DNA of 64,000 nt from Nitrospinaceae bacterium. Lineage in GTDB: Bacteria > Nitrospinota > Nitrospinia > Nitrospinales > Nitrospinaceae. The position numbers and the translations under genes were made by a program. Under the pieces are notes generated by a model. The model made no database searches and had not been told where the DNA came from. It saw nothing but the letters and a program-made list of their open reading frames with translations. The stretch spans positions 124,001 through 188,000 of the forward strand of contig JANQEK010000007.1 in the NCBI GenBank assembly GCA_028278405.1, written 5' to 3'. Shown in pieces: positions 1 through 64,000 of this stretch; position 1 is the first letter of the stretch, and each line of letters starts with the position of its first letter.

Positions 1-986
1 GAGTCAGAAGAAAGGATCTTATTTTCACTCCGGTTTACGATGAATTCGGCTTGTGGCGGCGTATTCTTTTGGTTCATTGAAGAAGCGACAAAGTTCGTCA
101 TCAGGCTTAATCGATCCATGTCTATTTGCTTCAGGCCGTTGCGTGCGCGGGTGGCACAAACCACTATGCCCAGCATTCTTTTTTCATTGGCGATGGGGGC
201 GGCCATGACCGAACCAAAGGAGACCGACGGTTCGTCCTCGGAGAAAACAATCCATGGGTGGTTCAGTGTATTGGGAACCAGCATGGGTTGTCCGTTGTCC
301 AGGCAGGAACCGCAGATTCCGGTTCCGGATTCGACCGTGAGGGGTTTTAATCCCTGGCCCCAGCCTTTACTGTGCGTGATTCGCCCGGTGCCATCGCTTT
401 CAAACCACACTACAGCGGTGGCGTCGCACTGAATCAGGGAGCGCGGGATATGTAGAAAGCGTTCGCTGAGCGCTTTACGGTGCGGGGAATCATTGAGAAA
501 GCGGCACCATTTCATCATCTGCTGAAAGTCGGCAGGTTCTCCGTCGATCCAACTGGGGCTTCTTCTTTCAAGACTCAGATACCAGGCCATCTGATCGGCA
601 AACCCATGGATCAATTTCTGAAGCTTCGGAGTAAAGCTGTAATTTTCTTTTGAGTCGACTACCAGGATGCCTTCCAGTTCACGCCGTACCACGGGGACTA
701 CCATGAGACCTTTGATGTCTTCCGGTTCGGCGTACCATTCGAGGTGCGAAGGATCGGCTCCCATAAAATCATCAACGAGGGAATCCCTGTGCAATGCCGC
801 CTGGCCGAGCAAACCTTCTCCGATGGCATACGTTGCATCGGTTTTTAAATGAGAGCTGAGAGTCAGGTGAGAGCGTAACTTTAGTGTGCCCTCCTCAAGA
901 TTAACTGTGTACAGAGCCGTGGTAAATGCGTCGGCCACATTACTGGTGAGTTCGATCAAATTTGTGAGGGCATTTTTGGAGGACAT
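1..986 (-). CDS. GAF-domain signalling protein, C-terminus cut by window edge
   Basis: Reading leftward from the ATG at 984-986, the frame stays open to base 1, so this is a partial gene with about 328 residues visible. Two GAF-like domains can be seen. The first (about residues 10-145) contains GEGLLGQAAL and a VVPVVRRELEGILVVDS strand. The second (about 190-310) contains ESGTGICGSCLDNGQPMLV and AAPIANEKRMLGIVVC. GAF domains bind small ligands or cyclic nucleotides and usually sense for kinases, cyclases or enhancer-binding proteins. The output domain, if any, lies beyond the edge. No good ribosome binding site precedes the ATG. A 6-bp inverted repeat (1008-1013 with 1020-1025) sits just upstream and might be an operator, but nothing else supports that. 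Confidence 0.8.
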   Translation of the reverse strand, partial: MSSKNALTNLIELTSNVADAFTTALYTVNLEEGTLKLRSHLTLSSHLKTDATYAIGEGLLGQAALHRDSLVDDFMGADPSHLEWYAEPEDIKGLMVVPVVRRELEGILVVDSKENYSFTPKLQKLIHGFADQMAWYLSLERRSPSWIDGEPADFQQMMKWCRFLNDSPHRKALSERFLHIPRSLIQCDATAVVWFESDGTGRITHSKGWGQGLKPLTVESGTGICGSCLDNGQPMLVPNTLNHPWIVFSEDEPSVSFGSVMAAPIANEKRMLGIVVCATRARNGLKQIDMDRLSLMTNFVASSMNQKNTPPQAEFIVNRSENKILSSD

Positions 987-1284
987 AAATTAAAACTTCG
1001 GGCCCGAATTGTTCGTTTAAACAATAAACACCGATCCACTCAAAGTGTGCCCGCTTACGGTGGATTCGCGGAGTTCACCAAAAACCACGGAAGAGTGGCG
1101 TGCCGACTCGACCCAAAAGGGTGGTGAGAACGGATCAGCCCTCCTCTGGATTGTGATTGGAAGAAAAAAGCCTTCTAAAACAAACATTTTAAAGGGTGTT
1201 ACAGCAGGTGTCAATCTTTTTGCAGGCGGTAAAACCCTTTATTTGCTTGAGTTGCGTTAACTATGGGATTAACAATTAAACTCC
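987..1284. other. intergenic region without a convincing gene
   Basis: About 300 bases separate the GAF gene from the tRNA promoter. Short open frames on both strands lack ribosome binding sites and recognisable sequence. It holds the ATTGTT/AACAAT inverted repeat near 1008-1025 and presumably the leftward promoter of the GAF gene. I see nothing else in it. Confidence 0.5.
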
Positions 1285-1314
1285 TTGACAGGAAAGGGGA
1301 GCGGTTACTATACT
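1285..1314 (+). promoter_or_regulatory. sigma-70-type promoter of the tRNA unit
   Basis: A perfect -35 TTGACA at 1285-1290 is followed after 18 bases by TATACT at 1309-1314. Transcription would start near 1321, about 40 bases before tRNA-Val. The position and quality fit a stable-RNA promoter driving both tRNA genes. Confidence 0.75.
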
Positions 1315-1359
1315 TCAACCTTCTTTTTGAGGGTTTCCCGACCCGAAAGGAAAAAAAAT

Positions 1360-1435
1360 GGGCTGATAGCTCAGTTGGGAGAGCATCGGCCTTACAAGCC
1401 GAGGGTCACAGGTTCGAGCCCTGTTCAGCCCACCA
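1360..1435 (+). tRNA. tRNA-Val (anticodon TAC)
   Basis: A full 76-base cloverleaf is present. The acceptor arm GGGCTGA (1360-1366) pairs with TCAGCCC (1425-1431), the D loop carries AGTTGGGAGAGC, the anticodon loop reads CTTACAA (TAC), and the T loop is GGTTCGAGCC. The 3' CCA (1433-1435) is encoded. It is the first gene of a two-tRNA unit. Confidence 0.97.
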
Positions 1436-1537
1436 TTTTTTCTAAAAAGGGAAAGGGGGAGAGCCGGGTCTACAATCGTTCCTCTTGTCAGGATGGTTCT
1501 CTTCCGGTACACTTCCGATTCCAAATAAAACGACCGC

Positions 1538-1614
<77 letters not shown>

Positions 1615-1627
1615 TTTTTCAAAAAAG

Positions 1628-1654
1628 GCCAGCCGTTACAGGCTGGCATTTTTT
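1628..1654 (+). terminator. intrinsic terminator after tRNA-Asp
   Basis: GCCAGCC (1628-1634), a 6-base loop and GGCTGGC (1641-1647) form a perfect 7-bp stem followed by a T-run (ATTTTTT). It closes the tRNA unit. The upstream A-run could also help stop the convergent VIT gene. Confidence 0.85.
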
Positions 1655-1677
1655 ATTTCATCCTTCGTACACTTTAA

Positions 1678-2265
1678 TCAAGAATTGCTGCTGATTAAAA
1701 ATATGATTCCGGCAGTAGCGAGTCCGATAAGAACCGCGCGCAGGCCTGACCACAGCCAGAAAGTTCCGCTGATCCGTCCCAGAAAAATTCCCAGAAAAAG
1801 AATCGTAAGAAAGGAAAAACCGATGCCGGTTTCCAATGGGCCCAGGGGCATTGCCACTCCGATTTTATCCAGCCACAGTGGCATGATGATAAACAGTGAA
1901 ATCAAAAACGGAGACAGACCATTGACAGCCGCGATCACCCAGGGGGTGATTTGACTGGCTCTGCCGTAGTCGGATTCTTCCAGCGGTGATACCAGCGACT
2001 CTTCCAATTCTTTCAATTCTTTTTTTCGTTCCTCGGTTTCGCTGAGATAAGCGCTGGTGAATCCGCTGATGCCCAGAGCAATCGCCGCCCCCAGGCAGGC
2101 GTTGATGACGATCCTCAAGGACGTGTCGCCCCCGGTGTAAAACCCGAGGAGGATACCGAGCATGGTCAGCGCTCCATCGAACCCGTTGGTCACAAAATAA
2201 CGGCGTGCAATCTGTCCCGCCTGACTGAGCTTCCACAGGGATCGGATATTTTGGATCAATGACAT
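1678..2265 (-). CDS. VIT/CCC1-family membrane transporter
   Basis: A 195-residue membrane protein resembling the VIT1/CCC1 (DUF125) family, which moves Fe2+ or Mn2+ in characterised members. The family-like opening RYFVTNGFDGALTMLGILLG carries the conserved D-G near residue 30. About five hydrophobic segments follow, two before a charged cytoplasmic loop (about residues 75-105, rich in Glu/Lys) and three after it. That loop corresponds to the metal-binding domain of plant VIT1 but is short here. The gene lies 33 bp downstream of the DUF211 gene on the same strand and is probably co-transcribed. Family assignment is fairly safe; the metal is inferred. Confidence 0.78.
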   Translation of the reverse strand: MSLIQNIRSLWKLSQAGQIARRYFVTNGFDGALTMLGILLGFYTGGDTSLRIVINACLGAAIALGISGFTSAYLSETEERKKELKELEESLVSPLEESDYGRASQITPWVIAAVNGLSPFLISLFIIMPLWLDKIGVAMPLGPLETGIGFSFLTILFLGIFLGRISGTFWLWSGLRAVLIGLATAGIIFLISSNS

Positions 2266-2298
2266 GAGGCCATTTTATAATCGGGGGGAAACAATTTT

Positions 2299-2574
2299 TC
2301 AGTCGGCAGCGGTTGGCGGGCTGCCTTCGGCATCCACTTCGTCAACACTGTGAATCGTACCACCCATTTTTTTGATGGCTTGGTCGATTTCATCGAAACG
2401 AATATTTTCACTTTCAATCACCACAACAATACTCTCAGTGTTTTCGTCGACTTCTTCCACCCTCAGGTTGACCCGGTAGCCTGGATCAAGATCTGCCAGT
2501 GTTTGGGCAAACTCCAGCGAGCCGGGGTGGTGGGGTTTCAGCACGTCCAGAAGAATTCGTTTTACGATGGCCAT
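2299..2574 (-). CDS. DUF211 family protein
   Basis: A 91-residue protein beginning MAIVKRILLDVLKPHHPGSL, which matches DUF211 (MTH889-like), a ferredoxin-fold family best known from archaea. The pattern of two alpha-beta units is visible: LLDVLKPH, then VNLRVEEVDENTESIVVVIE, then IDQAIKKMGGTIHSVDEVDA. The MTH889 structure suggests a calcium-binding oligomer, but cellular function is not established. It is the first gene of a two-gene unit with the VIT-type transporter, so a role in metal sensing or transport control is a reasonable guess and no more. Confidence 0.8.
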   Translation of the reverse strand: MAIVKRILLDVLKPHHPGSLEFAQTLADLDPGYRVNLRVEEVDENTESIVVVIESENIRFDEIDQAIKKMGGTIHSVDEVDAEGSPPTAAD

Positions 2575-2616
2575 GGAGAATGACTTAAACTTTATTACAG
2601 GATTAATAATGCTACA

Positions 2617-2648
2617 ATTATATAGCGTCAGATATTCCGGAAAATCAA
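2617..2648 (-). promoter_or_regulatory. probable promoter of the DUF211-VIT pair
   Basis: On the minus strand TTGATT (2648-2643) is followed after 18 bases by TATATAAT (2624-2617), about 45 bases before the DUF211 start. The -10 is good and the -35 moderate. Confidence 0.45.
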
Positions 2649-2712
2649 GTTGTTCAATTGTAACCTAAAACCATTATAAACACAGGGTTATCTCTTACTT
2701 TCATCAAATGCT

Positions 2713-3342
2713 ATGGGTTTTTACGAAGATCAGATCCTTCCTCGAGGTATCAACTGGACCATGTGCTGGCCGCGGTTCAGCAAGCTGCGCCAGCAATATC
2801 TTAAGGATGTTGGAGGCAAAGTCTTGGAAGTCGGCTTCGGTTCCGGATTGAACCTGCCGTATTACACCAACCGGGTCACCCACCTTTATGCCCTGGACCC
2901 TTCGCAAGTGGGGCGCCGGTTGGCCGCAAAAAGAATTCGTCAAGTTCCCTTTCCTGTCGAGTTTGTGGAGTTGGAAGGAGAGCGATTTAACTTGCCCGAC
3001 AAATCAGTCGATGCCGTGGTGAGCACCTGGACCCTGTGCACGATTCCTAATCCCGAAGCCGCTTTGAAGGAAATCAAGCGCGTCCTGAATCCCGAAGGGA
3101 GCTATTATTTTCTGGAACACGGACTCAGCCCGGACCGCAGTGTTGCCCGCTTTCAAAACCTGTGGAATCCCATACAGAAATGTTTTGCAGGTGGATGCCA
3201 TGTGAACCGCGAGATTGATTCCCTGATACGAAGCGCGGGTTTTAGAATTTTGGGCTACAAGAGGTTTTATATGGAGGGTCCGAAATTCCTTTCCTACATG
3301 TACGGAGGTGCCGCCTCGCCTCAATTGGTTCCACGAGCCTAG
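2713..3342 (+). CDS. class I SAM-dependent methyltransferase
   Basis: A 209-residue Rossmann-fold methyltransferase. The SAM-binding motif VLEVGFGSGLNLPYY is near residue 37, the acidic strand end LYALDPS near residue 60, and the post-motif STWTLCTIPNPEAALKEIKR near residue 105. Overall layout resembles the METTL7/UbiE-like group that methylates small molecules; the substrate cannot be told. The Cys-His segment KCFAGGCHVNREID is typical of METTL7-like proteins. It stands alone between the DUF211 promoter region and the PhoB-like gene. No clear ribosome binding site precedes the ATG. Confidence 0.85.
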   Translation: MGFYEDQILPRGINWTMCWPRFSKLRQQYLKDVGGKVLEVGFGSGLNLPYYTNRVTHLYALDPSQVGRRLAAKRIRQVPFPVEFVELEGERFNLPDKSVDAVVSTWTLCTIPNPEAALKEIKRVLNPEGSYYFLEHGLSPDRSVARFQNLWNPIQKCFAGGCHVNREIDSLIRSAGFRILGYKRFYMEGPKFLSYMYGGAASPQLVPRA

Positions 3343-3413
3343 GAAATATCTAATTAAAATCTAACAATCTCGCTGTTCAATGGTAAATTATAACCGAAAA
3401 CAGGGAGAACGCG

Positions 3414-4103
3414 ATGCCCACCGAAAAAATCCTGGTCGTTGAAGACGAGGAAAATATTCAAGAACTCATTCGATACAACTTAGTCAAAGAAGGCTATCAG
3501 GTTAACTGTGCCCTCAGTGGAGAAAAAGGGTTGGAAGCCGCCCGTACCGAAAACCCCGATCTGGTGCTCCTGGACTTGATGCTTCCCGGCCTCGATGGTC
3601 TGGATGTCTGCAAGGAACTGAAGCGCGACGCGGTCACCCAGGGAATTGCGGTCATTATGGTTACCGCCAAGGGAGATGAGACTGACATTGTCACCGGGCT
3701 GGAACTGGGAGCGGATGATTATGTGGTCAAACCGTTTAGTCCAAAAATTCTATTAAGCCGTGTAAAGGCGGTGCTTCGTCGCAGAAATTCTTCGGAAGAG
3801 GAGGATGGGGATGTGATTCAGATCAATGATCTGGTCATTCATCCCGGTCGCCATGAGGCTCTGCTGGAAAACAAAAAACTTGATTTAACCTTCACTGAAT
3901 TCCGCATCCTTCAGACGTTGGCTTCCCGGCCCGGCTGGGTCTTTACCCGTGGACAGATTGTTGATAAGGTCCGTGGCGAGGACCATGCGGTCACCGACCG
4001 CTCGGTGGATTTTCAGATCGTAGGCCTGCGCCGGAAGTTAGGTAGTTACTCCGAGTATATTGAAACTGTAAGAGGAGTGGGATACCGGTTCCAGGAATCG
4101 TGA
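3414..4103 (+). CDS. PhoB/OmpR-type response regulator
   Basis: A 229-residue response regulator. The receiver domain spans about residues 5-118, with the acidic pocket EDE at 10-12, phospho-acceptor D54 in VLLDLMLPG, the Thr of MVTAKG and the Lys of VVKPFSP. A winged-helix DNA-binding domain (about 130-226) ends in the typical VRGVGYRF. It overlaps the histidine-kinase gene at its stop codon and forms a two-component pair with it. The order and the kinase architecture resemble PhoB-PhoR, but no pst or phoU genes are nearby, so phosphate control is only suggested. Confidence 0.93.
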   Translation: MPTEKILVVEDEENIQELIRYNLVKEGYQVNCALSGEKGLEAARTENPDLVLLDLMLPGLDGLDVCKELKRDAVTQGIAVIMVTAKGDETDIVTGLELGADDYVVKPFSPKILLSRVKAVLRRRNSSEEEDGDVIQINDLVIHPGRHEALLENKKLDLTFTEFRILQTLASRPGWVFTRGQIVDKVRGEDHAVTDRSVDFQIVGLRRKLGSYSEYIETVRGVGYRFQES

Positions 4104-5890
4104 TGTTTCGAAAAACGTTGCACAGGCAACTGTACCTTTCCTACCTGTTGGTTACCCTGTTCTCCCTCGGGGCCATCGGTTGGTATACCATCAACGCTCT
4201 TCAAGATTTTTACTATCAACAGACTTCTGCAGACCTGGAATCCCGTACCCGTTTGGTTCAACAGCAGGTGTCCCACCACTTCGCGTCCGGTAACGTTCCC
4301 GCACTGAAACGTCTGGCGGAAACTCTGGGACAACCCAGAGCTCAACGGGTGACTTTGATTCTTCCCGATGGAACGGTTGTCGGGGACTCTGAAGAAACTC
4401 CGTCCCGAATGGATAGTCACGCAGACCGTCCCGAAGTGAAGGAGGCTTTAACGGGAGCAACAGGGTCGTCGGTCCGCTATAGCAGAACGATGAAATCCAA
4501 TTTGATGTATGTTGCCCTTGCCGTTAAGCAAGACGCTCAACCGATAGGTGTCGTCCGCCTGTCCATTCCTCTGACCCTCATTGATGAAACGTTGAGGGAA
4601 ATACTGTGGAAAATTGTCCTCGCCGGCCTGTTGATTGCTCTGGCTGCGACACCCGTCAGCCTTTATATTTCCAACCGTATCAGTCGGCCTCTTTCCCAGA
4701 TGAAGGACACTGCCGAGCGGTTTGCATCCGGACAATTGAATTCGCGCATTCAGGTGGAAGGTCCTGACGATGTGATCCGTCTGGCTGAAGCGCTCAATAT
4801 CATGGCCGCTCAATTGGACGACCGCATTCACACCGTTACCGCTCAGCGCAACGAACAGGAGGCGATTTTGTCCAGTATGGTGGAAGGTGTGATCGCTGTG
4901 GATTCCGGTGAAACCGTACTCAGCCTCAATCAAGCTGCCGCCAGACTTCTGGATGTTTCCAATGGTTTTGCTTCGGGGCAGCCGGTGGCCATGGTGATGC
5001 GAAATACCCAGTTACAGAAGTTCGTCAAAAAAGCGCTCGCCAGTTCGGAAACGGTCGAGGAAGATATTGTGTTTCATCGGGAAGAGAATGAACAGGTTCT
5101 TCACCTGATCGGAACGTCTCTCAAGGATTTCAAGCAGACTCCTATTGGTGCGGTGATCGTGGTGAACGATGTTACACGCTTGAAACGATTGGAATCCATG
5201 CGCCGCGATTTTGTCGCCAATGTTTCCCACGAACTCAAAACACCCATCACATCCATTAAAGGATTTGTCGAAACCCTGTTGGGCGGTGCCATGGATAAAC
5301 CGGAAGACAGCAAACGGTTTCTGGGAATTGTCGCCAGCCAGGCGGACCGTCTCAATGCCATTATCAACGATCTGCTCAGTTTGTCGCAGTTGGAGCAGGA
5401 TGCGGAGAAAGTGAATATTGTTTTTGAGGAAAGTGCTCTGAAGCCGGTTCTCGAAATGGCGATCCAGGCCTGCGCGCCCAAAGCGTTGGAGAAAACCGTT
5501 CGCGTCGATCTGAAATGCACGAACCAGGTTGCAGCCCGAATCAATCCTCAATTGCTGGAACAGGCGGTCATTAACCTGGTGGATAATGCCATCAAGTACA
5601 GTCTGCCTTCCACGAATGTTTGTGTAGATGTTTCTACTGGAAAGAAGGGAGTTGTTGTAGCGGTGATTGATGAAGGCCGCGGCATCGCGAAAGAGCATTT
5701 CCCGCGTTTGTTTGAGCGGTTCTACCGGGTGGACCAGGACCGGAGCCGCGAAATGGGAGGTACCGGGCTGGGTCTCGCCATCGTTAAACACATCGCCCAG
5801 GTACACGGTGGCAGCGTCAGTGTGGACAGTCTCGTGGGCAAGGGCAGTACCTTCCGTATCCATTTACCCGCCCTCCGCAATTCCGAGTAA
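4103..5890 (+). CDS. PhoR-like sensor histidine kinase
   Basis: A membrane histidine kinase of about 595 residues. In order it has TM1 (about 10-30), an extracytoplasmic sensor of about 135 residues, TM2 (about 165-190), HAMP, a PAS domain (about 250-360), HisKA with His376 in VSHELKTPITS, and a HATPase domain with the N-box NLVDNAIKYS, DEGRGI and GGTGLGLAI. The ATG at 4103 overlaps the regulator stop (TGATG) and follows AGGAA at a good distance; a GTG at 4100 is possible. The partner is the adjacent OmpR-type regulator. It is larger than E. coli PhoR because of the periplasmic sensor, as in many non-enteric PhoR proteins. Confidence 0.92.
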   Translation: MFRKTLHRQLYLSYLLVTLFSLGAIGWYTINALQDFYYQQTSADLESRTRLVQQQVSHHFASGNVPALKRLAETLGQPRAQRVTLILPDGTVVGDSEETPSRMDSHADRPEVKEALTGATGSSVRYSRTMKSNLMYVALAVKQDAQPIGVVRLSIPLTLIDETLREILWKIVLAGLLIALAATPVSLYISNRISRPLSQMKDTAERFASGQLNSRIQVEGPDDVIRLAEALNIMAAQLDDRIHTVTAQRNEQEAILSSMVEGVIAVDSGETVLSLNQAAARLLDVSNGFASGQPVAMVMRNTQLQKFVKKALASSETVEEDIVFHREENEQVLHLIGTSLKDFKQTPIGAVIVVNDVTRLKRLESMRRDFVANVSHELKTPITSIKGFVETLLGGAMDKPEDSKRFLGIVASQADRLNAIINDLLSLSQLEQDAEKVNIVFEESALKPVLEMAIQACAPKALEKTVRVDLKCTNQVAARINPQLLEQAVINLVDNAIKYSLPSTNVCVDVSTGKKGVVVAVIDEGRGIAKEHFPRLFERFYRVDQDRSREMGGTGLGLAIVKHIAQVHGGSVSVDSLVGKGSTFRIHLPALRNSE

Positions 5891-5894
5891 ACGG

Positions 5895-6503
5895 TTACCG
5901 CGCGTTACGAACGGCGCGTACACCCCCGTTGGTGCACATGGACAACCGCCGTACGTTGGAAAATCCTTTCACAAAATAATAGGACGGAGCACAGCAATCC
6001 GCGAGGTCGGTATCCTGCTTTTCTCCGGACCAGTACCAATACGCCGCACCGTCTGCGAACATTTTATCCAGATGCAGGGGATTCTCCGGATCATGGTCCC
6101 AGGCCATGACGTTTTCGATGGTGTCATCATAGATTCCGTACAACTCCATCGTGGTGGGCATGCGCCAGTCGGTGTAGCCGCCCGTCTTGAGCCCTTTGAC
6201 GTATTCATAGGACTGATACCAATTTAAACATTGTCCCAGGTCAGCATAGCTGTCCTTCTGGGTCCACATCAATCCCTGTTGATCCGTAAGCGTGCCGTCG
6301 TGATTGTCAGTGAGATGAACTTTTGATTTGGGCGGCGGCGGGGGGACGTACTGCGGCGCTTCGTAAGGCTTGTCGTGAACATAATTGCTGACATCTGCAA
6401 ACATTACGGATGGGGAAAACAGAAGTCCATAAATTACCGCAACCCACCATAACTGAGGACTCAAACGATAAGATTTACGAAATGTTTTGCGGTAGAGCAT
6501 CAT
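5895..6503 (-). CDS. secreted DUF1566 (Lcl C-terminal-like) protein
   Basis: About 202 residues. An N-terminal hydrophobic segment (about 16-38) ending near SVMFADV looks like a signal peptide or anchor, followed by a Pro-rich linker (YVPPPPPKSK). The rest is a DUF1566/Lcl_C domain: DNHDGTLTDQQGLMWTQK, then TGGYTDWRMPTTMEL, then YWYWSGEKQ and a C-terminal GGVRAVRN. This domain is common in secreted and surface proteins and its function is unclear. The ATG at 6503 follows GTGAG; an in-frame GTG lies at 6509. A TATAAT (6539-6534, minus) lies just upstream. The gene converges on the PhoR-like kinase with only 4 bases between them. Confidence 0.78.
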   Translation of the reverse strand: MMLYRKTFRKSYRLSPQLWWVAVIYGLLFSPSVMFADVSNYVHDKPYEAPQYVPPPPPKSKVHLTDNHDGTLTDQQGLMWTQKDSYADLGQCLNWYQSYEYVKGLKTGGYTDWRMPTTMELYGIYDDTIENVMAWDHDPENPLHLDKMFADGAAYWYWSGEKQDTDLADCCAPSYYFVKGFSNVRRLSMCTNGGVRAVRNAR

Positions 6504-6575
6504 CAGCACTCACAATTTGTGGGCGATGTTTTTATTATATCTGAATTTTTAAATTGGTTTCAGGATTATTAATTT

Positions 6576-7676
6576 TTACATTCGGCCTTTGGAACGAATT
6601 TTCTTAAATAGAGGAATCAATCGCCGTGTGAACTCGGTAGAATCTTTTTTATTGAGATGAGACCATTCGGGGCAATCGAAGTCGGTGAGTTGCGGGTAAT
6701 CTTCAAAATGAATACCGGGAGCTGCGGTGATTGTTAGAAGCCGGTCCCAAATCTGAGTACGAGGCGTGTATTTGTTTTCGAGCGCTCGCAATTCCCCGGT
6801 TGAGGGTAGTCGTAAAAAAACCACTTTCCCGCCGCGTGTGCGGATTTTATCCACCGCTTTCTTGGTTCTATCGAAAATACGTTTATCCGCCTTTTGATGC
6901 TCGGCTTTTTGCTCCTCCGGGCTTTGTCCCTTGTTTGGCGGCGGCGGTGAAAACAAGGGCAGCCAGATTTGTTGGATGCGCTTTTGCAGTGCCATTGTTT
7001 TTTCAGCGAAATCGGTCATGCCTCCCTGTCGCTCTTCATCTACGGTATGAAAATGAGGTGGAAGAGTTGGCGGCACTTTCACCTGCTCACGGTTTGGGGG
7101 ATTCCACCTCAATAGAAGTTGGTTGAGGGTCAGGTCTTCCTTGTTCAAAAACGCCAGTCTGCGTTCCAGAATGCGCGCGATATAGTGTCCGGCTTTTTGA
7201 GTGGGACTCCAATCGCGGTAGCGGTCCAGATGTTTCTTAGAAGCTGCCACCAGTGGGCCTCCCGGGGCCATAAACAGCTTCGGCACCACACCGACAATCA
7301 CGGTTCCGGAAAATTTCGGATGATCCGCCAAGTCCTCCAGGTAAGCAAGTGGATTGGTCCCGACAGTCGCCAGTTGCACCGGGCGTTCTCCCATCTCCTG
7401 TTCATACACATCCATATCGAAATCAAAAAGCATGCGGGACGAACCGATCAATACGGTTCGGTCCGGTTCTGCATCCAGCACGATACGGCGGCTAGCCCAC
7501 AAGTCGGTGGAGTCATTAATAGAGGGTTCATAACCCAGGCTTCGGCAATACAGTTCCCATCCCAGAGTCATGACTGCAGTGATCACCACACTGAATAGTG
7601 CGAGCAGCATCCAATGATGCTTGGGAATGATTCTCTTCAACTCGTAGGTTTCAAAACTGGAAGTAGATGAAGGCAT
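6576..7676 (-). CDS. SGNH/DltD-like membrane-anchored protein, MBOAT partner
   Basis: A 366-residue protein with one N-terminal TM segment (about 22-42) and an extracytoplasmic SGNH-like domain. VLIGSSRMLFDFDMD (near residue 96) matches the nucleophile block GxSR, and the C-terminal DCPEWSHLNKKDSTEF supplies an Asp-x-x-His-like pair. Such proteins (AlgJ/AlgX, DltD and related) transfer acyl groups to exported polymers after an MBOAT protein moves them across the membrane. Its start overlaps the MBOAT gene end by 26 bp, with GGAGGGG ahead of the ATG, so they form an operon. The acceptor polymer is unknown; no alginate or teichoic acid genes are nearby. Confidence 0.72.
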   Translation of the reverse strand: MPSSTSSFETYELKRIIPKHHWMLLALFSVVITAVMTLGWELYCRSLGYEPSINDSTDLWASRRIVLDAEPDRTVLIGSSRMLFDFDMDVYEQEMGERPVQLATVGTNPLAYLEDLADHPKFSGTVIVGVVPKLFMAPGGPLVAASKKHLDRYRDWSPTQKAGHYIARILERRLAFLNKEDLTLNQLLLRWNPPNREQVKVPPTLPPHFHTVDEERQGGMTDFAEKTMALQKRIQQIWLPLFSPPPPNKGQSPEEQKAEHQKADKRIFDRTKKAVDKIRTRGGKVVFLRLPSTGELRALENKYTPRTQIWDRLLTITAAPGIHFEDYPQLTDFDCPEWSHLNKKDSTEFTRRLIPLFKKIRSKGRM

Positions 7677-9075
7677 TGCCCCCTCCCTGCGTTAAAATTA
7701 AACCGCACAACATCGTGGCCCAGATAACGACCACCCACCAGGCTGGCAGGTTTTGCATGGCATGCTCCAGCCTCTTTTCGTGCAGGTACCAGTGAGTCGC
7801 TAACAACCCGCCGACCACCAGAGTAACTTGGATAATTTCCCGTGTTAGAAGCAGTTGCGATCCGTTTCCTCCGAAATCGAAAAGAGAGCCGAGCAACAAC
7901 CAGGCGGTTGGAAAATCGCTGGAACGGAAAAACACCCAGGCCAGACTGACCAGAAGGAAAGTCAATAGGCTCAGACCGAACCGTCCCAGTCCCGTCTTGA
8001 CCCAGGAAACACTTGGAAAAAGTTGTCGCAGTAAATGTTCCACGGCCAGATAAAACCCATGCAGAAGACCCCAGACCACAAACGTCCAGGAAGCTCCGTG
8101 CCAGAGTCCGCCCAGGAACATGGTGATTATCAGATTAGCCAGCGTACGTGCAGTGCCTCCGCGGTTGCCTCCGAGTGGGATATAGAGATAGTCGCGCAAC
8201 CAACTGGAGAGTGTGATGTGCCAGCGACGCCAAAAGTCTGACAACCCGATAGCGGCGTAGGGAGAACGAAAATTGTCAGGGAGCACGAATCCCAAACACA
8301 GCGCGACGCCAATCGCGCAGGTGGAATACCCTGCAAAATCACAAAAAATTTGCGCCGAGAACGCGAACACCCCGAGCCAGGCGTCTAAAAAGAAAACGGG
8401 ATCATCCTTGGCTTTGAATATGGTATCCGCCGTAGATGCCAGCAATCCATCTGCCAGAACAACCTTTTGAAACAGGCCAAGGGTTATGAAATAAAGCCCC
8501 CAGCCGAACTGGTCACGGGTTGCACGCTTGGGTTGAAGACATTGCGGTAGAAAATCAGATGCCCGGACAATAGGCCCGGCAACCAGTTGCGGAAAAAAAG
8601 TTACATAAAGCGCATAATCCAGAAAGGATTGGCAGCGCTTGCTTTTCCGGAAATAAACATCGAGCGTGTAGGAAAGCGTCTGAAAAGTATAAAATGAAAT
8701 CCCCACGGGCAAAACAATGCTGGGTAGGGCCGGATGAAATTCCATTCCCGCTAAATGAGCCAGCCCAATGAAATTTTCCAATAAAAATTCGCCATATTTG
8801 AAGAAACCCAGCATTCCCAGGTTCGTTGCAAGACTGAGGGTCAACAAGAACCGGCGTTTCGCGGGAGCTTCCTGCGCTTCCAGGGCTTTGGCAACGTACC
8901 AGTCGACAATCGTGGAAAGCCACAGAAGCATCACGAAAGGCGGATTCCAGGCGGCGTAGAATAGATAGCTTGCGATAAGGAGGACGAATTTTTGGGTCCG
9001 CCAGGATCGGATGGTGTAGTGGAGCCCGAGAACGATTACAAAAAATACGATGAAGGTGAGCGAGTTGAAGAGCAT
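7651..9075 (-). CDS. MBOAT family O-acyltransferase (AlgI-like)
   Basis: A 474-residue polytopic membrane protein of the membrane-bound O-acyltransferase family. It carries the signature FFPQLVAGPIVRASDFLPQ, the SDFWRRWHITLSSWLRDYL block and the catalytic-His segment GLWHGASWTFVVWG. Length and motifs match AlgI/PatA-type proteins, which hand acetyl or other acyl groups from the cytoplasm to a periplasmic partner. The overlapping SGNH-like gene is the expected partner. Together they likely O-acylate an envelope or exported polysaccharide. Confidence 0.92.
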   Translation of the reverse strand: MLFNSLTFIVFFVIVLGLHYTIRSWRTQKFVLLIASYLFYAAWNPPFVMLLWLSTIVDWYVAKALEAQEAPAKRRFLLTLSLATNLGMLGFFKYGEFLLENFIGLAHLAGMEFHPALPSIVLPVGISFYTFQTLSYTLDVYFRKSKRCQSFLDYALYVTFFPQLVAGPIVRASDFLPQCLQPKRATRDQFGWGLYFITLGLFQKVVLADGLLASTADTIFKAKDDPVFFLDAWLGVFAFSAQIFCDFAGYSTCAIGVALCLGFVLPDNFRSPYAAIGLSDFWRRWHITLSSWLRDYLYIPLGGNRGGTARTLANLIITMFLGGLWHGASWTFVVWGLLHGFYLAVEHLLRQLFPSVSWVKTGLGRFGLSLLTFLLVSLAWVFFRSSDFPTAWLLLGSLFDFGGNGSQLLLTREIIQVTLVVGGLLATHWYLHEKRLEHAMQNLPAWWVVVIWATMLCGLILTQGGGNAFIYFQF

Positions 9076-9157
9076 AGAGTGAATATCAGAGGGAACAAGG
9101 TGACCGGTAATGCGTTCAGCGTTGCCTGATGATTCTATCCTTAATAAGGAGAGGTTC

Positions 9158-11724
9158 TCAACTGCTTAATTTTCGCAATGTTTGAATGGGTTTGTTGCGC
9201 AATACATCGAGGCTGCTCGCGATACCTGTAACCGTGGTGAGTAGAACTGCTGTCAGTAATGCCCATCCCAGAGGTCCGATTCTCAAATGCCAGTCGGATT
9301 TAACAATGTACTCCATCACCGCCCAGGACAGCCCTGACGAAAGCAACACGCCGATCGTGGCGGCGATGACTCCCAGCATGGCGTATTCGTAACCGAGGAT
9401 CGAAGCCACGACACTGCGTTTTGCCCCCAACGTTTTGAGGATCGCGGACTCCTTCAACCGCCGGAACTTGGTCGATGCGATGGCGCCTGACAAAATAAAC
9501 AAACCGGAAACAATCGCGAAGCCCGACATGAAATCCACCAGCGTCAGCAGTTTGTTGACGACCGATTCCACCGTGTTCACGATGTCACGCGTGCTGAGCG
9601 CCGTGATGTTCGGCAATGCATTTACCACTGCCGTTTGCAGGGCCATTTCTTTTTCAGGTTCGAGACTGACGGAACCGACGTAAGTCACCGGAGCCTGTGC
9701 CAGCGCGCCGGGTGAAAAAATCATGTAGAAATTGGTGCGGATGTTGCGCCAGCTCACTTTGCGGATGCTGGTCACTTCGGCGGTGACGGGAATGCCCTGA
9801 ATATCTACTGTGAGCTTTGAACCCAGTTTGGCTCCCAATCTGCGGGCTGCGTCTTCTTCCAGAGACACCTGCGAAAGTTGAGCCTCCTCTTTATTCCACC
9901 ACCGTCCCTTGACGATAGTATTGTCGCGCGGGGGTTCATTATCCATATAAGTCAAAACAAACTCGCGTGTGATGAACCATTCTTCTTCATGTTTGTTTTT
10001 GTATTGCCAGTTTTCCATTTTGCGATCATCGATGCTGTACAACCGGGAACGCACGAGCGGTGTCAGCTCCAGTTTGGCATCGGGCGCGGTTTGACGAACC
10101 ACTTTTTCAAACGTTGTGTTTTGTCCGCGTTGGATATCGATGAAGAAAAAATTCGGCGGTTTGATATCGGTATTTTTATTGAGCATGGCAATCATGTCCA
10201 TCTGCACCAGCCGGATTGAAAGCACCAGCATGATACCGATACCCAGTGCGGTGATAATAGAGACGGCCTGATTGTTCGGTCGGTATAAATTGGCGAAACC
10301 ATAACGCCGGGTCATGCGTTTCGAGGGTGGCAATGTACGGAGTGTTTTGAGAAGCAGCGCCGAGATTCCCGCCAGGAGACCCGCCGAGACCACCAGTGCA
10401 ACCAGAAATATCAGGCCCCGTTTAATGGATTCCGCCTGCCAGAAAATAATAGCCGCCAGTCCCAACGCAAACAGGGTTCCCATGATCCAGCGCCCCCGGC
10501 GCGATCCCTTCGACAATTCCTCTTCCTCTGCAATGTGGCGGAACAAACGTAAAGGACGAGTCTGCACGGCCCGGATCAGGGGCCATACGGTAAACAGCAG
10601 GGTGGTTCCCATTCCGAGAGATAATGATTGCGCTGCCGGTACCCACAGAAACCCGGGTTCGAACTGGATGTTCAGCAAGCTGGACATCTCGGCAGGCAGC
10701 AGGTATTGCAGGGCGTAACCGATTGCGACTCCCAATCCGCTGCCGGTCAACCCCAGTAAAACCGCCTGAAGAAGATACACACGAAACACCGTGCGCGACG
10801 TGGCCCCCAGACAGTTGAGGATGGCAATGGTGTCCAGCTTCTGCGCCATGAAGGTGCGGATGATCATCGCAATGCCGATGCCGCCCATCAATAACGCGAT
10901 CACCCCGACCGAACCAAGGTATTTCCCCATGCGGTCGACCGAGCTGGTGAGATTGGATTCCATGTCGCGGTAGGTGCGAATGGAAATCCCTTTGTCTTTT
11001 AATCCAAAAGTCAGCCGGTCGACTGCCTGTTCCGGATCCGCATCTCTTGGCAAATGAACCAGCGTTTTGTAGCGGATGCGGCTTCCCGGTGCGATGAGTT
11101 GGGACTGGTCCAGTGTGGCATTGGACACGATGACACGCGGGCCCATGCTGAATGCCAGCGAAATGCGGTCCGGCTCGCCTTCAATGACTCCATTGATGCG
11201 CGCGGCAACCGATCCCAGTTGAAACGTGTCGCCGACTTTCAGTTTTGTCTTGAGTAAAAAATTCGGTTCCACCAGCGCGCCGGTGCCGGACAACAGATCG
11301 GGTAACGGGCGTGCGGGTTTTGTTTTCAGAATTCCATAGAAAGGGTACAGGGGCGCTTCCGTGGGAACGGATTTCAATTCGACCAGCAGAGCACCATTGC
11401 GTTCACCCCGGGTGTCGGGGAAGCGTGCCATGGCATGCACCTCTCGCAGAAACTGGAATTCCGACTCCGGCAGAGCGGACTTCTGGTAAATCCGGTCGGC
11501 TTCGCTTTGAGGCCAGCTGCTTTTGATTTCGATATCCGCCGCCAGCAGGCTCTTGGATTCCCCGAGGATGGCCTGCTCCATAATGTCCGAGACACTTTTG
11601 ATCGTCATTACGGCACCGACGCCGATGGCGAGACAAATAACGAAAAATAGAAAACGCTTTCCCGCGCCGCGCGTTTCGGCGAATGCCAGTGCAAGGTATT
11701 GGCGGAAGGTCAGCTTGCCGGTGT

Positions 11725-11728
<4 letters not shown>
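9158..11728 (-). CDS. FtsX-like ABC transporter permease (YbbP-like)
   Basis: An 856-residue permease with two copies of the MacB-periplasmic-domain/FtsX layout. TM1 is at about residues 23-43, followed by a large periplasmic part, three TM segments around 270-400, further central TM segments, a second periplasmic part, and FtsX-type TM segments at the C-terminus including SGFAIVSGLFILSGAIAS. This size and topology match E. coli YbbP. Its ATG overlaps the ATPase stop by 4 bp (ATGA), so the two subunits are co-translated. Members extract or export envelope molecules; the substrate is not known. Confidence 0.88.
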
Positions 11729-12405
<677 letters not shown>

Positions 12406-12416
12406 CGGGTTTCCGT

Positions 12417-13076
12417 GTGAGCAGGTTTATGAATTATTGTTACAAAGTCCGGCGTCAACTTACAAACCTTTTTTCCGGGTTTTTATTTTGTGTCATTTTG
12501 ATGAGCGCTTCCTATGGATACAGTGAGCCGGTGATCCTCGCGTTCGGCGACAGCCTCACCGCCGGATTCGGTGTGGACCCCAAAGACAGCTATCCCGCCC
12601 GTTTGCAACGGCTTCTCGATGCTAAGGGGTATCATTATAAGGTGGTCAATGCCGGGGTTTCGGGCGACACCACGGCGGGTGGTGCGTCACGCATCAATTG
12701 GGTGCTCCAGCATGATCCGGAGATCGTCATCGTCGAACTGGGCGCCAACGACGGCCTGCGCGGTTTACCGATCAGTGAGATGCGCAAAAACCTGGGACAG
12801 ATTATCGAAATCTGTCAGAAAAAAGGCGCGAAGGTTTTGCTGGCGGGAATGGAGATCACCCCCAACCTGGGCGTCGAATACAGCAGGGAATTTCGCGAGT
12901 CGTTCACTTTGCTGGCGCAACAGTATCAAGTTCCCCTCATCCCGTTTTTCCTGGAAAACGTCGCCGCCCGCCCCGAACTCACCCAACCCGACGGCGTGCA
13001 TCCTCTGGGCAATGGCTATGCCACTGTCACTGAAACCGTCTTCCAGTACTTAGAACCGATGTTGAAAAAGCAATGA
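12417..13076 (+). CDS. tesA: TesA-like arylesterase / lysophospholipase L1 (SGNH)
   Basis: A secreted SGNH hydrolase of about 215-219 residues. A hydrophobic signal segment (about residues 17-33) is followed by block I FGDSLTAGFG, block III ELGANDGLRG with Gly-Asn, and block V DGVHPLG with catalytic Asp and His. These match E. coli TesA, a periplasmic thioesterase, protease and lysophospholipase. The GTG at 12417 opens the frame; the ATG at 12429 is an alternative. It diverges from the YbbA-like ATPase with only 11 bases between starts, so the promoters must overlap the coding ends. Confidence 0.88.
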   Translation: MSRFMNYCYKVRRQLTNLFSGFLFCVILMSASYGYSEPVILAFGDSLTAGFGVDPKDSYPARLQRLLDAKGYHYKVVNAGVSGDTTAGGASRINWVLQHDPEIVIVELGANDGLRGLPISEMRKNLGQIIEICQKKGAKVLLAGMEITPNLGVEYSREFRESFTLLAQQYQVPLIPFFLENVAARPELTQPDGVHPLGNGYATVTETVFQYLEPMLKKQ

Positions 13077-13080
13077 AGAG

Positions 13081-14184
13081 TTATTGTTGCTTGCTCTTCT
13101 TGAGATAATTTATAAAGTTATCAGAGCAGCGCCCGGATTTGAGAAATTGATGGGCGGCTTCGTATCCGTTCGTCACGTCCTGGAAACGGCCAAATAGCAA
13201 ACCCAGTGTCGCGGCCTGCCAGGCGATCAACGGTTCGGCGGGTCCGCCTTTACCATGAAGCGCCTGCTCTCCCAATTCGGTGACACTCTCCCGGGTTGAG
13301 GGTATTTCCTTCAAAGCTTCAAACGCTTCCTCAATCTGTTGAACGGTTGAGGGATTCAAATCACGGCCGGCGTCCAGTTGTTTCTCCTGCACACCGACCT
13401 TGTTCAGATGGACAAAGAGTTTCGCCGTTTTATGTATGCCATATAATGTAGAACCTTCCATACCGTTTCCGACGACGGCGATATCCCATCCCCCCAACGC
13501 CGCAACCGCCAGCATCGATTCCTCATATCCCGGATGAAAATAATTGGTCGCAAGGTAATTGGTTTTAGCCTGCAGCGGCATCAGCAATTTTTCCATGGTC
13601 GCCAACATGGGACGTTTCACGATTTCCGCGCGCAGGTCCTTCAAAGCATCCAGTTTCGGATGGGTGTGCTGTGTGCCGAGGTAGCCGAACCCGAATTGTT
13701 CGATCAATGTTTTTCGTTGTTCAAACGTCTGGTCCGCTGCAACCCCGTAATGATTGATCAGCAGGTCCTCGAAAGTGATGCCGAACTTCGGCGGCAGGGG
13801 CAGGGCGGAATGTCCGTAAGCCGGCAATCCCATTTCCGCCAGGAGTGGAATGGTATAAAACGTGAATATCGGTGTTCGTTGAAATCCGTCGAACGCCTCG
13901 GCAATCTGCGCCAGCTTGTCGAATTTTACTTCCTGGCTGATCGTGGTGGTATCGAGTGCCTTCCAGTAGCCGATGTTTTCCTCCAGCGTTTCCAGTTTCA
14001 TGCGGGCGGCGATCAGGAATACCGCTGCGCGTTCGTTCGAAACCTCGTCATTCAAAATGAGGGACAATGCGTCCTCCGCCTCGTCACGGGTGAGGTCCTT
14101 ACTCATTTTGGGTCCGGTGGCGATCTTGAGCAGATAGGATTTCATCCGCTCGTTCGGATCGGGTTGTCGTGGATTTACGCTCAT
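13081..14184 (-). CDS. TrpD2-like (anthranilate phosphoribosyltransferase-fold) protein
   Basis: About 367 residues with the nucleoside phosphorylase class III/TrpD fold: an N-terminal helical domain (DLTRDEAEDALSLILNDEVS, then RAAVFLIAARMK) and the alpha/beta domain. True TrpD enzymes bind PRPP through GTGGD. Here the aligned stretch reads EAFDGFQRTPIFTFYTI, so that motif is missing. The protein therefore resembles the TrpD2/YbiB group, some of which bind nucleic acid, rather than a tryptophan enzyme, and no trp genes are near. The start could also be the ATG at 14214; 14184 is chosen because the longer form would overlap the divergent radical-SAM gene leader. Confidence 0.75.
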   Translation of the reverse strand: MSVNPRQPDPNERMKSYLLKIATGPKMSKDLTRDEAEDALSLILNDEVSNERAAVFLIAARMKLETLEENIGYWKALDTTTISQEVKFDKLAQIAEAFDGFQRTPIFTFYTIPLLAEMGLPAYGHSALPLPPKFGITFEDLLINHYGVAADQTFEQRKTLIEQFGFGYLGTQHTHPKLDALKDLRAEIVKRPMLATMEKLLMPLQAKTNYLATNYFHPGYEESMLAVAALGGWDIAVVGNGMEGSTLYGIHKTAKLFVHLNKVGVQEKQLDAGRDLNPSTVQQIEEAFEALKEIPSTRESVTELGEQALHGKGGPAEPLIAWQAATLGLLFGRFQDVTNGYEAAHQFLKSGRCSDNFINYLKKSKQQ

Positions 14185-14225
14185 TAGGGCGTGGCCTCTG
14201 GTCCGCAGGGTCATTTTGGAGTATG

Positions 14226-15974
14226 ATGCTATATCCGATTAACGTTAACGATTATATGATGGAAACAGCTCTGGAGGAACAATTAAGCGAGGTTTCCGGC
14301 GCCGCCCGCCCGGTCAGCGTGTTGCTGGTTTATCCCAGCACCAGCGATGTGGCCCTGGCCAATCTCGGGTTTCAGCGGGTGTTCAGCCTGCTGAACAACA
14401 TCGACGGGGTGACATGTGACCGGTTCAGCCTGCCGCCGGGCTGGGACCCGACTACGGCCCAACTGAAGTCGGATCAATTGCGCTCGCACGATCTGGACCG
14501 CTTGCCGATGGACTTCGACATCATCGCGTTTTCCATTTCCTTCGAGCCGGATTACCTGAACACTGTTTTGATCCTCGACTATTTCGGTATCCCGCTGGAC
14601 CGCAAACAGCGCGGATCGCAATACCCGCTGGTGACCGCCGGAGGGTCGGCGTTGTTCATCAATCCGGAACCCTTGGCGGATATTCTCGATCTGTGTTTCG
14701 TCGGTGAAGGCGAGGGCATGGCGGAACGGTTTTTCGACCATGTTACGCACTCCCGATGGAATGATCCGCGCGAATTGCTCAAGGACCTGGCAACCCAACC
14801 GGGTCTCTACGTTCCGCAATTTTACGAGCCGGTGTATGACACGACAAATCAAACCACGCTTCAAGCCGAATCGTTTGTGCCTGAACGTGTGGAGCGGCAC
14901 TGGGTGCCGGAGGGTTCGCCGGAGTTGTGCACACATTCGGAAATGCACGAAGAAACAACTGCATTTAAAAACATGGCATTGATGGAAGTGACGCGCGGAT
15001 GCATCTGGGCATGCCGCTTCTGCACGGCCGGGTTCATCTATCGTCCGCCGCGCGAACCGGACTTGACACAGACCTACGATTCACTGGCGGAGGTGTTGGT
15101 TGATCAGGGAAAGGAAGCCTCCACAATTGGGCTGGTGGGTCCCTCGGTCACCGATCATCCACAGTTGTTGAGTCTGGCGCGACGGCTCGTGGCGGAAGGC
15201 AAGAAGCTTTCGTTTTCCTCTCTGCGGATGGAGACGCTGACGGACGAGCTGGTCGACCTGATCCTCAAAAGTGGGCAGAAGACTTTAACGGTGGCTATTG
15301 ATGCGCCGTCGGAGCGTATGCGCGATGTCATCAACAAATCGGCGAGTGATGATTTTGTTGTCGACAAGTGCCGCTTCCTGACGGAAAAGGGTATCCTGCA
15401 TCTCAAAATCTATTCGATCATCGGTTTGCCGACGGAAACGGACGAGGATATCGATCAATTCATCCGGCTCATAGAGAATATCCAAAAGGTGTACGTGACC
15501 GCTTGCCGCACGCGCGGCAACATCGGATCGGTAACGATCGGTCTGAGTCCACTGGTGCCAAAGCCGGGCACGCCGTTTCAGTGGCACCCGATGGAACGTG
15601 TGCCGGTTCTGAAAAAACGGTTTATGAAAGTGCGCAAGGCCCTGTCCAGGTTGCCGAACATCGAACTCAGTTTCGGTTCCCCCAACGAAGCGTATTTGCA
15701 GACCTATCTCTCCCGAGGCGACAGGCGGGTGTTATCATTTTTTGAAGAGTATCTCGTTAATGGTCACGACGAAAAAGCAGCGTTGCAGAAAGCCGAACCG
15801 CACCCCGATCATTCGGTCTATCGTCAATTTGAAAAAGACGATTATCTGCCGTGGGACATCATAGATCACGGATACTTTCCGAAATTTCTCTGGCAGGATT
15901 ACCAGCGCGCCTTGCGCCACAAGCACACCCCTGTGTGCGATACTGCCACCTGCAAAATCTGCGGCATTTGTTGA
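14226..15974 (+). CDS. B12-binding-domain radical SAM protein
   Basis: About 582 residues. The N-terminal third (about 20-170) is a cobalamin-binding Rossmann-like domain with SVLLVYPSTSDVALANLG and LADILDLCFVGEGEG. The middle is a radical SAM barrel with the cluster motif C-x3-C-x2-C in TRGCIWACRFCTAGF, followed by GPSVTDHPQ. The C-terminus ends with a dense Cys set, VCDTATCKICGIC, suggesting a second metal site. It resembles the uncharacterised TIGR03960-type family; relatives methylate or rearrange unactivated carbons. ATG 14226 follows GGAG by 4 bases; ATG 14223 and one 30 bp further on are alternatives. It diverges from the TrpD2-like gene and precedes the CDP-alcohol transferase by 16 bp. 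Confidence 0.85.
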   Translation: MLYPINVNDYMMETALEEQLSEVSGAARPVSVLLVYPSTSDVALANLGFQRVFSLLNNIDGVTCDRFSLPPGWDPTTAQLKSDQLRSHDLDRLPMDFDIIAFSISFEPDYLNTVLILDYFGIPLDRKQRGSQYPLVTAGGSALFINPEPLADILDLCFVGEGEGMAERFFDHVTHSRWNDPRELLKDLATQPGLYVPQFYEPVYDTTNQTTLQAESFVPERVERHWVPEGSPELCTHSEMHEETTAFKNMALMEVTRGCIWACRFCTAGFIYRPPREPDLTQTYDSLAEVLVDQGKEASTIGLVGPSVTDHPQLLSLARRLVAEGKKLSFSSLRMETLTDELVDLILKSGQKTLTVAIDAPSERMRDVINKSASDDFVVDKCRFLTEKGILHLKIYSIIGLPTETDEDIDQFIRLIENIQKVYVTACRTRGNIGSVTIGLSPLVPKPGTPFQWHPMERVPVLKKRFMKVRKALSRLPNIELSFGSPNEAYLQTYLSRGDRRVLSFFEEYLVNGHDEKAALQKAEPHPDHSVYRQFEKDDYLPWDIIDHGYFPKFLWQDYQRALRHKHTPVCDTATCKICGIC

Positions 15975-15990
15975 CGCCGGGAGCTTCTCC

Positions 15991-16881
15991 ATGGCTGACC
16001 CTACCGATTTCGAAAAAATGAACAAACTGCCCGAAGGCTGCCGGTTTTTCGATGTCAACGAATTGTGGTATTTTCCCAACCGCTGGGCGGTACGCCTCTT
16101 GTATCCGTTACCGGTATCTGCCAATGCCATTACCCTGGTGGCGCTGGTGATGGGTCTGTTCGCTGCCGCTTTTTATGCTTCAAGTTCGGAGACAGCGCTG
16201 ATCTGGGGCGCGATTTTCCTGTATGGAAAACTTTTTCTCGACAATGTCGACGGACCTTTGGCACGTCTTCGTGGAGAAGAGTCGCGTTTCGGCCGGTTTC
16301 TTGATTCGTTTTCTGATTTTGTGGTTTCCGTGCTGGTTTATGGAGCGATTACTTTTCGCATGGCGCAGGAATCTTCGAATCCCGGTTTCATCTGGATGCT
16401 GGGTCTCCTGGCGCTTGTCAGTAGCCTGCTGCAGTGCAGTTACTGGGTGTATTATTACGTGAGCTATACCGACTGGGTGGGTTCTTATCAGAAAAACCGG
16501 ACGGATGAAACCGTAACGGAAAAAGACCGGAGGGCAGTGGACTCCGGAGAATTGTCAGAAGTTGTCCTGTTTCTCCAGCGGTTTCATAACGTGGTTTACG
16601 GCTGGCAGGATGCGCTGATCGCGGCGATGGATCGCCTCAGCCGCGAAGCGGCGGATTATGAGGTAAGCGAAGAACATCGAAAACGCTGGTTTGCGGATAA
16701 AACCTTTTTGACCCGGATGGGTCCCTTGTGTGTCTGCACCAACACCATGGCGCTGGTAATTTTATCCTTATTGAACCAATTGGAATTATTTTTGGTTTTG
16801 GTGGTGTTTCTGGGCAACGGGTATCTTCTGGTCCTGCAGGGATGGAAAGTTATTGAATTTAAAAAGTCGACCGCCAATTAA
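15991..16881 (+). CDS. CDP-alcohol phosphatidyltransferase family protein
   Basis: A 296-residue integral membrane protein. The family motif D-x2-D-G-x2-A-R-x8-G-x3-D-x3-D is intact: DNVDGPLARLRG followed by GRFLDSFSD (about residues 85-110). TM segments surround it and two more occur near the C-terminus. Members transfer a phosphoalcohol from a CDP-alcohol to an acceptor, mostly in phospholipid synthesis; the large hydrophilic insert (about 165-240) is unlike PgsA or PssA, so the product is uncertain. GGGAG precedes the ATG. It is probably co-transcribed with the radical SAM gene 16 bp upstream. Confidence 0.87.
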   Translation: MADPTDFEKMNKLPEGCRFFDVNELWYFPNRWAVRLLYPLPVSANAITLVALVMGLFAAAFYASSSETALIWGAIFLYGKLFLDNVDGPLARLRGEESRFGRFLDSFSDFVVSVLVYGAITFRMAQESSNPGFIWMLGLLALVSSLLQCSYWVYYYVSYTDWVGSYQKNRTDETVTEKDRRAVDSGELSEVVLFLQRFHNVVYGWQDALIAAMDRLSREAADYEVSEEHRKRWFADKTFLTRMGPLCVCTNTMALVILSLLNQLELFLVLVVFLGNGYLLVLQGWKVIEFKKSTAN

Positions 16882-16961
16882 AAAATAATAGTAAGCACAA
16901 GCTTCAAGAGACGACCTAATCAGGAACGTGATCTTCCAACCCTCACCAATGGAGAAAATGA

Positions 16962-18578
16962 ATGCATAAAGTGGAAGTGGCGCAGTGGAATGCTCTCAAA
17001 GACCGGGAGCCGGCTTACGCACTGGTGGCGAATGTGGATCTGGTGATTGTGCGGTATGACGATCAAGTGTCAGTTTTTTATGGCAGGTGTCCGCACCGGG
17101 GAGCGTTGTTGAGCGATGGGTTTGTTTCCGGCACCAATCTGATTTGCGGCGTACACAAATGGGACTTCCGGTACGACACCGGAGTCAGCGAGTACAACGA
17201 CGAGGAAGTGCTTCCGAAATTTTCCTCATGGATGGAAAACCAAACCGTTTTTGTCGATGAAGAGGAAATCGCAGAATGGGAAAAAGAACACCCGCAACCG
17301 TTTGATCGCGACGCCTATCTCGGACAGTACGCCGATACCGGAGGTACGGATGCCGAGCCACACAACCATTTTATCCAGCAATTGGCAAAAGATGGATTGT
17401 CGAAACTGGGACATCACGGCAGTGTGGCGGCGATGGGTGTTCCCCGCGACGAGCTTCCTCTGTGGGATGACATTCAGTTCGTGACCGCCCAATTGGCTAC
17501 GGTGCCTTTGCTTGACGATGATCCCGTGGGCACGGAGGTGGTCATCGGTCCCAACGCCAAAAAACCGCTGACGCTAAAAATTCCCCTGTTCGTGTCGGAC
17601 ATGAGTTTCGGCGCGCTGTCGGAAGAGGCCAAAGTGGCTTTGGCGTCGGGTGCAGAGCTTGCAGGAACCGGTATTTGCAGTGGCGAAGGCGGCATGCTGC
17701 CTGATGAGCAGGCGGCCAACAGTCGGTATTTCTATGAGCTGGCGTCGGGCCGTTTCGGGTTTTCCATGGACAAGGTGCAGCGTTGCCAGGCGTTTCATTT
17801 CAAAGGCGGGCAGGGCGCCAAGACCGGTACCGGCGGTCACCTTCCCGGCGACAAGGTAAAGGGTAAGATTGCCCAGGTGCGCGGCTTGGCAGAAGGAGAA
17901 CCCGCGGTGTCCCCTCCACGGTTTCCGGACTGGAAGGACATTCAGCCGATCAAGGCATTTGCCGCGGAAGTGCGTGAAGCCACTGGCGGGTTGCCGATTG
18001 GCTACAAGTTATCTGCACAGCATATCGAAGATGACATTAACGCGGCATTGGAAGTGGGTGTTGATTACATCATCCTGGACGGACGCGGCGGCGGTACCGG
18101 TGCTGCACCACTCCTGTTCCGTGACAATATTTCCGTGCCAACCATTCCGGCACTGGCGCGGGCGCGACACCATTTGGACCGGCTGGGCCGCAAAGACATT
18201 ACTTTGGTTATCACCGGCGGTCTGCGGGTGCCAGCGGATTTTGCGAAAGCGCTGGCCCTGGGGGCCGATGCCGTCGCAGTTTCCAACTCGGCGATTCAGG
18301 CGATCGGGTGTATCGGAATGCGGGCCTGCCATACCAACAACTGTCCGGTAGGTATTGCGACCCAGAAGGAACATCTGCGCCAACGGTTGGATGTGAAAGA
18401 ATCCGCGCAACGGTTGAATAATTTTTTTAATGCGTCGGTGGATCTGATGAAAGTTCTGGCGCGCGCCTGCGGTCATACACACTTCAATCAATTCAATAAG
18501 GGTGATCTCACAACCTGGAAGAAAGATATGGCTGATCTCACCGGTATCGACTACGGTGGAATGGCAGGACGAAAATAA
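16962..18578 (+). CDS. Rieske domain fused to glutamate synthase FMN domain
   Basis: A 538-residue fusion. Residues 1-100 are a Rieske [2Fe-2S] domain with ligands C43/H45 (CPHRG) and C62/H65 (CGVHKW). From about residue 195 runs a GltB-type FMN-binding TIM barrel: SDMSFGALSEEAK, SGEGGMLPDE, FKGGQGAKTGTGGHLPG, DGRGGGTGAAP, and the [3Fe-4S] cysteines in CIGMRACHTNNCPVG. The amidotransferase domain of glutamate synthase is absent. The protein could be an oxidoreductase in which the Rieske centre feeds electrons to FMN; whether it makes glutamate is unknown. GGAG lies 7 bases ahead of the ATG. Confidence 0.88.
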   Translation: MHKVEVAQWNALKDREPAYALVANVDLVIVRYDDQVSVFYGRCPHRGALLSDGFVSGTNLICGVHKWDFRYDTGVSEYNDEEVLPKFSSWMENQTVFVDEEEIAEWEKEHPQPFDRDAYLGQYADTGGTDAEPHNHFIQQLAKDGLSKLGHHGSVAAMGVPRDELPLWDDIQFVTAQLATVPLLDDDPVGTEVVIGPNAKKPLTLKIPLFVSDMSFGALSEEAKVALASGAELAGTGICSGEGGMLPDEQAANSRYFYELASGRFGFSMDKVQRCQAFHFKGGQGAKTGTGGHLPGDKVKGKIAQVRGLAEGEPAVSPPRFPDWKDIQPIKAFAAEVREATGGLPIGYKLSAQHIEDDINAALEVGVDYIILDGRGGGTGAAPLLFRDNISVPTIPALARARHHLDRLGRKDITLVITGGLRVPADFAKALALGADAVAVSNSAIQAIGCIGMRACHTNNCPVGIATQKEHLRQRLDVKESAQRLNNFFNASVDLMKVLARACGHTHFNQFNKGDLTTWKKDMADLTGIDYGGMAGRK

Positions 18579-18582
18579 AAAA

Positions 18583-18612
18583 GCCTGCGGCTGGCTTTAA
18601 CCAACCGCAGGC
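18583..18612 (-). terminator. terminator for the MopE-like gene
   Basis: GCCTGCGG (18583-18590) and CCGCAGGC (18605-18612) form an 8-bp stem. Read leftward it is followed by TTTTTTATTTT, so it terminates the minus-strand gene ending at 18628. The plus-strand side has no T-run, but the hairpin may still help end the Rieske-GltS transcript. Confidence 0.8.
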
Positions 18613-18627
18613 AGGTGAGTAGCAGGT

Positions 18628-19269
18628 TTATCGCATACGGTTTTCTGCCACGATATCTATAACCATCTCCGGTTGGACCTGTGGCGGGGAAGGTTTGTAA
18701 CTGTTCTGGATCACGCGGTTGCTGTTGTTCCAGTTGTTCAGGCAGAATTTACCGCCTTTAGGACACTTTCGATAGGAACAACCTTCATCCACTTTACCAT
18801 TTCCGTTGTTGTCCTTACGATCACAGATTTCCTTCGCGCCGGGATGGATGGCGGGATTGGAGTCATCCAGATCCGCCATCAGGTTGTAACCGTCACCATC
18901 ATTGTCCGGACACAAGGTAATATTCCCCAGAGTCGTTTTCATTTTATCGCGAACGGTGACCAGGGGGACCGAGGTTAGAATCCGTCCGTTCCGTTCGAAT
19001 ACCAGTTGATAATCTCCTTCGGGAACTGAGAGCAATGTGAAGTTGGGTTTGGCTCCCAAACGGGTCGAAACCGAAATACCGGGAATATGCACGAGCGTTC
19101 CTCTCAGATCAAAGCGATCGGAACAACTATTTACCGTTCCCGCGATTTGTCCCACTGCTCCTTTGGGATCGGACAGGCTGGTGAGTTTGATGTCGACATC
19201 GGCGATGGCCGTTCCCGCCCAAAGCAGATTTGAAATAAAGAAAGCGGCTAAAACAGCTTTAAGTTTCAT
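18628..19269 (-). CDS. secreted protein with MopE-like metal-binding motif
   Basis: A 213-residue protein with a signal peptide (about residues 1-23, ending GTAIADV). A beta-sandwich-like region (about 25-115) is followed by CPDNDGDGYN and NPAIHPGAKEICD then DNNGNGKVDEGC, the putative metal-binding motif of the MopE family, rich in Asp/Asn/Gly like calcium-binding loops. The cysteines around it probably form disulfides. Function is likely extracellular structure or binding; no partner is evident. AGGAGATC lies ahead of the ATG. An intrinsic terminator follows. Confidence 0.8.
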   Translation of the reverse strand: MKLKAVLAAFFISNLLWAGTAIADVDIKLTSLSDPKGAVGQIAGTVNSCSDRFDLRGTLVHIPGISVSTRLGAKPNFTLLSVPEGDYQLVFERNGRILTSVPLVTVRDKMKTTLGNITLCPDNDGDGYNLMADLDDSNPAIHPGAKEICDRKDNNGNGKVDEGCSYRKCPKGGKFCLNNWNNSNRVIQNSYKPSPPQVQPEMVIDIVAENRMR

Positions 19270-19485
19270 GACAGGATCTCCTTAAATTCTTCTCAATGAA
19301 TGTTGATCGATATAGTTCTTTGCTCCGTTCCGGGAGCATCGTTTTAACTGATCTTAGAATAAGATTTCAGGAGAAGGGCGCACATCGTTTAATTCAGTAT
19401 TTTGCGGGTCATCCGGTCGATGATGCCCTATCGAATAAATACGATGCTGGAAGAGCTTCAGGATAAGGGAGTTATAGGCAGGGGG
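19270..19485. other. intergenic region between NarL-type regulator and MopE-like gene
   Basis: 216 bases with no gene. A 6-bp inverted repeat TGCTCC/GGAGCA near 19320-19340 is followed on the plus strand by TCGTTTT, but no plus-strand gene needs terminating there. The stretch presumably holds the promoter of the MopE-like gene. Confidence 0.4.
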
Positions 19486-20133
19486 TCAGGAAACCAGTCC
19501 GTGCTTGACAGCATAACGAACAAGTTCGGCATTGGATTTCAGGTTCATTTTTTCCAGGATGTGGGCGCGGTGGGTGCTGACGGTGGTGATGCTGAGGGAA
19601 AGCTCGTCGGCAATGTCTTTCAGTTTTTTTCCACCTGCAATTTCGCAAAATACTTGAAATTCTCGGGGAGAGAGCTTGTCGTGAAGGTTTTTTTCAGGGG
19701 TGCGGCCGAGATCCTGGATCAGCAGATCGGCCAGTTGAGGACTGACATAGCGTCCACCTTGATGTACCTTGCGTATAGCTTCCAGCAAAGTGGAGGGTTT
19801 ACTGGCTTTGTTGAGATAGCCCGCTGCGCCGGCTTTGATGAAACGCGGTCCGTAATGTTCTTCGGGAAATATACTCAAAACGATAATGGGTAGATTGGGT
19901 TTCAGAGTTTTTAACTCCGAAAGCACATCCCATCCTGTTTTTTTCGGCATTTCCACATCCATCAACAGGACATCGACCTCCAGTTTCTTGACTTGATCGA
20001 TAACCTCCTGGCCGTCGCTGGCCTCTCCCACGACAGTAATGCCATCAGCCTTCGACAGAATTTTTTCGATGCCTTGCCTTACGATGTCATGGTCGTCGGC
20101 TATCAAAACTTTGATTTTGGAAGAGTCAGGCAT
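19486..20133 (-). CDS. NarL/LuxR-type response regulator
   Basis: A 215-residue regulator. The receiver domain (about 7-125) has phospho-acceptor D59 in LLMDVEMPKK and Lys in LNKAS. The LuxR-type helix-turn-helix (about 148-210) has LSPREFQVFCEIAGGKKLKD and STHRAHILEKMNLKS. Its ATG overlaps the stop of the upstream kinase (TAATG), so the two form an operon. Such pairs often respond to redox or respiratory signals, but nothing here shows the targets. Confidence 0.93.
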   Translation of the reverse strand: MPDSSKIKVLIADDHDIVRQGIEKILSKADGITVVGEASDGQEVIDQVKKLEVDVLLMDVEMPKKTGWDVLSELKTLKPNLPIIVLSIFPEEHYGPRFIKAGAAGYLNKASKPSTLLEAIRKVHQGGRYVSPQLADLLIQDLGRTPEKNLHDKLSPREFQVFCEIAGGKKLKDIADELSLSITTVSTHRAHILEKMNLKSNAELVRYAVKHGLVS

Positions 20134-21449
20134 TAGGTGTCTCCCAAAGGAAGGTATACGGAAACGGTGGTTCCCTTCCCCGGCTGGCTTTCAATGTTCA
20201 CAGTGCCGTTCCAAGCCAGCAATCGCTCGCGGATTCCAAGAAGGCCCAGCGACTGCGGGCTTTCGATTTTTTCCATGGGGATGCCGATCCCGTTGTCGTG
20301 CACTTTCAGGATCACCTGATGATTCTTTCGCGTGAGCTGAATGTGTACCTCGTTGGCCTTGGCGTGCCGAAAGATGTTGGTCAGGGTTTCCTGAAAAACA
20401 CGGAACAAAGTGATCGACCGATCCCGATCCACCTGAATTGTATCGTCGATTCCAGAGATATCAAAATGGTGGCCGGTGCGTTTATGATAATCCTGGATTT
20501 GCCAACGGAGTGCTTCTCCCAGGCCAAACACATCCAGAATCTGCGGGCGGAGTTCTGTTGAAATCCGCTGTACCGAGCGAACCGTATTTTCAATCAACCG
20601 GGACATGGAATCAAAAGATCCCTGAATCTGTTTTGTATCGTTTCCGGATCGAATTTCCTCTTCCAGATAATTCAGTTCCAGTTGGATGGCGGTGAGCTGT
20701 TGTCCCAGATCATCATGTACCGCTCGAGCAATTCGTTCCTTTTCTTCCTCTCTGATATCCTGAATCCGGCGCGCCAGACTTCGCAACTGTTCGCGGGAGG
20801 TGGTGATTTCCCGGATCAGGGGATCGCTGACTCTCCAGAAAAGCAATACACCAACGGAAATGACGGCAAACCCGATTCCCAAAGCCATCAACCCCGCCCG
20901 ATAAAAGGGAGCACGAATTTCCTGGAGGTCAATTTTGGCAACAAGACCGAGGTTCAATATTTTGATGGGTTCGTACGCCGCCAGAACGGTCACATTTCTA
21001 TAATCGGGACCGACCATCGTTCCAGATTCACCATTCAACGCTCTTTGCAGAGGAATTCCCAGAGATGAATCCATCGGCAGGGATTTTGGGACCATCAGGT
21101 CGGTGTGCTTGTGGCTCAACAGGAAAACGATCTGGTTTTCCTTTTTTCGGGCCAGGAGAAACTCTCCTGATTTGCCGAATCCTTCAAACTTTTTGTGAGC
21201 TTCAATGAACTGACTGAGAGTGGCCGCTTCTGTTCCCTCCGGATAGTTGTGGCTGTACTTCATATCAAACCGTGCTACCGCTTCCATCAATCGCGCTTGG
21301 CTTTGCGCGACTTCCACCAGGCGCCGTCGTTCTTCTTCATAAGCGGTTTGATACAAAACGAAAATAGAAACCAGGGTCATGACCAGGCCCACTCCCGTCA
21401 TAATCAGAATCAAGACCCATCTCTGCTTTTGGGTGTCTTTTATATACAT
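20133..21449 (-). CDS. membrane sensor histidine kinase (HisKA_3 type)
   Basis: A 438-residue kinase. TM1 is at about residues 11-35, an extracytoplasmic sensor of about 150 residues follows (single-Cache-like length), TM2 lies at about 187-208, then a linker, the dimerisation helix with His245 in ARAVHDDLGQQL, and a HATPase domain with DNGIGIP and QSLGLLGIRERL. This is the NarX/DegS/UhpB kinase class, matching the downstream LuxR-type regulator. The signal is unknown. Confidence 0.92.
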   Translation of the reverse strand: MYIKDTQKQRWVLILIMTGVGLVMTLVSIFVLYQTAYEEERRRLVEVAQSQARLMEAVARFDMKYSHNYPEGTEAATLSQFIEAHKKFEGFGKSGEFLLARKKENQIVFLLSHKHTDLMVPKSLPMDSSLGIPLQRALNGESGTMVGPDYRNVTVLAAYEPIKILNLGLVAKIDLQEIRAPFYRAGLMALGIGFAVISVGVLLFWRVSDPLIREITTSREQLRSLARRIQDIREEEKERIARAVHDDLGQQLTAIQLELNYLEEEIRSGNDTKQIQGSFDSMSRLIENTVRSVQRISTELRPQILDVFGLGEALRWQIQDYHKRTGHHFDISGIDDTIQVDRDRSITLFRVFQETLTNIFRHAKANEVHIQLTRKNHQVILKVHDNGIGIPMEKIESPQSLGLLGIRERLLAWNGTVNIESQPGKGTTVSVYLPLGDT

Positions 21450-21464
21450 TGACTTTAAAACGGA

Positions 21465-22154
21465 TCAGTTCAAACGGGAGTCGATGCCTTTTTTTGAAAA
21501 GAGGGCGGATTGCTGGACAATGCGCTGTTTGAGGTCGATCAGGTTATGGATCATCTGGAACCGCTTCATCACGTCCAGCTCTTCCAGAAAAAGTTGCCGG
21601 TCATTCAGGGGTTGATCGAAAAAGTAAGCGACGCGGTCGACCGCCTCGCTCAATGTTTTGCAATCCTGCAGGTCCATTTCAACCTTCTGAGCGTTGTTGA
21701 GCGGCAGTTGGCTGGTGAAAGCGTGAAATCTCCCGATCAATTGCTTGTACAAATCTGAAGAGGGATCGATGGATTGATCGTTGACGCTGTTGAGCAGTTC
21801 AACTTCGGCCTGGCGGTAGAGCGTGTCACCCACTTCGCGGACGATGCGGAACCGGCTTTGCCCCCGCAGGACGATATCGTATTTGCCGTCGTCGTGTTGG
21901 GTCCAGTGATCAAGGCTTCCAGCACAGCCCACAGGATTGATGTCTGGTGACCCGTGATAGTTGTCTTCATAGCCCGGTTGCAAAAGCACCATCCCGATCC
22001 ATTGGCCTGAATCGATGGCATCGCCAACCATTTTCCGGTAGCGTTCTTCGAAAATATGGAGAGGCAGCACGGTGCCGGGATAAAAAACCGAGTTGGGCAG
22101 GGGGAACAACGAAATGGTTTTCAGCGATGTCGGGGGCCGGTCAGGATTTTCCAC
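21465..22154 (-). CDS. Lon-protease N-terminal (LON substrate-binding) domain protein
   Basis: A stand-alone LON domain of about 229 residues: LFPLPNSVFYPGTVLPLHIFE at the start and KYDIVLRGQSRFRIV in the middle, without the AAA+ or protease parts of Lon. A longer frame to 22211 exists, but it covers an extended -10 box, so the GTG at 22154, preceded by GAGG at 5 bases, is the better start. Such proteins are common and poorly understood; they may bind unfolded peptides. It lies 15 bp upstream of the histidine kinase gene and may be co-transcribed with it. Confidence 0.85.
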   Translation of the reverse strand: MENPDRPPTSLKTISLFPLPNSVFYPGTVLPLHIFEERYRKMVGDAIDSGQWIGMVLLQPGYEDNYHGSPDINPVGCAGSLDHWTQHDDGKYDIVLRGQSRFRIVREVGDTLYRQAEVELLNSVNDQSIDPSSDLYKQLIGRFHAFTSQLPLNNAQKVEMDLQDCKTLSEAVDRVAYFFDQPLNDRQLFLEELDVMKRFQMIHNLIDLKQRIVQQSALFSKKGIDSRLN

Positions 22155-22184
22155 GATGGCCTCAAATACGTTATAATAAATTGA

Positions 22185-22193
22185 ATTATAGCA
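22185..22193 (-). promoter_or_regulatory. extended -10 promoter of the LON-domain gene
   Basis: On the minus strand TGCTATAAT (22193-22185) is a perfect extended -10 element. No good -35 is visible 17 bases further up. It lies 31 bases ahead of the GTG at 22154 and decides that start over longer in-frame alternatives. Confidence 0.6.
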
Positions 22194-22359
22194 CTGTTTG
22201 ATTCGCCACATGAAAGGTTTTATCTCACCGCACGACTTAACCTTCGAATGAAAAATAGAATCATCGTTTTTGCAACTTTAAAGGAAGGTTTGCATCCCTA
22301 TAAGACAGGAAAGGCCTGTTTCTCCTGAATCGTTGACTCATTCATGTTACTCTGAAGCC

Positions 22360-23775
22360 ATGATTGCCAGCCCCGATCACATCTGTGCCGATATCCAAAA
22401 CTCTCTCATGGCGTCCGGCCTGTTTTCCCGACAAGAGGGCGACGGCGACAACAGCTGGCGTATCTCTCCTGATCCGTTTCATTTATCTCCCAATGATGCG
22501 GCTTTTTTTCAGGACCTTGGCCAGCATCTGCTGAAATTCTATACTGCGCTCAATCAATTGTACTTCGATAGTGTGAAAGGCCGGGTGCCCGCCTGGGTGG
22601 CAGACTACCTGGACCGCGGCAAACCGGCGGAGTTGCTGGAGTACAGTCGTATGAAGCGATTCAAGGCCCAGGTTCCGGGCATTATCCGACCTGACGTGAT
22701 TGTCAAGGAAGATGGATTTGCTGTGACCGAACTGGATTCCGTACCGGGAGGTTTTGGTCTCACCTCACAATTGATGGATCTCTACACACGTGAGGATCGA
22801 AGCATTGTCGGCTCGGCGAATGGGGGCATTCCCTCGTTGTTCTATCAAATGATCGAATCTGTTGCAGGAGAAAAAGGATGTGCCACCGCCATCGTTGTTT
22901 CCGATGAGGCCCGGGATTACTGGAGTGAGATGGTTTTCCTGGGAGATGTTTTGAAAAAAAGGGGGTTACCCGTTTATGTGGTGCATCCGCGCGAAATTCT
23001 GTTCAAGGAAGAGGGATTGTTTGTGATCGACGCTGGACAGGAAGTGTCCATCGAGGTGATATACCGGTTTTATGAGCTGTTTGACCTGAAAAACATCCCC
23101 AAGGTCGAATTGTTGATGTTCAGCAATAAAAAAGGCCGTGTTCGGACCACCCCGCCCTACAAACCTCATCTGGAGGAAAAACTGAGTTTTGCCCTGTTGC
23201 ATCATCCGGCGCTCATTTCCTGGTGGGAAAAAGCGCTGGGTATTGAAACTTTTGCGCTTTTGGCTCATCTAATTCCAAACACATGGGTGCTGGACGACCG
23301 TCCATTGCCTCCCCATGCGGTGATTCCCAATTTGAGGGTCAAAGGGAATCCTGTAAGCAAGTGGCAGGACCTGTATCCCCTGACCCAGAAAGAGCGGGAA
23401 TTGGTGGTTAAGCCCTCCGGATATTCTCCGGAAGCGTGGGGAAGCCGGGGCGTGGTGATGGGGCACGATGTGTCGAGTGAGGACTGGGGCCGGACCCTGG
23501 ACCGGGCGCTCGCGGAGTTTCCGCATCAGCCCTATATATTGCAGGAATTTCATAAGGGGAAGCGGATCGAAGCCGCCTTCTGGAATTCAAAAACACAATC
23601 CATGGATGTCATGGAGAGCCGGGCGCGATTGACACCCTATTATTTTGTGGTGGAGAATGAGGCGCGTTTGGGCGGTATTTTAGCGACCCTGTGCCCACAC
23701 GACAAAAAGAAAATTCACGGCATGGTGGATGCCGTCATGGTGCCCTGTGCAACCGGGCTGGAGAATAAGGTATAA
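22360..23775 (+). CDS. uncharacterised ATP-grasp-like protein
   Basis: About 471 residues. I do not recognise a named family with certainty. The C-terminal part looks like an ATP-grasp domain: ELVVKPSGYSPEAWGSRGVV resembles the Lys-rich P-loop substitute, and QPYILQEFHKGKRIEAAFWN the following strand. The N-terminal part has the conserved-looking ELDSVPGGFGLTSQ (near residue 125). ATP-grasp enzymes join a carboxylate to an amine or thiol. The ATG at 22360 is preferred over the TTG at 22333. The glutaredoxin-like gene starts 4 bases after its stop and the aminomutase gene follows, so the three are probably one operon. Confidence 0.6.
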   Translation: MIASPDHICADIQNSLMASGLFSRQEGDGDNSWRISPDPFHLSPNDAAFFQDLGQHLLKFYTALNQLYFDSVKGRVPAWVADYLDRGKPAELLEYSRMKRFKAQVPGIIRPDVIVKEDGFAVTELDSVPGGFGLTSQLMDLYTREDRSIVGSANGGIPSLFYQMIESVAGEKGCATAIVVSDEARDYWSEMVFLGDVLKKRGLPVYVVHPREILFKEEGLFVIDAGQEVSIEVIYRFYELFDLKNIPKVELLMFSNKKGRVRTTPPYKPHLEEKLSFALLHHPALISWWEKALGIETFALLAHLIPNTWVLDDRPLPPHAVIPNLRVKGNPVSKWQDLYPLTQKERELVVKPSGYSPEAWGSRGVVMGHDVSSEDWGRTLDRALAEFPHQPYILQEFHKGKRIEAAFWNSKTQSMDVMESRARLTPYYFVVENEARLGGILATLCPHDKKKIHGMVDAVMVPCATGLENKV

Positions 23776-23778
23776 ACA

Positions 23779-24018
23779 ATGATGAAACTTTACAATATTG
23801 ACGGATGCGGTTATTGTGCCATGGTTCGAGAGGTTTTGTCGAAACTTCAAATCGAGTACGAAAAAATCGACGTTCCCTGGCCCCACCATTTAAGAAAAGA
23901 AGTCCACGAAGTTTCGGGTCAAACCACTGTCCCGGTGCTGGTCGATGGTGAAATGGTGTTGGACGATGAATATGACATCATAGACTATCTCAAAAAAACC
24001 TATTCAATTCATTCCTGA
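23779..24018 (+). CDS. glutaredoxin-like protein
   Basis: A 79-residue thioredoxin-fold protein starting MMKLYNIDGCGYCAMVREVL. The CGYC pair is a dithiol active site, TVPVLVDGE contains the cis-Pro glutathione-side motif, and DDEYDIIDYLKKTY forms the last helix. The IDYL ending also resembles GST N-terminal domains. It sits between the ATP-grasp-like gene (3-base gap) and lysine 2,3-aminomutase gene (20-base gap), hinting at a thiol step or redox control in their pathway. Confidence 0.85.
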   Translation: MMKLYNIDGCGYCAMVREVLSKLQIEYEKIDVPWPHHLRKEVHEVSGQTTVPVLVDGEMVLDDEYDIIDYLKKTYSIHS

Positions 24019-24038
24019 TCAACAATCAAAGGTTCACT

Positions 24039-25172
24039 ATGGAGCGCTGGCAAAGACAACTGAGCGATAGTGCGGTAAAAGTAGAAGAACTGCCTTTTGT
24101 ACCTGAATCCAAAGATCACCAGGAAAAACTCCAAAGAGTTTCGGAAATTTTTCCCATCAGGATCAACTCCTATTTCCTGAGCCAGATCAAGGAAGCGAAT
24201 GATCCCTTGTGGAAACAGGTGGTCCCTACTCCTGAAGAGTTGGATGATTTGTTAAGCGCTGAGGCAGCATTGGATACCGATCCTCTCAACGAAGAAGAGG
24301 ACATGCCCGTTCCCGAACTGGTTCACCGTTATCCCGATCGCGTGTTGTTGATGCTGAATAATCAGTGCCCGATCATTTGCCGCTTTTGCACCCGCAAACG
24401 CAAGATAGGTTTTCCGGGGATCGTTACCCGCGAAACTTTACGACAGGGAATCGAATACATCGCGCAACACCCGGAGATACGCGATGTGATCATGTCCGGT
24501 GGTGATCCTCTTCTGGTGCCCGACAAGGAATTGGAGCGCATCATGGGCGCACTCCGGGAAATACCGCATCTGGAAATCATTCGCATTGGTACCCGTGTTC
24601 CCGGTACGCTGCCGGAACGCATCACTCCCGCTTTATGCGATATGTTGAAGAAATATCATCCGCTCTATGCAAATCTGCATTTCAATCATCCTGCTGAAAT
24701 CACACCGGAGGTGGAACTGGCCTGCAACCGAATGGCGGATGCCGGTATCCCGCTGGGAAGCCAGACGGTTTTGCTTAAAGGGGTGAATGACGATGTGGAG
24801 ACCATGAAAGAATTGGTTCATAAACTGCTTAAGATTCGTATCAAGCCGTATTACCTGTACCAGGCGGATATGACGGTCGGCACGGATCATTTTCGAACCA
24901 GGATTGAAAAAGGACTTGAGATCATCCGCGGGTTACAAGGTCACACTTCCGGTATGGGAGTGCCCTATTTTGTGATCGATACCCCCGGCGGCGGCGGTAA
25001 AGTCCGACTGCTTCCCGACACGGTCGTGGAATACAACGATCGAGAGATCATGGTCCGAAACTTCGAAGACAAGGTGTTTCGGTATCCCCAGCCAACAGAA
25101 AAAACACCGAAAAAAAGCGTGCCGAGTTCCACCGTGGTTTCCTCTTCCGGCAAACTGTGTGAGATGGCCTGA
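24039..25172 (+). CDS. kamA: lysine 2,3-aminomutase family radical SAM enzyme
   Basis: A 377-residue KamA-family protein. The [4Fe-4S] motif is C110-x3-C114-x2-C117 (CPIICRFCTRK). The PLP-binding Lys is K321 in DTPGGGGKVRL. Two acidic residues used by clostridial lysine 2,3-aminomutase to hold the lysine epsilon-amino group appear conserved: YQADMTVG and the Asp of DTPGGGG. This favours lysine over glutamate as substrate, so the product would be beta-lysine. No AblB acetyltransferase or EF-P gene is adjacent; instead an ATP-grasp-like and a glutaredoxin-like gene precede it. AAAGG lies ahead of the ATG. Confidence 0.88.
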   Translation: MERWQRQLSDSAVKVEELPFVPESKDHQEKLQRVSEIFPIRINSYFLSQIKEANDPLWKQVVPTPEELDDLLSAEAALDTDPLNEEEDMPVPELVHRYPDRVLLMLNNQCPIICRFCTRKRKIGFPGIVTRETLRQGIEYIAQHPEIRDVIMSGGDPLLVPDKELERIMGALREIPHLEIIRIGTRVPGTLPERITPALCDMLKKYHPLYANLHFNHPAEITPEVELACNRMADAGIPLGSQTVLLKGVNDDVETMKELVHKLLKIRIKPYYLYQADMTVGTDHFRTRIEKGLEIIRGLQGHTSGMGVPYFVIDTPGGGGKVRLLPDTVVEYNDREIMVRNFEDKVFRYPQPTEKTPKKSVPSSTVVSSSGKLCEMA

Positions 25173-25235
25173 CTCTATCTCCCTGCTTCCTGTACGCTTA
25201 TCCCGCTTTTGATAGATCACCGGGCGATGTGGATT

Positions 25236-25264
25236 TTGACAGAAATTCACCCTTCGCTTAAAAT
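25236..25264 (+). promoter_or_regulatory. sigma-70-type promoter of the DUF502 gene
   Basis: TTGACA (25236-25241), a 17-base spacer and TAAAAT (25259-25264). Start of transcription would be near 25271, giving a leader of about 65 bases before the GTG at 25337. Confidence 0.75.
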
Positions 25265-25274
25265 GTATTAAACC

Positions 25275-25302
25275 GTCTGAATGATGGGTCGTCCGTTCAG
25301 AC
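25275..25302 (+). promoter_or_regulatory. stem-loop in the DUF502 leader
   Basis: GTCTGAA (25275-25281) and TTCAGAC (25296-25302) form a 7-bp stem with a 14-base loop right at the predicted 5' end of the DUF502 mRNA, followed by a T-rich stretch. It may stop read-through from kamA, act as an attenuator, or stabilise the leader. Confidence 0.4.
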
Positions 25303-25336
25303 AGGTTGTATCATTTCTTTTATTTCCGAGTGTCTT

Positions 25337-25975
25337 GTGAAAAGTTTCCTCAAGCAGACTATGATTGCGGGATTGCTCGTAACCATCCCCATCGCCTTGA
25401 CCTTTATCGTGATGGCGTTTGTGATCAGCAAGTTGGATCAACTGATGGCGCCGGTGGTTACCTGGATTATTCTTCGCCTGCAACTTCCACTTCCTGAAGA
25501 TTTCCATCTTCCCGGATTAGGTTTTATATTGATCTGTCTGTTTATTTTTGTGATTGGTTTGGTGACAGCTAATTTTTTCGGGAAACAACTGGTTCGTGCG
25601 TGGGAGTATCTGATGCGCCGGGTTCCGTTTGTTCGGGGAATTTATTTAACGATCCAGAAGGTGGTTGTCGCCATTTCCAAACCCGGTGAATCCCCATTCA
25701 AGAAAATGGTGTTGGTGGATTATCCACACCCGTCCTCACGCATGATCGGCCTTGTGGCCTGTGATGAGCATGGAGAGGTGAGTACACGGACAGGCGAGGA
25801 CCTGGTTAATGTGTTTCTGCCTCTTCTCCCTAATGTGACGCTGGGTTTCATGCTGATTTTGCCGCGCGATCAGATCACTCCGTTAAAGATGACTCGGGAA
25901 GAAGGTATTAAATACCTCATGTCGTTTGGGATTGTCGTTCCTGGAATGGATTCGCCCAATCAACCTGTGTCGTAG
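25337..25975 (+). CDS. DUF502 family membrane protein
   Basis: A 212-residue protein with two TM segments (about 8-30 and 58-80) and a soluble C-terminal domain. It shows DUF502 hallmarks: ITIP-like VTIPIALTFIV near the N-terminus, RVPFVRGIYLTIQKV, and VNVFLPLLPNVTLGFMLILP. Function is not established. The GTG start follows CGAG at 6 bases, and a strong promoter and a leader stem-loop lie upstream. It converges on the flagellar operon end with 10 bases between stops. Confidence 0.85.
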   Translation: MKSFLKQTMIAGLLVTIPIALTFIVMAFVISKLDQLMAPVVTWIILRLQLPLPEDFHLPGLGFILICLFIFVIGLVTANFFGKQLVRAWEYLMRRVPFVRGIYLTIQKVVVAISKPGESPFKKMVLVDYPHPSSRMIGLVACDEHGEVSTRTGEDLVNVFLPLLPNVTLGFMLILPRDQITPLKMTREEGIKYLMSFGIVVPGMDSPNQPVS

Positions 25976-25985
25976 GTAAAGAGCG

Positions 25986-26573
25986 TCAGTTGCCAGCATT
26001 ATTCTTGCCGGCGATTTTCTCGCTGATGTTTTTGGCTATCCTCGTATTCATGGCTCCCAGCACTTTTCCCGCCACCCGGCTTTTCATTCGCGAAATGATA
26101 ATGATGGCGGTCCCTTCGTCCATGCGTTCCAGCAAGGCGGCAGCTTGTACCGGTTTCATGTTGGAGTAGGCCTTGACCAGTGCCTTGACGTTTTTCTCGA
26201 TAAGGTCCTTTTTGATACCCACCATCTCTTCGCTGCGCGCGAGGGCCTCTTCAATTTTCTGAAGATCGGAAAGAATTTTTTTCTCAAGCTCCTGAAGATT
26301 TTTTTCTTTGAGAAGCAATTCCTCCTCCCGTTTCTTTAACTCATGGTTTTTGCGCTCGATCATTTCCAAAAGCCGCAAAGTCTCGGCAGAAACGGAAGCG
26401 GGTTGGGTCGGTAGTTGCGGAGGTATGATTTGAACCTTCGACGTTGGCTTTGATTGCTGACTAGTTTGGGAATCCTGGGCATAGGTCCACGATCCTGCCA
26501 GCAGCGCGCCGGTGCAGATGAGACTGGTGATAAGTTTTAAAGAAGCGGATTTCATAAGCTTTTTGTTTGCCAT
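25986..26573 (-). CDS. MotE-like flagellar motor chaperone
   Basis: A 195-residue protein with an N-terminal signal/anchor (about 12-32), a Pro/Gln-rich linker, a long coiled coil (about 65-115, Glu/Lys rich) and a C-terminal MgtE_N-like domain, PVQAAALLERMDEGTAIIII followed by SRMKSRVAGKVL. This matches MotE, which in epsilonproteobacteria and relatives protects the stator protein MotC and is often encoded at the end of fli operons. It overlaps the fliJ end by 22 bp and is the last gene of the flagellar operon. An in-frame ATG at 26555 is an alternative start. Confidence 0.75.
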   Translation of the reverse strand: MANKKLMKSASLKLITSLICTGALLAGSWTYAQDSQTSQQSKPTSKVQIIPPQLPTQPASVSAETLRLLEMIERKNHELKKREEELLLKEKNLQELEKKILSDLQKIEEALARSEEMVGIKKDLIEKNVKALVKAYSNMKPVQAAALLERMDEGTAIIIISRMKSRVAGKVLGAMNTRIAKNISEKIAGKNNAGN

Positions 26574-26989
26574 CGGACGGCGGCCATTTCGTCTATGAAT
26601 GCAATTTCGTCTTTAAAGATTTTATGTTTTTTCCTTAAAAATTCCCGGTCTCTCAAAATTTCGAGAACGCGCCGTTTTTTCATTGCTTCCACAAGCTCTA
26701 ACCGTTTGGCTTCAACCTTTTCATCAGTTTCAAAGATGGCCTGCTCCTGGAGGCTGGATCGAATTCCCAGAGATTGAAAATAGTGATCATACAAACCCAA
26801 TGTGCTGCCAGGAATGGATCGCTGAAGCCGGGTTTGCAATTCATCCCTGGTTTGTACGTCTGATGATTTCAGTTTCTGCAATTCGTTTTGCCGGGAATGG
26901 AGATGATTTTGCATCTCCGCCATTGCCTTTTGTTCCAGGTTCTCGGCGTTTTTACGAAGTTTCAGCAGGGATTCAAAACGAAAGGTCAT
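26552..26989 (-). CDS. fliJ: flagellar export protein FliJ
   Basis: A 145-residue, almost wholly helical coiled-coil protein starting MTFRFESLLKLRKNAENLEQ, the usual FliJ opening. FliJ sits in the centre of the FliI hexamer, like the gamma subunit of F1-ATPase, and escorts export substrates. Sequence is weakly conserved in this family; the position directly after fliI (4-bp overlap) and before the MotE-like gene supports the call. Confidence 0.85.
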   Translation of the reverse strand: MTFRFESLLKLRKNAENLEQKAMAEMQNHLHSRQNELQKLKSSDVQTRDELQTRLQRSIPGSTLGLYDHYFQSLGIRSSLQEQAIFETDEKVEAKRLELVEAMKKRRVLEILRDREFLRKKHKIFKDEIAFIDEMAAVRWQTKSL

Positions 26990-28314
26990 GATTCGCCCTC
27001 CACAACCTGTTTGAGTGCGTTGATGCTATCCTGCAGGGAAGCGGATTCTCCAATTTCCTGTCGTAAAAACCGGTTGAACCCTTCAATTTTTTGAATAGCG
27101 AGGTCGATCCCGGCATTACTGCCCTGTGCATACGCGCCGATGTTGATCAGGTCCTCCGCTTCGCGATAGGTTGCAAGAATGTCTTTGAATTGCACGGCCA
27201 GACCGGTTTGTTCTTTGGAAACCACGTCGATCATCAATCGGCTGATGCTTTCCAGCACGTCGATTGCGGGATAATGGTTGTGCGAAGCCAATCGACGCGA
27301 CAGGACGATATGGCCGTCCAAAATGGCCCGCACCGCGTCCGCAATAGGTTCGGTTAAATCGTCGCCTTCCACCAGAACGGTATAGAGTCCGGTGATGGTC
27401 CCCTTGCCGGAAGAAGTACCTGCGCGCTCCATCAGCTTTGGAAGGAGAGAGAAGACAGACGGGGTGAATCCGCGTGTCGTTGGTGGTTCGCCGACGGACA
27501 ATCCGATTTCTCTCTGCGCCAGAGCAAAGCGGGTAACCGAATCCATCATCAACAGGACGTCCTTGTTCTGGTCCCTGAAATATTCAGCGATTGTGTGGGC
27601 AATGAACGCGCCTCTGAGACGCACCAGTGGAGGTTGATCCGAGGCTGCGACCACCACAACCGATTTTTTTAATCCTTTCTCGCCCAGGTTTTCCTCGATG
27701 AATTCCCGGACCTCGCGTCCCCGTTCACCGATCAATGCGACTACGTTGACGTCGGCTGCGGTGTTGCGGGCCGCCATTCCCAGCAAAATAGATTTCCCAA
27801 TTCCCGTACCGGCCATGATTCCCAAGCGTTGTCCCTTGCCACAGGTCAGCAGGGCATTGATGGAACGAATGCCGACGTCCAACGGTTGCCGGACCCGGTT
27901 TTTGTCGAGTGGGTTGGTGGGTGCGCCGAAAATTGGGTAATCGACTCCCAGAGGAATCGGTCCTTTGCCGTCCAGCGGATTGCCGTTGCCGTCGAGTACT
28001 CGTCCCAGCAGACCGTCGCTAACATTGATGAGCGGCGATTCATCCTTGGATTCGATGATGCTTCCCGGTTCGATACCGGTCATTTCTCCCAGCGACATCA
28101 GCAGTATTTTTTGATCGCGGAAACCCACCACCTCTGCGTCCACTTTCTTGTCCCTTTGATTGGAAACAATAGTGCACAGACTGCCCAGGGATACCGGTGG
28201 ACCATCACCTTCGATGATCAATCCCGTCACACGATCAACGCGTCCCTTCTTTTTGACAAAAGAAACCGTATCAACGAAGGATTGGTATTTTTTCAGATTG
28301 ATGGTTTCGCTCAT
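26986..28314 (-). CDS. fliI: flagellum-specific ATPase FliI
   Basis: A 442-residue ATPase of the flagellar type III export apparatus. The P-loop is AGTGIGKSILLG, followed by ALIGERGREVREFIEENLG, Walker B DVLLMMDSVTRFA and ISLSVGEPPTTRGFTPSVF-like GLSVGEPPTTRGFTPSV. These are clear F1-beta-like export ATPase features. FliI energises substrate loading together with FliH and FliJ, encoded on either side. FliJ overlaps the end by 4 bp. Confidence 0.97.
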   Translation of the reverse strand: MSETINLKKYQSFVDTVSFVKKKGRVDRVTGLIIEGDGPPVSLGSLCTIVSNQRDKKVDAEVVGFRDQKILLMSLGEMTGIEPGSIIESKDESPLINVSDGLLGRVLDGNGNPLDGKGPIPLGVDYPIFGAPTNPLDKNRVRQPLDVGIRSINALLTCGKGQRLGIMAGTGIGKSILLGMAARNTAADVNVVALIGERGREVREFIEENLGEKGLKKSVVVVAASDQPPLVRLRGAFIAHTIAEYFRDQNKDVLLMMDSVTRFALAQREIGLSVGEPPTTRGFTPSVFSLLPKLMERAGTSSGKGTITGLYTVLVEGDDLTEPIADAVRAILDGHIVLSRRLASHNHYPAIDVLESISRLMIDVVSKEQTGLAVQFKDILATYREAEDLINIGAYAQGSNAGIDLAIQKIEGFNRFLRQEIGESASLQDSINALKQVVEGES

Positions 28315-28322
28315 GCTTTTCC

Positions 28323-29129
28323 TCAGGAGGAAGACTCCGGTTGCTCAGGCTCATCCGTTTTATCCGGCTGAGATAGATCTGTCGGGGGAGGGGGCGCCAG
28401 GTGCAGGACTTTCTCGATGTGCTCGTCAAGGTGGTCCAACCCCGCCTCCACCGTTCCGAAATTCGATTCCACGACACAATTCCCGCGCGGGACGGAAGCA
28501 TGGGATTCAAACGTCACGTTTTTTATGTCATGGAATAACTGTATGAGTTCCTTTCCGTATTCTTCCAGTTCTTTGTGATCCTCGGGATGGATTTTGATGA
28601 CCAGCGATTCCCGGTCGAGTACCGACTCGATGGCCATGCGAACAATTTCACGTATCCCGTCTTCTTTGCCTTTCAGCTCGCTTCGAATCACTTTCCGGGC
28701 GAGGGTTGCAACCATTTCCACCATTTCGCGCTCCAGCAGGGGATAGGTTTTTTCTCTCGCTTGGGATAATTCGTCGGCAAGAGACTGTAAGGCGTTCATG
28801 GAGGAGGTAAACTGTTCCCGTACAGCCTCTGTGCCGGCGTGATATCCTTCTTTGTGGCCTTCCTGATATCCCTGTTCCCGGGCTTCCTCCTGGATTTTTG
28901 CCGCCTGCTCTTTCATTTCCTGCAGGGCATCGGAGGATTCATCTTCACCTTCCTGGGTCGGCAGGGATTTGGATTCCACCACGATTCTTTGTTGCTCCAG
29001 ATCATGGACGAACTCCGGTTCCAGGGCCTTGGCTTCGCGAATATACTCATCCAAATTGAATTTCCGTGATGTGCCGGTCTGGCCTTCGGAATGTTGATCA
29101 GGAACAAAATTGCTGAAATCTTTAGACAA
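28323..29129 (-). CDS. fliH: flagellar assembly protein FliH
   Basis: A 268-residue protein between fliG and fliI. A Glu-rich N-terminal half contains EEAREQGYQEGHKEGYHAGT, the GxxxG-type repeat typical of FliH. The C-terminal half has REMVEMVATLARKVIRSELK and IKIHPEDHKELEEYG, as in FliH/YscL ATPase regulators. FliH restrains FliI and docks it at the base of the export gate. The start overlaps the fliG end by 8 bp. The Pro-rich tail is likely disordered. Confidence 0.92.
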   Translation of the reverse strand: MSKDFSNFVPDQHSEGQTGTSRKFNLDEYIREAKALEPEFVHDLEQQRIVVESKSLPTQEGEDESSDALQEMKEQAAKIQEEAREQGYQEGHKEGYHAGTEAVREQFTSSMNALQSLADELSQAREKTYPLLEREMVEMVATLARKVIRSELKGKEDGIREIVRMAIESVLDRESLVIKIHPEDHKELEEYGKELIQLFHDIKNVTFESHASVPRGNCVVESNFGTVEAGLDHLDEHIEKVLHLAPPPPTDLSQPDKTDEPEQPESSS

Positions 29130-30135
29130 GCTCTTCTCCTCCTCCGCCTACAATGATGCGGCCTTCTTCTTCCAATCGTTTAACGACGTTGACGATTTTC
29201 TGCTGGGCCCGCTCCACTTCTGAAATCTTGGTGAGTCCCATCGCTTCCAAATCTTCCTTCAGCATGGTGGAGGCCCGCTCAGACATATTGGAGAATATTT
29301 TACTGATCAATTCTTCGCTGGCGGTTTTGAGGGAAACCAGGAGATCTTCCTGACTGATTTCCTTGAGCATCATTTGAACTCCGTGATCGTCGATTTTCAG
29401 GATATCTTCGAAAGTGAAGCGGAGGTTGCGGATTTCATTAGCGAGATCGGGATCCACCTCATCCATGGCGGTGAGGATGGACGACTCGGTGGCCCGGTCG
29501 ATGGTGCCCATGATCTGGGAGGCAACTTCCACACCCCCCATTTTGCTGCCGGAGACTGCTCCAGAGGAACGGAATTCGGATTGCAGGGCCTGGTCCAGTT
29601 CGCGCAGGACCTGCGGCGATACGCGTTCGAGAGTAGCAAGCCGGTACACAACCTCCATCCGTGCTTCTTCAGGCATTTCCCGCAGTGTCGCTCCGGCCAT
29701 CGCAGTTTCCAGATGCGCCAGAACGATGGCAGCGGTTTGCGGATGTTCGTTGGCCAGGAAGAGGGCGACTACTTTCGGTTCGAGCATGCGGACCGTATCC
29801 AGACCGCCGCCCAAATCTTCGCCGGGAGCGGTGATGTTGTTCAGAATTTCAGTGGCCTTGGCAGGATCGAGCGCCCGCATCAGTGTGGTCTTCAAAAAGT
29901 CCAAGCCGGAAATTCCCAAACCTCCTCCACCGACTGCCATGCCCTTATAAAATTCGCGGGAAACTTCGTCGACTGTGGTGATATCCACTTCGCCAATGGC
30001 GGACATGTAATTGCCGATGCTCTGGATTTCGCGCTCTTCCATTTCAGCCAGAATTTTGGCCGCGCCTTCTTCACCCAGGGACATCAAAAAAATGGCCGCC
30101 TTTTCGGGACCGGTGTATGTTCGCTCTTCTGCCAT
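29122..30135 (-). CDS. fliG: flagellar motor switch protein FliG
   Basis: A 337-residue C-ring protein of normal length. Visible hallmarks are TGPEKAAIFLMSLGEEGAAK at the N-terminus (FliF-binding), EHPQTAAIVLAHL in the middle domain (EHPQ motif), and a charged C-terminal domain with FTFEDILKIDDHGVQMMLKE for torque generation with stator MotA. It lies between fliF and fliH in the usual order. FliM and FliN are not in the window. Confidence 0.97.
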   Translation of the reverse strand: MAEERTYTGPEKAAIFLMSLGEEGAAKILAEMEEREIQSIGNYMSAIGEVDITTVDEVSREFYKGMAVGGGGLGISGLDFLKTTLMRALDPAKATEILNNITAPGEDLGGGLDTVRMLEPKVVALFLANEHPQTAAIVLAHLETAMAGATLREMPEEARMEVVYRLATLERVSPQVLRELDQALQSEFRSSGAVSGSKMGGVEVASQIMGTIDRATESSILTAMDEVDPDLANEIRNLRFTFEDILKIDDHGVQMMLKEISQEDLLVSLKTASEELISKIFSNMSERASTMLKEDLEAMGLTKISEVERAQQKIVNVVKRLEEEGRIIVGGGGEELV

Positions 30136-30151
30136 AATTCTTTTTCCTGAA

Positions 30152-31738
30152 TCAGGTGCGCTCTCTCATCCATTTCCTGAGGATGGCTGCAGCGTATTTG
30201 GGATCGGTGTCCACAAAGTCGCCGACGGATTTACGAATTTCAACGTTTTCCTGAGCCTGCCGCGCCAACCGCATTTCCTCTTCCATCGCTTCCAATTGCT
30301 CCGGGGTAGGCGCCTCTCCCAGTTGACCGGGACCCGGCTCGACACTGGTGGTGACCCATCGGACCAATGGCAGGATCACCCTGAAGAGAAACCACAGTAC
30401 CAATATAGTACCTATGGACCATATTACAATATTGACACCCAGATCCCATTGCCATTGCTTCTCAGCTTCCTTTAAATTTTGCAATTCCAACGATTTGTCG
30501 AACTGAATATTTTCCAGTTGCACCTGGTCGCCGCGTTTGTCGTCGAAGCCGACCGCATTTTTCACCAGCTCGAGATATTTGGCCATCTCTTCCGGAGTGC
30601 GCGCCTGATATTGCGGCGGGTTCCCGGCCATACTGCCGTCCACCAGCACGCTTACCGACAATCGTTTGATTTTGCCCGTGGTCTGCGAGGTCTGCTTGAC
30701 TACCTTATTGATTTCAAAGTTCAGCGTTTGCTTTTCGTTGCTGCGGGTGGGGGCCGTGCCTTTACTGGGTTCAGGCGTGCCTTCTTCTCCCGGTACCAGT
30801 GATTCCACACCGGGGACACCGCTTGGGGCTGCCGTGCCGACCATCGATTCGGTCGTGGTTTGTTCACTGCGCACGACCTGCGAATCGGGATCATACAGCT
30901 CTTCGGTTTGTACCACCTTGTCGAAATCCATGTCCGCGTTCACCCGGGCGATCACTTTACCGGCTCCCAACGCTTCTTCCAGCATCATCGCGATACGTTG
31001 TTCCATTTCGCTCTCGACTTTGCGCTTATGCTGATAGTTGGTGGCGGTGAGCATGACGTCATCCGAAACCGCCTTGCTGCCCGAAAGCAGGTTGCCTTTG
31101 GGGTCGACGAGCACCACGTTGCCGGGCGGAATGTTCGCCACACTGCTCGATACCAAGTGCACGATGCCCTGTATCTGGCCCTGCGACAGCGTGCGGCCGG
31201 GGTGCAGTTTGACCATGACCGAAGCCTTGCCGACCTGCTTCTCCTTGAGGAACAACTCTTCCTTGGGAATCGCCAGATGGACCCGTGCCTGATCCACCGA
31301 TTCCAGTGATTTGATGGTGCGGGCCAGCTCCCCCTGAAGCGCGCGCTGGAAGTTGAGCTTCTGCGTGAACTCCGTCATGCCCATCGGCGTGTCTTCAAAC
31401 AATTCGAGTCCGACCTCGGTTCCCGCAGGCAAACCCTGGCTGGCGAGGCTGAGTCGGATTTCATGCACCCGGTCAGACGGAACCGACACATTGCGCCCCT
31501 GGTTGGTCAACTTGTGTGGAATGTTCTGCGTGTCCAACTGATCGACCACCGCCGCCGCGTCCTGGTCGGACAGGTTGGTGTACAGCAGTTGGTAATCCGG
31601 CGCCTGCACCCACAAGGCAATGGACACCAGCGCGCCGATAACCAGAGCCACTCCTCCCATAGCCACCGCCATGTTGACAGGGGAGAGGGAGAGAAATTTC
31701 TTCCAGAGGTTTTGAATGAATTGAATGAGTTTTTCCAT
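30152..31738 (-). CDS. fliF: flagellar MS-ring protein FliF
   Basis: A 528-residue protein with TM1 (about 23-45), ring-building motifs of the YscJ/FliF domain (YTNLSDQDAAAVVDQLD, LFEDTPMGMTEFTQKLNFQ, LARTIKSLESVDQARVHLA), a variable periplasmic part, TM2 (about 430-452) and a cytoplasmic tail that binds FliG. All are standard. It begins 43 bases after flgC; the fliE gene that commonly lies between the two is absent here. Confidence 0.97.
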   Translation of the reverse strand: MEKLIQFIQNLWKKFLSLSPVNMAVAMGGVALVIGALVSIALWVQAPDYQLLYTNLSDQDAAAVVDQLDTQNIPHKLTNQGRNVSVPSDRVHEIRLSLASQGLPAGTEVGLELFEDTPMGMTEFTQKLNFQRALQGELARTIKSLESVDQARVHLAIPKEELFLKEKQVGKASVMVKLHPGRTLSQGQIQGIVHLVSSSVANIPPGNVVLVDPKGNLLSGSKAVSDDVMLTATNYQHKRKVESEMEQRIAMMLEEALGAGKVIARVNADMDFDKVVQTEELYDPDSQVVRSEQTTTESMVGTAAPSGVPGVESLVPGEEGTPEPSKGTAPTRSNEKQTLNFEINKVVKQTSQTTGKIKRLSVSVLVDGSMAGNPPQYQARTPEEMAKYLELVKNAVGFDDKRGDQVQLENIQFDKSLELQNLKEAEKQWQWDLGVNIVIWSIGTILVLWFLFRVILPLVRWVTTSVEPGPGQLGEAPTPEQLEAMEEEMRLARQAQENVEIRKSVGDFVDTDPKYAAAILRKWMRERT

Positions 31739-31781
31739 AAGCGGGCCGGTTTCCGTTTAAATGTGTATCATGAAAAGTTCA

Positions 31782-32216
31782 TCACCTTCCGAGATCGATC
31801 GCCCTCAGCGCCATCGACTTGGCGGCGTTGACGGACTGGATGTTCGCCTCAAACGAGCGGGTGGCATTGATCAGATTCACCATCTCCTCCATGAGGTTGA
31901 TGTTGGGCATGGCGACGTAGCCTTCCTCATTGGCGTCCGGGTGATTCGGATTGAAAACCATCGTGGGTGGCGATTGGTCCTCCACCACATCCGAGACCTT
32001 GACCTGGCGCACGTGTTCGGCCAGGGCGTTTTCCAGCGTCGTCGCAAATTCGTTCAGCGGCAGGGCGGTGAATAACACGTCCTTGCGCTTGTACGGTCCG
32101 CCTTCCGGCGTGCGCGTGGTTTCGATATTGGCCAGATTACTGGCAATGGTGTCCATGCGCTTGCGCTGGGCGGTCAGACCGGACGCGCCGATTTGCATCG
32201 CAGATAAGAAATCCAT
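31782..32216 (-). CDS. flgC: flagellar proximal rod protein FlgC
   Basis: A 144-residue rod protein. It begins MDFLSAMQIGASGLTAQRKR with the ASNLANIETTRTPEG motif of axial proteins, and ends with a helix carrying MVNLINATRSFEANIQ. The ATG at 32216 is set by GGAGGGGGGAAC four bases upstream; the longer frame to 32276 is not FlgC-like. It is the first gene of the operon, preceded by a sigma-54 promoter. FlgB, which normally precedes FlgC, is absent from this locus. Confidence 0.95.
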   Translation of the reverse strand: MDFLSAMQIGASGLTAQRKRMDTIASNLANIETTRTPEGGPYKRKDVLFTALPLNEFATTLENALAEHVRQVKVSDVVEDQSPPTMVFNPNHPDANEEGYVAMPNINLMEEMVNLINATRSFEANIQSVNAAKSMALRAIDLGR

Positions 32217-32300
32217 ATAGAAGTTCCCCCCTCCAAAGGTTCGATTTTGGGTCAAAAAAGCGTTGAGATTCCCCACATCTCAGGGATTTTCAATAAGTTA

Positions 32301-32318
32301 GAGCAAGTTCTGTACCAA
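32301..32318 (-). promoter_or_regulatory. sigma-54 promoter of the flgC-fliFGHIJ-motE operon
   Basis: On the minus strand TTGGTACAGAACTTGCTC has the -24 GG (32316-32315) and the -12 GC (32304-32303) with the exact 12-base register and the TTGCT core of sigma-54 promoters. Transcription would start near 32291, about 75 bases before flgC. The FlrC-like activator encoded at 33856-35235 is the obvious candidate to drive it. Confidence 0.85.
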
Positions 32319-32720
32319 ACCTGCCGGCGCGGGGAAGAACGGGAGGAATCTGTAAAACCCTGTAAATATCCATAAAAAAAGGATTTCAATATTATTGGAG
32401 AAGAGGTTCTAAAAATTGCTTCGGGGCGCTTGCCCCGTGGCCCGGCAGAAAATGTCAGGCATTTGACGCCACCCGGCAAACTCCTCCCCGGAGGGGGACT
32501 TCGTTATATAATGATCTCAAAAATGGGTGAGTCCCCAGCAGGAAATCAAAATGACTGGAATCGACCCAAAGCCGACGCTCTCCTACCAAGAAAAAGTCTT
32601 GATTAAGAATCCTATTAACCACTTGAAAACCTGTTACTTATTCGGTTTCCAAATATTATCCTTAGAGGGAATAAAAAGTACCGCCATCATGGGCAACTTT
32701 GTCTCAGGAGGTCTAAGATT
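32319..32720. other. AT-rich non-coding stretch upstream of the flgC promoter
   Basis: About 400 bases where activator sites for the flgC promoter would be expected. A GC-rich hairpin GGGGCGCTTGCCCC lies near 32423-32436. A plus-strand frame (32527-32820) has no convincing start signal or recognisable sequence, so I do not call it. Base composition shifts to AT-rich from about 32520. Confidence 0.35.
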
Positions 32721-32978
32721 ATGGATGAAATGGAGTTTGTTATTCCGTCAGGACAAATTATTTCTTACATGTTTTTCAGCACCATTTGTTTCTTTCTATG
32801 AAGATACAAAATGGGGCTAATGATTAGTTTTTCTTATATTTTTAATTGGGGGCTTTTGCACGGCAAGGCAAACTTCGTGGATATGTTAGGTAGACCGACC
32901 ACGGAATTATTGATTTATCTATCATCCGGACTAATGATGGCTATATTGGTCTTGTGGGGTTTTTTTCGTCAAGAATAG
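32721..32978 (+). pseudogene. small membrane-protein frame interrupted by an in-frame TGA
   Basis: An ATG at 32721, preceded by a strong AGGAGG, opens a 26-codon frame that ends at TGA 32799-32801. The same frame then reads on without stops to TAG at 32976-32978, giving RYKMGLMISFSYIFNWG and two hydrophobic segments, the last being LLIYLSSGLMMAILVLWGFF. An ATG at 32811 or 32820 could restart translation to make a 52-55 residue membrane peptide. It may be a broken 85-codon gene, two tiny genes, or chance. No homologue is recognised. Confidence 0.35.
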
Positions 32979-33052
32979 CCTTTTCAAATTGTCCTTGACA
33001 AACACGCGTTAAATTTTACTCTTAAAGGATATATTAAATTCGGAAATCTGAT

Positions 33053-33523
33053 ATGGCGTCTACACAGGAAATAAAGGGAATTTCGAATTCCGAACTGGAA
33101 ACAGTAAAATTTGCGAATTCGGAGTTTTTGTACGAAAGCCCGGAGAGGTTGGTTTCACGACTACAAACATATTTTCGAGACAACCTTAATGATATCATCG
33201 TACTAATTCTTTTAACCTCCTCAGCCATTATCAACTTTCTACTTGAAGCCAAGCTGTCCTCGCTTAATTTTTTCTATTTTGTGATCTTAATCACAGGCCA
33301 TTACCTAGGAAAGAGGTTTGCTGTGCTATCAGCCGTTCTTACCATCCTCATTGTATGGACGTTTATTCTTGTCGACAAAACTCCCTATTTGACACATTAT
33401 ACCAACGAGATGTTGAATTATTATATGACTTTATGGAGTTGCTTTTTAATTCTGACGGGATGGTTGGGAAGCGCTCTTGGAAAATCCCTTCGGAGAAAAA
33501 CTACCGAGCCAGCTCAAGTATAA
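33053..33523 (+). CDS. hypothetical membrane protein
   Basis: A 156-residue protein I do not recognise. A hydrophilic N-terminus (about 1-45) is followed by four hydrophobic segments: DIIVLILLTSSAIINFLL, LNFFYFVILITGHYL, LTILIVWTFILV and YYMTLWSCFLILTGWLGSAL. A basic tail (KSLRRKT) follows. The layout resembles membrane input domains of sensor proteins such as the DUF4118 type, but without any output domain. It is AT-rich compared with the flagellar genes on both sides, suggesting foreign origin. No strong ribosome binding site is seen. Confidence 0.5.
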   Translation: MASTQEIKGISNSELETVKFANSEFLYESPERLVSRLQTYFRDNLNDIIVLILLTSSAIINFLLEAKLSSLNFFYFVILITGHYLGKRFAVLSAVLTILIVWTFILVDKTPYLTHYTNEMLNYYMTLWSCFLILTGWLGSALGKSLRRKTTEPAQV

Positions 33524-33855
33524 AAGCTTTTTGGTTGTTTATTCACTTCAAACCTTTTGAGGGAAGGTTTAAATAAAATTGACCTGTCCCTGTAAGTTGC
33601 GCAACAAGTTAAGTTAGAGTTTCTCTTTTGGGTGTGACGACCCTTAGGGTTTCTTTCCTTTTGACCAGCACAGTCAAATCATACTCCTGCTCCTCCATTC
33701 AGATTAGATCCCCGGTTATTCAGTGAGTGAAGAGAGTTTTGAATTTACGATTAAGGCATCGGATGGCCCAAAATCATAGCGTGTTATGAGTGTCCGCTAT
33801 TGGCCGTTTGCAGACATTCAATTTTAAGTGGACAGATGTCGGTATTTTAGAAGTT
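33524..33855. other. gene-free stretch downstream of the FlrC-like gene
   Basis: About 330 bases with no supported gene, repeat or RNA. It would contain the 3' end of the FlrC-like transcript, but no clear hairpin plus T-run is visible. Composition is intermediate between the AT-rich islet and the host. Confidence 0.4.
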
Positions 33856-35235
33856 CTACTCGCTTTTTTCTTTATATTCGTTGAGTTTGTTGCGGAGTGT
33901 GCGGATGCTGATGCCGAGGATGTCGGCGGCTTTGGTTTTGTTGTTGCCGGTTTCTTCGAGGGTTTTGAAGATGAGCTCGCGCTCCATTTCGTAGATCGTG
34001 CCTCTGAAACCTCCCAGGTTGTTATTGTTGTTCGCTGCCTCGGCGGCTACTCCGTCTTCCATGAACAGGTGTGCGGGTTGGATGGCATCTTCCTGACAGA
34101 TCAGCACGGCGCGTTCGATGATGTTCTCCAGTTCGCGAACGTTGCCGCGCCATTGGTATTTGTTGAGAAGGGCTAATGTCTCCGGCGCTATCGAGGAAAG
34201 CTTTTTGCCGTTTTCCCGGCCGTGTTTATTCATGAAATGTTCGGCCAGTACCGGCAGGTCTTCCATGCGTTCACGGAGAGGCGGCAGTTTGATCGGGATG
34301 ACGTTCAATCGGTAATACAAATCCTCCCGAAATTTCCCTTCCTCGATGAGGGCTTTGGGGTCGCGGTTGGTGGTGGCGATGACGCGCACGTCGATGGGGA
34401 TCGGTTCGCGTCCGCCAACTTTGTCGATTTCATGTTCCTGAAGGACGCGCAGGAGTTTGGCCTGCAGGGGCGGCGTCATTTCAGTGACTTCGTCCAGGAG
34501 TAGCGTACCCTTGTGCGCCAATTCAAACTTACCGTCCTTTTTGGCGATCGCGCCGGTAAACGCGCCTTTCTCGTGTCCGAACAATTCCGATTCCAGCAAA
34601 CCTTCCGGCAGGGCAGCGCAGTTCACGGCGAGGAACGGTTTGTCGGCGCGCGGACTACATTGGTGAATGTAACGCGCCACCATTTCCTTACCTGTTCCCG
34701 TTTCACCGGAAATCAGCACGGTGGATTTGCTGTAGGCGATGTTTTTCGCAAACTGCACCATTTCCAGCATGGATTTGTTTTGCGTGACGATCTCACGGGC
34801 CTCCACGACTTTTTGCTTCGATGCGGAATCTTTGGTTGCCGGTGCGGAAGAGGGCGCGGTGTCGCTCAGGAAAGCGCGGTTGACGGTGCCCGCCAGGATT
34901 TCAATCGAAAACGGTTTGAGCAGATAGTCGAAAGCACCCTGTTTCATGGACTCCACCGCGTTGTCGATGGTGCCGTAGGCGGTCATCATGATGACCAGAG
35001 TGTTGGGCGACTGTTCCTTGATTTCGCGCAGCAGTTCCTGTCCGCTCATCTTCGGCATTTTCACGTCGGAGATGACCAGATCGAATTCCTCTCCTTCGAG
35101 TTTGTGCAGAGCATCCGTTGCGTTCTCCGCCGAATCGGTCTGGTACCCTTCGCGTTTCAGCGCTTCGGTGAGGGCGATGCGCATTTCCGGTTCGTCGTCG
35201 ACGATCAGAATTTTTTTGGAAGCGTGATCGGTCAT
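33856..35235 (-). CDS. NtrC-family sigma-54 activator (FlrC/FleR/FlgR-like)
   Basis: A 460-residue enhancer-binding protein. The receiver (about 8-120) has VDDEPEM, DLVISDVKMPKMSG and LLKPFS. The AAA+ domain (about 155-390) has Walker A GETGTGKEMV, the sigma-54 contact loop GAFTGA, and LLLDEVTEM. The Fis-type helix-turn-helix at the C-terminus reads NKTKAADILGISIRTLRNKL. The ATG at 35235 (TDHASKK) is preferred over 35304, which lies inside the kinase gene. With the adjacent kinase and two sigma-54 promoters nearby (one on flgC), it fits the flagellar regulators FlrC, FleR and FlgR. Confidence 0.9.
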   Translation of the reverse strand: MTDHASKKILIVDDEPEMRIALTEALKREGYQTDSAENATDALHKLEGEEFDLVISDVKMPKMSGQELLREIKEQSPNTLVIMMTAYGTIDNAVESMKQGAFDYLLKPFSIEILAGTVNRAFLSDTAPSSAPATKDSASKQKVVEAREIVTQNKSMLEMVQFAKNIAYSKSTVLISGETGTGKEMVARYIHQCSPRADKPFLAVNCAALPEGLLESELFGHEKGAFTGAIAKKDGKFELAHKGTLLLDEVTEMTPPLQAKLLRVLQEHEIDKVGGREPIPIDVRVIATTNRDPKALIEEGKFREDLYYRLNVIPIKLPPLRERMEDLPVLAEHFMNKHGRENGKKLSSIAPETLALLNKYQWRGNVRELENIIERAVLICQEDAIQPAHLFMEDGVAAEAANNNNNLGGFRGTIYEMERELIFKTLEETGNNKTKAADILGISIRTLRNKLNEYKEKSE

Positions 35236-35242
35236 GGTCCAC

Positions 35243-36499
35243 TCACTCCCATCCCGGAAGGTTGACGGTAAACGTGGTGCCTTTACCTTTTTGGCTTTCG
35301 ACATCGATGGTGCCCTGATGCGCTTTCACGATGTTGTGCGCAATGGCCAGTCCCAGTCCGGTGCCTTTGTCTTTCGTGCTGAAGAACGGATTGAAGATGC
35401 TTTCGCGGTCTTCGGACGAAATGCCGACCCCGGTATCGGAAATGGTGGTGGTGATGAAGTGCCGGTGATAGGTATTATTATCCGGCGATTTGTTTTTTTC
35501 GATGCGCAGTTTCAGGTTGCCGCCTTTCGGCATGGCTTGCACGGCGTTACGGATAAAATTGAGGAACACCTGTTGCAAAAGTTCCTTGTCACCTTGTGCC
35601 AACGGTTCGTCTTTGCAGTAATCGCATTGGACGTTGATCGTGTCCGGTGATTGCAGGTCGGCGCTGGATTCGAGTATGCCGCGTAACAGATCGTTGATAT
35701 TGCATTGCTGGCGCGACGGTTCAGGAGATTTGGCGAACAGCAGAAGGCTGGAGATGATGCGGTCCATGTTTTTGACGCCGGAGACAATGTGGTCGGCCAG
35801 TTTCATTGTTTCCGTATCTCCCTGGGAATCTTTTTTCAGTACCGATGCGAACAGTTCGATGCTGCCCAAGGGATTGCGGATTTCGTGGGCGATACCGGCG
35901 GCCATTTCCCCCATGGCGCGCAGACGGTCGTTGCGTTCGGCTTCTTCTTCGAGTTGTTTGAGTTCTGTGATGTCCTGCACGATGAGCACGGTACCCAGTT
36001 GCGTGCCGGATGGATCGTGTACCGGCGAGGCAGACACGCGGACCTGGATTCGACGGCCCTCGACATTCTTTAACTCCTCATCCTGAATCAGGTTACCTTT
36101 TTTCGATTCTTTGAGGCGGTCTACCAGAGTCGAAAAGACCGGATGCGGCACCGCTTGTGCGAGCGGTTGGTTAAGGCATTGCTCCGGAGACAGATTCAAG
36201 ATGGCTCCTGCGGTTTGACTGAGGGTGGTGATCATTTGGTTTTCATCGACCACGATCACGCCGCTGGTCAGACTCTCGAGTATGTTGTGGAGGTAGTTTT
36301 TGACTTTTTCCTTTTCCTGAAGGTTATTTTCCAGCTCCAGATTTTTTTTCTCCAGCTCCAGGTTGAGATCCTTGATCCGTTCCTGCAGAGTTTCGTAGGA
36401 TTTTTGCAGGTGTTCGGTGGTTTCGTTGAACGATTGGAAAGCGGCCCTCAACACCTCCAACTCTTTTTGTTTTTTGGTCTCTTGGGCTGGATCTTCCAT
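35243..36499 (-). CDS. cytoplasmic histidine kinase (FlrB/FleS/FlgS-like)
   Basis: About 418 residues with no TM segment. A coiled coil (about 10-70, LEKKNLELENNLQEKEK) leads to a PAS domain (about 70-185), HisKA with AAGIAHEIRNPLGSIELFAS, and a HATPase domain with NFIRNAVQAMPKGG, DTGVGIS and KGTGLGLAIAHN. The NPLGSIELFAS form is characteristic of flagellar kinases FlrB/FleS. The ATG at 36499 follows GAAGG; a longer start at 36547 lacks a site. It phosphorylates, by inference, the NtrC-family regulator encoded 7 bases downstream. Confidence 0.88.
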   Translation of the reverse strand: MEDPAQETKKQKELEVLRAAFQSFNETTEHLQKSYETLQERIKDLNLELEKKNLELENNLQEKEKVKNYLHNILESLTSGVIVVDENQMITTLSQTAGAILNLSPEQCLNQPLAQAVPHPVFSTLVDRLKESKKGNLIQDEELKNVEGRRIQVRVSASPVHDPSGTQLGTVLIVQDITELKQLEEEAERNDRLRAMGEMAAGIAHEIRNPLGSIELFASVLKKDSQGDTETMKLADHIVSGVKNMDRIISSLLLFAKSPEPSRQQCNINDLLRGILESSADLQSPDTINVQCDYCKDEPLAQGDKELLQQVFLNFIRNAVQAMPKGGNLKLRIEKNKSPDNNTYHRHFITTTISDTGVGISSEDRESIFNPFFSTKDKGTGLGLAIAHNIVKAHQGTIDVESQKGKGTTFTVNLPGWE

Positions 36500-36556
36500 A
36501 ATACCTTCACGTGCGCGGGTTTGCGGGTTTTTGAACTCTGTTTTCATTATAGAAGA

Positions 36557-39049
36557 TTATAGAAGGTCTTTTAACCGTTTTTCCCAGTCGATCACTTTCA
36601 GGTGAGATTCAGCGGCCTTTTGCAGGAGATCGTTCCGGTTTTCTGCAACCAGGGTTTTTAACTCAGTTTCAGCCTGCTCCTTTTTCTTGAGACGATCCAG
36701 GTTGGTGATGATCAGGTAATCCCCCCAGCTTCTGAGACGATGCTCGGGAAACAGCTTCCTTCCCGCCATGAGGGCATCGAGGGATTTCCGAGTCTTCCCC
36801 TGCATGGAAAGTACCATGCCCAGTTTGTAGTAAGCCGTTTGCACGTAGTCCGGAGGATTGCGAATAGTGCGGTCGTAACCGTCGATGGCCTTGCGGTAGG
36901 CGCGGGCGGCGTTGCGCAGGTCTTCCCGGGCAAACCACGTTTCCGCCATCAGGTAGTGAATGTTTGCAGCCTCCACGTTTTCGGAATTCAGCAACTGATT
37001 GAAAATTTCAATTGAACGATCGTATTGTTTTTGGCCGAGGTAAGCGCGGGCCAGAATGATTTTGGCTTCCGGCAGGCGCGCACTGTCTTTATACGTATTA
37101 ATAAATGTTTGTGAGACACGCTCGGCTTCCTTGAACCGGTTTTCGTTGAGGTGAATTTCTCCCAGATCCAGAAACAAGCGGTCGGTGTAGGCACCGTTGA
37201 CATCGGCGAATTTAACCTTTTCAAGAAACTTGAGCGCTTCCGAGTTCAGACCAATGGCCTTGTAACTTTCTCCGATCTGCAATTGCGTTTGAACGCGGTT
37301 CAGTTCACCAATCCCCAAATTCAGATAATCGGCGTAGGCATAGAGAACCGGCAAGTGTCCATTTTGGCTGGCGTATTGATCGATCAGCTGCACCATGGAC
37401 AACTGCAAATATTTTTTTGCCCACCGGTGGAATTTCGAGTCGTGCTCAAACGGGAGCAGGCGTTTGAATTCCTCGATGGCTTCCAGATAGCGTTGCTCCC
37501 GGTAATAGGCCGACCCCCGGCTGAAGGTGGCTTCCGCCAGGATGTCCTGCGACTGCGGATTATTGGAGACCTCGTCGTAGGCGCGGTACGGGTGATAGTA
37601 AGGGGATACTTCGAACACCAGATCCTTGACCGGCAGGGCCGGGAACCGGAGACCGACATCGGCCAAACGGATTTGCGCGTATTGGGATTCGGCGCTACCG
37701 GTATTGAGGCCGTAGGATTTGTTGAATACCGTTAGAGCGGACATGCCGTTGTTTTCCAGAAGATACGTGTCGCCAATGCGGTTCAATCCCCGATGCGCGT
37801 TGGGAGATTCCGGCGCCAGGTTGACCAGATTGAAATAGTATTTACGAGCCTGAGCATATTGTTTACGGTTGAAATGAATTTCGCCGATGGTGAAGTTCAC
37901 CTCCGGTTGCTCGTTCAGTTCATCAGGCCAGCGCTTGACGACGTCCTCGTAAATTTTCATCGCTTTCGAAAAATCCCGGGCTTCGTAGTAGCGTTGTGCA
38001 ATTTGGAAAAGTCCCTTTTTGGCGTCCGCATTTTGCGGAGCTTTACGCAGCAGAACTTGAAAAGTTTTATAGGCTTCGTCCAGTTTGTCTTCCTTGACAA
38101 GCATCAGTCCGAGGCCGGTTTCCCGCGCGATGTTGTAGCGGCTGGATTTATCCTGCTGCGTTCCTTTTTCGTAGATGGTTCGGGCTTCCAGGGTGTAATC
38201 CATTGCTTCATAGATGGACGCGGTTTTGAACAGCGCATGATCATAAAATTGCGAATCTGGGTAAGTTCGCATGGCGTATTGGTAGGAAGCCAGCGCTTCC
38301 TCGTAATTGGGGTAATCCTCCTGTTTCGCCAGATTATGCTGTGTTTCAGCGAGCAGGTATGCGGCATTCGAAAGAAAGGGGCTTTCCCGATATTTCTTCT
38401 GGAACTGTTGAAACGCAATCAGCGCCTCCCTGTAGTTTTTATTCTGAAACAGTTTGAGCGCCTTTTCGTAATCTTTGCGTCCGCTCTTAAGATTCTGCTC
38501 CGAGTCGGCTTGAAAAAGTTTCGTTGTTTTCTTTTGATTTGAGCGGGAAGCCAAAGCCGGTGATTTCGATGATTTTCTTTTCGCTTCGGCAATTTGTCGT
38601 TTTGTTTTACGGGCGACCTGTTTTGTGACGCCACCCTTCGTTTTCAAGTCGATCACAATCTGCTCAGGTTGATGTTTCACAAAATGGACCAGGCGGGTAT
38701 CTTTGCTTTTCAACCGCAGGGTGAATTTGACATTTTGTTTGATCTCCTGAACCTGGATCTGACCGAGATGCTTGTCTTTAAAAGAAATGGATTGAACTTT
38801 AGGGTTCAACGTGGCGTTACGAATCCATATCACCACCTTTTGATTGGGATAATTGGTGAGAACCCGGTAAGGGCTGTCCTGATTCAGTTGGATGATGATC
38901 CGGGTGGACTGTGGATGACTGCCCAGACGATAGTCCTCCACCTGTGTGAGGGATTCCCGGCTTTCCACCATGGACTGTGGAATAAGCAGAACCGTCAGGC
39001 TGAGTCCGGCCAACCCAATCAAATTGCGGAAACTTTGTCGAAGTGCCAT
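36557..39049 (-). CDS. secreted AMIN-domain TPR protein
   Basis: An 830-residue protein with a signal peptide (about 1-30), an AMIN-like domain (about 35-135: HPQSTRIIIQLNQDSPYRVL, then VVIWIRNATLN, then VKFTLRLKSKDTRLV) and many tetratricopeptide-type helical repeats from about residue 185 to the end, such as FQNKNYREALIAFQQFQKKY. AMIN domains bind peptidoglycan or secretin-type complexes; TPRs bind partner proteins. It leads an operon with the flagellar kinase and activator and has its own sigma-54 promoter, so it may be a scaffold for flagellar assembly. No exact family name can be given. Confidence 0.82.
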   Translation of the reverse strand: MALRQSFRNLIGLAGLSLTVLLIPQSMVESRESLTQVEDYRLGSHPQSTRIIIQLNQDSPYRVLTNYPNQKVVIWIRNATLNPKVQSISFKDKHLGQIQVQEIKQNVKFTLRLKSKDTRLVHFVKHQPEQIVIDLKTKGGVTKQVARKTKRQIAEAKRKSSKSPALASRSNQKKTTKLFQADSEQNLKSGRKDYEKALKLFQNKNYREALIAFQQFQKKYRESPFLSNAAYLLAETQHNLAKQEDYPNYEEALASYQYAMRTYPDSQFYDHALFKTASIYEAMDYTLEARTIYEKGTQQDKSSRYNIARETGLGLMLVKEDKLDEAYKTFQVLLRKAPQNADAKKGLFQIAQRYYEARDFSKAMKIYEDVVKRWPDELNEQPEVNFTIGEIHFNRKQYAQARKYYFNLVNLAPESPNAHRGLNRIGDTYLLENNGMSALTVFNKSYGLNTGSAESQYAQIRLADVGLRFPALPVKDLVFEVSPYYHPYRAYDEVSNNPQSQDILAEATFSRGSAYYREQRYLEAIEEFKRLLPFEHDSKFHRWAKKYLQLSMVQLIDQYASQNGHLPVLYAYADYLNLGIGELNRVQTQLQIGESYKAIGLNSEALKFLEKVKFADVNGAYTDRLFLDLGEIHLNENRFKEAERVSQTFINTYKDSARLPEAKIILARAYLGQKQYDRSIEIFNQLLNSENVEAANIHYLMAETWFAREDLRNAARAYRKAIDGYDRTIRNPPDYVQTAYYKLGMVLSMQGKTRKSLDALMAGRKLFPEHRLRSWGDYLIITNLDRLKKKEQAETELKTLVAENRNDLLQKAAESHLKVIDWEKRLKDLL

Positions 39050-39086
39050 CAGGAAATTCCTGTCGATGAGTTCAATTGTTCATAAG

Positions 39087-39106
39087 AATAGCAAATTTGA
39101 TACCAA
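39087..39106 (-). promoter_or_regulatory. sigma-54 promoter of the AMIN-TPR/flrBC-like operon
   Basis: On the minus strand TTGGTATCAAATTTGCTATT carries the -24 GG (39104-39103) and the -12 GC (39092-39091) 12 bases apart, with TTGCT as in the flgC promoter. The start of transcription would be near 39079, 30 bases before the ATG at 39049. Confidence 0.8.
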
Positions 39107-39267
39107 TCAGGTGTGAGGCTGCAGAGGATGGGCTTGCGGTGAAATGAAAAACCCTTTGTTTGATTGGGTTTCGAAGCGAGGAGGGACCTTTTTATCAAGC
39201 GGTATAGTTCTCAAAATCTGATACCCGGGTGGGCGGAAGGCAGCTTCAGTCAAGGAATTGACAGCGC

Positions 39268-39324
39268 TAGCGCACTACACTGGGGGTGTAGGGGTCGCAA
39301 GTTTAAATTCTATTGCTCCGACCA
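39268..39324 (+). pseudogene. 3' fragment of a tRNA-Pro (GGG) gene
   Basis: The 57 bases from TAGCGCACTACACTGGGGG through GCTCCGACCA match the 3' three quarters of a bacterial tRNA-Pro: anticodon stem CTACA/TGTAG, anticodon GGG, and the 3' acceptor strand with ACCA. The 5' acceptor strand is missing (no CGGAGCA upstream). The T loop reads TTTAAAT instead of TTCAAAT and the T stem no longer pairs. This is a decayed tRNA remnant, probably left by integration of the islet to its right. Confidence 0.75.
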
Positions 39325-39334
39325 TTTTTAACTC
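39308..39334 (+). repeat. left direct repeat (putative attL) of the AT-rich islet
   Basis: TTCTATT-GCTCCG-ACCATTTTTAACTC. It covers the 3' end of the tRNA-Pro remnant. Its last 14 bases (39321-39334) recur exactly at 41565-41578, and the TTCTATT half recurs at 41551-41557, so the islet is flanked by an imperfect direct repeat. Confidence 0.6.
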
Positions 39335-39345
39335 CTTTAAATTTT

Positions 39346-40098
39346 TTACTTTCCTACAGATTTATCAAAGTCTTCACCTTCTTTTCCCTCTACAATCTCC
39401 GGGATTAAGGGTAGGTGGCGAATTTTGCCTTGTTTAATTTTTAAGTCAATTCCACTCAATAACGTAATTTTTTTTGCAACATAGCTTTGAATTTTTTGGT
39501 TCGTAGACTGAGCTTCAAGTGAAAACTCAATTGGACCCAAATTCTCAAAATTTGCAATTGCGTTTCGGGAGAAATTATCATGGATGTTCTGCTTTTGAAC
39601 AAAACACATTGCCACAACTGCCCAAATTTGTCTAAGTTGCTCAAAGTACCTTTTTTCGTATAAAGTTAGATTATTATCTTCCACCAAATTAATTAATACT
39701 GCCTTATTAATTAATAACTCTAATTCGCTATATATCTCCCATAGTTTAGACGACAATTCCCCAATTTCATTAGCTAGGGATTCGCCATACTTAATATTAT
39801 GACGTAATAAATCCTCATCAGTGATAACGGTACCTTTAATTTTGTTAAAAGTTATCTCTCCTTCCATATTTAGTCTAATTTTTACTATTTCGGGTGAAAA
39901 TTTAGAAAGCAAAAGACTGAGCTTTCTGCTTTTAAGAGAAATTCCTTCCAGGATTTTTATTTTTTCATTATATGTGGTTTGAATCTTCCAAGTTTCAAGT
40001 CCTTGATATGCAAAAATTGTAATGATGACGGTAAGGATCACCGTTGATATATTGCAAACTGCTGAAATCCATTTGAATTTTGAGTCTTGATTCTCCAT
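39346..40098 (-). CDS. hypothetical single-pass membrane protein (islet)
   Basis: A 250-residue protein with one TM segment (about 12-32, SAVCNISTVILTVIITIFAY) and a mostly helical, Lys/Glu/Leu-rich remainder. I recognise no family. A GGGGG run lies 6 bases ahead of the ATG. Coding is AT-rich with many AAA, ATT and AAT codons, unlike the GC-richer neighbours, which points to acquisition by transfer. It is divergent from the next islet gene with about 200 bases between starts. Confidence 0.65.
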   Translation of the reverse strand: MENQDSKFKWISAVCNISTVILTVIITIFAYQGLETWKIQTTYNEKIKILEGISLKSRKLSLLLSKFSPEIVKIRLNMEGEITFNKIKGTVITDEDLLRHNIKYGESLANEIGELSSKLWEIYSELELLINKAVLINLVEDNNLTLYEKRYFEQLRQIWAVVAMCFVQKQNIHDNFSRNAIANFENLGPIEFSLEAQSTNQKIQSYVAKKITLLSGIDLKIKQGKIRHLPLIPEIVEGKEGEDFDKSVGK

Positions 40099-40304
40099 TT
40101 AATCCCCCTATTCGGTCAGAAGCTGAAATCCCTCGCTTCCAGGATTCTCATGAGTTCAGAAGCCTCTTCCTCACACAAGACTTGATTATCATAGCTATTG
40201 GATAATCGTACATTATTTCAGCTTGCCGATAATGTCAATATTTTGGTATGGTTTGGGCAATTAAAATTGGATTGATTTATCTATCGAAATTGATGGAGTG
40301 GGCA

Positions 40305-41543
40305 ATGATATTGAAAACCTTATCAAATTTATCGAATTCTTCTTTTTCTAAAAGGTTCCCAAAGTTTAAGGAGAAAATTGAGGACTGGGAAGACCGTTAT
40401 TGTCAGTGGCGGGAATATGCTGGCCCACATGGTTTTGAGGATAGGTTTCAGTTTATAACACGTAGTCCCAGCACAACTCTATCAACACAAAAATTTCGCA
40501 ATGATTTTACGGAGGAAAATGGCCGTCAAGCAAACGAGCTCGAAATTATCGACTTTATTATGGATGAAGCCCGGAACGGAGCACCCACAAGATTAATAAT
40601 TAATGACTCGATAAAACATGGTTTTGATATGGATTTATTAGATGAGCAGAAGGACCCAAGAGGGCCTCAGGATATATATTTAAACCCTCCTCATTTTAAC
40701 TACTTATCATTAAGATCTAACATAAATCGGCTAAGTATAAGGTGGGCAGTTATTGAAGAACTACATGTATCACACAGCATAAAGGAACTTATCCTCGAAA
40801 ACTGTTGTATTGGTAAAATTTTATTTGAAGAAAGAACACTGTCGGTAGATATTTATAATTCTTGGTTCGGTTATTTTAATTTGGGGCCCACTTCAATTAT
40901 CAATCTTTGGATAGGTGGTGGATGGTTATGTGCAATTAACTGTCCTCCTGCTTACGTCCATGAAGAAAATCCTTTTCTCGGTTCAGTTGATTTTGTAGAT
41001 GTTAATTTACCTACCTCCCCAAAACAATCCCTTATATACAAGGGGACACAACAATATAGAACCCTTCGGGCCCATTTTGAAAGACTACAGAACGGACCAA
41101 TGGCTGGGTTAATGAGGGCTAAAGAATTAGCATCGGAAAGGGAATCTGATTCTGGAGTATCGTGGCTTTTTAATTGGGTATATTGTGTTGCGTCCGGCTA
41201 TGGACGGAAACCAGGCTGGGCCTTTATCTGGTCCATGGTTTTTCTGGCACTTAATATTATGGTTCTGACAGGGTTTGATGGAGTGAGAGTAGATTCTCAA
41301 AACCTAACCCAAGGAGCATGGCAATTGGAATGGCAAGGAGATGATTTTCTTTCACAGTTTGTCAGGGCATCTATTTTAACCTTACAAACAGTAATAAATC
41401 CGTTCACCATTTTTTTAGCCAAATCCGCCTTTAAATTTAAATCCTTGTATGGTTTGATTCACACGTTTCTCTTTGTGATCCTTGCCGATGCCGCTTTCGT
41501 TTTTGGTAGTTTAGCTATTCGTAAGCGATTGAAATTTTCTTAG
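40305..41543 (+). CDS. hypothetical protein with C-terminal membrane region (pentapeptide-channel-like)
   Basis: About 412 residues. The N-terminal 240 are soluble with beta-rich stretches (for example VIEELHVSHSIKELILENCC). Then come a helical segment, RTLRAHFERLQNGPMAGLMR, and two to three TM segments starting SGYGRKPGWAFIWSMVFLAL. The last form (linker, then GYGR-P and TM pair) is seen in pentapeptide-repeat membrane proteins with ion-channel-like ends, but clear pentapeptides are not visible. The ATG at 40305 follows GGAG at 6 bases and is preferred over 40248. The gene is AT-rich and lies in the islet; it could be a defence or toxin protein, without proof. Confidence 0.6.
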   Translation: MILKTLSNLSNSSFSKRFPKFKEKIEDWEDRYCQWREYAGPHGFEDRFQFITRSPSTTLSTQKFRNDFTEENGRQANELEIIDFIMDEARNGAPTRLIINDSIKHGFDMDLLDEQKDPRGPQDIYLNPPHFNYLSLRSNINRLSIRWAVIEELHVSHSIKELILENCCIGKILFEERTLSVDIYNSWFGYFNLGPTSIINLWIGGGWLCAINCPPAYVHEENPFLGSVDFVDVNLPTSPKQSLIYKGTQQYRTLRAHFERLQNGPMAGLMRAKELASERESDSGVSWLFNWVYCVASGYGRKPGWAFIWSMVFLALNIMVLTGFDGVRVDSQNLTQGAWQLEWQGDDFLSQFVRASILTLQTVINPFTIFLAKSAFKFKSLYGLIHTFLFVILADAAFVFGSLAIRKRLKFS

Positions 41544-41550
41544 CAAAATT

Positions 41551-41578
41551 TTCTATTAGTTCTCACCATTTTTAACTC
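41551..41578 (+). repeat. right direct repeat (putative attR) of the AT-rich islet
   Basis: TTCTATT-AGTTCTC-ACCATTTTTAACTC, the partner of the repeat at 39308-39334. It overlaps the stop codon of the following minus-strand gene (41572-41574). This is what would be expected if a tRNA-Pro gene once abutted that gene and the islet inserted at the tRNA 3' end. Confidence 0.6.
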
Positions 41579-43500
41579 TTGTCCAGATGATCAGCCAGTT
41601 CGCGGATTTTTTGAGAGATGTGAACGGGGTAGGCGGGTGCCGGTTTCAGGGAACTCAGTGATTTCGGGAGTTGGTCCAGTTGACGAGCGGCGTGTTTGTG
41701 CAATTGCTCCAGAGGCACGGGCGGGTTCAATCGCTTTCCCTGGCACATATAGGGTTTCATCAGGGGTTCACCGGAGAGCGGCTCGTCTTCTATTGCCAAA
41801 TGGTCCTCCTGCATTTTTCCCTTTGCGTCTAAAGTTCTGAAAACCTGCTTTTTTCCGGGCCAGGTGGATTTGCCTTCCGAACGTTTACGTTGAGGGCGCC
41901 CGTCGTATTCCTGCATTTTGTACACACATTCCAGAGTGGGTGCATCTTCCGAAACCGCCAGGCGGGTTCCGATACCGAAGCCGTCGATCGGTGCCTGCTG
42001 GGCGATCAATTGTTCGAGAGCGTATTCATCGAGATTACCGCTGGCAAAGATCCGGGTATTTTTCAGCCCGCCTTTGTCCAGGATGGATCTCACCTCTTTT
42101 GCCAGTTGAGCCAAATCACCGCTGTCCAGCCGCACTCCATGAATGGAGATGCCTTCCTTTTTGAGGTCGCGGGCCAAGGCAACCACTTTATGAGCCGCTT
42201 GCAGCGTGTCATAAGTGTCGAGAAGAAAAATTGTATTGTCAGGCCAGGAGTGAGCAAAATTTTTAAAGGCGTCGGATTCCTCGGAGTGTGCCTGTATGTA
42301 AGAGTGCGCCATCGTACCGAACACCGGAACCCCGTAAAGGGGTTTAGCGGAAACGGTGGCCGAACCGTTGAAGCCCGCAAGGTAACTGGCACGTGCAACG
42401 AACAACCCCGCTTCCGAACCGTGCGCCCGGCGCAGCCCGAAATCCAACAACGTTTTGCCGGGGGCGGTCAACACCATACGTGCCGCCTTCGAAGCCGTTA
42501 ATATCTGCATCTGCAGAATATTGATGATGCGCGATTCAGCCAGTTGCGCCTGCGGTAAGGGGGCGGTGATTCTCACGACGGGTTCATTGGAAAAAAAGAT
42601 CGTGCCCTCCGGCAGGGCATCGACATCTCCGGTGAATCGAAAATCCTTGAGAGAATCTACGAAGTCTGCTGGAAATATTCCCGAATGTTTCATCCAATCC
42701 CTTTCCTGTTGGGTGAACTGGAGACTCTCCAGGTATTCCAGAACCTGCTCCAGTCCGGCAGCCATTAAGAAATTGCGTTGATCGGGAAGGTTGCGGATAT
42801 AAAACTCAAAAACTGCGGTTTGGTTCATGCCTTGATCATGATAGGACTTGAGCATCGCCAATTGATACAGATCGGTCAGGGTGGCAGGAGTTGGAGATGA
42901 AGAAAGTCCTACGGACTCAACATTGGCGGGTTGGCAACCCAGATTCAGCATTTCCTCGATAGCTCTGGGACCGTCTTCGGGTTGTACGCTAACTGCGCGG
43001 ATGGCGTCTTCCAGCAAAACCACGGAATAGTTAAGGCGCACCGCGTCGCGCACGGAATTGAGTACGCAGTAATCCGTAGCGAGTCCTCCGACGAACAGAC
43101 GTTTGACCTTGGCTTGTTTCAGGCGTTGATCGAGGTCGGTATTTTCAAAAGCGGAGTAAGCATCGCTTTCCGGTTCGGTGGCTTTACTGATAACCGTGGC
43201 ATCCGTCAGGTTTAATCCTGAAGCGAATCGAGCTCCATGGGTTTCCGCGACACAATGTGGAGGCCATGGACCATTTTGTTCCGTGAACGAGCAATGGTTG
43301 GATGGATGCCAGTCCCGGCTCGCGAAAATGGGCAGGTGGCGTGTGCGGAAGGTGGAAGAATAGCGGTTTAGTATCGGGACAACATCGTCTCCCTGGGGAA
43401 CTGCCAGACTGCCACCGGGAAGAAAATCGTTTTGCACATCGACGATCAACAAGGCATCACCTTGCCCGGGAATGCAATCATGTGCTCCTGCGGTGGTCAT
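41572..43500 (-). CDS. nicotinamidase-nicotinate phosphoribosyltransferase fusion
   Basis: A 642-residue two-domain protein. Residues 1-200 are a PncA-type nicotinamidase with catalytic Asp in LLIVDVQNDFLPGG, metal ligands in SRDWHPSNHCSF, Lys in VISKATEPE and Cys in GGLATDYCVL. Residues 205-640 are a PncB-type nicotinate phosphoribosyltransferase with LTDLYQLAMLKSY, FGLRRAHGSEAG and GVRLDSGDLAQL. The single chain would turn nicotinamide into nicotinate and then nicotinate mononucleotide, the first two steps of NAD salvage. No stop or frameshift separates the parts. Its 3' end touches the right repeat of the AT-rich islet. Confidence 0.92.
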   Translation of the reverse strand: MTTAGAHDCIPGQGDALLIVDVQNDFLPGGSLAVPQGDDVVPILNRYSSTFRTRHLPIFASRDWHPSNHCSFTEQNGPWPPHCVAETHGARFASGLNLTDATVISKATEPESDAYSAFENTDLDQRLKQAKVKRLFVGGLATDYCVLNSVRDAVRLNYSVVLLEDAIRAVSVQPEDGPRAIEEMLNLGCQPANVESVGLSSSPTPATLTDLYQLAMLKSYHDQGMNQTAVFEFYIRNLPDQRNFLMAAGLEQVLEYLESLQFTQQERDWMKHSGIFPADFVDSLKDFRFTGDVDALPEGTIFFSNEPVVRITAPLPQAQLAESRIINILQMQILTASKAARMVLTAPGKTLLDFGLRRAHGSEAGLFVARASYLAGFNGSATVSAKPLYGVPVFGTMAHSYIQAHSEESDAFKNFAHSWPDNTIFLLDTYDTLQAAHKVVALARDLKKEGISIHGVRLDSGDLAQLAKEVRSILDKGGLKNTRIFASGNLDEYALEQLIAQQAPIDGFGIGTRLAVSEDAPTLECVYKMQEYDGRPQRKRSEGKSTWPGKKQVFRTLDAKGKMQEDHLAIEDEPLSGEPLMKPYMCQGKRLNPPVPLEQLHKHAARQLDQLPKSLSSLKPAPAYPVHISQKIRELADHLDKS

Positions 43501-43577
43501 AGGCTGCTCCGCGTTTCCTGGGACAATGGAAACATGTCTGTATAAAGTGGGGGGACGCCGGGTATTGTACCCTGAGT

Positions 43578-44543
43578 TTACAGCTCGGGACCCATATACT
43601 GAATAAAACTGTCGAGAATTTTTGAGTCGAATTCGTCAGACATCTGTTTTTTCATGAGGGTCAGAGTGTCGAAAGGGCTCATGGCTTTTTTGTAGGAGCG
43701 TCGAGTCGTGAGGGCGTCATAGACATCCATGACTTTGCAGATTCGCGCGAAATGGGAAATTTCCTCACCGACAATGCCCCGGGGATAGCCTCCTCCCTTA
43801 TATTTTTCATGGTGCTGGGTGGCCATGTCGACGACTGAATCGGAATAGCATTTCATGTCACCCAGGATTTTCCCGCCCAGGGGCGCGTGATTTTTGACCA
43901 GTTGAAACTCCTGCGGGGTCAGCAGGCCTTTTTTGTTAAGGATGTCGTTGGAAATTTGGGATTTGCCGACATCATGCAGCATGCCTCCCAGTCCCAGGGT
44001 TCGAACATCGTCATGACTCATTTTGATTTTGACCCCATAAGTCATGCAATACAATCCGACATTAACGCTGTGGGTATAAGTGTAATAATCCTTGTTGGTG
44101 ATTTTGGAAATACCGTAAAATCCAATGTCATAATCCTGAAAACATTCCTCCATGATTTCCATCACTTCATCTGAACTGCGCAGCACTTTTTCCGAAGCGT
44201 TGTTTTCGAAAAACTCTTTCATGATATTTTTGGAAACGTCGTAAACTTTTCTGGCCTTTTTTTCGAATGACACTTTGGGATTGGCCACGATGCTGCGAAG
44301 GGTTGTGGTCGCATGACGATAATATTTAAACAGATCGTCTTCATGAATGTAGAAATCCTCCAGGGGATCCCCTGACTCCAGAAGGCGTATTACTTTTTCA
44401 TGATGTTCGGGTTTGGAGGTGGCGAAACGAACAAACTTGACGGTGCCGTAACTGCGGGTTTTGTAGAAAATATTGAAGTGCTCATCCCCTCGACTGTTTA
44501 GGAACTCAAGATTTATTTTTCTATAGCGGGTATCGATGTTCAT
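43578..44543 (-). CDS. HD-GYP domain protein (putative c-di-GMP phosphodiesterase)
   Basis: A 321-residue protein. An N-terminal PilZ-like or DUF3391-like segment (about 1-120) precedes an HD-GYP domain with HDVGKSQI, NHAPLGGKIL and QHHEKYKGGGYPRG, the diagnostic HD and GYP motifs. HD-GYP enzymes hydrolyse cyclic di-GMP and so tune motility versus surface growth, which suits a window with flagellar genes. A weak sigma-54-like box (44581-44596, minus) with a flawed -24 lies 26 bases before the likely start of transcription. Confidence 0.9.
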   Translation of the reverse strand: MNIDTRYRKINLEFLNSRGDEHFNIFYKTRSYGTVKFVRFATSKPEHHEKVIRLLESGDPLEDFYIHEDDLFKYYRHATTTLRSIVANPKVSFEKKARKVYDVSKNIMKEFFENNASEKVLRSSDEVMEIMEECFQDYDIGFYGISKITNKDYYTYTHSVNVGLYCMTYGVKIKMSHDDVRTLGLGGMLHDVGKSQISNDILNKKGLLTPQEFQLVKNHAPLGGKILGDMKCYSDSVVDMATQHHEKYKGGGYPRGIVGEEISHFARICKVMDVYDALTTRRSYKKAMSPFDTLTLMKKQMSDEFDSKILDSFIQYMGPEL

Positions 44544-44669
44544 TCGCTTCGTTATTGATTTATATAGAGTTATGGTACACGCAAATTTGTATCTAAATAG
44601 TTTAAAGGATATTTAGGTTGTGCGAAACCCCAAAAAAAGTCTGCAAACCGTTGAAATCGGGGTGCAACT

Positions 44670-46529
44670 TTATTTCTGCGAAAGGGCTTTGGGAGAGGAA
44701 AGGATAAAGTGAACGATTGAGCGGGAGCATCCCAGCAGGTCGATCATGGAAAGGCTTTCTCCCGGCTCATGCATCCGGCAATCCGGGTCATAGGCGCCCA
44801 GACAAAGCGGTGGGATATTGCCCAGGGCATTCATCAGTTTTGCGACGAAAGGGATGGAACCTCCGCATCCGTACAGACAAGGCTCGTGTCCGTAGCCGGT
44901 TTTCAGCGATTCCAGCATTAATGTAAAAGCCGGGTGATCAATTCCGGTCATCCAGGGCGGTCCCCCTTTGTCTTCTTCCAGCTCCAGGGAAAATCCCTCA
45001 GGAACTTTTTGGAGTAGATGTTGCTTCAAGCGATCATTGGCCGTGGTTTCCTGATGGCCGGGTGCAAGGCGAACTTCGACCATTGCCCGGGCGGTGGAGT
45101 CGTTGAAGGTGCGGGTAGAACCATCGTGCTCTACATGCAGCGAGCTGAGGTGGATATTGCGAATTCCCCCGCCGGGTTCGAAAAATTCCTGCCAGCCGGT
45201 TTCAGTCAGTTTGCCGTCCCAACCGATCAACCGATCCACCATGTATGCCAGTTGCAGTTCGGGAACGGGGAACGGTCCGCCGAACATTCCCGAATGCGGG
45301 TCCTTGTCTGCGGATTGCAGAACAAGATCCAAAGTCAGAAGGTCGGGAGTATCCACCTCTGTAAGCTGTATTTTTAATCCGAAACGATTATAAGTTTCGA
45401 AAGTTTTTTTCAACCAACGGATAAGTCCTTCTTGATTTGTCAGTCCCTCGGTATGCAGTTGGAAACGGGTTCCGGCGACTCCGAAAACCACCCCGCCGGA
45501 CACGCGATGCCCCGGGCGCACATTGGCGTAAGAAGTTCGCAATTCCGCTTCAATCACATCAACCTTGTTGGAAGGTACAGTCAGTTGGGTTTCTTTTAAC
45601 AATCCTGCCTGTGCACGCAGCGCTTCAAGCGTCGTTGGGATTTTTTCATAGCCTTGCCGTTCCAATTCAGTCACCGGTATGTCGTCCTTGGCAATTTCCG
45701 TTACAGCCAGAGAATGATCGTCATGGATCATCGTGGCGAGTACCTTATACAGAGCCGTTTGCTCGTCGATGGTGGGAGAACTCCCGACGGCTTTCATATG
45801 CGCATTCATTTGAATCACACCCCTGAGTGAGGTGGTCAGTCCGGGAACACCGGTATCCGGATTTGTGACGTCGGTAATGATGACGCAATCCGAGGATTCA
45901 AAAAAATCCTTGTTTTGCAGGATTTGCGGGATCAATGTATGTGACCCGGATTCTTCCTCTGTCTCGAAGATAACTTTGATGTTGCACGGCAGTTGTTCAA
46001 GCAGTCCGGTATCAGGGTTTTTCGCATCAAAACCGATCGACCGCAACAAAGCATCGACAGCCATGCCGATGGCCACGACACCGCTCAAATCATCCGCCGC
46101 ACCTCTTCCATAAGCACGGGTTCCATCTGCATTCCACCGAAGTTCTGTTGGGGGATGTCCGTCCCATTTTTTAAACTGTCCGTCATCCATATAAGGTTGT
46201 TTGTCGAGATGAGCATACATCAGTAGAGTCGGTCTGTTGTCTCCCGCAGCAATCTCTGCCATCAGAATGGGAGTGGACCGCTCCGCACTGGTGGGAGGCA
46301 CGTTGATGTGGACCATTGGGAATCCAATGCTATGCAGGTATTCCTGAGCCAAATCCAGAATTTCCTTCATATCTGTCGGGATGGTTCGATCCCCTTCAAA
46401 TTCGTTGACATTGAAGCTGCGGCTGTCGATACGAACCATTTCCTTCATAAAGGCCATGTGTTCTTGAACCAGGTCCGATCCAATTTGAATAGCGCTGCAG
46501 GCGCGTTTGCCCCACTCGTTCGGATTCAT
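44670..46529 (-). CDS. M20-family metallopeptidase
   Basis: A 619-residue zinc peptidase of the ArgE/DapE/CPG2 clan. Visible motifs are LLMYAHLDKQPYMDDGQ (first metal His), AYGRGAADDLSGV (bridging Asp and Gly), FETEEESGSHTL (catalytic Glu pair), YGCGGSIPFV and MHEPGE (last His). It is about 120-150 residues longer than most M20 dipeptidases, mainly through the region around residues 250-420 that forms the dimerisation lid. Most likely a cytoplasmic dipeptidase or carboxypeptidase; the substrate is not evident. Confidence 0.9.
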   Translation of the reverse strand: MNPNEWGKRACSAIQIGSDLVQEHMAFMKEMVRIDSRSFNVNEFEGDRTIPTDMKEILDLAQEYLHSIGFPMVHINVPPTSAERSTPILMAEIAAGDNRPTLLMYAHLDKQPYMDDGQFKKWDGHPPTELRWNADGTRAYGRGAADDLSGVVAIGMAVDALLRSIGFDAKNPDTGLLEQLPCNIKVIFETEEESGSHTLIPQILQNKDFFESSDCVIITDVTNPDTGVPGLTTSLRGVIQMNAHMKAVGSSPTIDEQTALYKVLATMIHDDHSLAVTEIAKDDIPVTELERQGYEKIPTTLEALRAQAGLLKETQLTVPSNKVDVIEAELRTSYANVRPGHRVSGGVVFGVAGTRFQLHTEGLTNQEGLIRWLKKTFETYNRFGLKIQLTEVDTPDLLTLDLVLQSADKDPHSGMFGGPFPVPELQLAYMVDRLIGWDGKLTETGWQEFFEPGGGIRNIHLSSLHVEHDGSTRTFNDSTARAMVEVRLAPGHQETTANDRLKQHLLQKVPEGFSLELEEDKGGPPWMTGIDHPAFTLMLESLKTGYGHEPCLYGCGGSIPFVAKLMNALGNIPPLCLGAYDPDCRMHEPGESLSMIDLLGCSRSIVHFILSSPKALSQK

Positions 46530-46675
46530 AAGGACTGTTCCTATGAAGTTGCGTCGGAAGAAAAGGGATTGTCCCCTTTACCAAAAGGAGTTCATCATAT
46601 AATATAAAGAAGCGGTTCGTAAAGTTTTGTCAGTCAGAGTTACAGACTCTTTCGAACAGCAGGAAGGAAGGGAAA

Positions 46676-46954
46676 GTGATTCAATCCACGATCAACCTGT
46701 TCAAATTGATTCGGATTTTAAAGGAACGCGGTAACCGGCCGTTGTTCCGTCGATCCCGCAGTCAGGTGCTGGATATTATATTTTGCCGCAACGATATCAA
46801 TCGCAAAAATCCTGTTTCGGCCCTGTGGTACTGGTTTGGTGTGTTGAAGGGGCTGGATATGCTGATCTGGCGTTTGGAAACATTCGGTTTTCTGTTTCAA
46901 CCCGAAACGACTGAGGAACAACGGTTGCATCTGAACCGGTACCTCGAATCCTGA
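46676..46954 (+). CDS. small hypothetical protein
   Basis: A 92-residue protein starting at GTG with AAGGAAGGG just upstream, a good ribosome binding site. It is basic and amphipathic with no TM segment; WYWFGVLKGLDMLIWRLETF is the most striking stretch. I recognise no family. It precedes the glycosyltransferase cluster by 42 bases and may belong to its transcript. Confidence 0.55.
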   Translation: MIQSTINLFKLIRILKERGNRPLFRRSRSQVLDIIFCRNDINRKNPVSALWYWFGVLKGLDMLIWRLETFGFLFQPETTEEQRLHLNRYLES

Positions 46955-46996
46955 AAAAACCTCCACTTTTATCATTTTCATATCCGCTGGAACCGC

Positions 46997-47884
46997 GTGT
47001 CTGCCATGCAAGCCATAGAATATAAAACTTTTGATTTAAAGACCGATGCGCGGTTTTCCATTGTTATTCCTACTTGGAACAACCTGAGCTATCTTCAATT
47101 CTGTCTCCGCAGTATCCAAAAGAATTCGAAATTTTCCCATCAGGTTATCCTCCATATCAACGAAGGAGCGGATGGAACCCGTGAATGGGCGGAGCGGGAA
47201 CAGATTGATTATTCATATTCGCAAGAGAATTCGGGAATCTGTTTTGCCATGAATGCCGCCGCTTCCCTGGCGCGGACCGACTACATGGTTTACATCAATG
47301 ACGACATGTACGTGGCCCCGGATTGGGACCGGTATTTGTGGGAGGAAATCGAACGTCTGGATCATATTTATTTTTTGCTGGGTTCCGCATTGATCGAGCC
47401 GAAGGGAGGAAGTAATCCCAATGTCACCGTTTGTGCAGATTTCGGAGACAGCCCGGACAGTTTTCAGGAGAGCGAGTTTCTGGAACGTGTCCCGCAACTG
47501 TTGTCGCGACCGGATTGGAATGGAGCCGGAGGTGCAGGTGTTCTGGTGCATAAAAAGATTTGGGATCTGGTGGGAGGCTATAGTGTCGAACTTACTCCCG
47601 GATTATATTCCGATCCCGATTTTTCGATGAAGTTGTGGCATGCCGGAGTGCGTTATTTTAAGGGGATTGCCCAAAGCCGCATCTTTCATTTTCAGGCTAA
47701 AAGCACCGGAAGAATCATCAAGCGCAATGACGGCCGCAAGCAGTTTGCCCGCAAGTGGAAAATTCCCAGTTCCAGGTTTATGCGAAACTATCTCCGGCTG
47801 ACTTCCCCGTTTGAAGGACCGCTGAAAGAGCCCGAGGAGACCTTCGAACTAAAGTTTGCAAGATGGCGTTCACGTTGGCTATGA
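46997..47884 (+). CDS. family 2 glycosyltransferase (first of tandem pair)
   Basis: A 295-residue GT-A-fold transferase. FSIVIPTWNNLSYLQFCLRS is the opening strand, and DYMVYINDDMYVAPDWD contains the DxD metal site. GPGL-like LTPGLYSDPDFSMKLWHAG and the C-terminal KSTGRIIK follow. It transfers a sugar from a nucleotide donor; the acceptor is unknown but the cluster suggests a cell-surface glycan. The GTG at 46997 or the ATG at 47006 may start it. The next gene is a close paralogue. Confidence 0.9.
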   Translation: MSAMQAIEYKTFDLKTDARFSIVIPTWNNLSYLQFCLRSIQKNSKFSHQVILHINEGADGTREWAEREQIDYSYSQENSGICFAMNAAASLARTDYMVYINDDMYVAPDWDRYLWEEIERLDHIYFLLGSALIEPKGGSNPNVTVCADFGDSPDSFQESEFLERVPQLLSRPDWNGAGGAGVLVHKKIWDLVGGYSVELTPGLYSDPDFSMKLWHAGVRYFKGIAQSRIFHFQAKSTGRIIKRNDGRKQFARKWKIPSSRFMRNYLRLTSPFEGPLKEPEETFELKFARWRSRWL

Positions 47885-47909
47885 AGAAAATTTTTTAAAG
47901 GATATTTTT

Positions 47910-48785
47910 TTGGAGCGCATCGAATTTAAAGAATATTCACCAAATCCCGAAGCCCGCTTTTCGATCGTTATTCCCACGTGGAACAACCTTTCCTACGTCC
48001 GGTTATGCGTTGACAGCATTCGTAACAATTCCCGATACCCCCACCAAGTGATACTTCATGTGAATGAGGGGTCGGATGGAACATTAGCCTGGGCAAAAGA
48101 ACAACAGTTGAGCCATTCCTTCTCAGCGAAGAACGTGGGTATCTGCTATGCGGTCAATGCCGCGGCGACGCTGGTGAAATCGGATTACATGGTTTACATG
48201 AACGATGATATGTATGTCTGTCCCGACTGGGATTATTATTTGTGGAAAGAGATCGAGGCGTTGAACCATTCGCAGTTTTTCTTTTCCAGCACGATCATTG
48301 AACCGAAAGATACGGGAAACCGCTGTGTCATCGTTTCCGATGCGTTCGGTGACTCGATTGAAAGTTTCAAAGAAGACGAATTGAAAAAGCAGTGCCTGGA
48401 TTTTGCGAAGGAGGACTGGCAGGGAGGCACTTGGCCTCCTAATATCGTTCCTAAAAAATTGTGGGACCTAGTAGGGGGTTACAGTGTTGAGTTGTCTCCT
48501 GGGATGTATTCGGATCCCGATTTTTCACACAAATTGTGGGAAGCGGGGGTGAGGTTGTTTAAAGGGTGTGGAAAGAGCCGGGTTTTCCATTTCATGTGTA
48601 AATCCACTGGGCGTATCACTAAAAATGACGGGCGCCGACAGTTCAAGGAAAAATGGGGGATTCCCTGTTCCAAGTTCACAAAATATTATCTGAAGAGTGG
48701 AGGCCCCTTCGATGGTCCCCTGACAGAACCGGAGGAAACTCTGGCGCTGAAATGGGCGCGGCTTAGGGCCCGGTTTCCTTTTTGA
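47910..48785 (+). CDS. family 2 glycosyltransferase (second of tandem pair)
   Basis: About 291 residues and clearly paralogous to the preceding gene along its whole length: FSIVIPTWNNLSYVRLCVDS, DYMVYMNDDMYVCPDWDYY, LSPGMYSDPDFSHKLWEAG and KSTGRITKNDGRRQF. The best start is TTG at 47910, with AAAGGA 7 bases upstream; the longer frame to 47856 would run into the previous gene. DxD residues are intact, so both copies are probably active, perhaps on different linkages of one glycan. Confidence 0.88.
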   Translation: MERIEFKEYSPNPEARFSIVIPTWNNLSYVRLCVDSIRNNSRYPHQVILHVNEGSDGTLAWAKEQQLSHSFSAKNVGICYAVNAAATLVKSDYMVYMNDDMYVCPDWDYYLWKEIEALNHSQFFFSSTIIEPKDTGNRCVIVSDAFGDSIESFKEDELKKQCLDFAKEDWQGGTWPPNIVPKKLWDLVGGYSVELSPGMYSDPDFSHKLWEAGVRLFKGCGKSRVFHFMCKSTGRITKNDGRRQFKEKWGIPCSKFTKYYLKSGGPFDGPLTEPEETLALKWARLRARFPF

Positions 48786-48851
48786 GCAAGCCCTTGGCGC
48801 ATTTCCCGGGAGCGGTTAACATAATACATTATTTCTTTTTGATGAGTTGCC

Positions 48852-49607
48852 ATGATCAGTGTTGCCATAATCGTTAAAGATGGCGAAAAATATATGGAGG
48901 AGTGCCTTCGGTCGTTGGCATCGTTTGACGAAGTGTTACTCCTCGATACCGGTTCCAGCGACCGCACATTGGAAATTGCACGCCGTTTTCAAAATGTTCG
49001 CATCGAACAGCGCGAGTTTATCGGTTTCGGTCCCACTAAGAACCTGGCGGCGGAATTGGCTTCACACGACTGGATTTTGTCCATCGATTCCGACGAGGTT
49101 GTTTCTCCGGAACTGTCTGCTGAAATTCAATCGCTTTCCCTGGATGAGAATAAGGTGTACAGATTTTCCCGTCACTCCTATTACCGGGGAAAATTTATCA
49201 AGGGATGCGGTTGGTACCCCGACAAAATTCTGCGTTTGTACAATAAACAACGAACGGGTCTTAACGATAACCAGGTTCATGAAAGTGTGATGGTAAAGGA
49301 AGGGATGGGAGTTGTGGATCTGAAAGGAGCGCTCAAGCATTATCCTTACGACAGCGCGGGGAGTCTGGTGGCCAAACTGCAGTTTTATTCGAGCCTGTTT
49401 GCGGAACAGAACCGGGGAAAGTTGAAGTCTTCGCCCTGGAAAGCGGTCTCAAGGGGTGTCGGAGCATTTTTAAAAGGATATGTGATCCGTAAGGGATTTC
49501 TGGACGGATACGCAGGTTTTCATATCGCTTTCTGTCAAGGGCTGGCCACTTACCTGAAATATCTGAAGTTGTACGAAGCCAACCAAAAAACTCCTATTCA
49601 AAAGTAA
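48852..49607 (+). CDS. family 2 glycosyltransferase, WaaE/KdtX-like
   Basis: A 251-residue enzyme of the LPS-core beta-1,4-glucosyltransferase type: MISVAIIVKDGEKYMEECLR, LLLDTGSSDRTLEIARRF, and DWILSIDSDEVVSPEL with the D-x-D. Further features are GCGWYPDKILRLYNK and the C-terminal hydrophobic KGYVIRKGFLDGYAGF, as in WaaE. It probably adds a hexose to LPS inner core heptose or similar. It converges with the FkbM gene, which ends at the next base. Confidence 0.9.
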   Translation: MISVAIIVKDGEKYMEECLRSLASFDEVLLLDTGSSDRTLEIARRFQNVRIEQREFIGFGPTKNLAAELASHDWILSIDSDEVVSPELSAEIQSLSLDENKVYRFSRHSYYRGKFIKGCGWYPDKILRLYNKQRTGLNDNQVHESVMVKEGMGVVDLKGALKHYPYDSAGSLVAKLQFYSSLFAEQNRGKLKSSPWKAVSRGVGAFLKGYVIRKGFLDGYAGFHIAFCQGLATYLKYLKLYEANQKTPIQK

Positions 49608-50381
49608 TTATTCTCTTCTAAATGGAATATCCGGTAGTAACAGATCGTTGTTGGGATATGTGAAGAAAAGAGTGAATCCCACCCAGTTGATCAAGTAGTA
49701 TCCTTTCTCCTTCAAAAACTTGTAAAGTTCCGATTCCACAATTTGATCCATATTCATCAGGTGTGTTTCAATGATTACCAGCCTGGGTTTATATTTTTCG
49801 AAATCAAGCGACCTTAATACATTAAGATCATGCCCTTCGGTATCGATGGACAACAAGTCAACCTGCCTTCCTGCGAAAGGAGAGTTTTCAATTATTTCCT
49901 GCAGGGTTTGGGTTTCAACGGTCCGAACATCCTTGACTTTTGCCTGGCTTTTTAATGCGGTGCGTTCATCGAGCGTGGAGTCAAGGCTATAATGCCCAAA
50001 GCTGTAAACTTTGACAGTGTCCTTTTTGTCTGAGACGGCTGCTGTTACATTATGGTCTTCGGGCCGCGCCCAATCAAAAGCTTTAATCTTTAGTTGATCC
50101 AAATCGATATTGATCCCCCGCCAGCCTTTTTTGTACAGTTGGTACGTGTTGGAATACTTTCTGGGATGGTAACAACCCACGTCGACATAGAACCCGTCTT
50201 TTATACTCCTTAAAATAAATCCCTTTAGAACAATATCCTCTCCAAATTGAGAATAAAAAATCCTGAAAGCCTTAATGATGTAGATTTTTCTGAAAAGGAA
50301 CAACCACGTCCAAATACTGGAGTGGTCCTCCGATACTTTAGTCTGGAAAAAGCGGGTGATGGATTTAAAAGAAAAGCTCAT
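49608..50381 (-). CDS. FkbM family methyltransferase
   Basis: A 257-residue SAM-dependent O-methyltransferase. GFYVDVGCYHPRKYSNTYQL is the SAM-binding region, and VDLLSIDTEGHDLNVLRSL with RLVIIETH is the FkbM hallmark. An N-terminal segment of about 45 residues precedes the domain. FkbM enzymes methylate sugars or small molecules and are frequent in surface-glycan clusters, matching the glycosyltransferases alongside. Confidence 0.9.
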   Translation of the reverse strand: MSFSFKSITRFFQTKVSEDHSSIWTWLFLFRKIYIIKAFRIFYSQFGEDIVLKGFILRSIKDGFYVDVGCYHPRKYSNTYQLYKKGWRGINIDLDQLKIKAFDWARPEDHNVTAAVSDKKDTVKVYSFGHYSLDSTLDERTALKSQAKVKDVRTVETQTLQEIIENSPFAGRQVDLLSIDTEGHDLNVLRSLDFEKYKPRLVIIETHLMNMDQIVESELYKFLKEKGYYLINWVGFTLFFTYPNNDLLLPDIPFRRE

Positions 50382-50445
50382 GAAGAATTTTGAGTGCCCA
50401 AGGATTGAGTATGGTAAAGGTGATTTTTCCCGAAATTCACCGACC

Positions 50446-50673
50446 TTACTGATTATGGGAACCGTCGCACCGCGGCGAGGTTTTTGTCTTGCCGCAATCG
50501 CAGATGGCCATGCGACAGGCCTTTTCTACGTTGAATTCCATGGGGGATTTGCCGGTATTCTTGGTTTCATGCGAACCGTCGCAGTAGGGTTTATTTGCCG
50601 ATTCGCCGCAGGTACAATAATACTTGGTTCCAGGGGTCTCATCGATATAGTGGGGTGATTCCTGATAAGGCAT
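50446..50673 (-). CDS. double CDGSH iron-sulfur domain protein
   Basis: A 75-residue protein with two CDGSH sites of the pattern C-x-C-x2-(S/T)-x3-P-x-C-D-G-S-H: YCTCGESANKPYCDGSH near residues 19-35 and ICDCGKTKTSPRCDGSH near 57-73. Each binds one [2Fe-2S] with a 3-Cys/1-His set. Tandem short CDGSH proteins occur widely in bacteria and are thought to carry electrons or sense redox. It stands alone. Confidence 0.95.
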   Translation of the reverse strand: MPYQESPHYIDETPGTKYYCTCGESANKPYCDGSHETKNTGKSPMEFNVEKACRMAICDCGKTKTSPRCDGSHNQ

Positions 50674-50801
50674 GAAAAACTCCTTGTGATAAATATAGGT
50701 TTGCCGTTTCCGCGCAAGGACGCAGCAATTGAATATTTAAAGCTACTCATTATGAGGTTTTTCTTTTTCTAAAACAAGGCCCTTGGAAAGGAAGGAATTA
50801 G

Positions 50802-52157
50802 ATGAAAATTCTGGTTACAGGCGCCACCGGCTTTGTTGGTCGTGAGGCAGTTCTCTATTTGCGAGAACGGGGGCACGAAATTGTCGTTTTGACACGTGAT
50901 GCCGAAACGGCTCCAGTGCGTCTTCCCATCGCCTGCCCAATATTTTCCTGGAAAAATATGAATCAGCCCCCGCCGCAAGAGGCGTTCGACGGTGTCGATG
51001 CAGTGGTGCACCTGGCGGGCGAGAACCTTATCAATCGCTGGACTCCTTCCCGCAAAAGGAAAATCATAAAATCGCGTATCGAATCCACCCGCCAGTTGGT
51101 ATCGGCCATGCAGGAGTTGGATCATCCACCGAAAGTGTTCGTATGTGCATCGGCGGTTGGTTTCTATGGGGACCGTGGTGTCGAGCTGGTGGGCGAATCG
51201 GCTGAATCAGGCACTGGATTTCTTTCCGACTTGTGCCGGCAATGGGAAGAAACCGCCCGCCAGGCAGAACAATCCGGGATTCGCGTGGTGTCCTTGCGGA
51301 TCGGTGTAGTGTTGGGCCACGATGGCGGGGCGTTGCTACCCATGCTTCCCCCGTTCCGCATGGGTTTTGGAGGCAAAGTCGGATCGGGCAAGCAGTGGAT
51401 GAGTTGGATTCATATCCGCGACCTGGCAGGTCTTATTTTTCACGCCATAGAAACGGATACGCTGGAGGGTCCGGTCAACGCCGTCAGTCCTCATCCGGCA
51501 ACCAATGTAGTATTCACCCGGACGTTGGCCATGGTTCTCAAACGCCCCCATCTTTTTTCAGTGCCGGGTTTTATCCTGAAGGCCCTCATGGGCGAAGCTT
51601 CTGAGGTGGTGCTTACCAGTCAGAGAGTGGCTTGTAAAAAAGTGGCCGGATACGAGTTTGAATTTCCCGAGTTGAGAGCGGCTTTGGAAGATATTTGCGC
51701 GCATGAAGACCATGAGTTGTTGATGGAGCAATGGGTGCCTCGGCCCATCGATGAGATTTTTTCATTTTTCGGCGATGCCCAAAACCTGGAATTGTTAACC
51801 CCACCGCATTTACGGTTCAAGGTGTTGGGTTCCTCCACAAGTTCCCTTGAGTCCGGGACGCTGATCGATTACAAACTGCAACTGCACGGCATTCCTTTTC
51901 GCTGGCAATCGCTGATCGGTGAATGGAATCCAGTGACTCATTTCAGCGATACGCAGATACGCGGTCCCTACAAAAAGTGGCATCACACGCATACCTTCAT
52001 CGAACAGAATGGCGGTACGCTGATCCGGGATCATGCCTTGTACCGGCTCCCCTTCGGTGCTCCCGGCGATACGGTGGCATATTTCCTTGTCAAGAAGGAC
52101 CTGGAGAAAATTTTCGGATACCGTTTCGCCAAAGTCCGGGAGTTGTTTGGTGGATAA
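50802..52157 (+). CDS. TIGR01777-type epimerase fused to SRPBCC domain
   Basis: A 451-residue fusion. Residues 1-295 are an extended SDR of the TIGR01777 (YfcH) family: MKILVTGATGFVGREAVLYL (NAD(P) motif), VHLAGENLINRWTPSRKRKI and SAVGFYGDRG. Residues 310-450 are a SRPBCC/START-like domain, opening with EQWVPRPIDEIFSFFGDAQN, which binds hydrophobic ligands. The usual DUF1731 tail is kept in reduced form (SEVVLTSQRV). Substrate is unknown. The downstream CrtC-like gene overlaps its end by 8 bases, so both may act on the same lipid-like molecule. Confidence 0.88.
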   Translation: MKILVTGATGFVGREAVLYLRERGHEIVVLTRDAETAPVRLPIACPIFSWKNMNQPPPQEAFDGVDAVVHLAGENLINRWTPSRKRKIIKSRIESTRQLVSAMQELDHPPKVFVCASAVGFYGDRGVELVGESAESGTGFLSDLCRQWEETARQAEQSGIRVVSLRIGVVLGHDGGALLPMLPPFRMGFGGKVGSGKQWMSWIHIRDLAGLIFHAIETDTLEGPVNAVSPHPATNVVFTRTLAMVLKRPHLFSVPGFILKALMGEASEVVLTSQRVACKKVAGYEFEFPELRAALEDICAHEDHELLMEQWVPRPIDEIFSFFGDAQNLELLTPPHLRFKVLGSSTSSLESGTLIDYKLQLHGIPFRWQSLIGEWNPVTHFSDTQIRGPYKKWHHTHTFIEQNGGTLIRDHALYRLPFGAPGDTVAYFLVKKDLEKIFGYRFAKVRELFGG

Positions 52158-53292
52158 GAGCCATATTTTTAAGAGAGCAGTCCAAATGGTGGGATTACTG
52201 TTGTTGGTGTTTGTAGCGTCCCCCTTGGTTTCGCAGGAGATGGAATCAACGCCATCTTTTCGCCCCGCACTGCCCGGCTATGAGTATAGTTTTCCCCGCG
52301 ACTTTTATTCACACGATGACTTCCGCATCGAGTGGTGGTATTACACCGGCCATCTTGAGGATGATACGGGTCGGTCTTTTGGATACCAGCTCACATTTTT
52401 CCGTGTGGCATTGGACGAGAAAAGCAAAGTGAATAATTCTTCGCAGTGGAAAATAGACCATATCTATTTTGCGCATATGACGCTTTCTGATATCAGCAAC
52501 AACAAGTTCTACTTTTTTGAACGTATCAATCGCGCGGGACTGGGGCAGGCGGGTGCCGCCTCGGACCAACTTAAAGTATGGAATGAAGACTGGTCTCTTT
52601 CGAGCAGTGGGCAAGCGCATCATCTAAAAGCGCAGGAGCGAGAAGTGAAGTTCGACTTGAAACTCACCCCTTCCAAGCCGCTTGTTATTCATGGGAAAGA
52701 CGGCATCAGTCAGAAAGGTGAAGCGTCGGCCAACGCGTCTCATTATTTTACTTTTACACGCATGCGGACGGAAGGGAAGGTGACTCTGAAGGACAAAACC
52801 TACCGGGTGACGGGAATAAGCTGGATGGATCACGAGTTTTCCAGCAATCAGTTGAGTGATGGGCAGATCGGATGGGACTGGTTTTCCGTCCAATTGGATA
52901 ACAATACCGAACTCATGATCTATCAGATCCGCAAAAGAAATGGAGCCATTGAACAAAACTCCAGTGGCACGTGGGTCGATACAAACGCTCGAAGTATGCA
53001 TCTGATACTCAGCGACTATTCGATTCAATCCGACAGGCAATGGATCAGCGAGCGGTCGGGAACTTCATACCCCGCCCGATGGACTCTGGAAGTCCCGAAG
53101 CACGGCATCCGTTTGGAGGTGGCACCGGAGATGGAGAATCAGGAACTTTACAACCTGCGTTCGATCGCAACCTCCTACTGGGAAGGCAGTGTGAAAGTGT
53201 CGGGAACGGTGAACGGTGAATCGGTAAAAGGCAAAGGGTATGTCGAGCTCGTGGGTTACACCCAACCCCTCAAACAGGACCTGCCGGAATAG
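52150..53292 (+). CDS. secreted lipocalin-like protein (CrtC/AttH family)
   Basis: About 380 residues. The GTG at 52150 overlaps the previous stop and has GGAG 7 bases upstream. A signal peptide follows (about 10-32, ending SPLVSQE). The body shows the AttH/CrtC hallmarks HDDFRIEWWYYTGHLEDDTG, YQLTFFRVAL, YFAHMTLSDI, VTGISWMDHEFS and GWDWFSVQLDNNTELMIYQI. Relatives include carotenoid 1,2-hydratases and many unassigned secreted proteins. Without other carotenoid genes nearby, a carotenoid role should not be assumed. Confidence 0.88.
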   Translation: MDKSHIFKRAVQMVGLLLLVFVASPLVSQEMESTPSFRPALPGYEYSFPRDFYSHDDFRIEWWYYTGHLEDDTGRSFGYQLTFFRVALDEKSKVNNSSQWKIDHIYFAHMTLSDISNNKFYFFERINRAGLGQAGAASDQLKVWNEDWSLSSSGQAHHLKAQEREVKFDLKLTPSKPLVIHGKDGISQKGEASANASHYFTFTRMRTEGKVTLKDKTYRVTGISWMDHEFSSNQLSDGQIGWDWFSVQLDNNTELMIYQIRKRNGAIEQNSSGTWVDTNARSMHLILSDYSIQSDRQWISERSGTSYPARWTLEVPKHGIRLEVAPEMENQELYNLRSIATSYWEGSVKVSGTVNGESVKGKGYVELVGYTQPLKQDLPE

Positions 53293-53293
53293 T

Positions 53294-54058
53294 CTATGTT
53301 TCCATTAAAAGGCTGAGGCACGTTACACCCCCGTCCGCTTTTTGGAATTCGCTCATTTCCGCGGGCAAGGTGGAAAACCCCTGCGCTTTAATCCGCTGCT
53401 CCAGTTTTGGAAATCCTGAGGGCAGGATTATGGAATCTCCTATTGCCAGGCAATTGGCGGCATAAGCCTCTTCTTCTTCCACTTCGATCCATTCGAACTC
53501 GCCAAACGGTTTCGTGTCCACATTCGATGGATTGATGACCAACAAGTTTTCTCTCAGGAGGCTGACCGAAGTTTTAAGGTGAAGCCCTTGCTTGACCTGC
53601 ACCGGTACGATTGATTTGGAAGTGAGTGATTGCAAAGCTGCTACAGCTTCCGGATTGGTCCGTTGTGATTGGCCGACGAATACGGTGTCCTTGGTTTGCA
53701 GGACATCACCGCCGTCAATGAATACAGGAGCCTGCAGTTGCACAATCGGAATATGCGATCGAAAGCTCTTCGCTAAAAAATTTATTTCCTCCTGACGGGT
53801 GGATTCTTTCATCGAGCAGATAATTGCCCGGCCTTCCAGCATTACCGCGTTGTCTTCAATAAAGACACTGTCAGGAAATGCGTCCAAGGGCTCCAGAACT
53901 TCCAAGGCGAGACCAAAAGATTTGAGTATTTCGCAATAGACCATGTGCTGCCGGATCGCTTTTTGGAAATCAATGGACGACTTCTCAGGATGTTTGGAAA
54001 GGGCACGGGCAAAATTTTTGGAAGGAGGACGGACCCAGGCTGAAAGAGATGGATTCAT
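53294..54058 (-). CDS. dimethylarginine dimethylaminohydrolase-like amidinohydrolase
   Basis: A 254-residue protein of the arginine-deiminase superfamily. It has FPDSVFIEDNAVMLEGRAII (acidic substrate residues), VFIDGGDVLQTKDTVFVG, LHLKTSVSLL (catalytic His) and the C-terminal GGVTCLSLLME with nucleophilic Cys. These fit DDAH, which converts N-omega-methylarginines to citrulline, or a related ornithine- or arginine-acting enzyme. The next gene downstream on the other strand ends 2 bases away. Confidence 0.88.
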   Translation of the reverse strand: MNPSLSAWVRPPSKNFARALSKHPEKSSIDFQKAIRQHMVYCEILKSFGLALEVLEPLDAFPDSVFIEDNAVMLEGRAIICSMKESTRQEEINFLAKSFRSHIPIVQLQAPVFIDGGDVLQTKDTVFVGQSQRTNPEAVAALQSLTSKSIVPVQVKQGLHLKTSVSLLRENLLVINPSNVDTKPFGEFEWIEVEEEEAYAANCLAIGDSIILPSGFPKLEQRIKAQGFSTLPAEMSEFQKADGGVTCLSLLMET

Positions 54059-54077
54059 AATTCATCAGCAAGGAAAG

Positions 54078-54509
54078 CTATTTTTTTAACCCAATGGTTC
54101 CTTTGATCATGGAAGCGGCGAGAAATTTTCCCACTCCGCTTTTGACACGGACGACGCCATTATCGCCTCCGATATGGCTGGGATACAGTTTGCCTTCTTT
54201 GTGTTCAAACAGGAAGACTAAATCCTCATCCTTGTCCTGGATCTCGATTTGCAAACCGAAGTTTTTCCCATTCCGGGAAAAATGATCTTCCACTTCGATC
54301 ACTTTAGGTTGCAAGCCCAGTTGATCCTTCCATTCGCGCAGGGTTATCCATTGCTGCGGTTCTCCTCTTTCCGACGCGACCAGCATGATGGTGCCATTGA
54401 GTTGCTCTTCGGAGAGTTGGCGCGAATCCCCGCATCCAATCAGGAAGCCAAGTGTAAGAAACAGAAAAACAAAGCCCCGGTACCCTGCAGTGAAAGCCTT
54501 GACGCTCAT
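54078..54509 (-). CDS. putative lipoprotein
   Basis: About 143 residues. A signal peptide ends in the lipobox LGFLIGCGDS, so the protein is probably lipidated and envelope-bound. The rest holds no known domain; LVFLFEHKEGKLYPSHIG and ASMIKGTIGLKK are its clearer stretches. The ATG at 54509 sits 7 bases after GAGGAG; upstream ATG 54515 and TTG 54524 are less well placed. It is encoded 19 bases upstream of the DDAH gene on the same strand. Confidence 0.65.
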   Translation of the reverse strand: MSVKAFTAGYRGFVFLFLTLGFLIGCGDSRQLSEEQLNGTIMLVASERGEPQQWITLREWKDQLGLQPKVIEVEDHFSRNGKNFGLQIEIQDKDEDLVFLFEHKEGKLYPSHIGGDNGVVRVKSGVGKFLAASMIKGTIGLKK

Positions 54510-54616
54510 GCTCATACTCCTCAAAATAATTGATTTTAATCAGTATAAGTGATCGCCGAGAAAAAGAAAGAGGCATGGCCGCTCATGAAGCTTGGCTGCG
54601 ATGTTGACGCTTGTTC

Positions 54617-55090
54617 TCAGTCGACGGTGGGGCGAATCAGCAGTTTCGACAGATACAGTTTGGTCAGGATCTTGCGGCATCCTTTGTAATTTTTCAACAT
54701 ATCTTTGCTGGGCATCAGTCCGCTTTTCGTCCGGCTCTTCTGCGCGATGTATACAATTCCGTCGACAAAAGTAAAATCGTGTTTCGTGAAGCGCATTTTT
54801 TTTCGTTGGTATTCTTCCGGATGATTGTAAAGGGCATCGAGTTTGGGTACATTTTCTTCCAGCATTTCATACAGAACACCTTCCATCATTCCCAGATTGT
54901 CCGGAACGGGAGCGATGTTGGCAAGACCCAGATTTTCCTTGCCGCCGTTATCCAGGGGAATTTTGTTGAATACCAGTCTGTAAGCTGAAAGAGAAACACT
55001 GAAGGCCGCCTCGTATTTCAATCCCGTTTGTTTGATGACCTCGGGATTCATCATTTCATCATAGGCGAACCAATTGATTAAATTGGGCAT
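54617..55090 (-). CDS. gamma-glutamylcyclotransferase-fold protein
   Basis: A 157-residue protein with the GGCT layout: NWFAYDEMMNPEVIKQTG (the YGSN-like loop), AYRLVFNKIP, GLANIAPVPDNLGMMEGVLY and KLDALYNHPEEYQRKKM. In GGCT enzymes the last block is LDxxEG with the catalytic Glu. Here the aligned residue is Tyr, with two Glu following at PEEY, so activity is uncertain. AGGAG lies 7 bases ahead of the ATG. A neighbouring role cannot be read from context. Confidence 0.72.
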   Translation of the reverse strand: MPNLINWFAYDEMMNPEVIKQTGLKYEAAFSVSLSAYRLVFNKIPLDNGGKENLGLANIAPVPDNLGMMEGVLYEMLEENVPKLDALYNHPEEYQRKKMRFTKHDFTFVDGIVYIAQKSRTKSGLMPSKDMLKNYKGCRKILTKLYLSKLLIRPTVD

Positions 55091-55339
55091 TTAAAGACTC
55101 CTGAATCTTTGCAGTAAAATTACCATCTAAATCGAAAAGCAAAAAAACCCTTTTGAATCGGGGCTTAATCGCGGAAGGTATTGATAATATCAAAAAGCGC
55201 CAAAAACATCCTTGAAAAAAACGTCACAATTGAGTAGCTTGATGCTATTATGAGCGTTCTTGGGAAGTTTCCCCGGTAATTTTCAATTCCTGATCCCTAC
55301 CATCGGGTCCAGACACATCTTTTCAAAGGAGTGGTTTCT

Positions 55340-55666
55340 ATGTCGGGAAAAATCGTCACTGTATCTGACGCTGAGTTTGAATCCTCTGTACTCCAGGGCG
55401 ATAAGCCTGCCTTGATCGACTTTTGGGCAGAGTGGTGCCAACCCTGCAAAATGCTGGCTCCTACCGTAGAGGAAATTGCGGGTGAGTATGAGGACAAAGT
55501 CTTGGTGGGCAAATTGAACGTGGATGACAACCCGGCCACTGCGACCAAATATGGAATTCGCGGCATACCGACCTTGCTGTTATTCAAGGGAGGTCAGGTC
55601 GTTCAGCAGCTCGTCGGAGTTAAATCCAAGGCCGAAATCAAAAAGGTCATTGACGAGAATATATAA
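55340..55666 (+). CDS. trxA: thioredoxin with WCQPC active site
   Basis: A 108-residue thioredoxin: ALIDFWAEWCQPCKMLAP with Cys33 and Cys36, DDNPATATKYGIRGIPTLLL with cis-Pro, and FKGGQVV. The active site reads WCQPC instead of the common WCGPC, which may shift its redox potential. AAAGGAG lies 8 bases ahead of the ATG at 55340; an in-frame GTG at 55331 would lie inside the binding site. An intrinsic terminator follows. Confidence 0.95.
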   Translation: MSGKIVTVSDAEFESSVLQGDKPALIDFWAEWCQPCKMLAPTVEEIAGEYEDKVLVGKLNVDDNPATATKYGIRGIPTLLLFKGGQVVQQLVGVKSKAEIKKVIDENI

Positions 55667-55682
55667 GATTTCAGATTGACCC

Positions 55683-55712
55683 GCCCTCGGATTTTTTCCG
55701 GGGGCTTTTTTT
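55683..55712 (+). terminator. intrinsic terminator after the thioredoxin gene
   Basis: GCCCTCGG (55683-55690) and CCGGGGGC (55698-55705) form an 8-bp stem with one G-T pair, followed by seven T. It lies 17 bases after the stop codon. Confidence 0.85.
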
Positions 55713-55730
55713 ATGGAATGGGGTTTGGAA

Positions 55731-56732
55731 TCAAGTTGTGGAGGCCGATTCCAGGACGGGGACCAAGCCGAGGTTTTCGATCATTTCAATATCCCGTTTG
55801 GGATCCTGACCTTTGGTGGTCAGGTAATTGCCGCCTAAAATACCGTTAGCTCCCGCGGCAAATAGTTTCTCCTGTTGATTGGCAAACACTTCTTCCCGTC
55901 CGCCGCACACGAACAAGTCCATCCGAGGCATTGCCAGTCGGTGCAGGGCAATGGTACGGAGCGCTTCGTACAGTTCTATATGCTCCATGTTTTCGGTTGC
56001 CGTGCCCTTGAGAGGTTTCAGGAAATTGATGGGATAGGAGTCGGTTTCCAGATCTTTCACATCGAATACCATTTCCACCCGTTGCTCGTAAGTTTCTCCC
56101 ATCCCGAAGATTCCGCCGACACAGACATGAAGCCCTGCTTCTTTCGCGTTGAGAACAGCCTGTACCTCATCCTGATACGAATGGGTGGTGACGATATTTT
56201 CGAAATGACTGGCCGCGGTTTCAACGTTGTGGTGGAACCGGTCGAGCCCTGCCGCTTTCAGTTCCTTCAGGTGTTCAGTGCTCATCAGTCCCAGCGAACA
56301 GCACACCTCGATTTTGGTTTCGGCCTTGATCATTTTGATGGCCTTGATCAGGGTGTCCAGCTCCTGGCGATCGGTCATGGCAGTGCCTGAGGTGACGATG
56401 GAAAACTCGTTGGACCCGAAGGCTTCGGCTTCTTTCGCGGCGGCGAGGATTTCTTCGGGATTCATCAAACCGTATTCCGGGGAGTCTGTTTCAAATTTCG
56501 ATGATTGGGCGCAAAACCCACAATCTTCCGGGCATTTGCCGGACTTGGCGTTGACGATCGAACAGATTTTTACCGCATTGCCCATATACCGGTCGCGGAT
56601 CCGGTTGGTGCCCTCGAACAGAACCTCCAGCTCCTCATGGTCCAGAGTGCCGAGTTCCAGCGCTTGCTCGCGTGAAATCCCCTGGCCGGCAAGACCGGCA
56701 TCTATCATCGATTCGATCAATTCTTTACGCAT
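55731..56732 (-). CDS. bioB: biotin synthase BioB
   Basis: About 333 residues. The radical SAM cluster is C67-x3-C71-x2-C74 (CPEDCGFC), and the second-cluster and SAM elements SKFETD, VCCSLGLMS, HHNVETAASHFENI and GIFGMGETYEQRVEM are all present. BioB inserts sulfur into dethiobiotin as the last step of biotin synthesis. The ATG at 56732 (MRKELIES) matches family starts better than a GTG at 56798. No other bio gene is adjacent. Confidence 0.95.
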   Translation of the reverse strand: MRKELIESMIDAGLAGQGISREQALELGTLDHEELEVLFEGTNRIRDRYMGNAVKICSIVNAKSGKCPEDCGFCAQSSKFETDSPEYGLMNPEEILAAAKEAEAFGSNEFSIVTSGTAMTDRQELDTLIKAIKMIKAETKIEVCCSLGLMSTEHLKELKAAGLDRFHHNVETAASHFENIVTTHSYQDEVQAVLNAKEAGLHVCVGGIFGMGETYEQRVEMVFDVKDLETDSYPINFLKPLKGTATENMEHIELYEALRTIALHRLAMPRMDLFVCGGREEVFANQQEKLFAAGANGILGGNYLTTKGQDPKRDIEMIENLGLVPVLESASTT

Positions 56733-56821
56733 ATTCGAAATCCGGAAATTGAGTGGATAATTTAGGGCATCCGCTTGTGGGATGCAAAAGTCTAGCACAC
56801 CCCTCGATTGAATGCCAAAAC

Positions 56822-56843
56822 CAAAAAGCGGCGCATCGCCGCT
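56822..56843 (-). terminator. intrinsic terminator after the YyaL-type gene
   Basis: AGCGGCG/CGCCGCT (56827-56833 and 56837-56843) form a perfect 7-bp stem with a 3-base loop. Read leftward it is followed by TTTTGG. It ends the aroA-yyaL-type transcript before bioB. Confidence 0.75.
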
Positions 56844-56886
56844 GATAAATTTAAAACCCTAGGATGCGGTCAACGATTATCGATAG

Positions 56887-58998
56887 TTATAACCGGTCAG
56901 CAAGTTTCCCCTCCCCGTCAGGGGAGCGGTAGTCGTCCAGCAGCGCTTTCAATTCCCCGGTGGAAGTGACCGGTGCACGACAAGTGCCGTGTTCACAGAC
57001 GTAAGCCGTGCTTTTTCCATCGATCACCTTTTTGTCAGCTAGAAGCGGGATGCGTTGTTTTTCCGAGGCGTCCTCCCAGGCAAACGCAAATACCGCATTC
57101 GGGAAGAACCCGGTGCGGATAAGTTTCAGCATGTCGTCAGCGGATGCGTGATCACGCGGTGCGACGATGGCCACTTCTTTTTTCCCGGACAAATACAGAT
57201 GCAGGGCTTGCATCATGAACGGGGAGTTGAGGCCGTATTCCATCATTTCGACGAAAAACGCTACGAAAATATTTTCTGCCCGCTTCTCCAACTCCAGATC
57301 AAGTTTGTACGCGGATAATTTCAACAAAGCCAGAGCGGCGTTGCTGTTGCCGGAGGGTTCGACGCCGTCGTAACCGGAAATCTGCCGAACAATCAAATTT
57401 TCGCCGTCATCGGCAGTTTCATAATAAGCATGCGGTGCTTTAAACTTTTCTTCGACCGTTTGCATCAGCTCTGCGGCCTTGTCGATGTAATCGGGATTGT
57501 AGGTTGCTTCGTACACTTCCAAACAAGCGACGGCAATGGAGGAGTAATCGAACAGATAACCGTCGTACCGTGCTTGACCGTCACGCCACCGTCTCAGTAA
57601 CTTGCCTTCATCGGTGTGCAGGTGTTCCCAGATAAATGCCAGCGCTTTTTCCGCCCGGACGATACGGTCGTCATCACCCAACACGCGTCCGGTCCGGGCC
57701 ATGGCGGAGATCATCAGGCCGTTCCACGAGGTCAGTATCTTGTCATCCAATAGGGGACGGATACGCTTGCTGCGGGTTTCTAACAGGATTTTTCGACCCT
57801 TGGCGATTTCTTTTTTGACTATGGTCGTATCCAAACCCTGCTCTTTCGCCAGTTGTTCCGGTGAGCGAGTGACGTTCAGGATATTGTTGTGCTCCCAGTT
57901 TCCTTGCTGGGTGACATTGTAAAAAGGAATGACGATGCTTGCGGTTTGGCGGTCCAGGAGTTGTTCGATTTCGCCTTGCGACCACACGTAAAACTTCCCT
58001 TCCACGCCTTCGCTGTCGGCGTCTTCTGCGCTGTAAAATCCGCCATCGGGATGTGTCATATCCCGGTCGATGTACTCCAGCACGTCGTTGGCGTATTCCG
58101 CGTATTCGGGATTTCCCGTCACTTGACAGGCTTCTATCAGAGCGGTGACAAACAGCGAGTTGTCGTACAACATTTTTTCAAAGTGCGGGACCAGCCATTG
58201 ATAGTCGGTGCTGTAGCGCGCCAGGCCGCCGCCGATCTGGTCGTAGATACCGCCATGCTTCATGGCTTTCAGGGTATTCTCCACCATCTCCAGACTGGAC
58301 GCGTTACCGGTACGGTGATGGTTTCTGAGAAGCAGGGACAGTCCCATCGACGGGGGAAATTTATTCTGCGGTTGGAAACGGAATCCGTGATGCAGTGTAT
58401 CGTACTGATCGCCATACAGCTGTCGGGCTTTGTCCTCGCCTTGAAAGCCCAGCGAATCCAGTTCTCCACTCGGTTCCTGCTTTGCCGTGTCTTTGAGATA
58501 GTTGATCAGGCCGTCGGTTTGCTTGGTGACTTTATCCTGATCGTTCTTCCAAGTGTTGTCGAGGAAGCGGAGCACGTCGGCAAACGATGGCAGGTTAAAC
58601 TTCCGCACTGGCGGAAAATAGGTGCCCCCGTAAAACGGAACGCCATCCGGAGTGACAAATACATTCAGAGGCCAACCCCCCTGCTGGCCCAGCGCCTGGA
58701 TGGCTTTCATATAAATGCTGTCGACGTCCGGCCGCTCTTCACGGTCGACTTTGATGGCATAGAAATTAGCGTTGAGGAATTCCGCCAGTTCCGGGTCTTC
58801 AAACGATTCCCGTTCCATGACATGGCACCAATGACAGGTCGCATAGCCGATACTGACCAGCACCGGCTTGTTTTCTTTTTTGGCGAGAGTGAATGCTTCA
58901 TCACCCCACGGGTACCAGTTGACCGGATTGTGAGCGTGTTGCAGAAGGTAGGGGCTTTTTTCGTGAATCAGTTGATTGGTATATTTGGGGTCACCCAT
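56887..58998 (-). CDS. thioredoxin-domain DUF255 protein (YyaL/SPATA20-like)
   Basis: A 703-residue protein. Residues 1-165 are a thioredoxin-like DUF255 domain with the redox pair in [32 protein letters not shown] and [13 protein letters not shown]. The remainder is an (alpha/alpha)-barrel like N-acylglucosamine 2-epimerases: [42 protein letters not shown] and [13 protein letters not shown]. Length and order match YyaL and SPATA20 proteins, whose function is unknown. It overlaps the aroA end by 8 bases. Confidence 0.93.
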
Positions 58999-60250
58999 AG
59001 AGTTCTTGAAAGCGTTCGAAGAAATCTGGAAACGATTTGTCGACGCACCGGGGATTTTTGATTTTCACTCCCGGAATACCGAGGCCGGCCACCGCGAAGC
59101 TCATCGCCATGCGATGGTCATCGTAGGTCTCCACCTCGACGGGTGTGTGCGTTCCTGGATCGATGATGATGAAGTCCTCTCCAGCTTCGACTGTGGCACC
59201 GAGCCGGGTCAGTTCGTTCGCCAATGCTGCGATCCGGTCCGTTTCTTTGATTCTAAGGTTCTTGATTCCGGTCATCGTGGTTTTCCCTTTTGCGAACAAC
59301 GCCACCACCGCCAGGGTCTGCACCACATCCGGCATGTCGTTCATATGGATGGTGATTCCGCGCAAAGGATTTCCAAAAACGGTTATTTTTTCTCCCGAAC
59401 GTTTCACTTCACAACCCATTTGCTTGAGCGCGTCCGGGAAATGGATGTCCCCCTGGACGCTCTCCGGGTTGAGATGAGTAACCGATACTTCGCCTCCGGT
59501 AACCGCTGCGGCTGCAAAGAAATAGGAGGCGCTGGAAGCGTCGCCTTCCACGGTATAGGACTGCGCCCGGTAGCGCTGGCCGGCGGGGATGGTGAATTTC
59601 CGGTAGAACTCATTTAATACAGATACCCCGAAGGTCTGCATGATGTCGAGGGTGATGTCGACATAAGACTTGGACGTAAGCTCACCCTCGATTTCTATAA
59701 CCGTATCGTTCTGAAAGTAAGGGGCGGAAAGCAGTAGGGAAGTGAGGTATTGACTGCTCTTGTCCCCGGCCAGTGAAATCGACCCGCCGGGTGGGCTCCC
59801 GCCATGAATTTCGATGGGGGGACAGCCGTTATTCTTGATGGATTCGGTTTTCAAATTCATTTGCTGGAGACAGGTCAGCAGGTCTTCAATGGGTCTCTCC
59901 TGCATGCGCTCGTCTCCCGTCAAGCGAGTGATTCCAGGAGCGAGGGTGGCGAAGGTAGTCAGGAATCGCATGGTGGTTCCGGCATTGCCGATAAAGATTT
60001 CTTCCTCAGGAACCTTCAGATTACCTCCCTGACCTTGAACCACAGCCGTTCTTTCCCCCTCTTCCACCGGGACGCCGAATTGGAGGAGGGCTTTTCTCAT
60101 GTATCGGGTATCGTCGCTGAACAGCGGGTCCTCCAAACGCACGGTTCCATCTGCCAAAGCGGCTACGATATAGGCGCGGTTGGTGTAACTCTTGGACGGC
60201 GGGGCGGCCAAGGTGGCGTGTATACCTGAAGCGGGCTTGATTTCGATCAA
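58991..60250 (-). CDS. aroA: 3-phosphoshikimate 1-carboxyvinyltransferase (EPSP synthase)
   Basis: A 419-residue EPSP synthase of the shikimate pathway, forming EPSP from shikimate 3-phosphate and PEP. Motifs include [73 protein letters not shown] and [11 protein letters not shown]. The best start is TTG at 60250 (LIEIKPASG), with GAGG 5 bases upstream. It is co-transcribed with the YyaL-type gene by an 8-base overlap. No other aro gene is nearby. Confidence 0.96.
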
Positions 60251-60440
60251 GAAAACCTCGTACGACGAATTGACAGGTTCAAACCATACGTAAACGGGGC
60301 AACTATATCACAAAGCTCCCCGCCGGATTCCGCTTGCTTGTATCCCCATAGGGGTTTTGCTATGATGGCCCGATTAAGCGGATCAGGATCAAATACTTGA
60401 TTTTAAGATTCAAGGCAGTTTCCGCTGTGCAGGAAAGAGT

Positions 60441-60737
60441 ATGCAAAAGCTAATATCCAAATGGCGCGCTCTGGTGGCTTGGTGGGAGAAGAAGCCGATC
60501 GAGGAACAAAAGCGGCTCAAATCTTTCATTCCCTGGGCTCTTTACGCCTTTGCTGTTTTATATGGCGTGGTTTATCTATCCATCCTTAATTCCGTCAACC
60601 GGTATAAAACCGGCACCACAGTCAAAAGCTGGTTCGGGGGTGATTTACCTGAAGTCGAGCGCCAGAAAATGCAGCAGGCCAAGGATATTGAGGACAGTTT
60701 CAAAGAATTACGCAAGCGGGTTTCCGGAAATCGGTAG
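60441..60737 (+). CDS. small hypothetical membrane protein
   Basis: A 98-residue protein with one TM segment (about 30-48, SFIPWALYAFAVLYGVVYL), a charged N-terminus and an acidic-basic coiled C-terminus (ERQKMQQAKDIEDSFKELRK). No family is recognised. GGAAAG precedes the ATG. It is the first of four rightward genes and lies 41 bases ahead of the DUF4149 gene, so co-transcription is likely. Confidence 0.65.
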   Translation: MQKLISKWRALVAWWEKKPIEEQKRLKSFIPWALYAFAVLYGVVYLSILNSVNRYKTGTTVKSWFGGDLPEVERQKMQQAKDIEDSFKELRKRVSGNR

Positions 60738-60778
60738 AATCTGAAAGAGGAGGCGGATTGTAACCGATCCGTTCTACG

Positions 60779-61318
60779 ATGAAGCGTCTCATCTTTTTTT
60801 CCAACTGGCTATACCTGTTTTCCCTGTCTCTCTGGGTTGGGGGAATGTTTTTGCTGGGGATTCTTACGGAAATCGTGGTTCGCGTCAAACTCAAAGACCA
60901 AAAACCCCTGGCCAGCAACATCATGAACGGCATCATGGATGCATTTAACGTTCATATCATTTACTGGTGCATGGGTTTGATGGTTGCCGCAGTCGTGATT
61001 AAATTTCTCGCGGATAAAAATGGATGGGCGGGTTACAAGGAACCGGCAGTCACCAGGAAAAAATACACCAAGGAAGTATTTCTGGCCATTATGGTGGTAT
61101 TGGCTCTTTATATTGGAAGCGTTTTGCGACCGCAAATGCACAACCTGGACCAGCAGAAAAAAGCCAACCCCGCTGATCAGCGCCTGCAGGTCCGGTTCGA
61201 CAGTTATCACAGTCAATTGACTTGGCTTTATACCGTGAATATGATCCTGGGTCTTTCCCTGTTTTATATTCACGGAAAGGAAATGACCCGGTTTAAAGAA
61301 GATTCCGGAACCGAATAG
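60779..61318 (+). CDS. DUF4149 family membrane protein
   Basis: A 179-residue protein with four TM segments: LYLFSLSLWVGGMFLLGIL, IIYWCMGLMVAAVVIKFL, VFLAIMVVLALYIGSVL and LTWLYTVNMILGLSLFYI. The LWVGG in TM1 and the LRPQMH after TM3 are typical of DUF4149, found in many bacteria with no assigned role. Weak start signal. The next gene lies 49 bases downstream. Confidence 0.78.
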   Translation: MKRLIFFSNWLYLFSLSLWVGGMFLLGILTEIVVRVKLKDQKPLASNIMNGIMDAFNVHIIYWCMGLMVAAVVIKFLADKNGWAGYKEPAVTRKKYTKEVFLAIMVVLALYIGSVLRPQMHNLDQQKKANPADQRLQVRFDSYHSQLTWLYTVNMILGLSLFYIHGKEMTRFKEDSGTE

Positions 61319-61367
61319 GATTCTTTCCCTAAATTCCATTCACCGCAGGAAGATTTTATTTTTATTG

Positions 61368-62273
61368 ATGGTCAGCCGTGCCCAGATTATCGTTCTTTGG
61401 ATGTTCCTTGTCGCAATGGTTGTTCCGGGGGCGCCGTCCTTTGTCCGGGCAGATACCGTAGAAGTGCCCGCCGATTCAAACCAGGGTTTTTCGGATATGG
61501 TGCAAATCCCTGCAGGCCGATTCAGAATGGGCCTGTCTTTCAAACAGGTGAACCGGATCCTGAAAATGTGCACCAATGTTGACAAAAACTGCACCCGCTG
61601 GTGGTTCAAGGATGAAATACCCGGCCACTTCGTTGATGTCAGCAGATATTGGATCGATATTCATGAAGTCACCAACCAGAAGTACCTGGAATTTGTGAAA
61701 GCGACCGGACATCGGCCAGCCCTGGATGATACCTGCGAAACGAAAGCCTGCCGTCAGGGCAATCTGTGGACGAAAAGCGGTTTTCCCGAAAAGATACGCA
61801 ACCAGCCGGTAACCCAGGTGAATTGGCACGATGCCGCGGCTTACTGCAAATGGCGCGGTAAGCGACTGCCTACCGAGGCGGAATGGGAAAAGGCGGCGCG
61901 GGGTCCTTCAGGAAACATGTATCCCTGGGGTAACAGCGCGCCTCCGGGCAAGGCCACCTACCGAAGAAAGTGGCGTGGGGTCTCCACCATGACCGACGTG
62001 GGGAGTTATCCCAACGGAGCCTCCGTTTATGGAGTGCACGATATGGCTGGAAATGTCTGGGAATGGGTGGCCGATTGGTATGACCGGCATTACTACAAAA
62101 AGAAAGTCATCTATAATCCAAAAGGACCGAAGACCGGAAAATTCAAAGTGGTGCGGGGAGGATCGTGGGTGAATTACGCGGACACCCTGCACAGCGCGTT
62201 CCGGCGGTGGAGCCGCCCTGAAGTCCGTTTCAACGACACCGGATTCCGGTGTGCCAAAGACGCCGTCCAATGA
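61368..62273 (+). CDS. formylglycine-generating enzyme-fold (SUMF1) protein
   Basis: About 301 residues with a signal peptide (about 5-28). The body is a FGE-sulfatase domain: MVQIPAGRFRMG, YWIDIHEVTNQKYLEFV, PVTQVNWHDAAAYCKWRGKR, LPTEAEWEKAARG, VYGVHDMAGNVWEWVADWYD, KVVRGGSWVN and DTGFRC. The paired active-site cysteines of true FGE are not evident, so this is more likely one of the many ligand-binding or electron-transfer relatives. Its TGA overlaps the next start by 4 bases. Confidence 0.88.
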   Translation: MVSRAQIIVLWMFLVAMVVPGAPSFVRADTVEVPADSNQGFSDMVQIPAGRFRMGLSFKQVNRILKMCTNVDKNCTRWWFKDEIPGHFVDVSRYWIDIHEVTNQKYLEFVKATGHRPALDDTCETKACRQGNLWTKSGFPEKIRNQPVTQVNWHDAAAYCKWRGKRLPTEAEWEKAARGPSGNMYPWGNSAPPGKATYRRKWRGVSTMTDVGSYPNGASVYGVHDMAGNVWEWVADWYDRHYYKKKVIYNPKGPKTGKFKVVRGGSWVNYADTLHSAFRRWSRPEVRFNDTGFRCAKDAVQ

Positions 62274-63934
62274 AGCCCAAACGAACCGATGAACTGACCG
62301 ACCGTGAGAAAACAATCCTCATCCCCTACCTGACGGATGTGGAAGCCAAGGTGTTTTCTCTGAAGAACCTCAACCCCGAGGTGATTGGCGCTGCCCTGGC
62401 GCGCTACAGCCGGGCTCCCACTGGATTCAAGGAAACGGTGGCACGTGAGTTCCTCAATTCCGATGGTACACCCAACGACGTCAAAGGTAGTGAAATGATC
62501 GATCGAGTCGTCAACAAGTTCGGCGACGAGTCGGTGGCGGAGTTGGCCGTAGCCCCCCTGTGCATCGAAGAAATTTCCAACCTCATGACGAAGATCATCG
62601 AGGACTGCCGGATCGGTGGATCGCCCATCGAGGAATCCACCCGCTATGTGCTTTATGATCAACAACGCGAGGGACGTTGGCGTTATGTGTGTCCCACCAA
62701 CATCATGGCTTCTGAATTGAAAAATTCCTATGTACAGACCATGGATTTTATATTTGAGACCTATGCATCTATGGTTGAACCGATGCAGGAATTGTTCCGG
62801 AAACGTTTACCCACCGAGCAATTCCAAATCGAAGTGGAGCGGAATGGCGGAACCCAGAAGGCCGGGTCGAATGATCTGGCAGACGATAACGAGCGCCGGG
62901 CACACCGCATTGCGTACAACTTTACCATCCGTAGCGCGGCGTGTGACGTGATCCGGTGCATCCTGCCCGCTGCGACTCAGGCAAACCTGGGGATCGTCGG
63001 CAATGGACGGTTTTTTTCCGGATTGATATCCAAACTGCTAAGTCAGGATTTAAATGAAGCGCAGGATCTGGCAGGGAAGATCAGGGAAGCCCTTGATTCG
63101 CAGATTCCGACGTTCATCAAACGCGCTGCAAAAAACGATTACCGGATTAAGATTGATCGCGCCATGCAAAAGTTGTGCGATGATTTGTTTCAAGACAAGG
63201 CCATCGAATCGTCGCCCGAAGTGGTTTTGCTGGACGACAGGGATGAAGACTATTCAGTTAATCTCCTGGCATCGATGATCTTTCCCTATGTTCAGCACCC
63301 GACCCGGCAGATTCGCGAAGTTGTCCGCATGTTGCCGGACAACAAGCGGCAGGAAATTTTTTCGGTTTACATCGGGGAGCGGCGGTCGAAACGGGATCGC
63401 CCCGGCCGTGCGCTGGAGTACGGCTACCCCATTAACTTTGACATCGTCGCCGGTTTTGCCGAGTACCGCGACTTGCAGAGGCATCGCATGTTGACCCAGC
63501 AGAGACAGGATATGGGAGTGCTGCTCGGTTATTCGATTCCCGAGGAGATTGAGGAAATCGGCAAGGGAGAGGCGGCGCAGGAATGTTTCGAACGGTCGGA
63601 GAGTTTGTATAACGATTTGCTGCGGGCCGGAATGCGGTCGGAGGCGCAGTACGCCTCCCTGTTCAATCATTTTATCCGGTGGAACATGGGAATGAACCTG
63701 AGAGAACTGGGTCACTTCACCGAACTGCGTACACAGAAAGCGGGGCATCCCAAATACCGCCGCGTCTGCCAGACGATGACGAAATTATATCTGCAGCGCA
63801 ATCCGGAGATGGAACCGGTACTCCGGTATGTGGATCACAACGACTACGATCAGGGCATCACACGTGCTGAGCAGGAAGCCCGCACCGCCCGCAAGAGTCT
63901 CGCTTCCGGTGTGTTTGATGATATGGATGAGTAA
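62270..63934 (+). CDS. double ThyX-like (flavin-dependent thymidylate synthase family) protein
   Basis: About 554 residues, more than twice a normal ThyX. Two ThyX-like halves are visible, and the family motif RHR-x-S-x-E-S-x-R-Y is split between them: residues 118-126 in half one read SPIEESTRY without the RHR, while R404-H405-R406 in half two (YRDLQRHRMLTQQRQDMG) lacks the ESTRY part. ThyX makes dTMP using FAD and methylene-folate. Whether this form does so is not clear. The ATG at 62270 overlaps the upstream TGA (ATGA), so translation is coupled. Confidence 0.82.
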   Translation: MKPKRTDELTDREKTILIPYLTDVEAKVFSLKNLNPEVIGAALARYSRAPTGFKETVAREFLNSDGTPNDVKGSEMIDRVVNKFGDESVAELAVAPLCIEEISNLMTKIIEDCRIGGSPIEESTRYVLYDQQREGRWRYVCPTNIMASELKNSYVQTMDFIFETYASMVEPMQELFRKRLPTEQFQIEVERNGGTQKAGSNDLADDNERRAHRIAYNFTIRSAACDVIRCILPAATQANLGIVGNGRFFSGLISKLLSQDLNEAQDLAGKIREALDSQIPTFIKRAAKNDYRIKIDRAMQKLCDDLFQDKAIESSPEVVLLDDRDEDYSVNLLASMIFPYVQHPTRQIREVVRMLPDNKRQEIFSVYIGERRSKRDRPGRALEYGYPINFDIVAGFAEYRDLQRHRMLTQQRQDMGVLLGYSIPEEIEEIGKGEAAQECFERSESLYNDLLRAGMRSEAQYASLFNHFIRWNMGMNLRELGHFTELRTQKAGHPKYRRVCQTMTKLYLQRNPEMEPVLRYVDHNDYDQGITRAEQEARTARKSLASGVFDDMDE

Positions 63935-64000
63935 AGGGGTGAAACGGTCTGCAGGTTTCGGAATCAGCTTTTTTTGGCGGGGGGATTTTTTATAAACACA

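Follow-up and report, generated by a model that had tools for sequence, protein, structure and literature searches.

A putative flagellar motor spoke gene heads a kinase-activator operon with a sigma-54-type promoter box in Nitrospinota

We propose, with a probability of roughly 80%, that a gene lying ahead of a two-component system in a Nitrospinaceae genome encodes a radial spoke of a complex flagellar motor, filling the role of PflA in Campylobacter and of MotK in Cereibacter. The gene occupies positions 36557-39049 on the minus strand of the 64,000-nucleotide stretch of DNA that we analyzed (hereafter, the window), and its product joins an AMIN domain to a long array of tetratricopeptide repeats (TPRs). 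The case for such a spoke rests on this predicted architecture, on a FlgY-like partner gene, and on co-occurrence with flagella; the location, binding partners and stator effect that we assign to the protein are putative.

The AMIN-TPR gene and its relatives

The reading frame begins with ATG and is open through to its stop codon, encoding 830 amino acids. In Pfam searches, the AMIN family (PF11741) matched residues 45-133 with 23.4 bits, above its curated cut-off (20.5), and TPR families matched from about residue 190 to residue 800, several of them well above their own cut-offs. When an alignment of 17 sequences (A1) was cut to the AMIN region and three close sequences were left out, all 14 remaining rows matched AMIN, and a profile of this region gave two weak matches to solved chains, AmiC (E 0.0055) and PilQ (E 0.13). 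AmiC and PilQ are the two classical AMIN proteins. A single hydrophobic stretch at residues 10-28, identified by hydropathy only, fits a signal peptide, such that the protein is predicted to be secreted and periplasmic, in agreement with the secreted-type protein of the preliminary description.

An open frame of at least 843 residues that matches the AMIN-TPR protein (38-83% identity) is present in 35 of 40 relatives searched, and the reading frame in the window is therefore no chance reading. In one genome, G038, the AMIN-TPR match is divided between two contigs. A scan of named genomes produced five loci, four of which match nearly the whole protein with 75-82% identity and carry the labels Nitrospinota, Nitrospina, Nitrospinaceae and, for one, Nitrospirota; the fifth is a weak TPR match. 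The relatives of the AMIN-TPR protein are Nitrospinota.

The AMIN-TPR gene, FliF and the kinase are present and absent together

We surveyed 77 genomes, all of them from Nitrospinota. AMIN-TPR matches at E 1e-15 or better occurred in 63, four of which are remnants (G012, G019, G029 and G053), leaving 59 genomes in which the gene is present. FliF_C was found in 53 genomes; the gene and FliF_C were both present in 52, AMIN-TPR was found without FliF_C in seven, FliF_C without AMIN-TPR in one, and neither in 17. The one genome with FliF_C only (G072, 82% complete) gave no AMIN-TPR match at E 1e-15. Every one of the seven with AMIN-TPR only (G002, G020, G022, G039, G057, G063 and G071) is less than 90% complete, and a further FliF search in four of them recovered a fragment in G002, G022 and G039 and a trace in G020 (E 5.5e-4). 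The kinase encoded next to the AMIN-TPR gene was matched at E 1e-55 in 55 genomes, all of which contain AMIN-TPR, and none of the 77 genomes has the kinase at this threshold without it.

The pattern is sharpest in the 31 near-complete genomes (completeness of 90% or more, contamination of 5% or less). In 25 of these, an unbroken AMIN-TPR gene, FliF_C and the kinase all occur, and in the other six (G001, G012, G015, G019, G029 and G041, from five genera) all three are missing or broken. The chance of this joint pattern would be 1.4e-6 if the genomes were independent, which their relatedness prevents them from being. Homologues that regularly occur without flagella or the kinase pair would have counted against the preliminary description; the outcome was in its favor, joint presence or absence holding without exception in this set. 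The joint absence in G001 (97% complete) may be an assembly gap; this genome lacks AMIN-TPR, the kinase, FliF and FliG and contains FlhA, FliM/FliN, MotB-type and flagellin genes. Single absences can likewise be gaps, as in G038 (94% complete), where FliF is present and FliM/FliN unmatched, and in G058, G061 and G068, where FlhA is present and a MotB match is absent.

Gene order is conserved as well, which supports the preliminary description. In 50 of the 55 genomes that have both, the AMIN-TPR gene lies directly 5' of the kinase gene and on its strand, with -10 to 613 nt between the matches. Three of the five exceptions (G024, G027 and G048) have a partial kinase match that fits a contig break, and the other two (G042 and G043, family f6) carry the genes on separate contigs. 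The AMIN-TPR contig of G042 contains just a distant kinase-type stretch, with 26% identity and on the other strand. Four AMIN-TPR genomes lack a kinase match (G031, G037, G044 and G063); a kinase fragment lies at a contig end in G037, and the start of the kinase is joined to the end of the activator in G031. Adjacency to the kinase can also persist at a distance from FliF, which lies about 1.8 Mb away on the same contig in G008 and on another contig in G010 and G011.

A sigma-54-type box precedes the AMIN-TPR, kinase and activator genes

In the window, a sensor histidine kinase gene (35243-36547, minus strand; PAS-HisKA-HATPase by Pfam) begins 9 nt 3' of the AMIN-TPR gene and is followed by a gene encoding a sigma-54-dependent response regulator with receiver, AAA+ and Fis-type HTH domains (33856-35304, minus strand; domain families). 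By position, we assign the two to the FlrB/FleS/FlgS and FlrC/FleR/FlgR types, respectively. The reading frame, the AMIN match over its cut-off, the TPR array and the 9 nt spacing together bear out the 830-residue protein that had been placed ahead of a kinase and an activator. Hydropathy analysis indicated no membrane span in the kinase. Continuing on the minus strand after the activator are flgC (31782-32276, Pfam), whose true start is probably an internal ATG (MDFLSAMQIG...), and, by domain scan, fliF, encoding the MS ring (30152-31738), fliG, encoding the rotor (29122-30135), fliH (28323-29129), fliI (26986-28314) and fliJ (26552-26989), and then the FlgY-like gene. The same genome has a second flagellar locus, fliL-fliM-fliN-fliO-P-Q-R-flhB-flhA-flhF-flhG-fliA (names given partly by reading of the sequences).

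A motif scan with the sigma-54 consensus identified a promoter-type box, TGGTATCAAATTTGCT, at 39090-39105 (minus strand), about 41 nt before the AMIN-TPR ATG and agreeing with 9 of 12 consensus positions, and a second box, TGGTACAGAACTTGCT, at 32302-32317 (minus strand; 10 of 12) before flgC. Across both strands of the window there are 25 sites of such quality, and one alone is unremarkable. The evidence for the AMIN-TPR promoter box is its conservation and its position. Of 30 AMIN-TPR genes scanned (the window and loci L006-L034, with duplicate loci L035-L038 left out), 28 have a box, mostly TGGYAY-N5-TTGCT, just 5' of the gene, against a background of 0.11 matches per 880 nt scanned region expected from gene bodies. 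The two exceptions are L015, with no box in its 238 nt upstream, and L018, whose sole match lies 522 nt off and was not counted. The stand-alone AMIN-TPR genes of family f6 are also preceded by a box (10 and 11 of 12 positions), and for one f7 and two f9 AMIN-TPR genes the box is distant or there is none. Of 12 other genomes scanned, 10 have a similar box ahead of flgC. The limits of the operons and transcription from these boxes are thus far predictions.

Kinases without a membrane span and receiver-AAA-HTH sigma-54 activators also adjoin early flagellar genes in the FlgSR, FlrBC and FleSR systems, according to the available parts of PMC7064773. The Nitrospinota arrangement differs from these in that a gene for a putative periplasmic scaffold heads the operon, and the pair here is assigned by position. 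The available parts of PMC7064773 describe no periplasmic scaffold gene leading an operon of this type, and the titles and abstracts of the literature matches listed include no operon of a tetratricopeptide gene with FlrC and sigma-54.

The preliminary description suggested that the kinase follows the state of the AMIN-TPR protein, which would make the latter a periplasmic checkpoint that reports the state of the cell wall or of periplasmic assembly to the kinase, either directly or via a membrane partner. Such a role is possible, and gene order is the positive evidence for it, with AMIN-TPR leading the kinase in 50 of 55 genomes, 9 nt away in the window, and present in all 55 kinase-bearing genomes. 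We nevertheless regard it as quite unlikely. The kinase has no membrane span, its studied counterparts require the MS ring, FliG and the export gate (PMC7064773, in part), from which a similar dependence may be expected here by analogy, and family f6 keeps both genes but keeps them apart, the AMIN-TPR gene there having a sigma-54-type box of its own. This part of the preliminary description is therefore not upheld, and, given the needs of the counterpart kinases and the lack of a membrane span, co-expression of spoke and kinase, not sensing of the spoke, is the simplest reading.

It is very unlikely, in our estimation, that flagellar genes are merely the neighbors of what is a Tol-Pal/CpoB-like protein or some other general envelope protein with TPRs. 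The NCBIfam model tol_pal_ybgF does match it in four stretches (148.8 against a cut-off of 90.1) and the listed TPR matches of known structure include CpoB, but AMIN-TPR, FliF and the kinase co-occur and are jointly absent in the 31 near-complete genomes, the gene has a sigma-54-type box and its product an AMIN domain, and none of 18 other nearby window ORFs matches a Tol-Pal family in Pfam.

The AMIN-TPR protein resembles motor spokes in architecture and in its partner gene

As described in the available parts of PMC11870540 and PMC12222027, a loop in PflA connects an AMIN-type beta-sandwich to 16-17 TPRs, and the protein forms spokes that link the E-ring of FlgY with the rim surrounding the stators. 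PflA-like proteins show no sequence conservation and are recognized by TPRs near flagellar genes (PMC11870540, in part). MotK of Cereibacter, a periplasmic protein with AMIN and TPR-like parts, has MotE and MotB2 as interaction partners, and Fla2 flagella need it for rotation (PMC10954123, in part). The features of the Nitrospinota protein that agree with a spoke of the PflA/MotK type are its AMIN N-terminus, a linker and long TPR superhelix, its strict flagellar association, and a FlgY/MotE gene. The scaffold role that had been suggested for it is thus supported by spoke architecture and by the tight link to flagella. The statement that AMIN-TPR proteins are non-standard in flagellar regulation holds insofar as this one is no recognized flagellar regulator; that it is an unusual actor, however, is not supported, given the architecture published for PflA and MotK (PMC11870540 and PMC10954123, in part). 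Of the earlier interpretation as a whole, then, the scaffold, the gene order and the flagellar link stand, whereas the unusual actor and a kinase following the AMIN-TPR state are not supported.

The partner gene (25986-26573, minus strand) encodes a 195-residue FlgY/MotE/FlbB-like E-ring protein candidate with a coiled-coil-like middle and an MgtE_N-like end, the features given for FlgY/MotE in PMC11870540 and PMC13023049 (in part), and, like FlgY/MotE/FlbB genes, it lies after fliJ. The window copy differs in falling under the cut-offs of both databases, with 18.8 bits for Pfam MgtE_N (cut-off, 25.9) and E 2.1e-10 for NCBIfam collar_FlbB. A homologue lies after fliJ in all 10 genomes sampled, from seven families; each of these homologues matches MgtE_N at E 0.0025 or better, two of the 10 above the cut-off.

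Like PflA of Campylobacter and Helicobacter, the Nitrospinota protein has an N-terminal AMIN-type domain followed by a long TPR array, a similar length and a FlgY partner. Unlike PflA, with which no sequence match was seen (PDB chains, best 60 of 180 in one search), its gene heads a kinase/activator operon behind a sigma-54-type box; the pflA and flgY genes of C. jejuni are reported to be independent of sigma-54 (RpoN), and the wiring in Nitrospinota would therefore differ. MotK and CC_2058 of alphaproteobacteria are also periplasmic AMIN and TPR-like proteins, working with MotE, a FlgY homologue (PMC10954123 and PMC13023049, in part). In contrast to the AMIN-TPR gene with its two-component system, MotK belongs to a putative operon, fliL-motE-motA, that is controlled by CtrA (PMC10954123, in part).

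Searches of PDB chains with profile A1 (best 60 of 180 matches), with the AMIN profile A3 and with the single protein returned TPR-type or AMIN proteins and no sequence match to a motor scaffold. With a predicted model of the protein, Foldseek placed a 773-residue Campylobacter motor scaffold chain (9hmf_K, which we take from its length to be PflA) first of 1760 matches (E up to 10), with E 4.1e-12; the runner-up, an unrelated TPR chain, had 9.2e-12, and TM-scores were about 0.2. The model has helices at residues 183-829, with some stretches under pLDDT 50, and pLDDT of about 25-32 in the AMIN part. A second structural aligner listed generic TPR proteins and no motor entry among 50 entries. 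With so narrow a lead in Foldseek, and with no motor entry among those listed by the second aligner, the modeled fold resemblance to the Campylobacter scaffold is only suggestive. The name Nitrospinota is absent from the main text of the motor literature searched; the supplementary tables of PMC11870540 may hold Nitrospinota.

A further candidate is a broadly similar flagellar scaffold that sits elsewhere than PflA, such as an accessory of the P-ring or the basal disk. It would also fit the AMIN-TPR anatomy and flagellar co-occurrence, which leave the location unfixed, and the lack of a direct sequence match to PflA, but the presence of a FlgY-like partner gene and the AMIN-then-TPR order shared with PflA and MotK make it hardly likely.

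AMIN-FliF fusions in genomes with reduced flagellar gene sets

The AMIN-TPR gene mostly decays along with decaying flagellar genes. In G012, it no longer occupies one frame and is joined to fliI, FlhA is interrupted, and a full-length FlgY-like frame remains; in G031, the kinase, activator and FliF are damaged and AMIN-TPR is full. Three genomes contain fusions. In G019 and G053, which belong to one genus, open frames of 337 and 329 codons, respectively, consist of the AMIN domain, the linker, and the last span and tail of FliF, and each is followed by a fliG frame, which in G019 keeps all Pfam domains of FliG. In G029, from another genus, a single 506-codon frame combines AMIN, a FliF span (the FliF of G026 matches it with E 8e-12), residues 99-297 of FliG, which lacks its N-domain here, and an end that resembles FlgY. 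By hydropathy, a membrane span follows the linker in all three, and hydrophobicity of the N-terminus is just above threshold in G019 and G053 and below it in G029 (1.35 versus 1.6). Each fusion keeps a sigma-54-type box before it, and next to each is a DUF502-type gene that also adjoins the window cluster (46-48% identity). The second flagellar locus is cut down to fliM, fliN, flhG and the sigma-28 gene fliA in G019 and G029, with an FlhF fragment in G019, and no matches to FlhA (export gate), MotB-type (stator) or flagellin genes were found in any of the three. FliM/FliN were not found in G053, whose absences mean little because it is 65% complete.

Between G019 and G053, simple Nei-Gojobori counts gave dN 0.09 and dS 0.36 for the fusion (318 codons) and dN 0.04 and dS 0.73 for FliG. 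Under neutral drift, about 11 stops would be expected in the fusion, and zero stops occurred in 0 of 2000 simulations, which assume that the fusion predates the split of the two genomes. The AMIN domain breaks off at nearly the same residue in both, and the junctions differ. FliG keeps EHPQ in all three genomes, and FliM keeps GGxG and LSQxEVDALL in G019 and G029; the flagellate G055 lacks GGxG. LSQxEVDALL is a CheY-type motif. A FliM-FliN-FlhG-FliA tree joins G019 and G029 (support 75), with no long branch for G019 and a longer one for G029; an AMIN tree, read with the G037 row left out of account, has low support and disagrees with it. The fusion looks to be under selection, but it is known from three genomes only and slow decay is possible, especially in G029.

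We tentatively suggest, at somewhat less than even odds, that in some non-flagellate Nitrospinota the ruined operon has become a new device, in which the AMIN-FliF fusion anchors FliG and, via FliG, FliM and FliN to the envelope. Such a device would amount to a rotor-ring platform that is static and anchored to the wall, and it might serve as a polar landmark or as a docking site for CheY, the latter suggested by the LSQxEVDALL that FliM keeps. An AMIN-FliF anchor was not found in the literature on C-rings without flagella, including the available parts of PMC9927559 and PMC12199754.

Proposed role of the spoke operon

In the spoke model, the AMIN-TPR protein would be secreted, with its AMIN domain facing the peptidoglycan or the rim. 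Its gene would be set at the head of an operon with a checkpoint kinase and a sigma-54 activator and driven by a sigma-54-type promoter, such that, from one promoter, the spoke would be made together with the switch that licenses later flagellar genes. The FlgY E-ring protein and the MS ring would be supplied by the neighboring operon, flgC-fliFGHIJ-flgY, from a promoter of the same type, and the kinase would be expected to sense assembly of the MS ring, FliG and the export gate, not the spoke. These analyses lead us to propose, by architecture and gene association, a spoke-type protein in the phylum Nitrospinota, whose gene, a putative motor scaffold gene, would be tied to the timing switch of flagellar assembly, so that whether spoke and checkpoint are co-ordinated may be asked directly.

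Results

The AMIN-TPR gene is preceded in the window by two ORFs, one of 250 aa on the minus strand and one of 431 aa on the plus strand (39346-41543), for neither of which a Pfam scan returned a family above the cut-off. Beyond them, a minus-strand gene (41572-43500) encodes a 642-aa protein with two domains in one chain, one isochorismatase-type (nicotinamidase-like) and the other a nicotinate phosphoribosyltransferase, that we take to catalyze consecutive steps of NAD salvage. At the other end of the operon, ~1.5 kb separates the activator gene from flgC. This interval contains a plus-strand ORF of 156 aa (33053-33523) with a weak DUF4118-like match below the cut-off (E 0.05); within 31738-33856, no flgB-like ORF was recognised ahead of flgC, and the flgC-fliF spacing is too small for fliE.

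The AMIN-TPR gene is separate from the kinase gene in family f6 (loci L062 and L063, from genomes G042 and G043), and these stand-alone genes retain a sigma-54-type box.

In three genomes, the AMIN domain is fused in frame, within an open frame on the plus strand, to parts of FliF. In G019 (L040:1334-2347) and G053 (L043:151-1140) it is followed by the membrane span and tail of FliF, and the fusion in G029 (L041:892-2412) joins it to the FliF span, the middle part of FliG and a FlgY-like end. No matches to FlhA, MotB or flagellin were detected in these genomes, absences that mean little for G053, which is 65% complete. The second flagellar locus is reduced in G019 and G029 (L064:7236-10933 and L065:4733-8136) to minus-strand fliM, fliN, flhG and fliA, all with open frames, the export genes between fliM/fliN and flhG/fliA having been lost.

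Genome G041 holds a flagellin-like fragment within an 80-residue frame and gave no matches to FliF, FlhA, FliG, FliM/FliN or MotB. G001, which is 97% complete and belongs to the same genus as the window's genome, gave no matches to AMIN-TPR, the kinase, FliF or FliG, and genes for FlhA, FliM/FliN, a MotB-type protein and flagellin are all present, a pattern that reflects either an assembly gap or a very recent loss.
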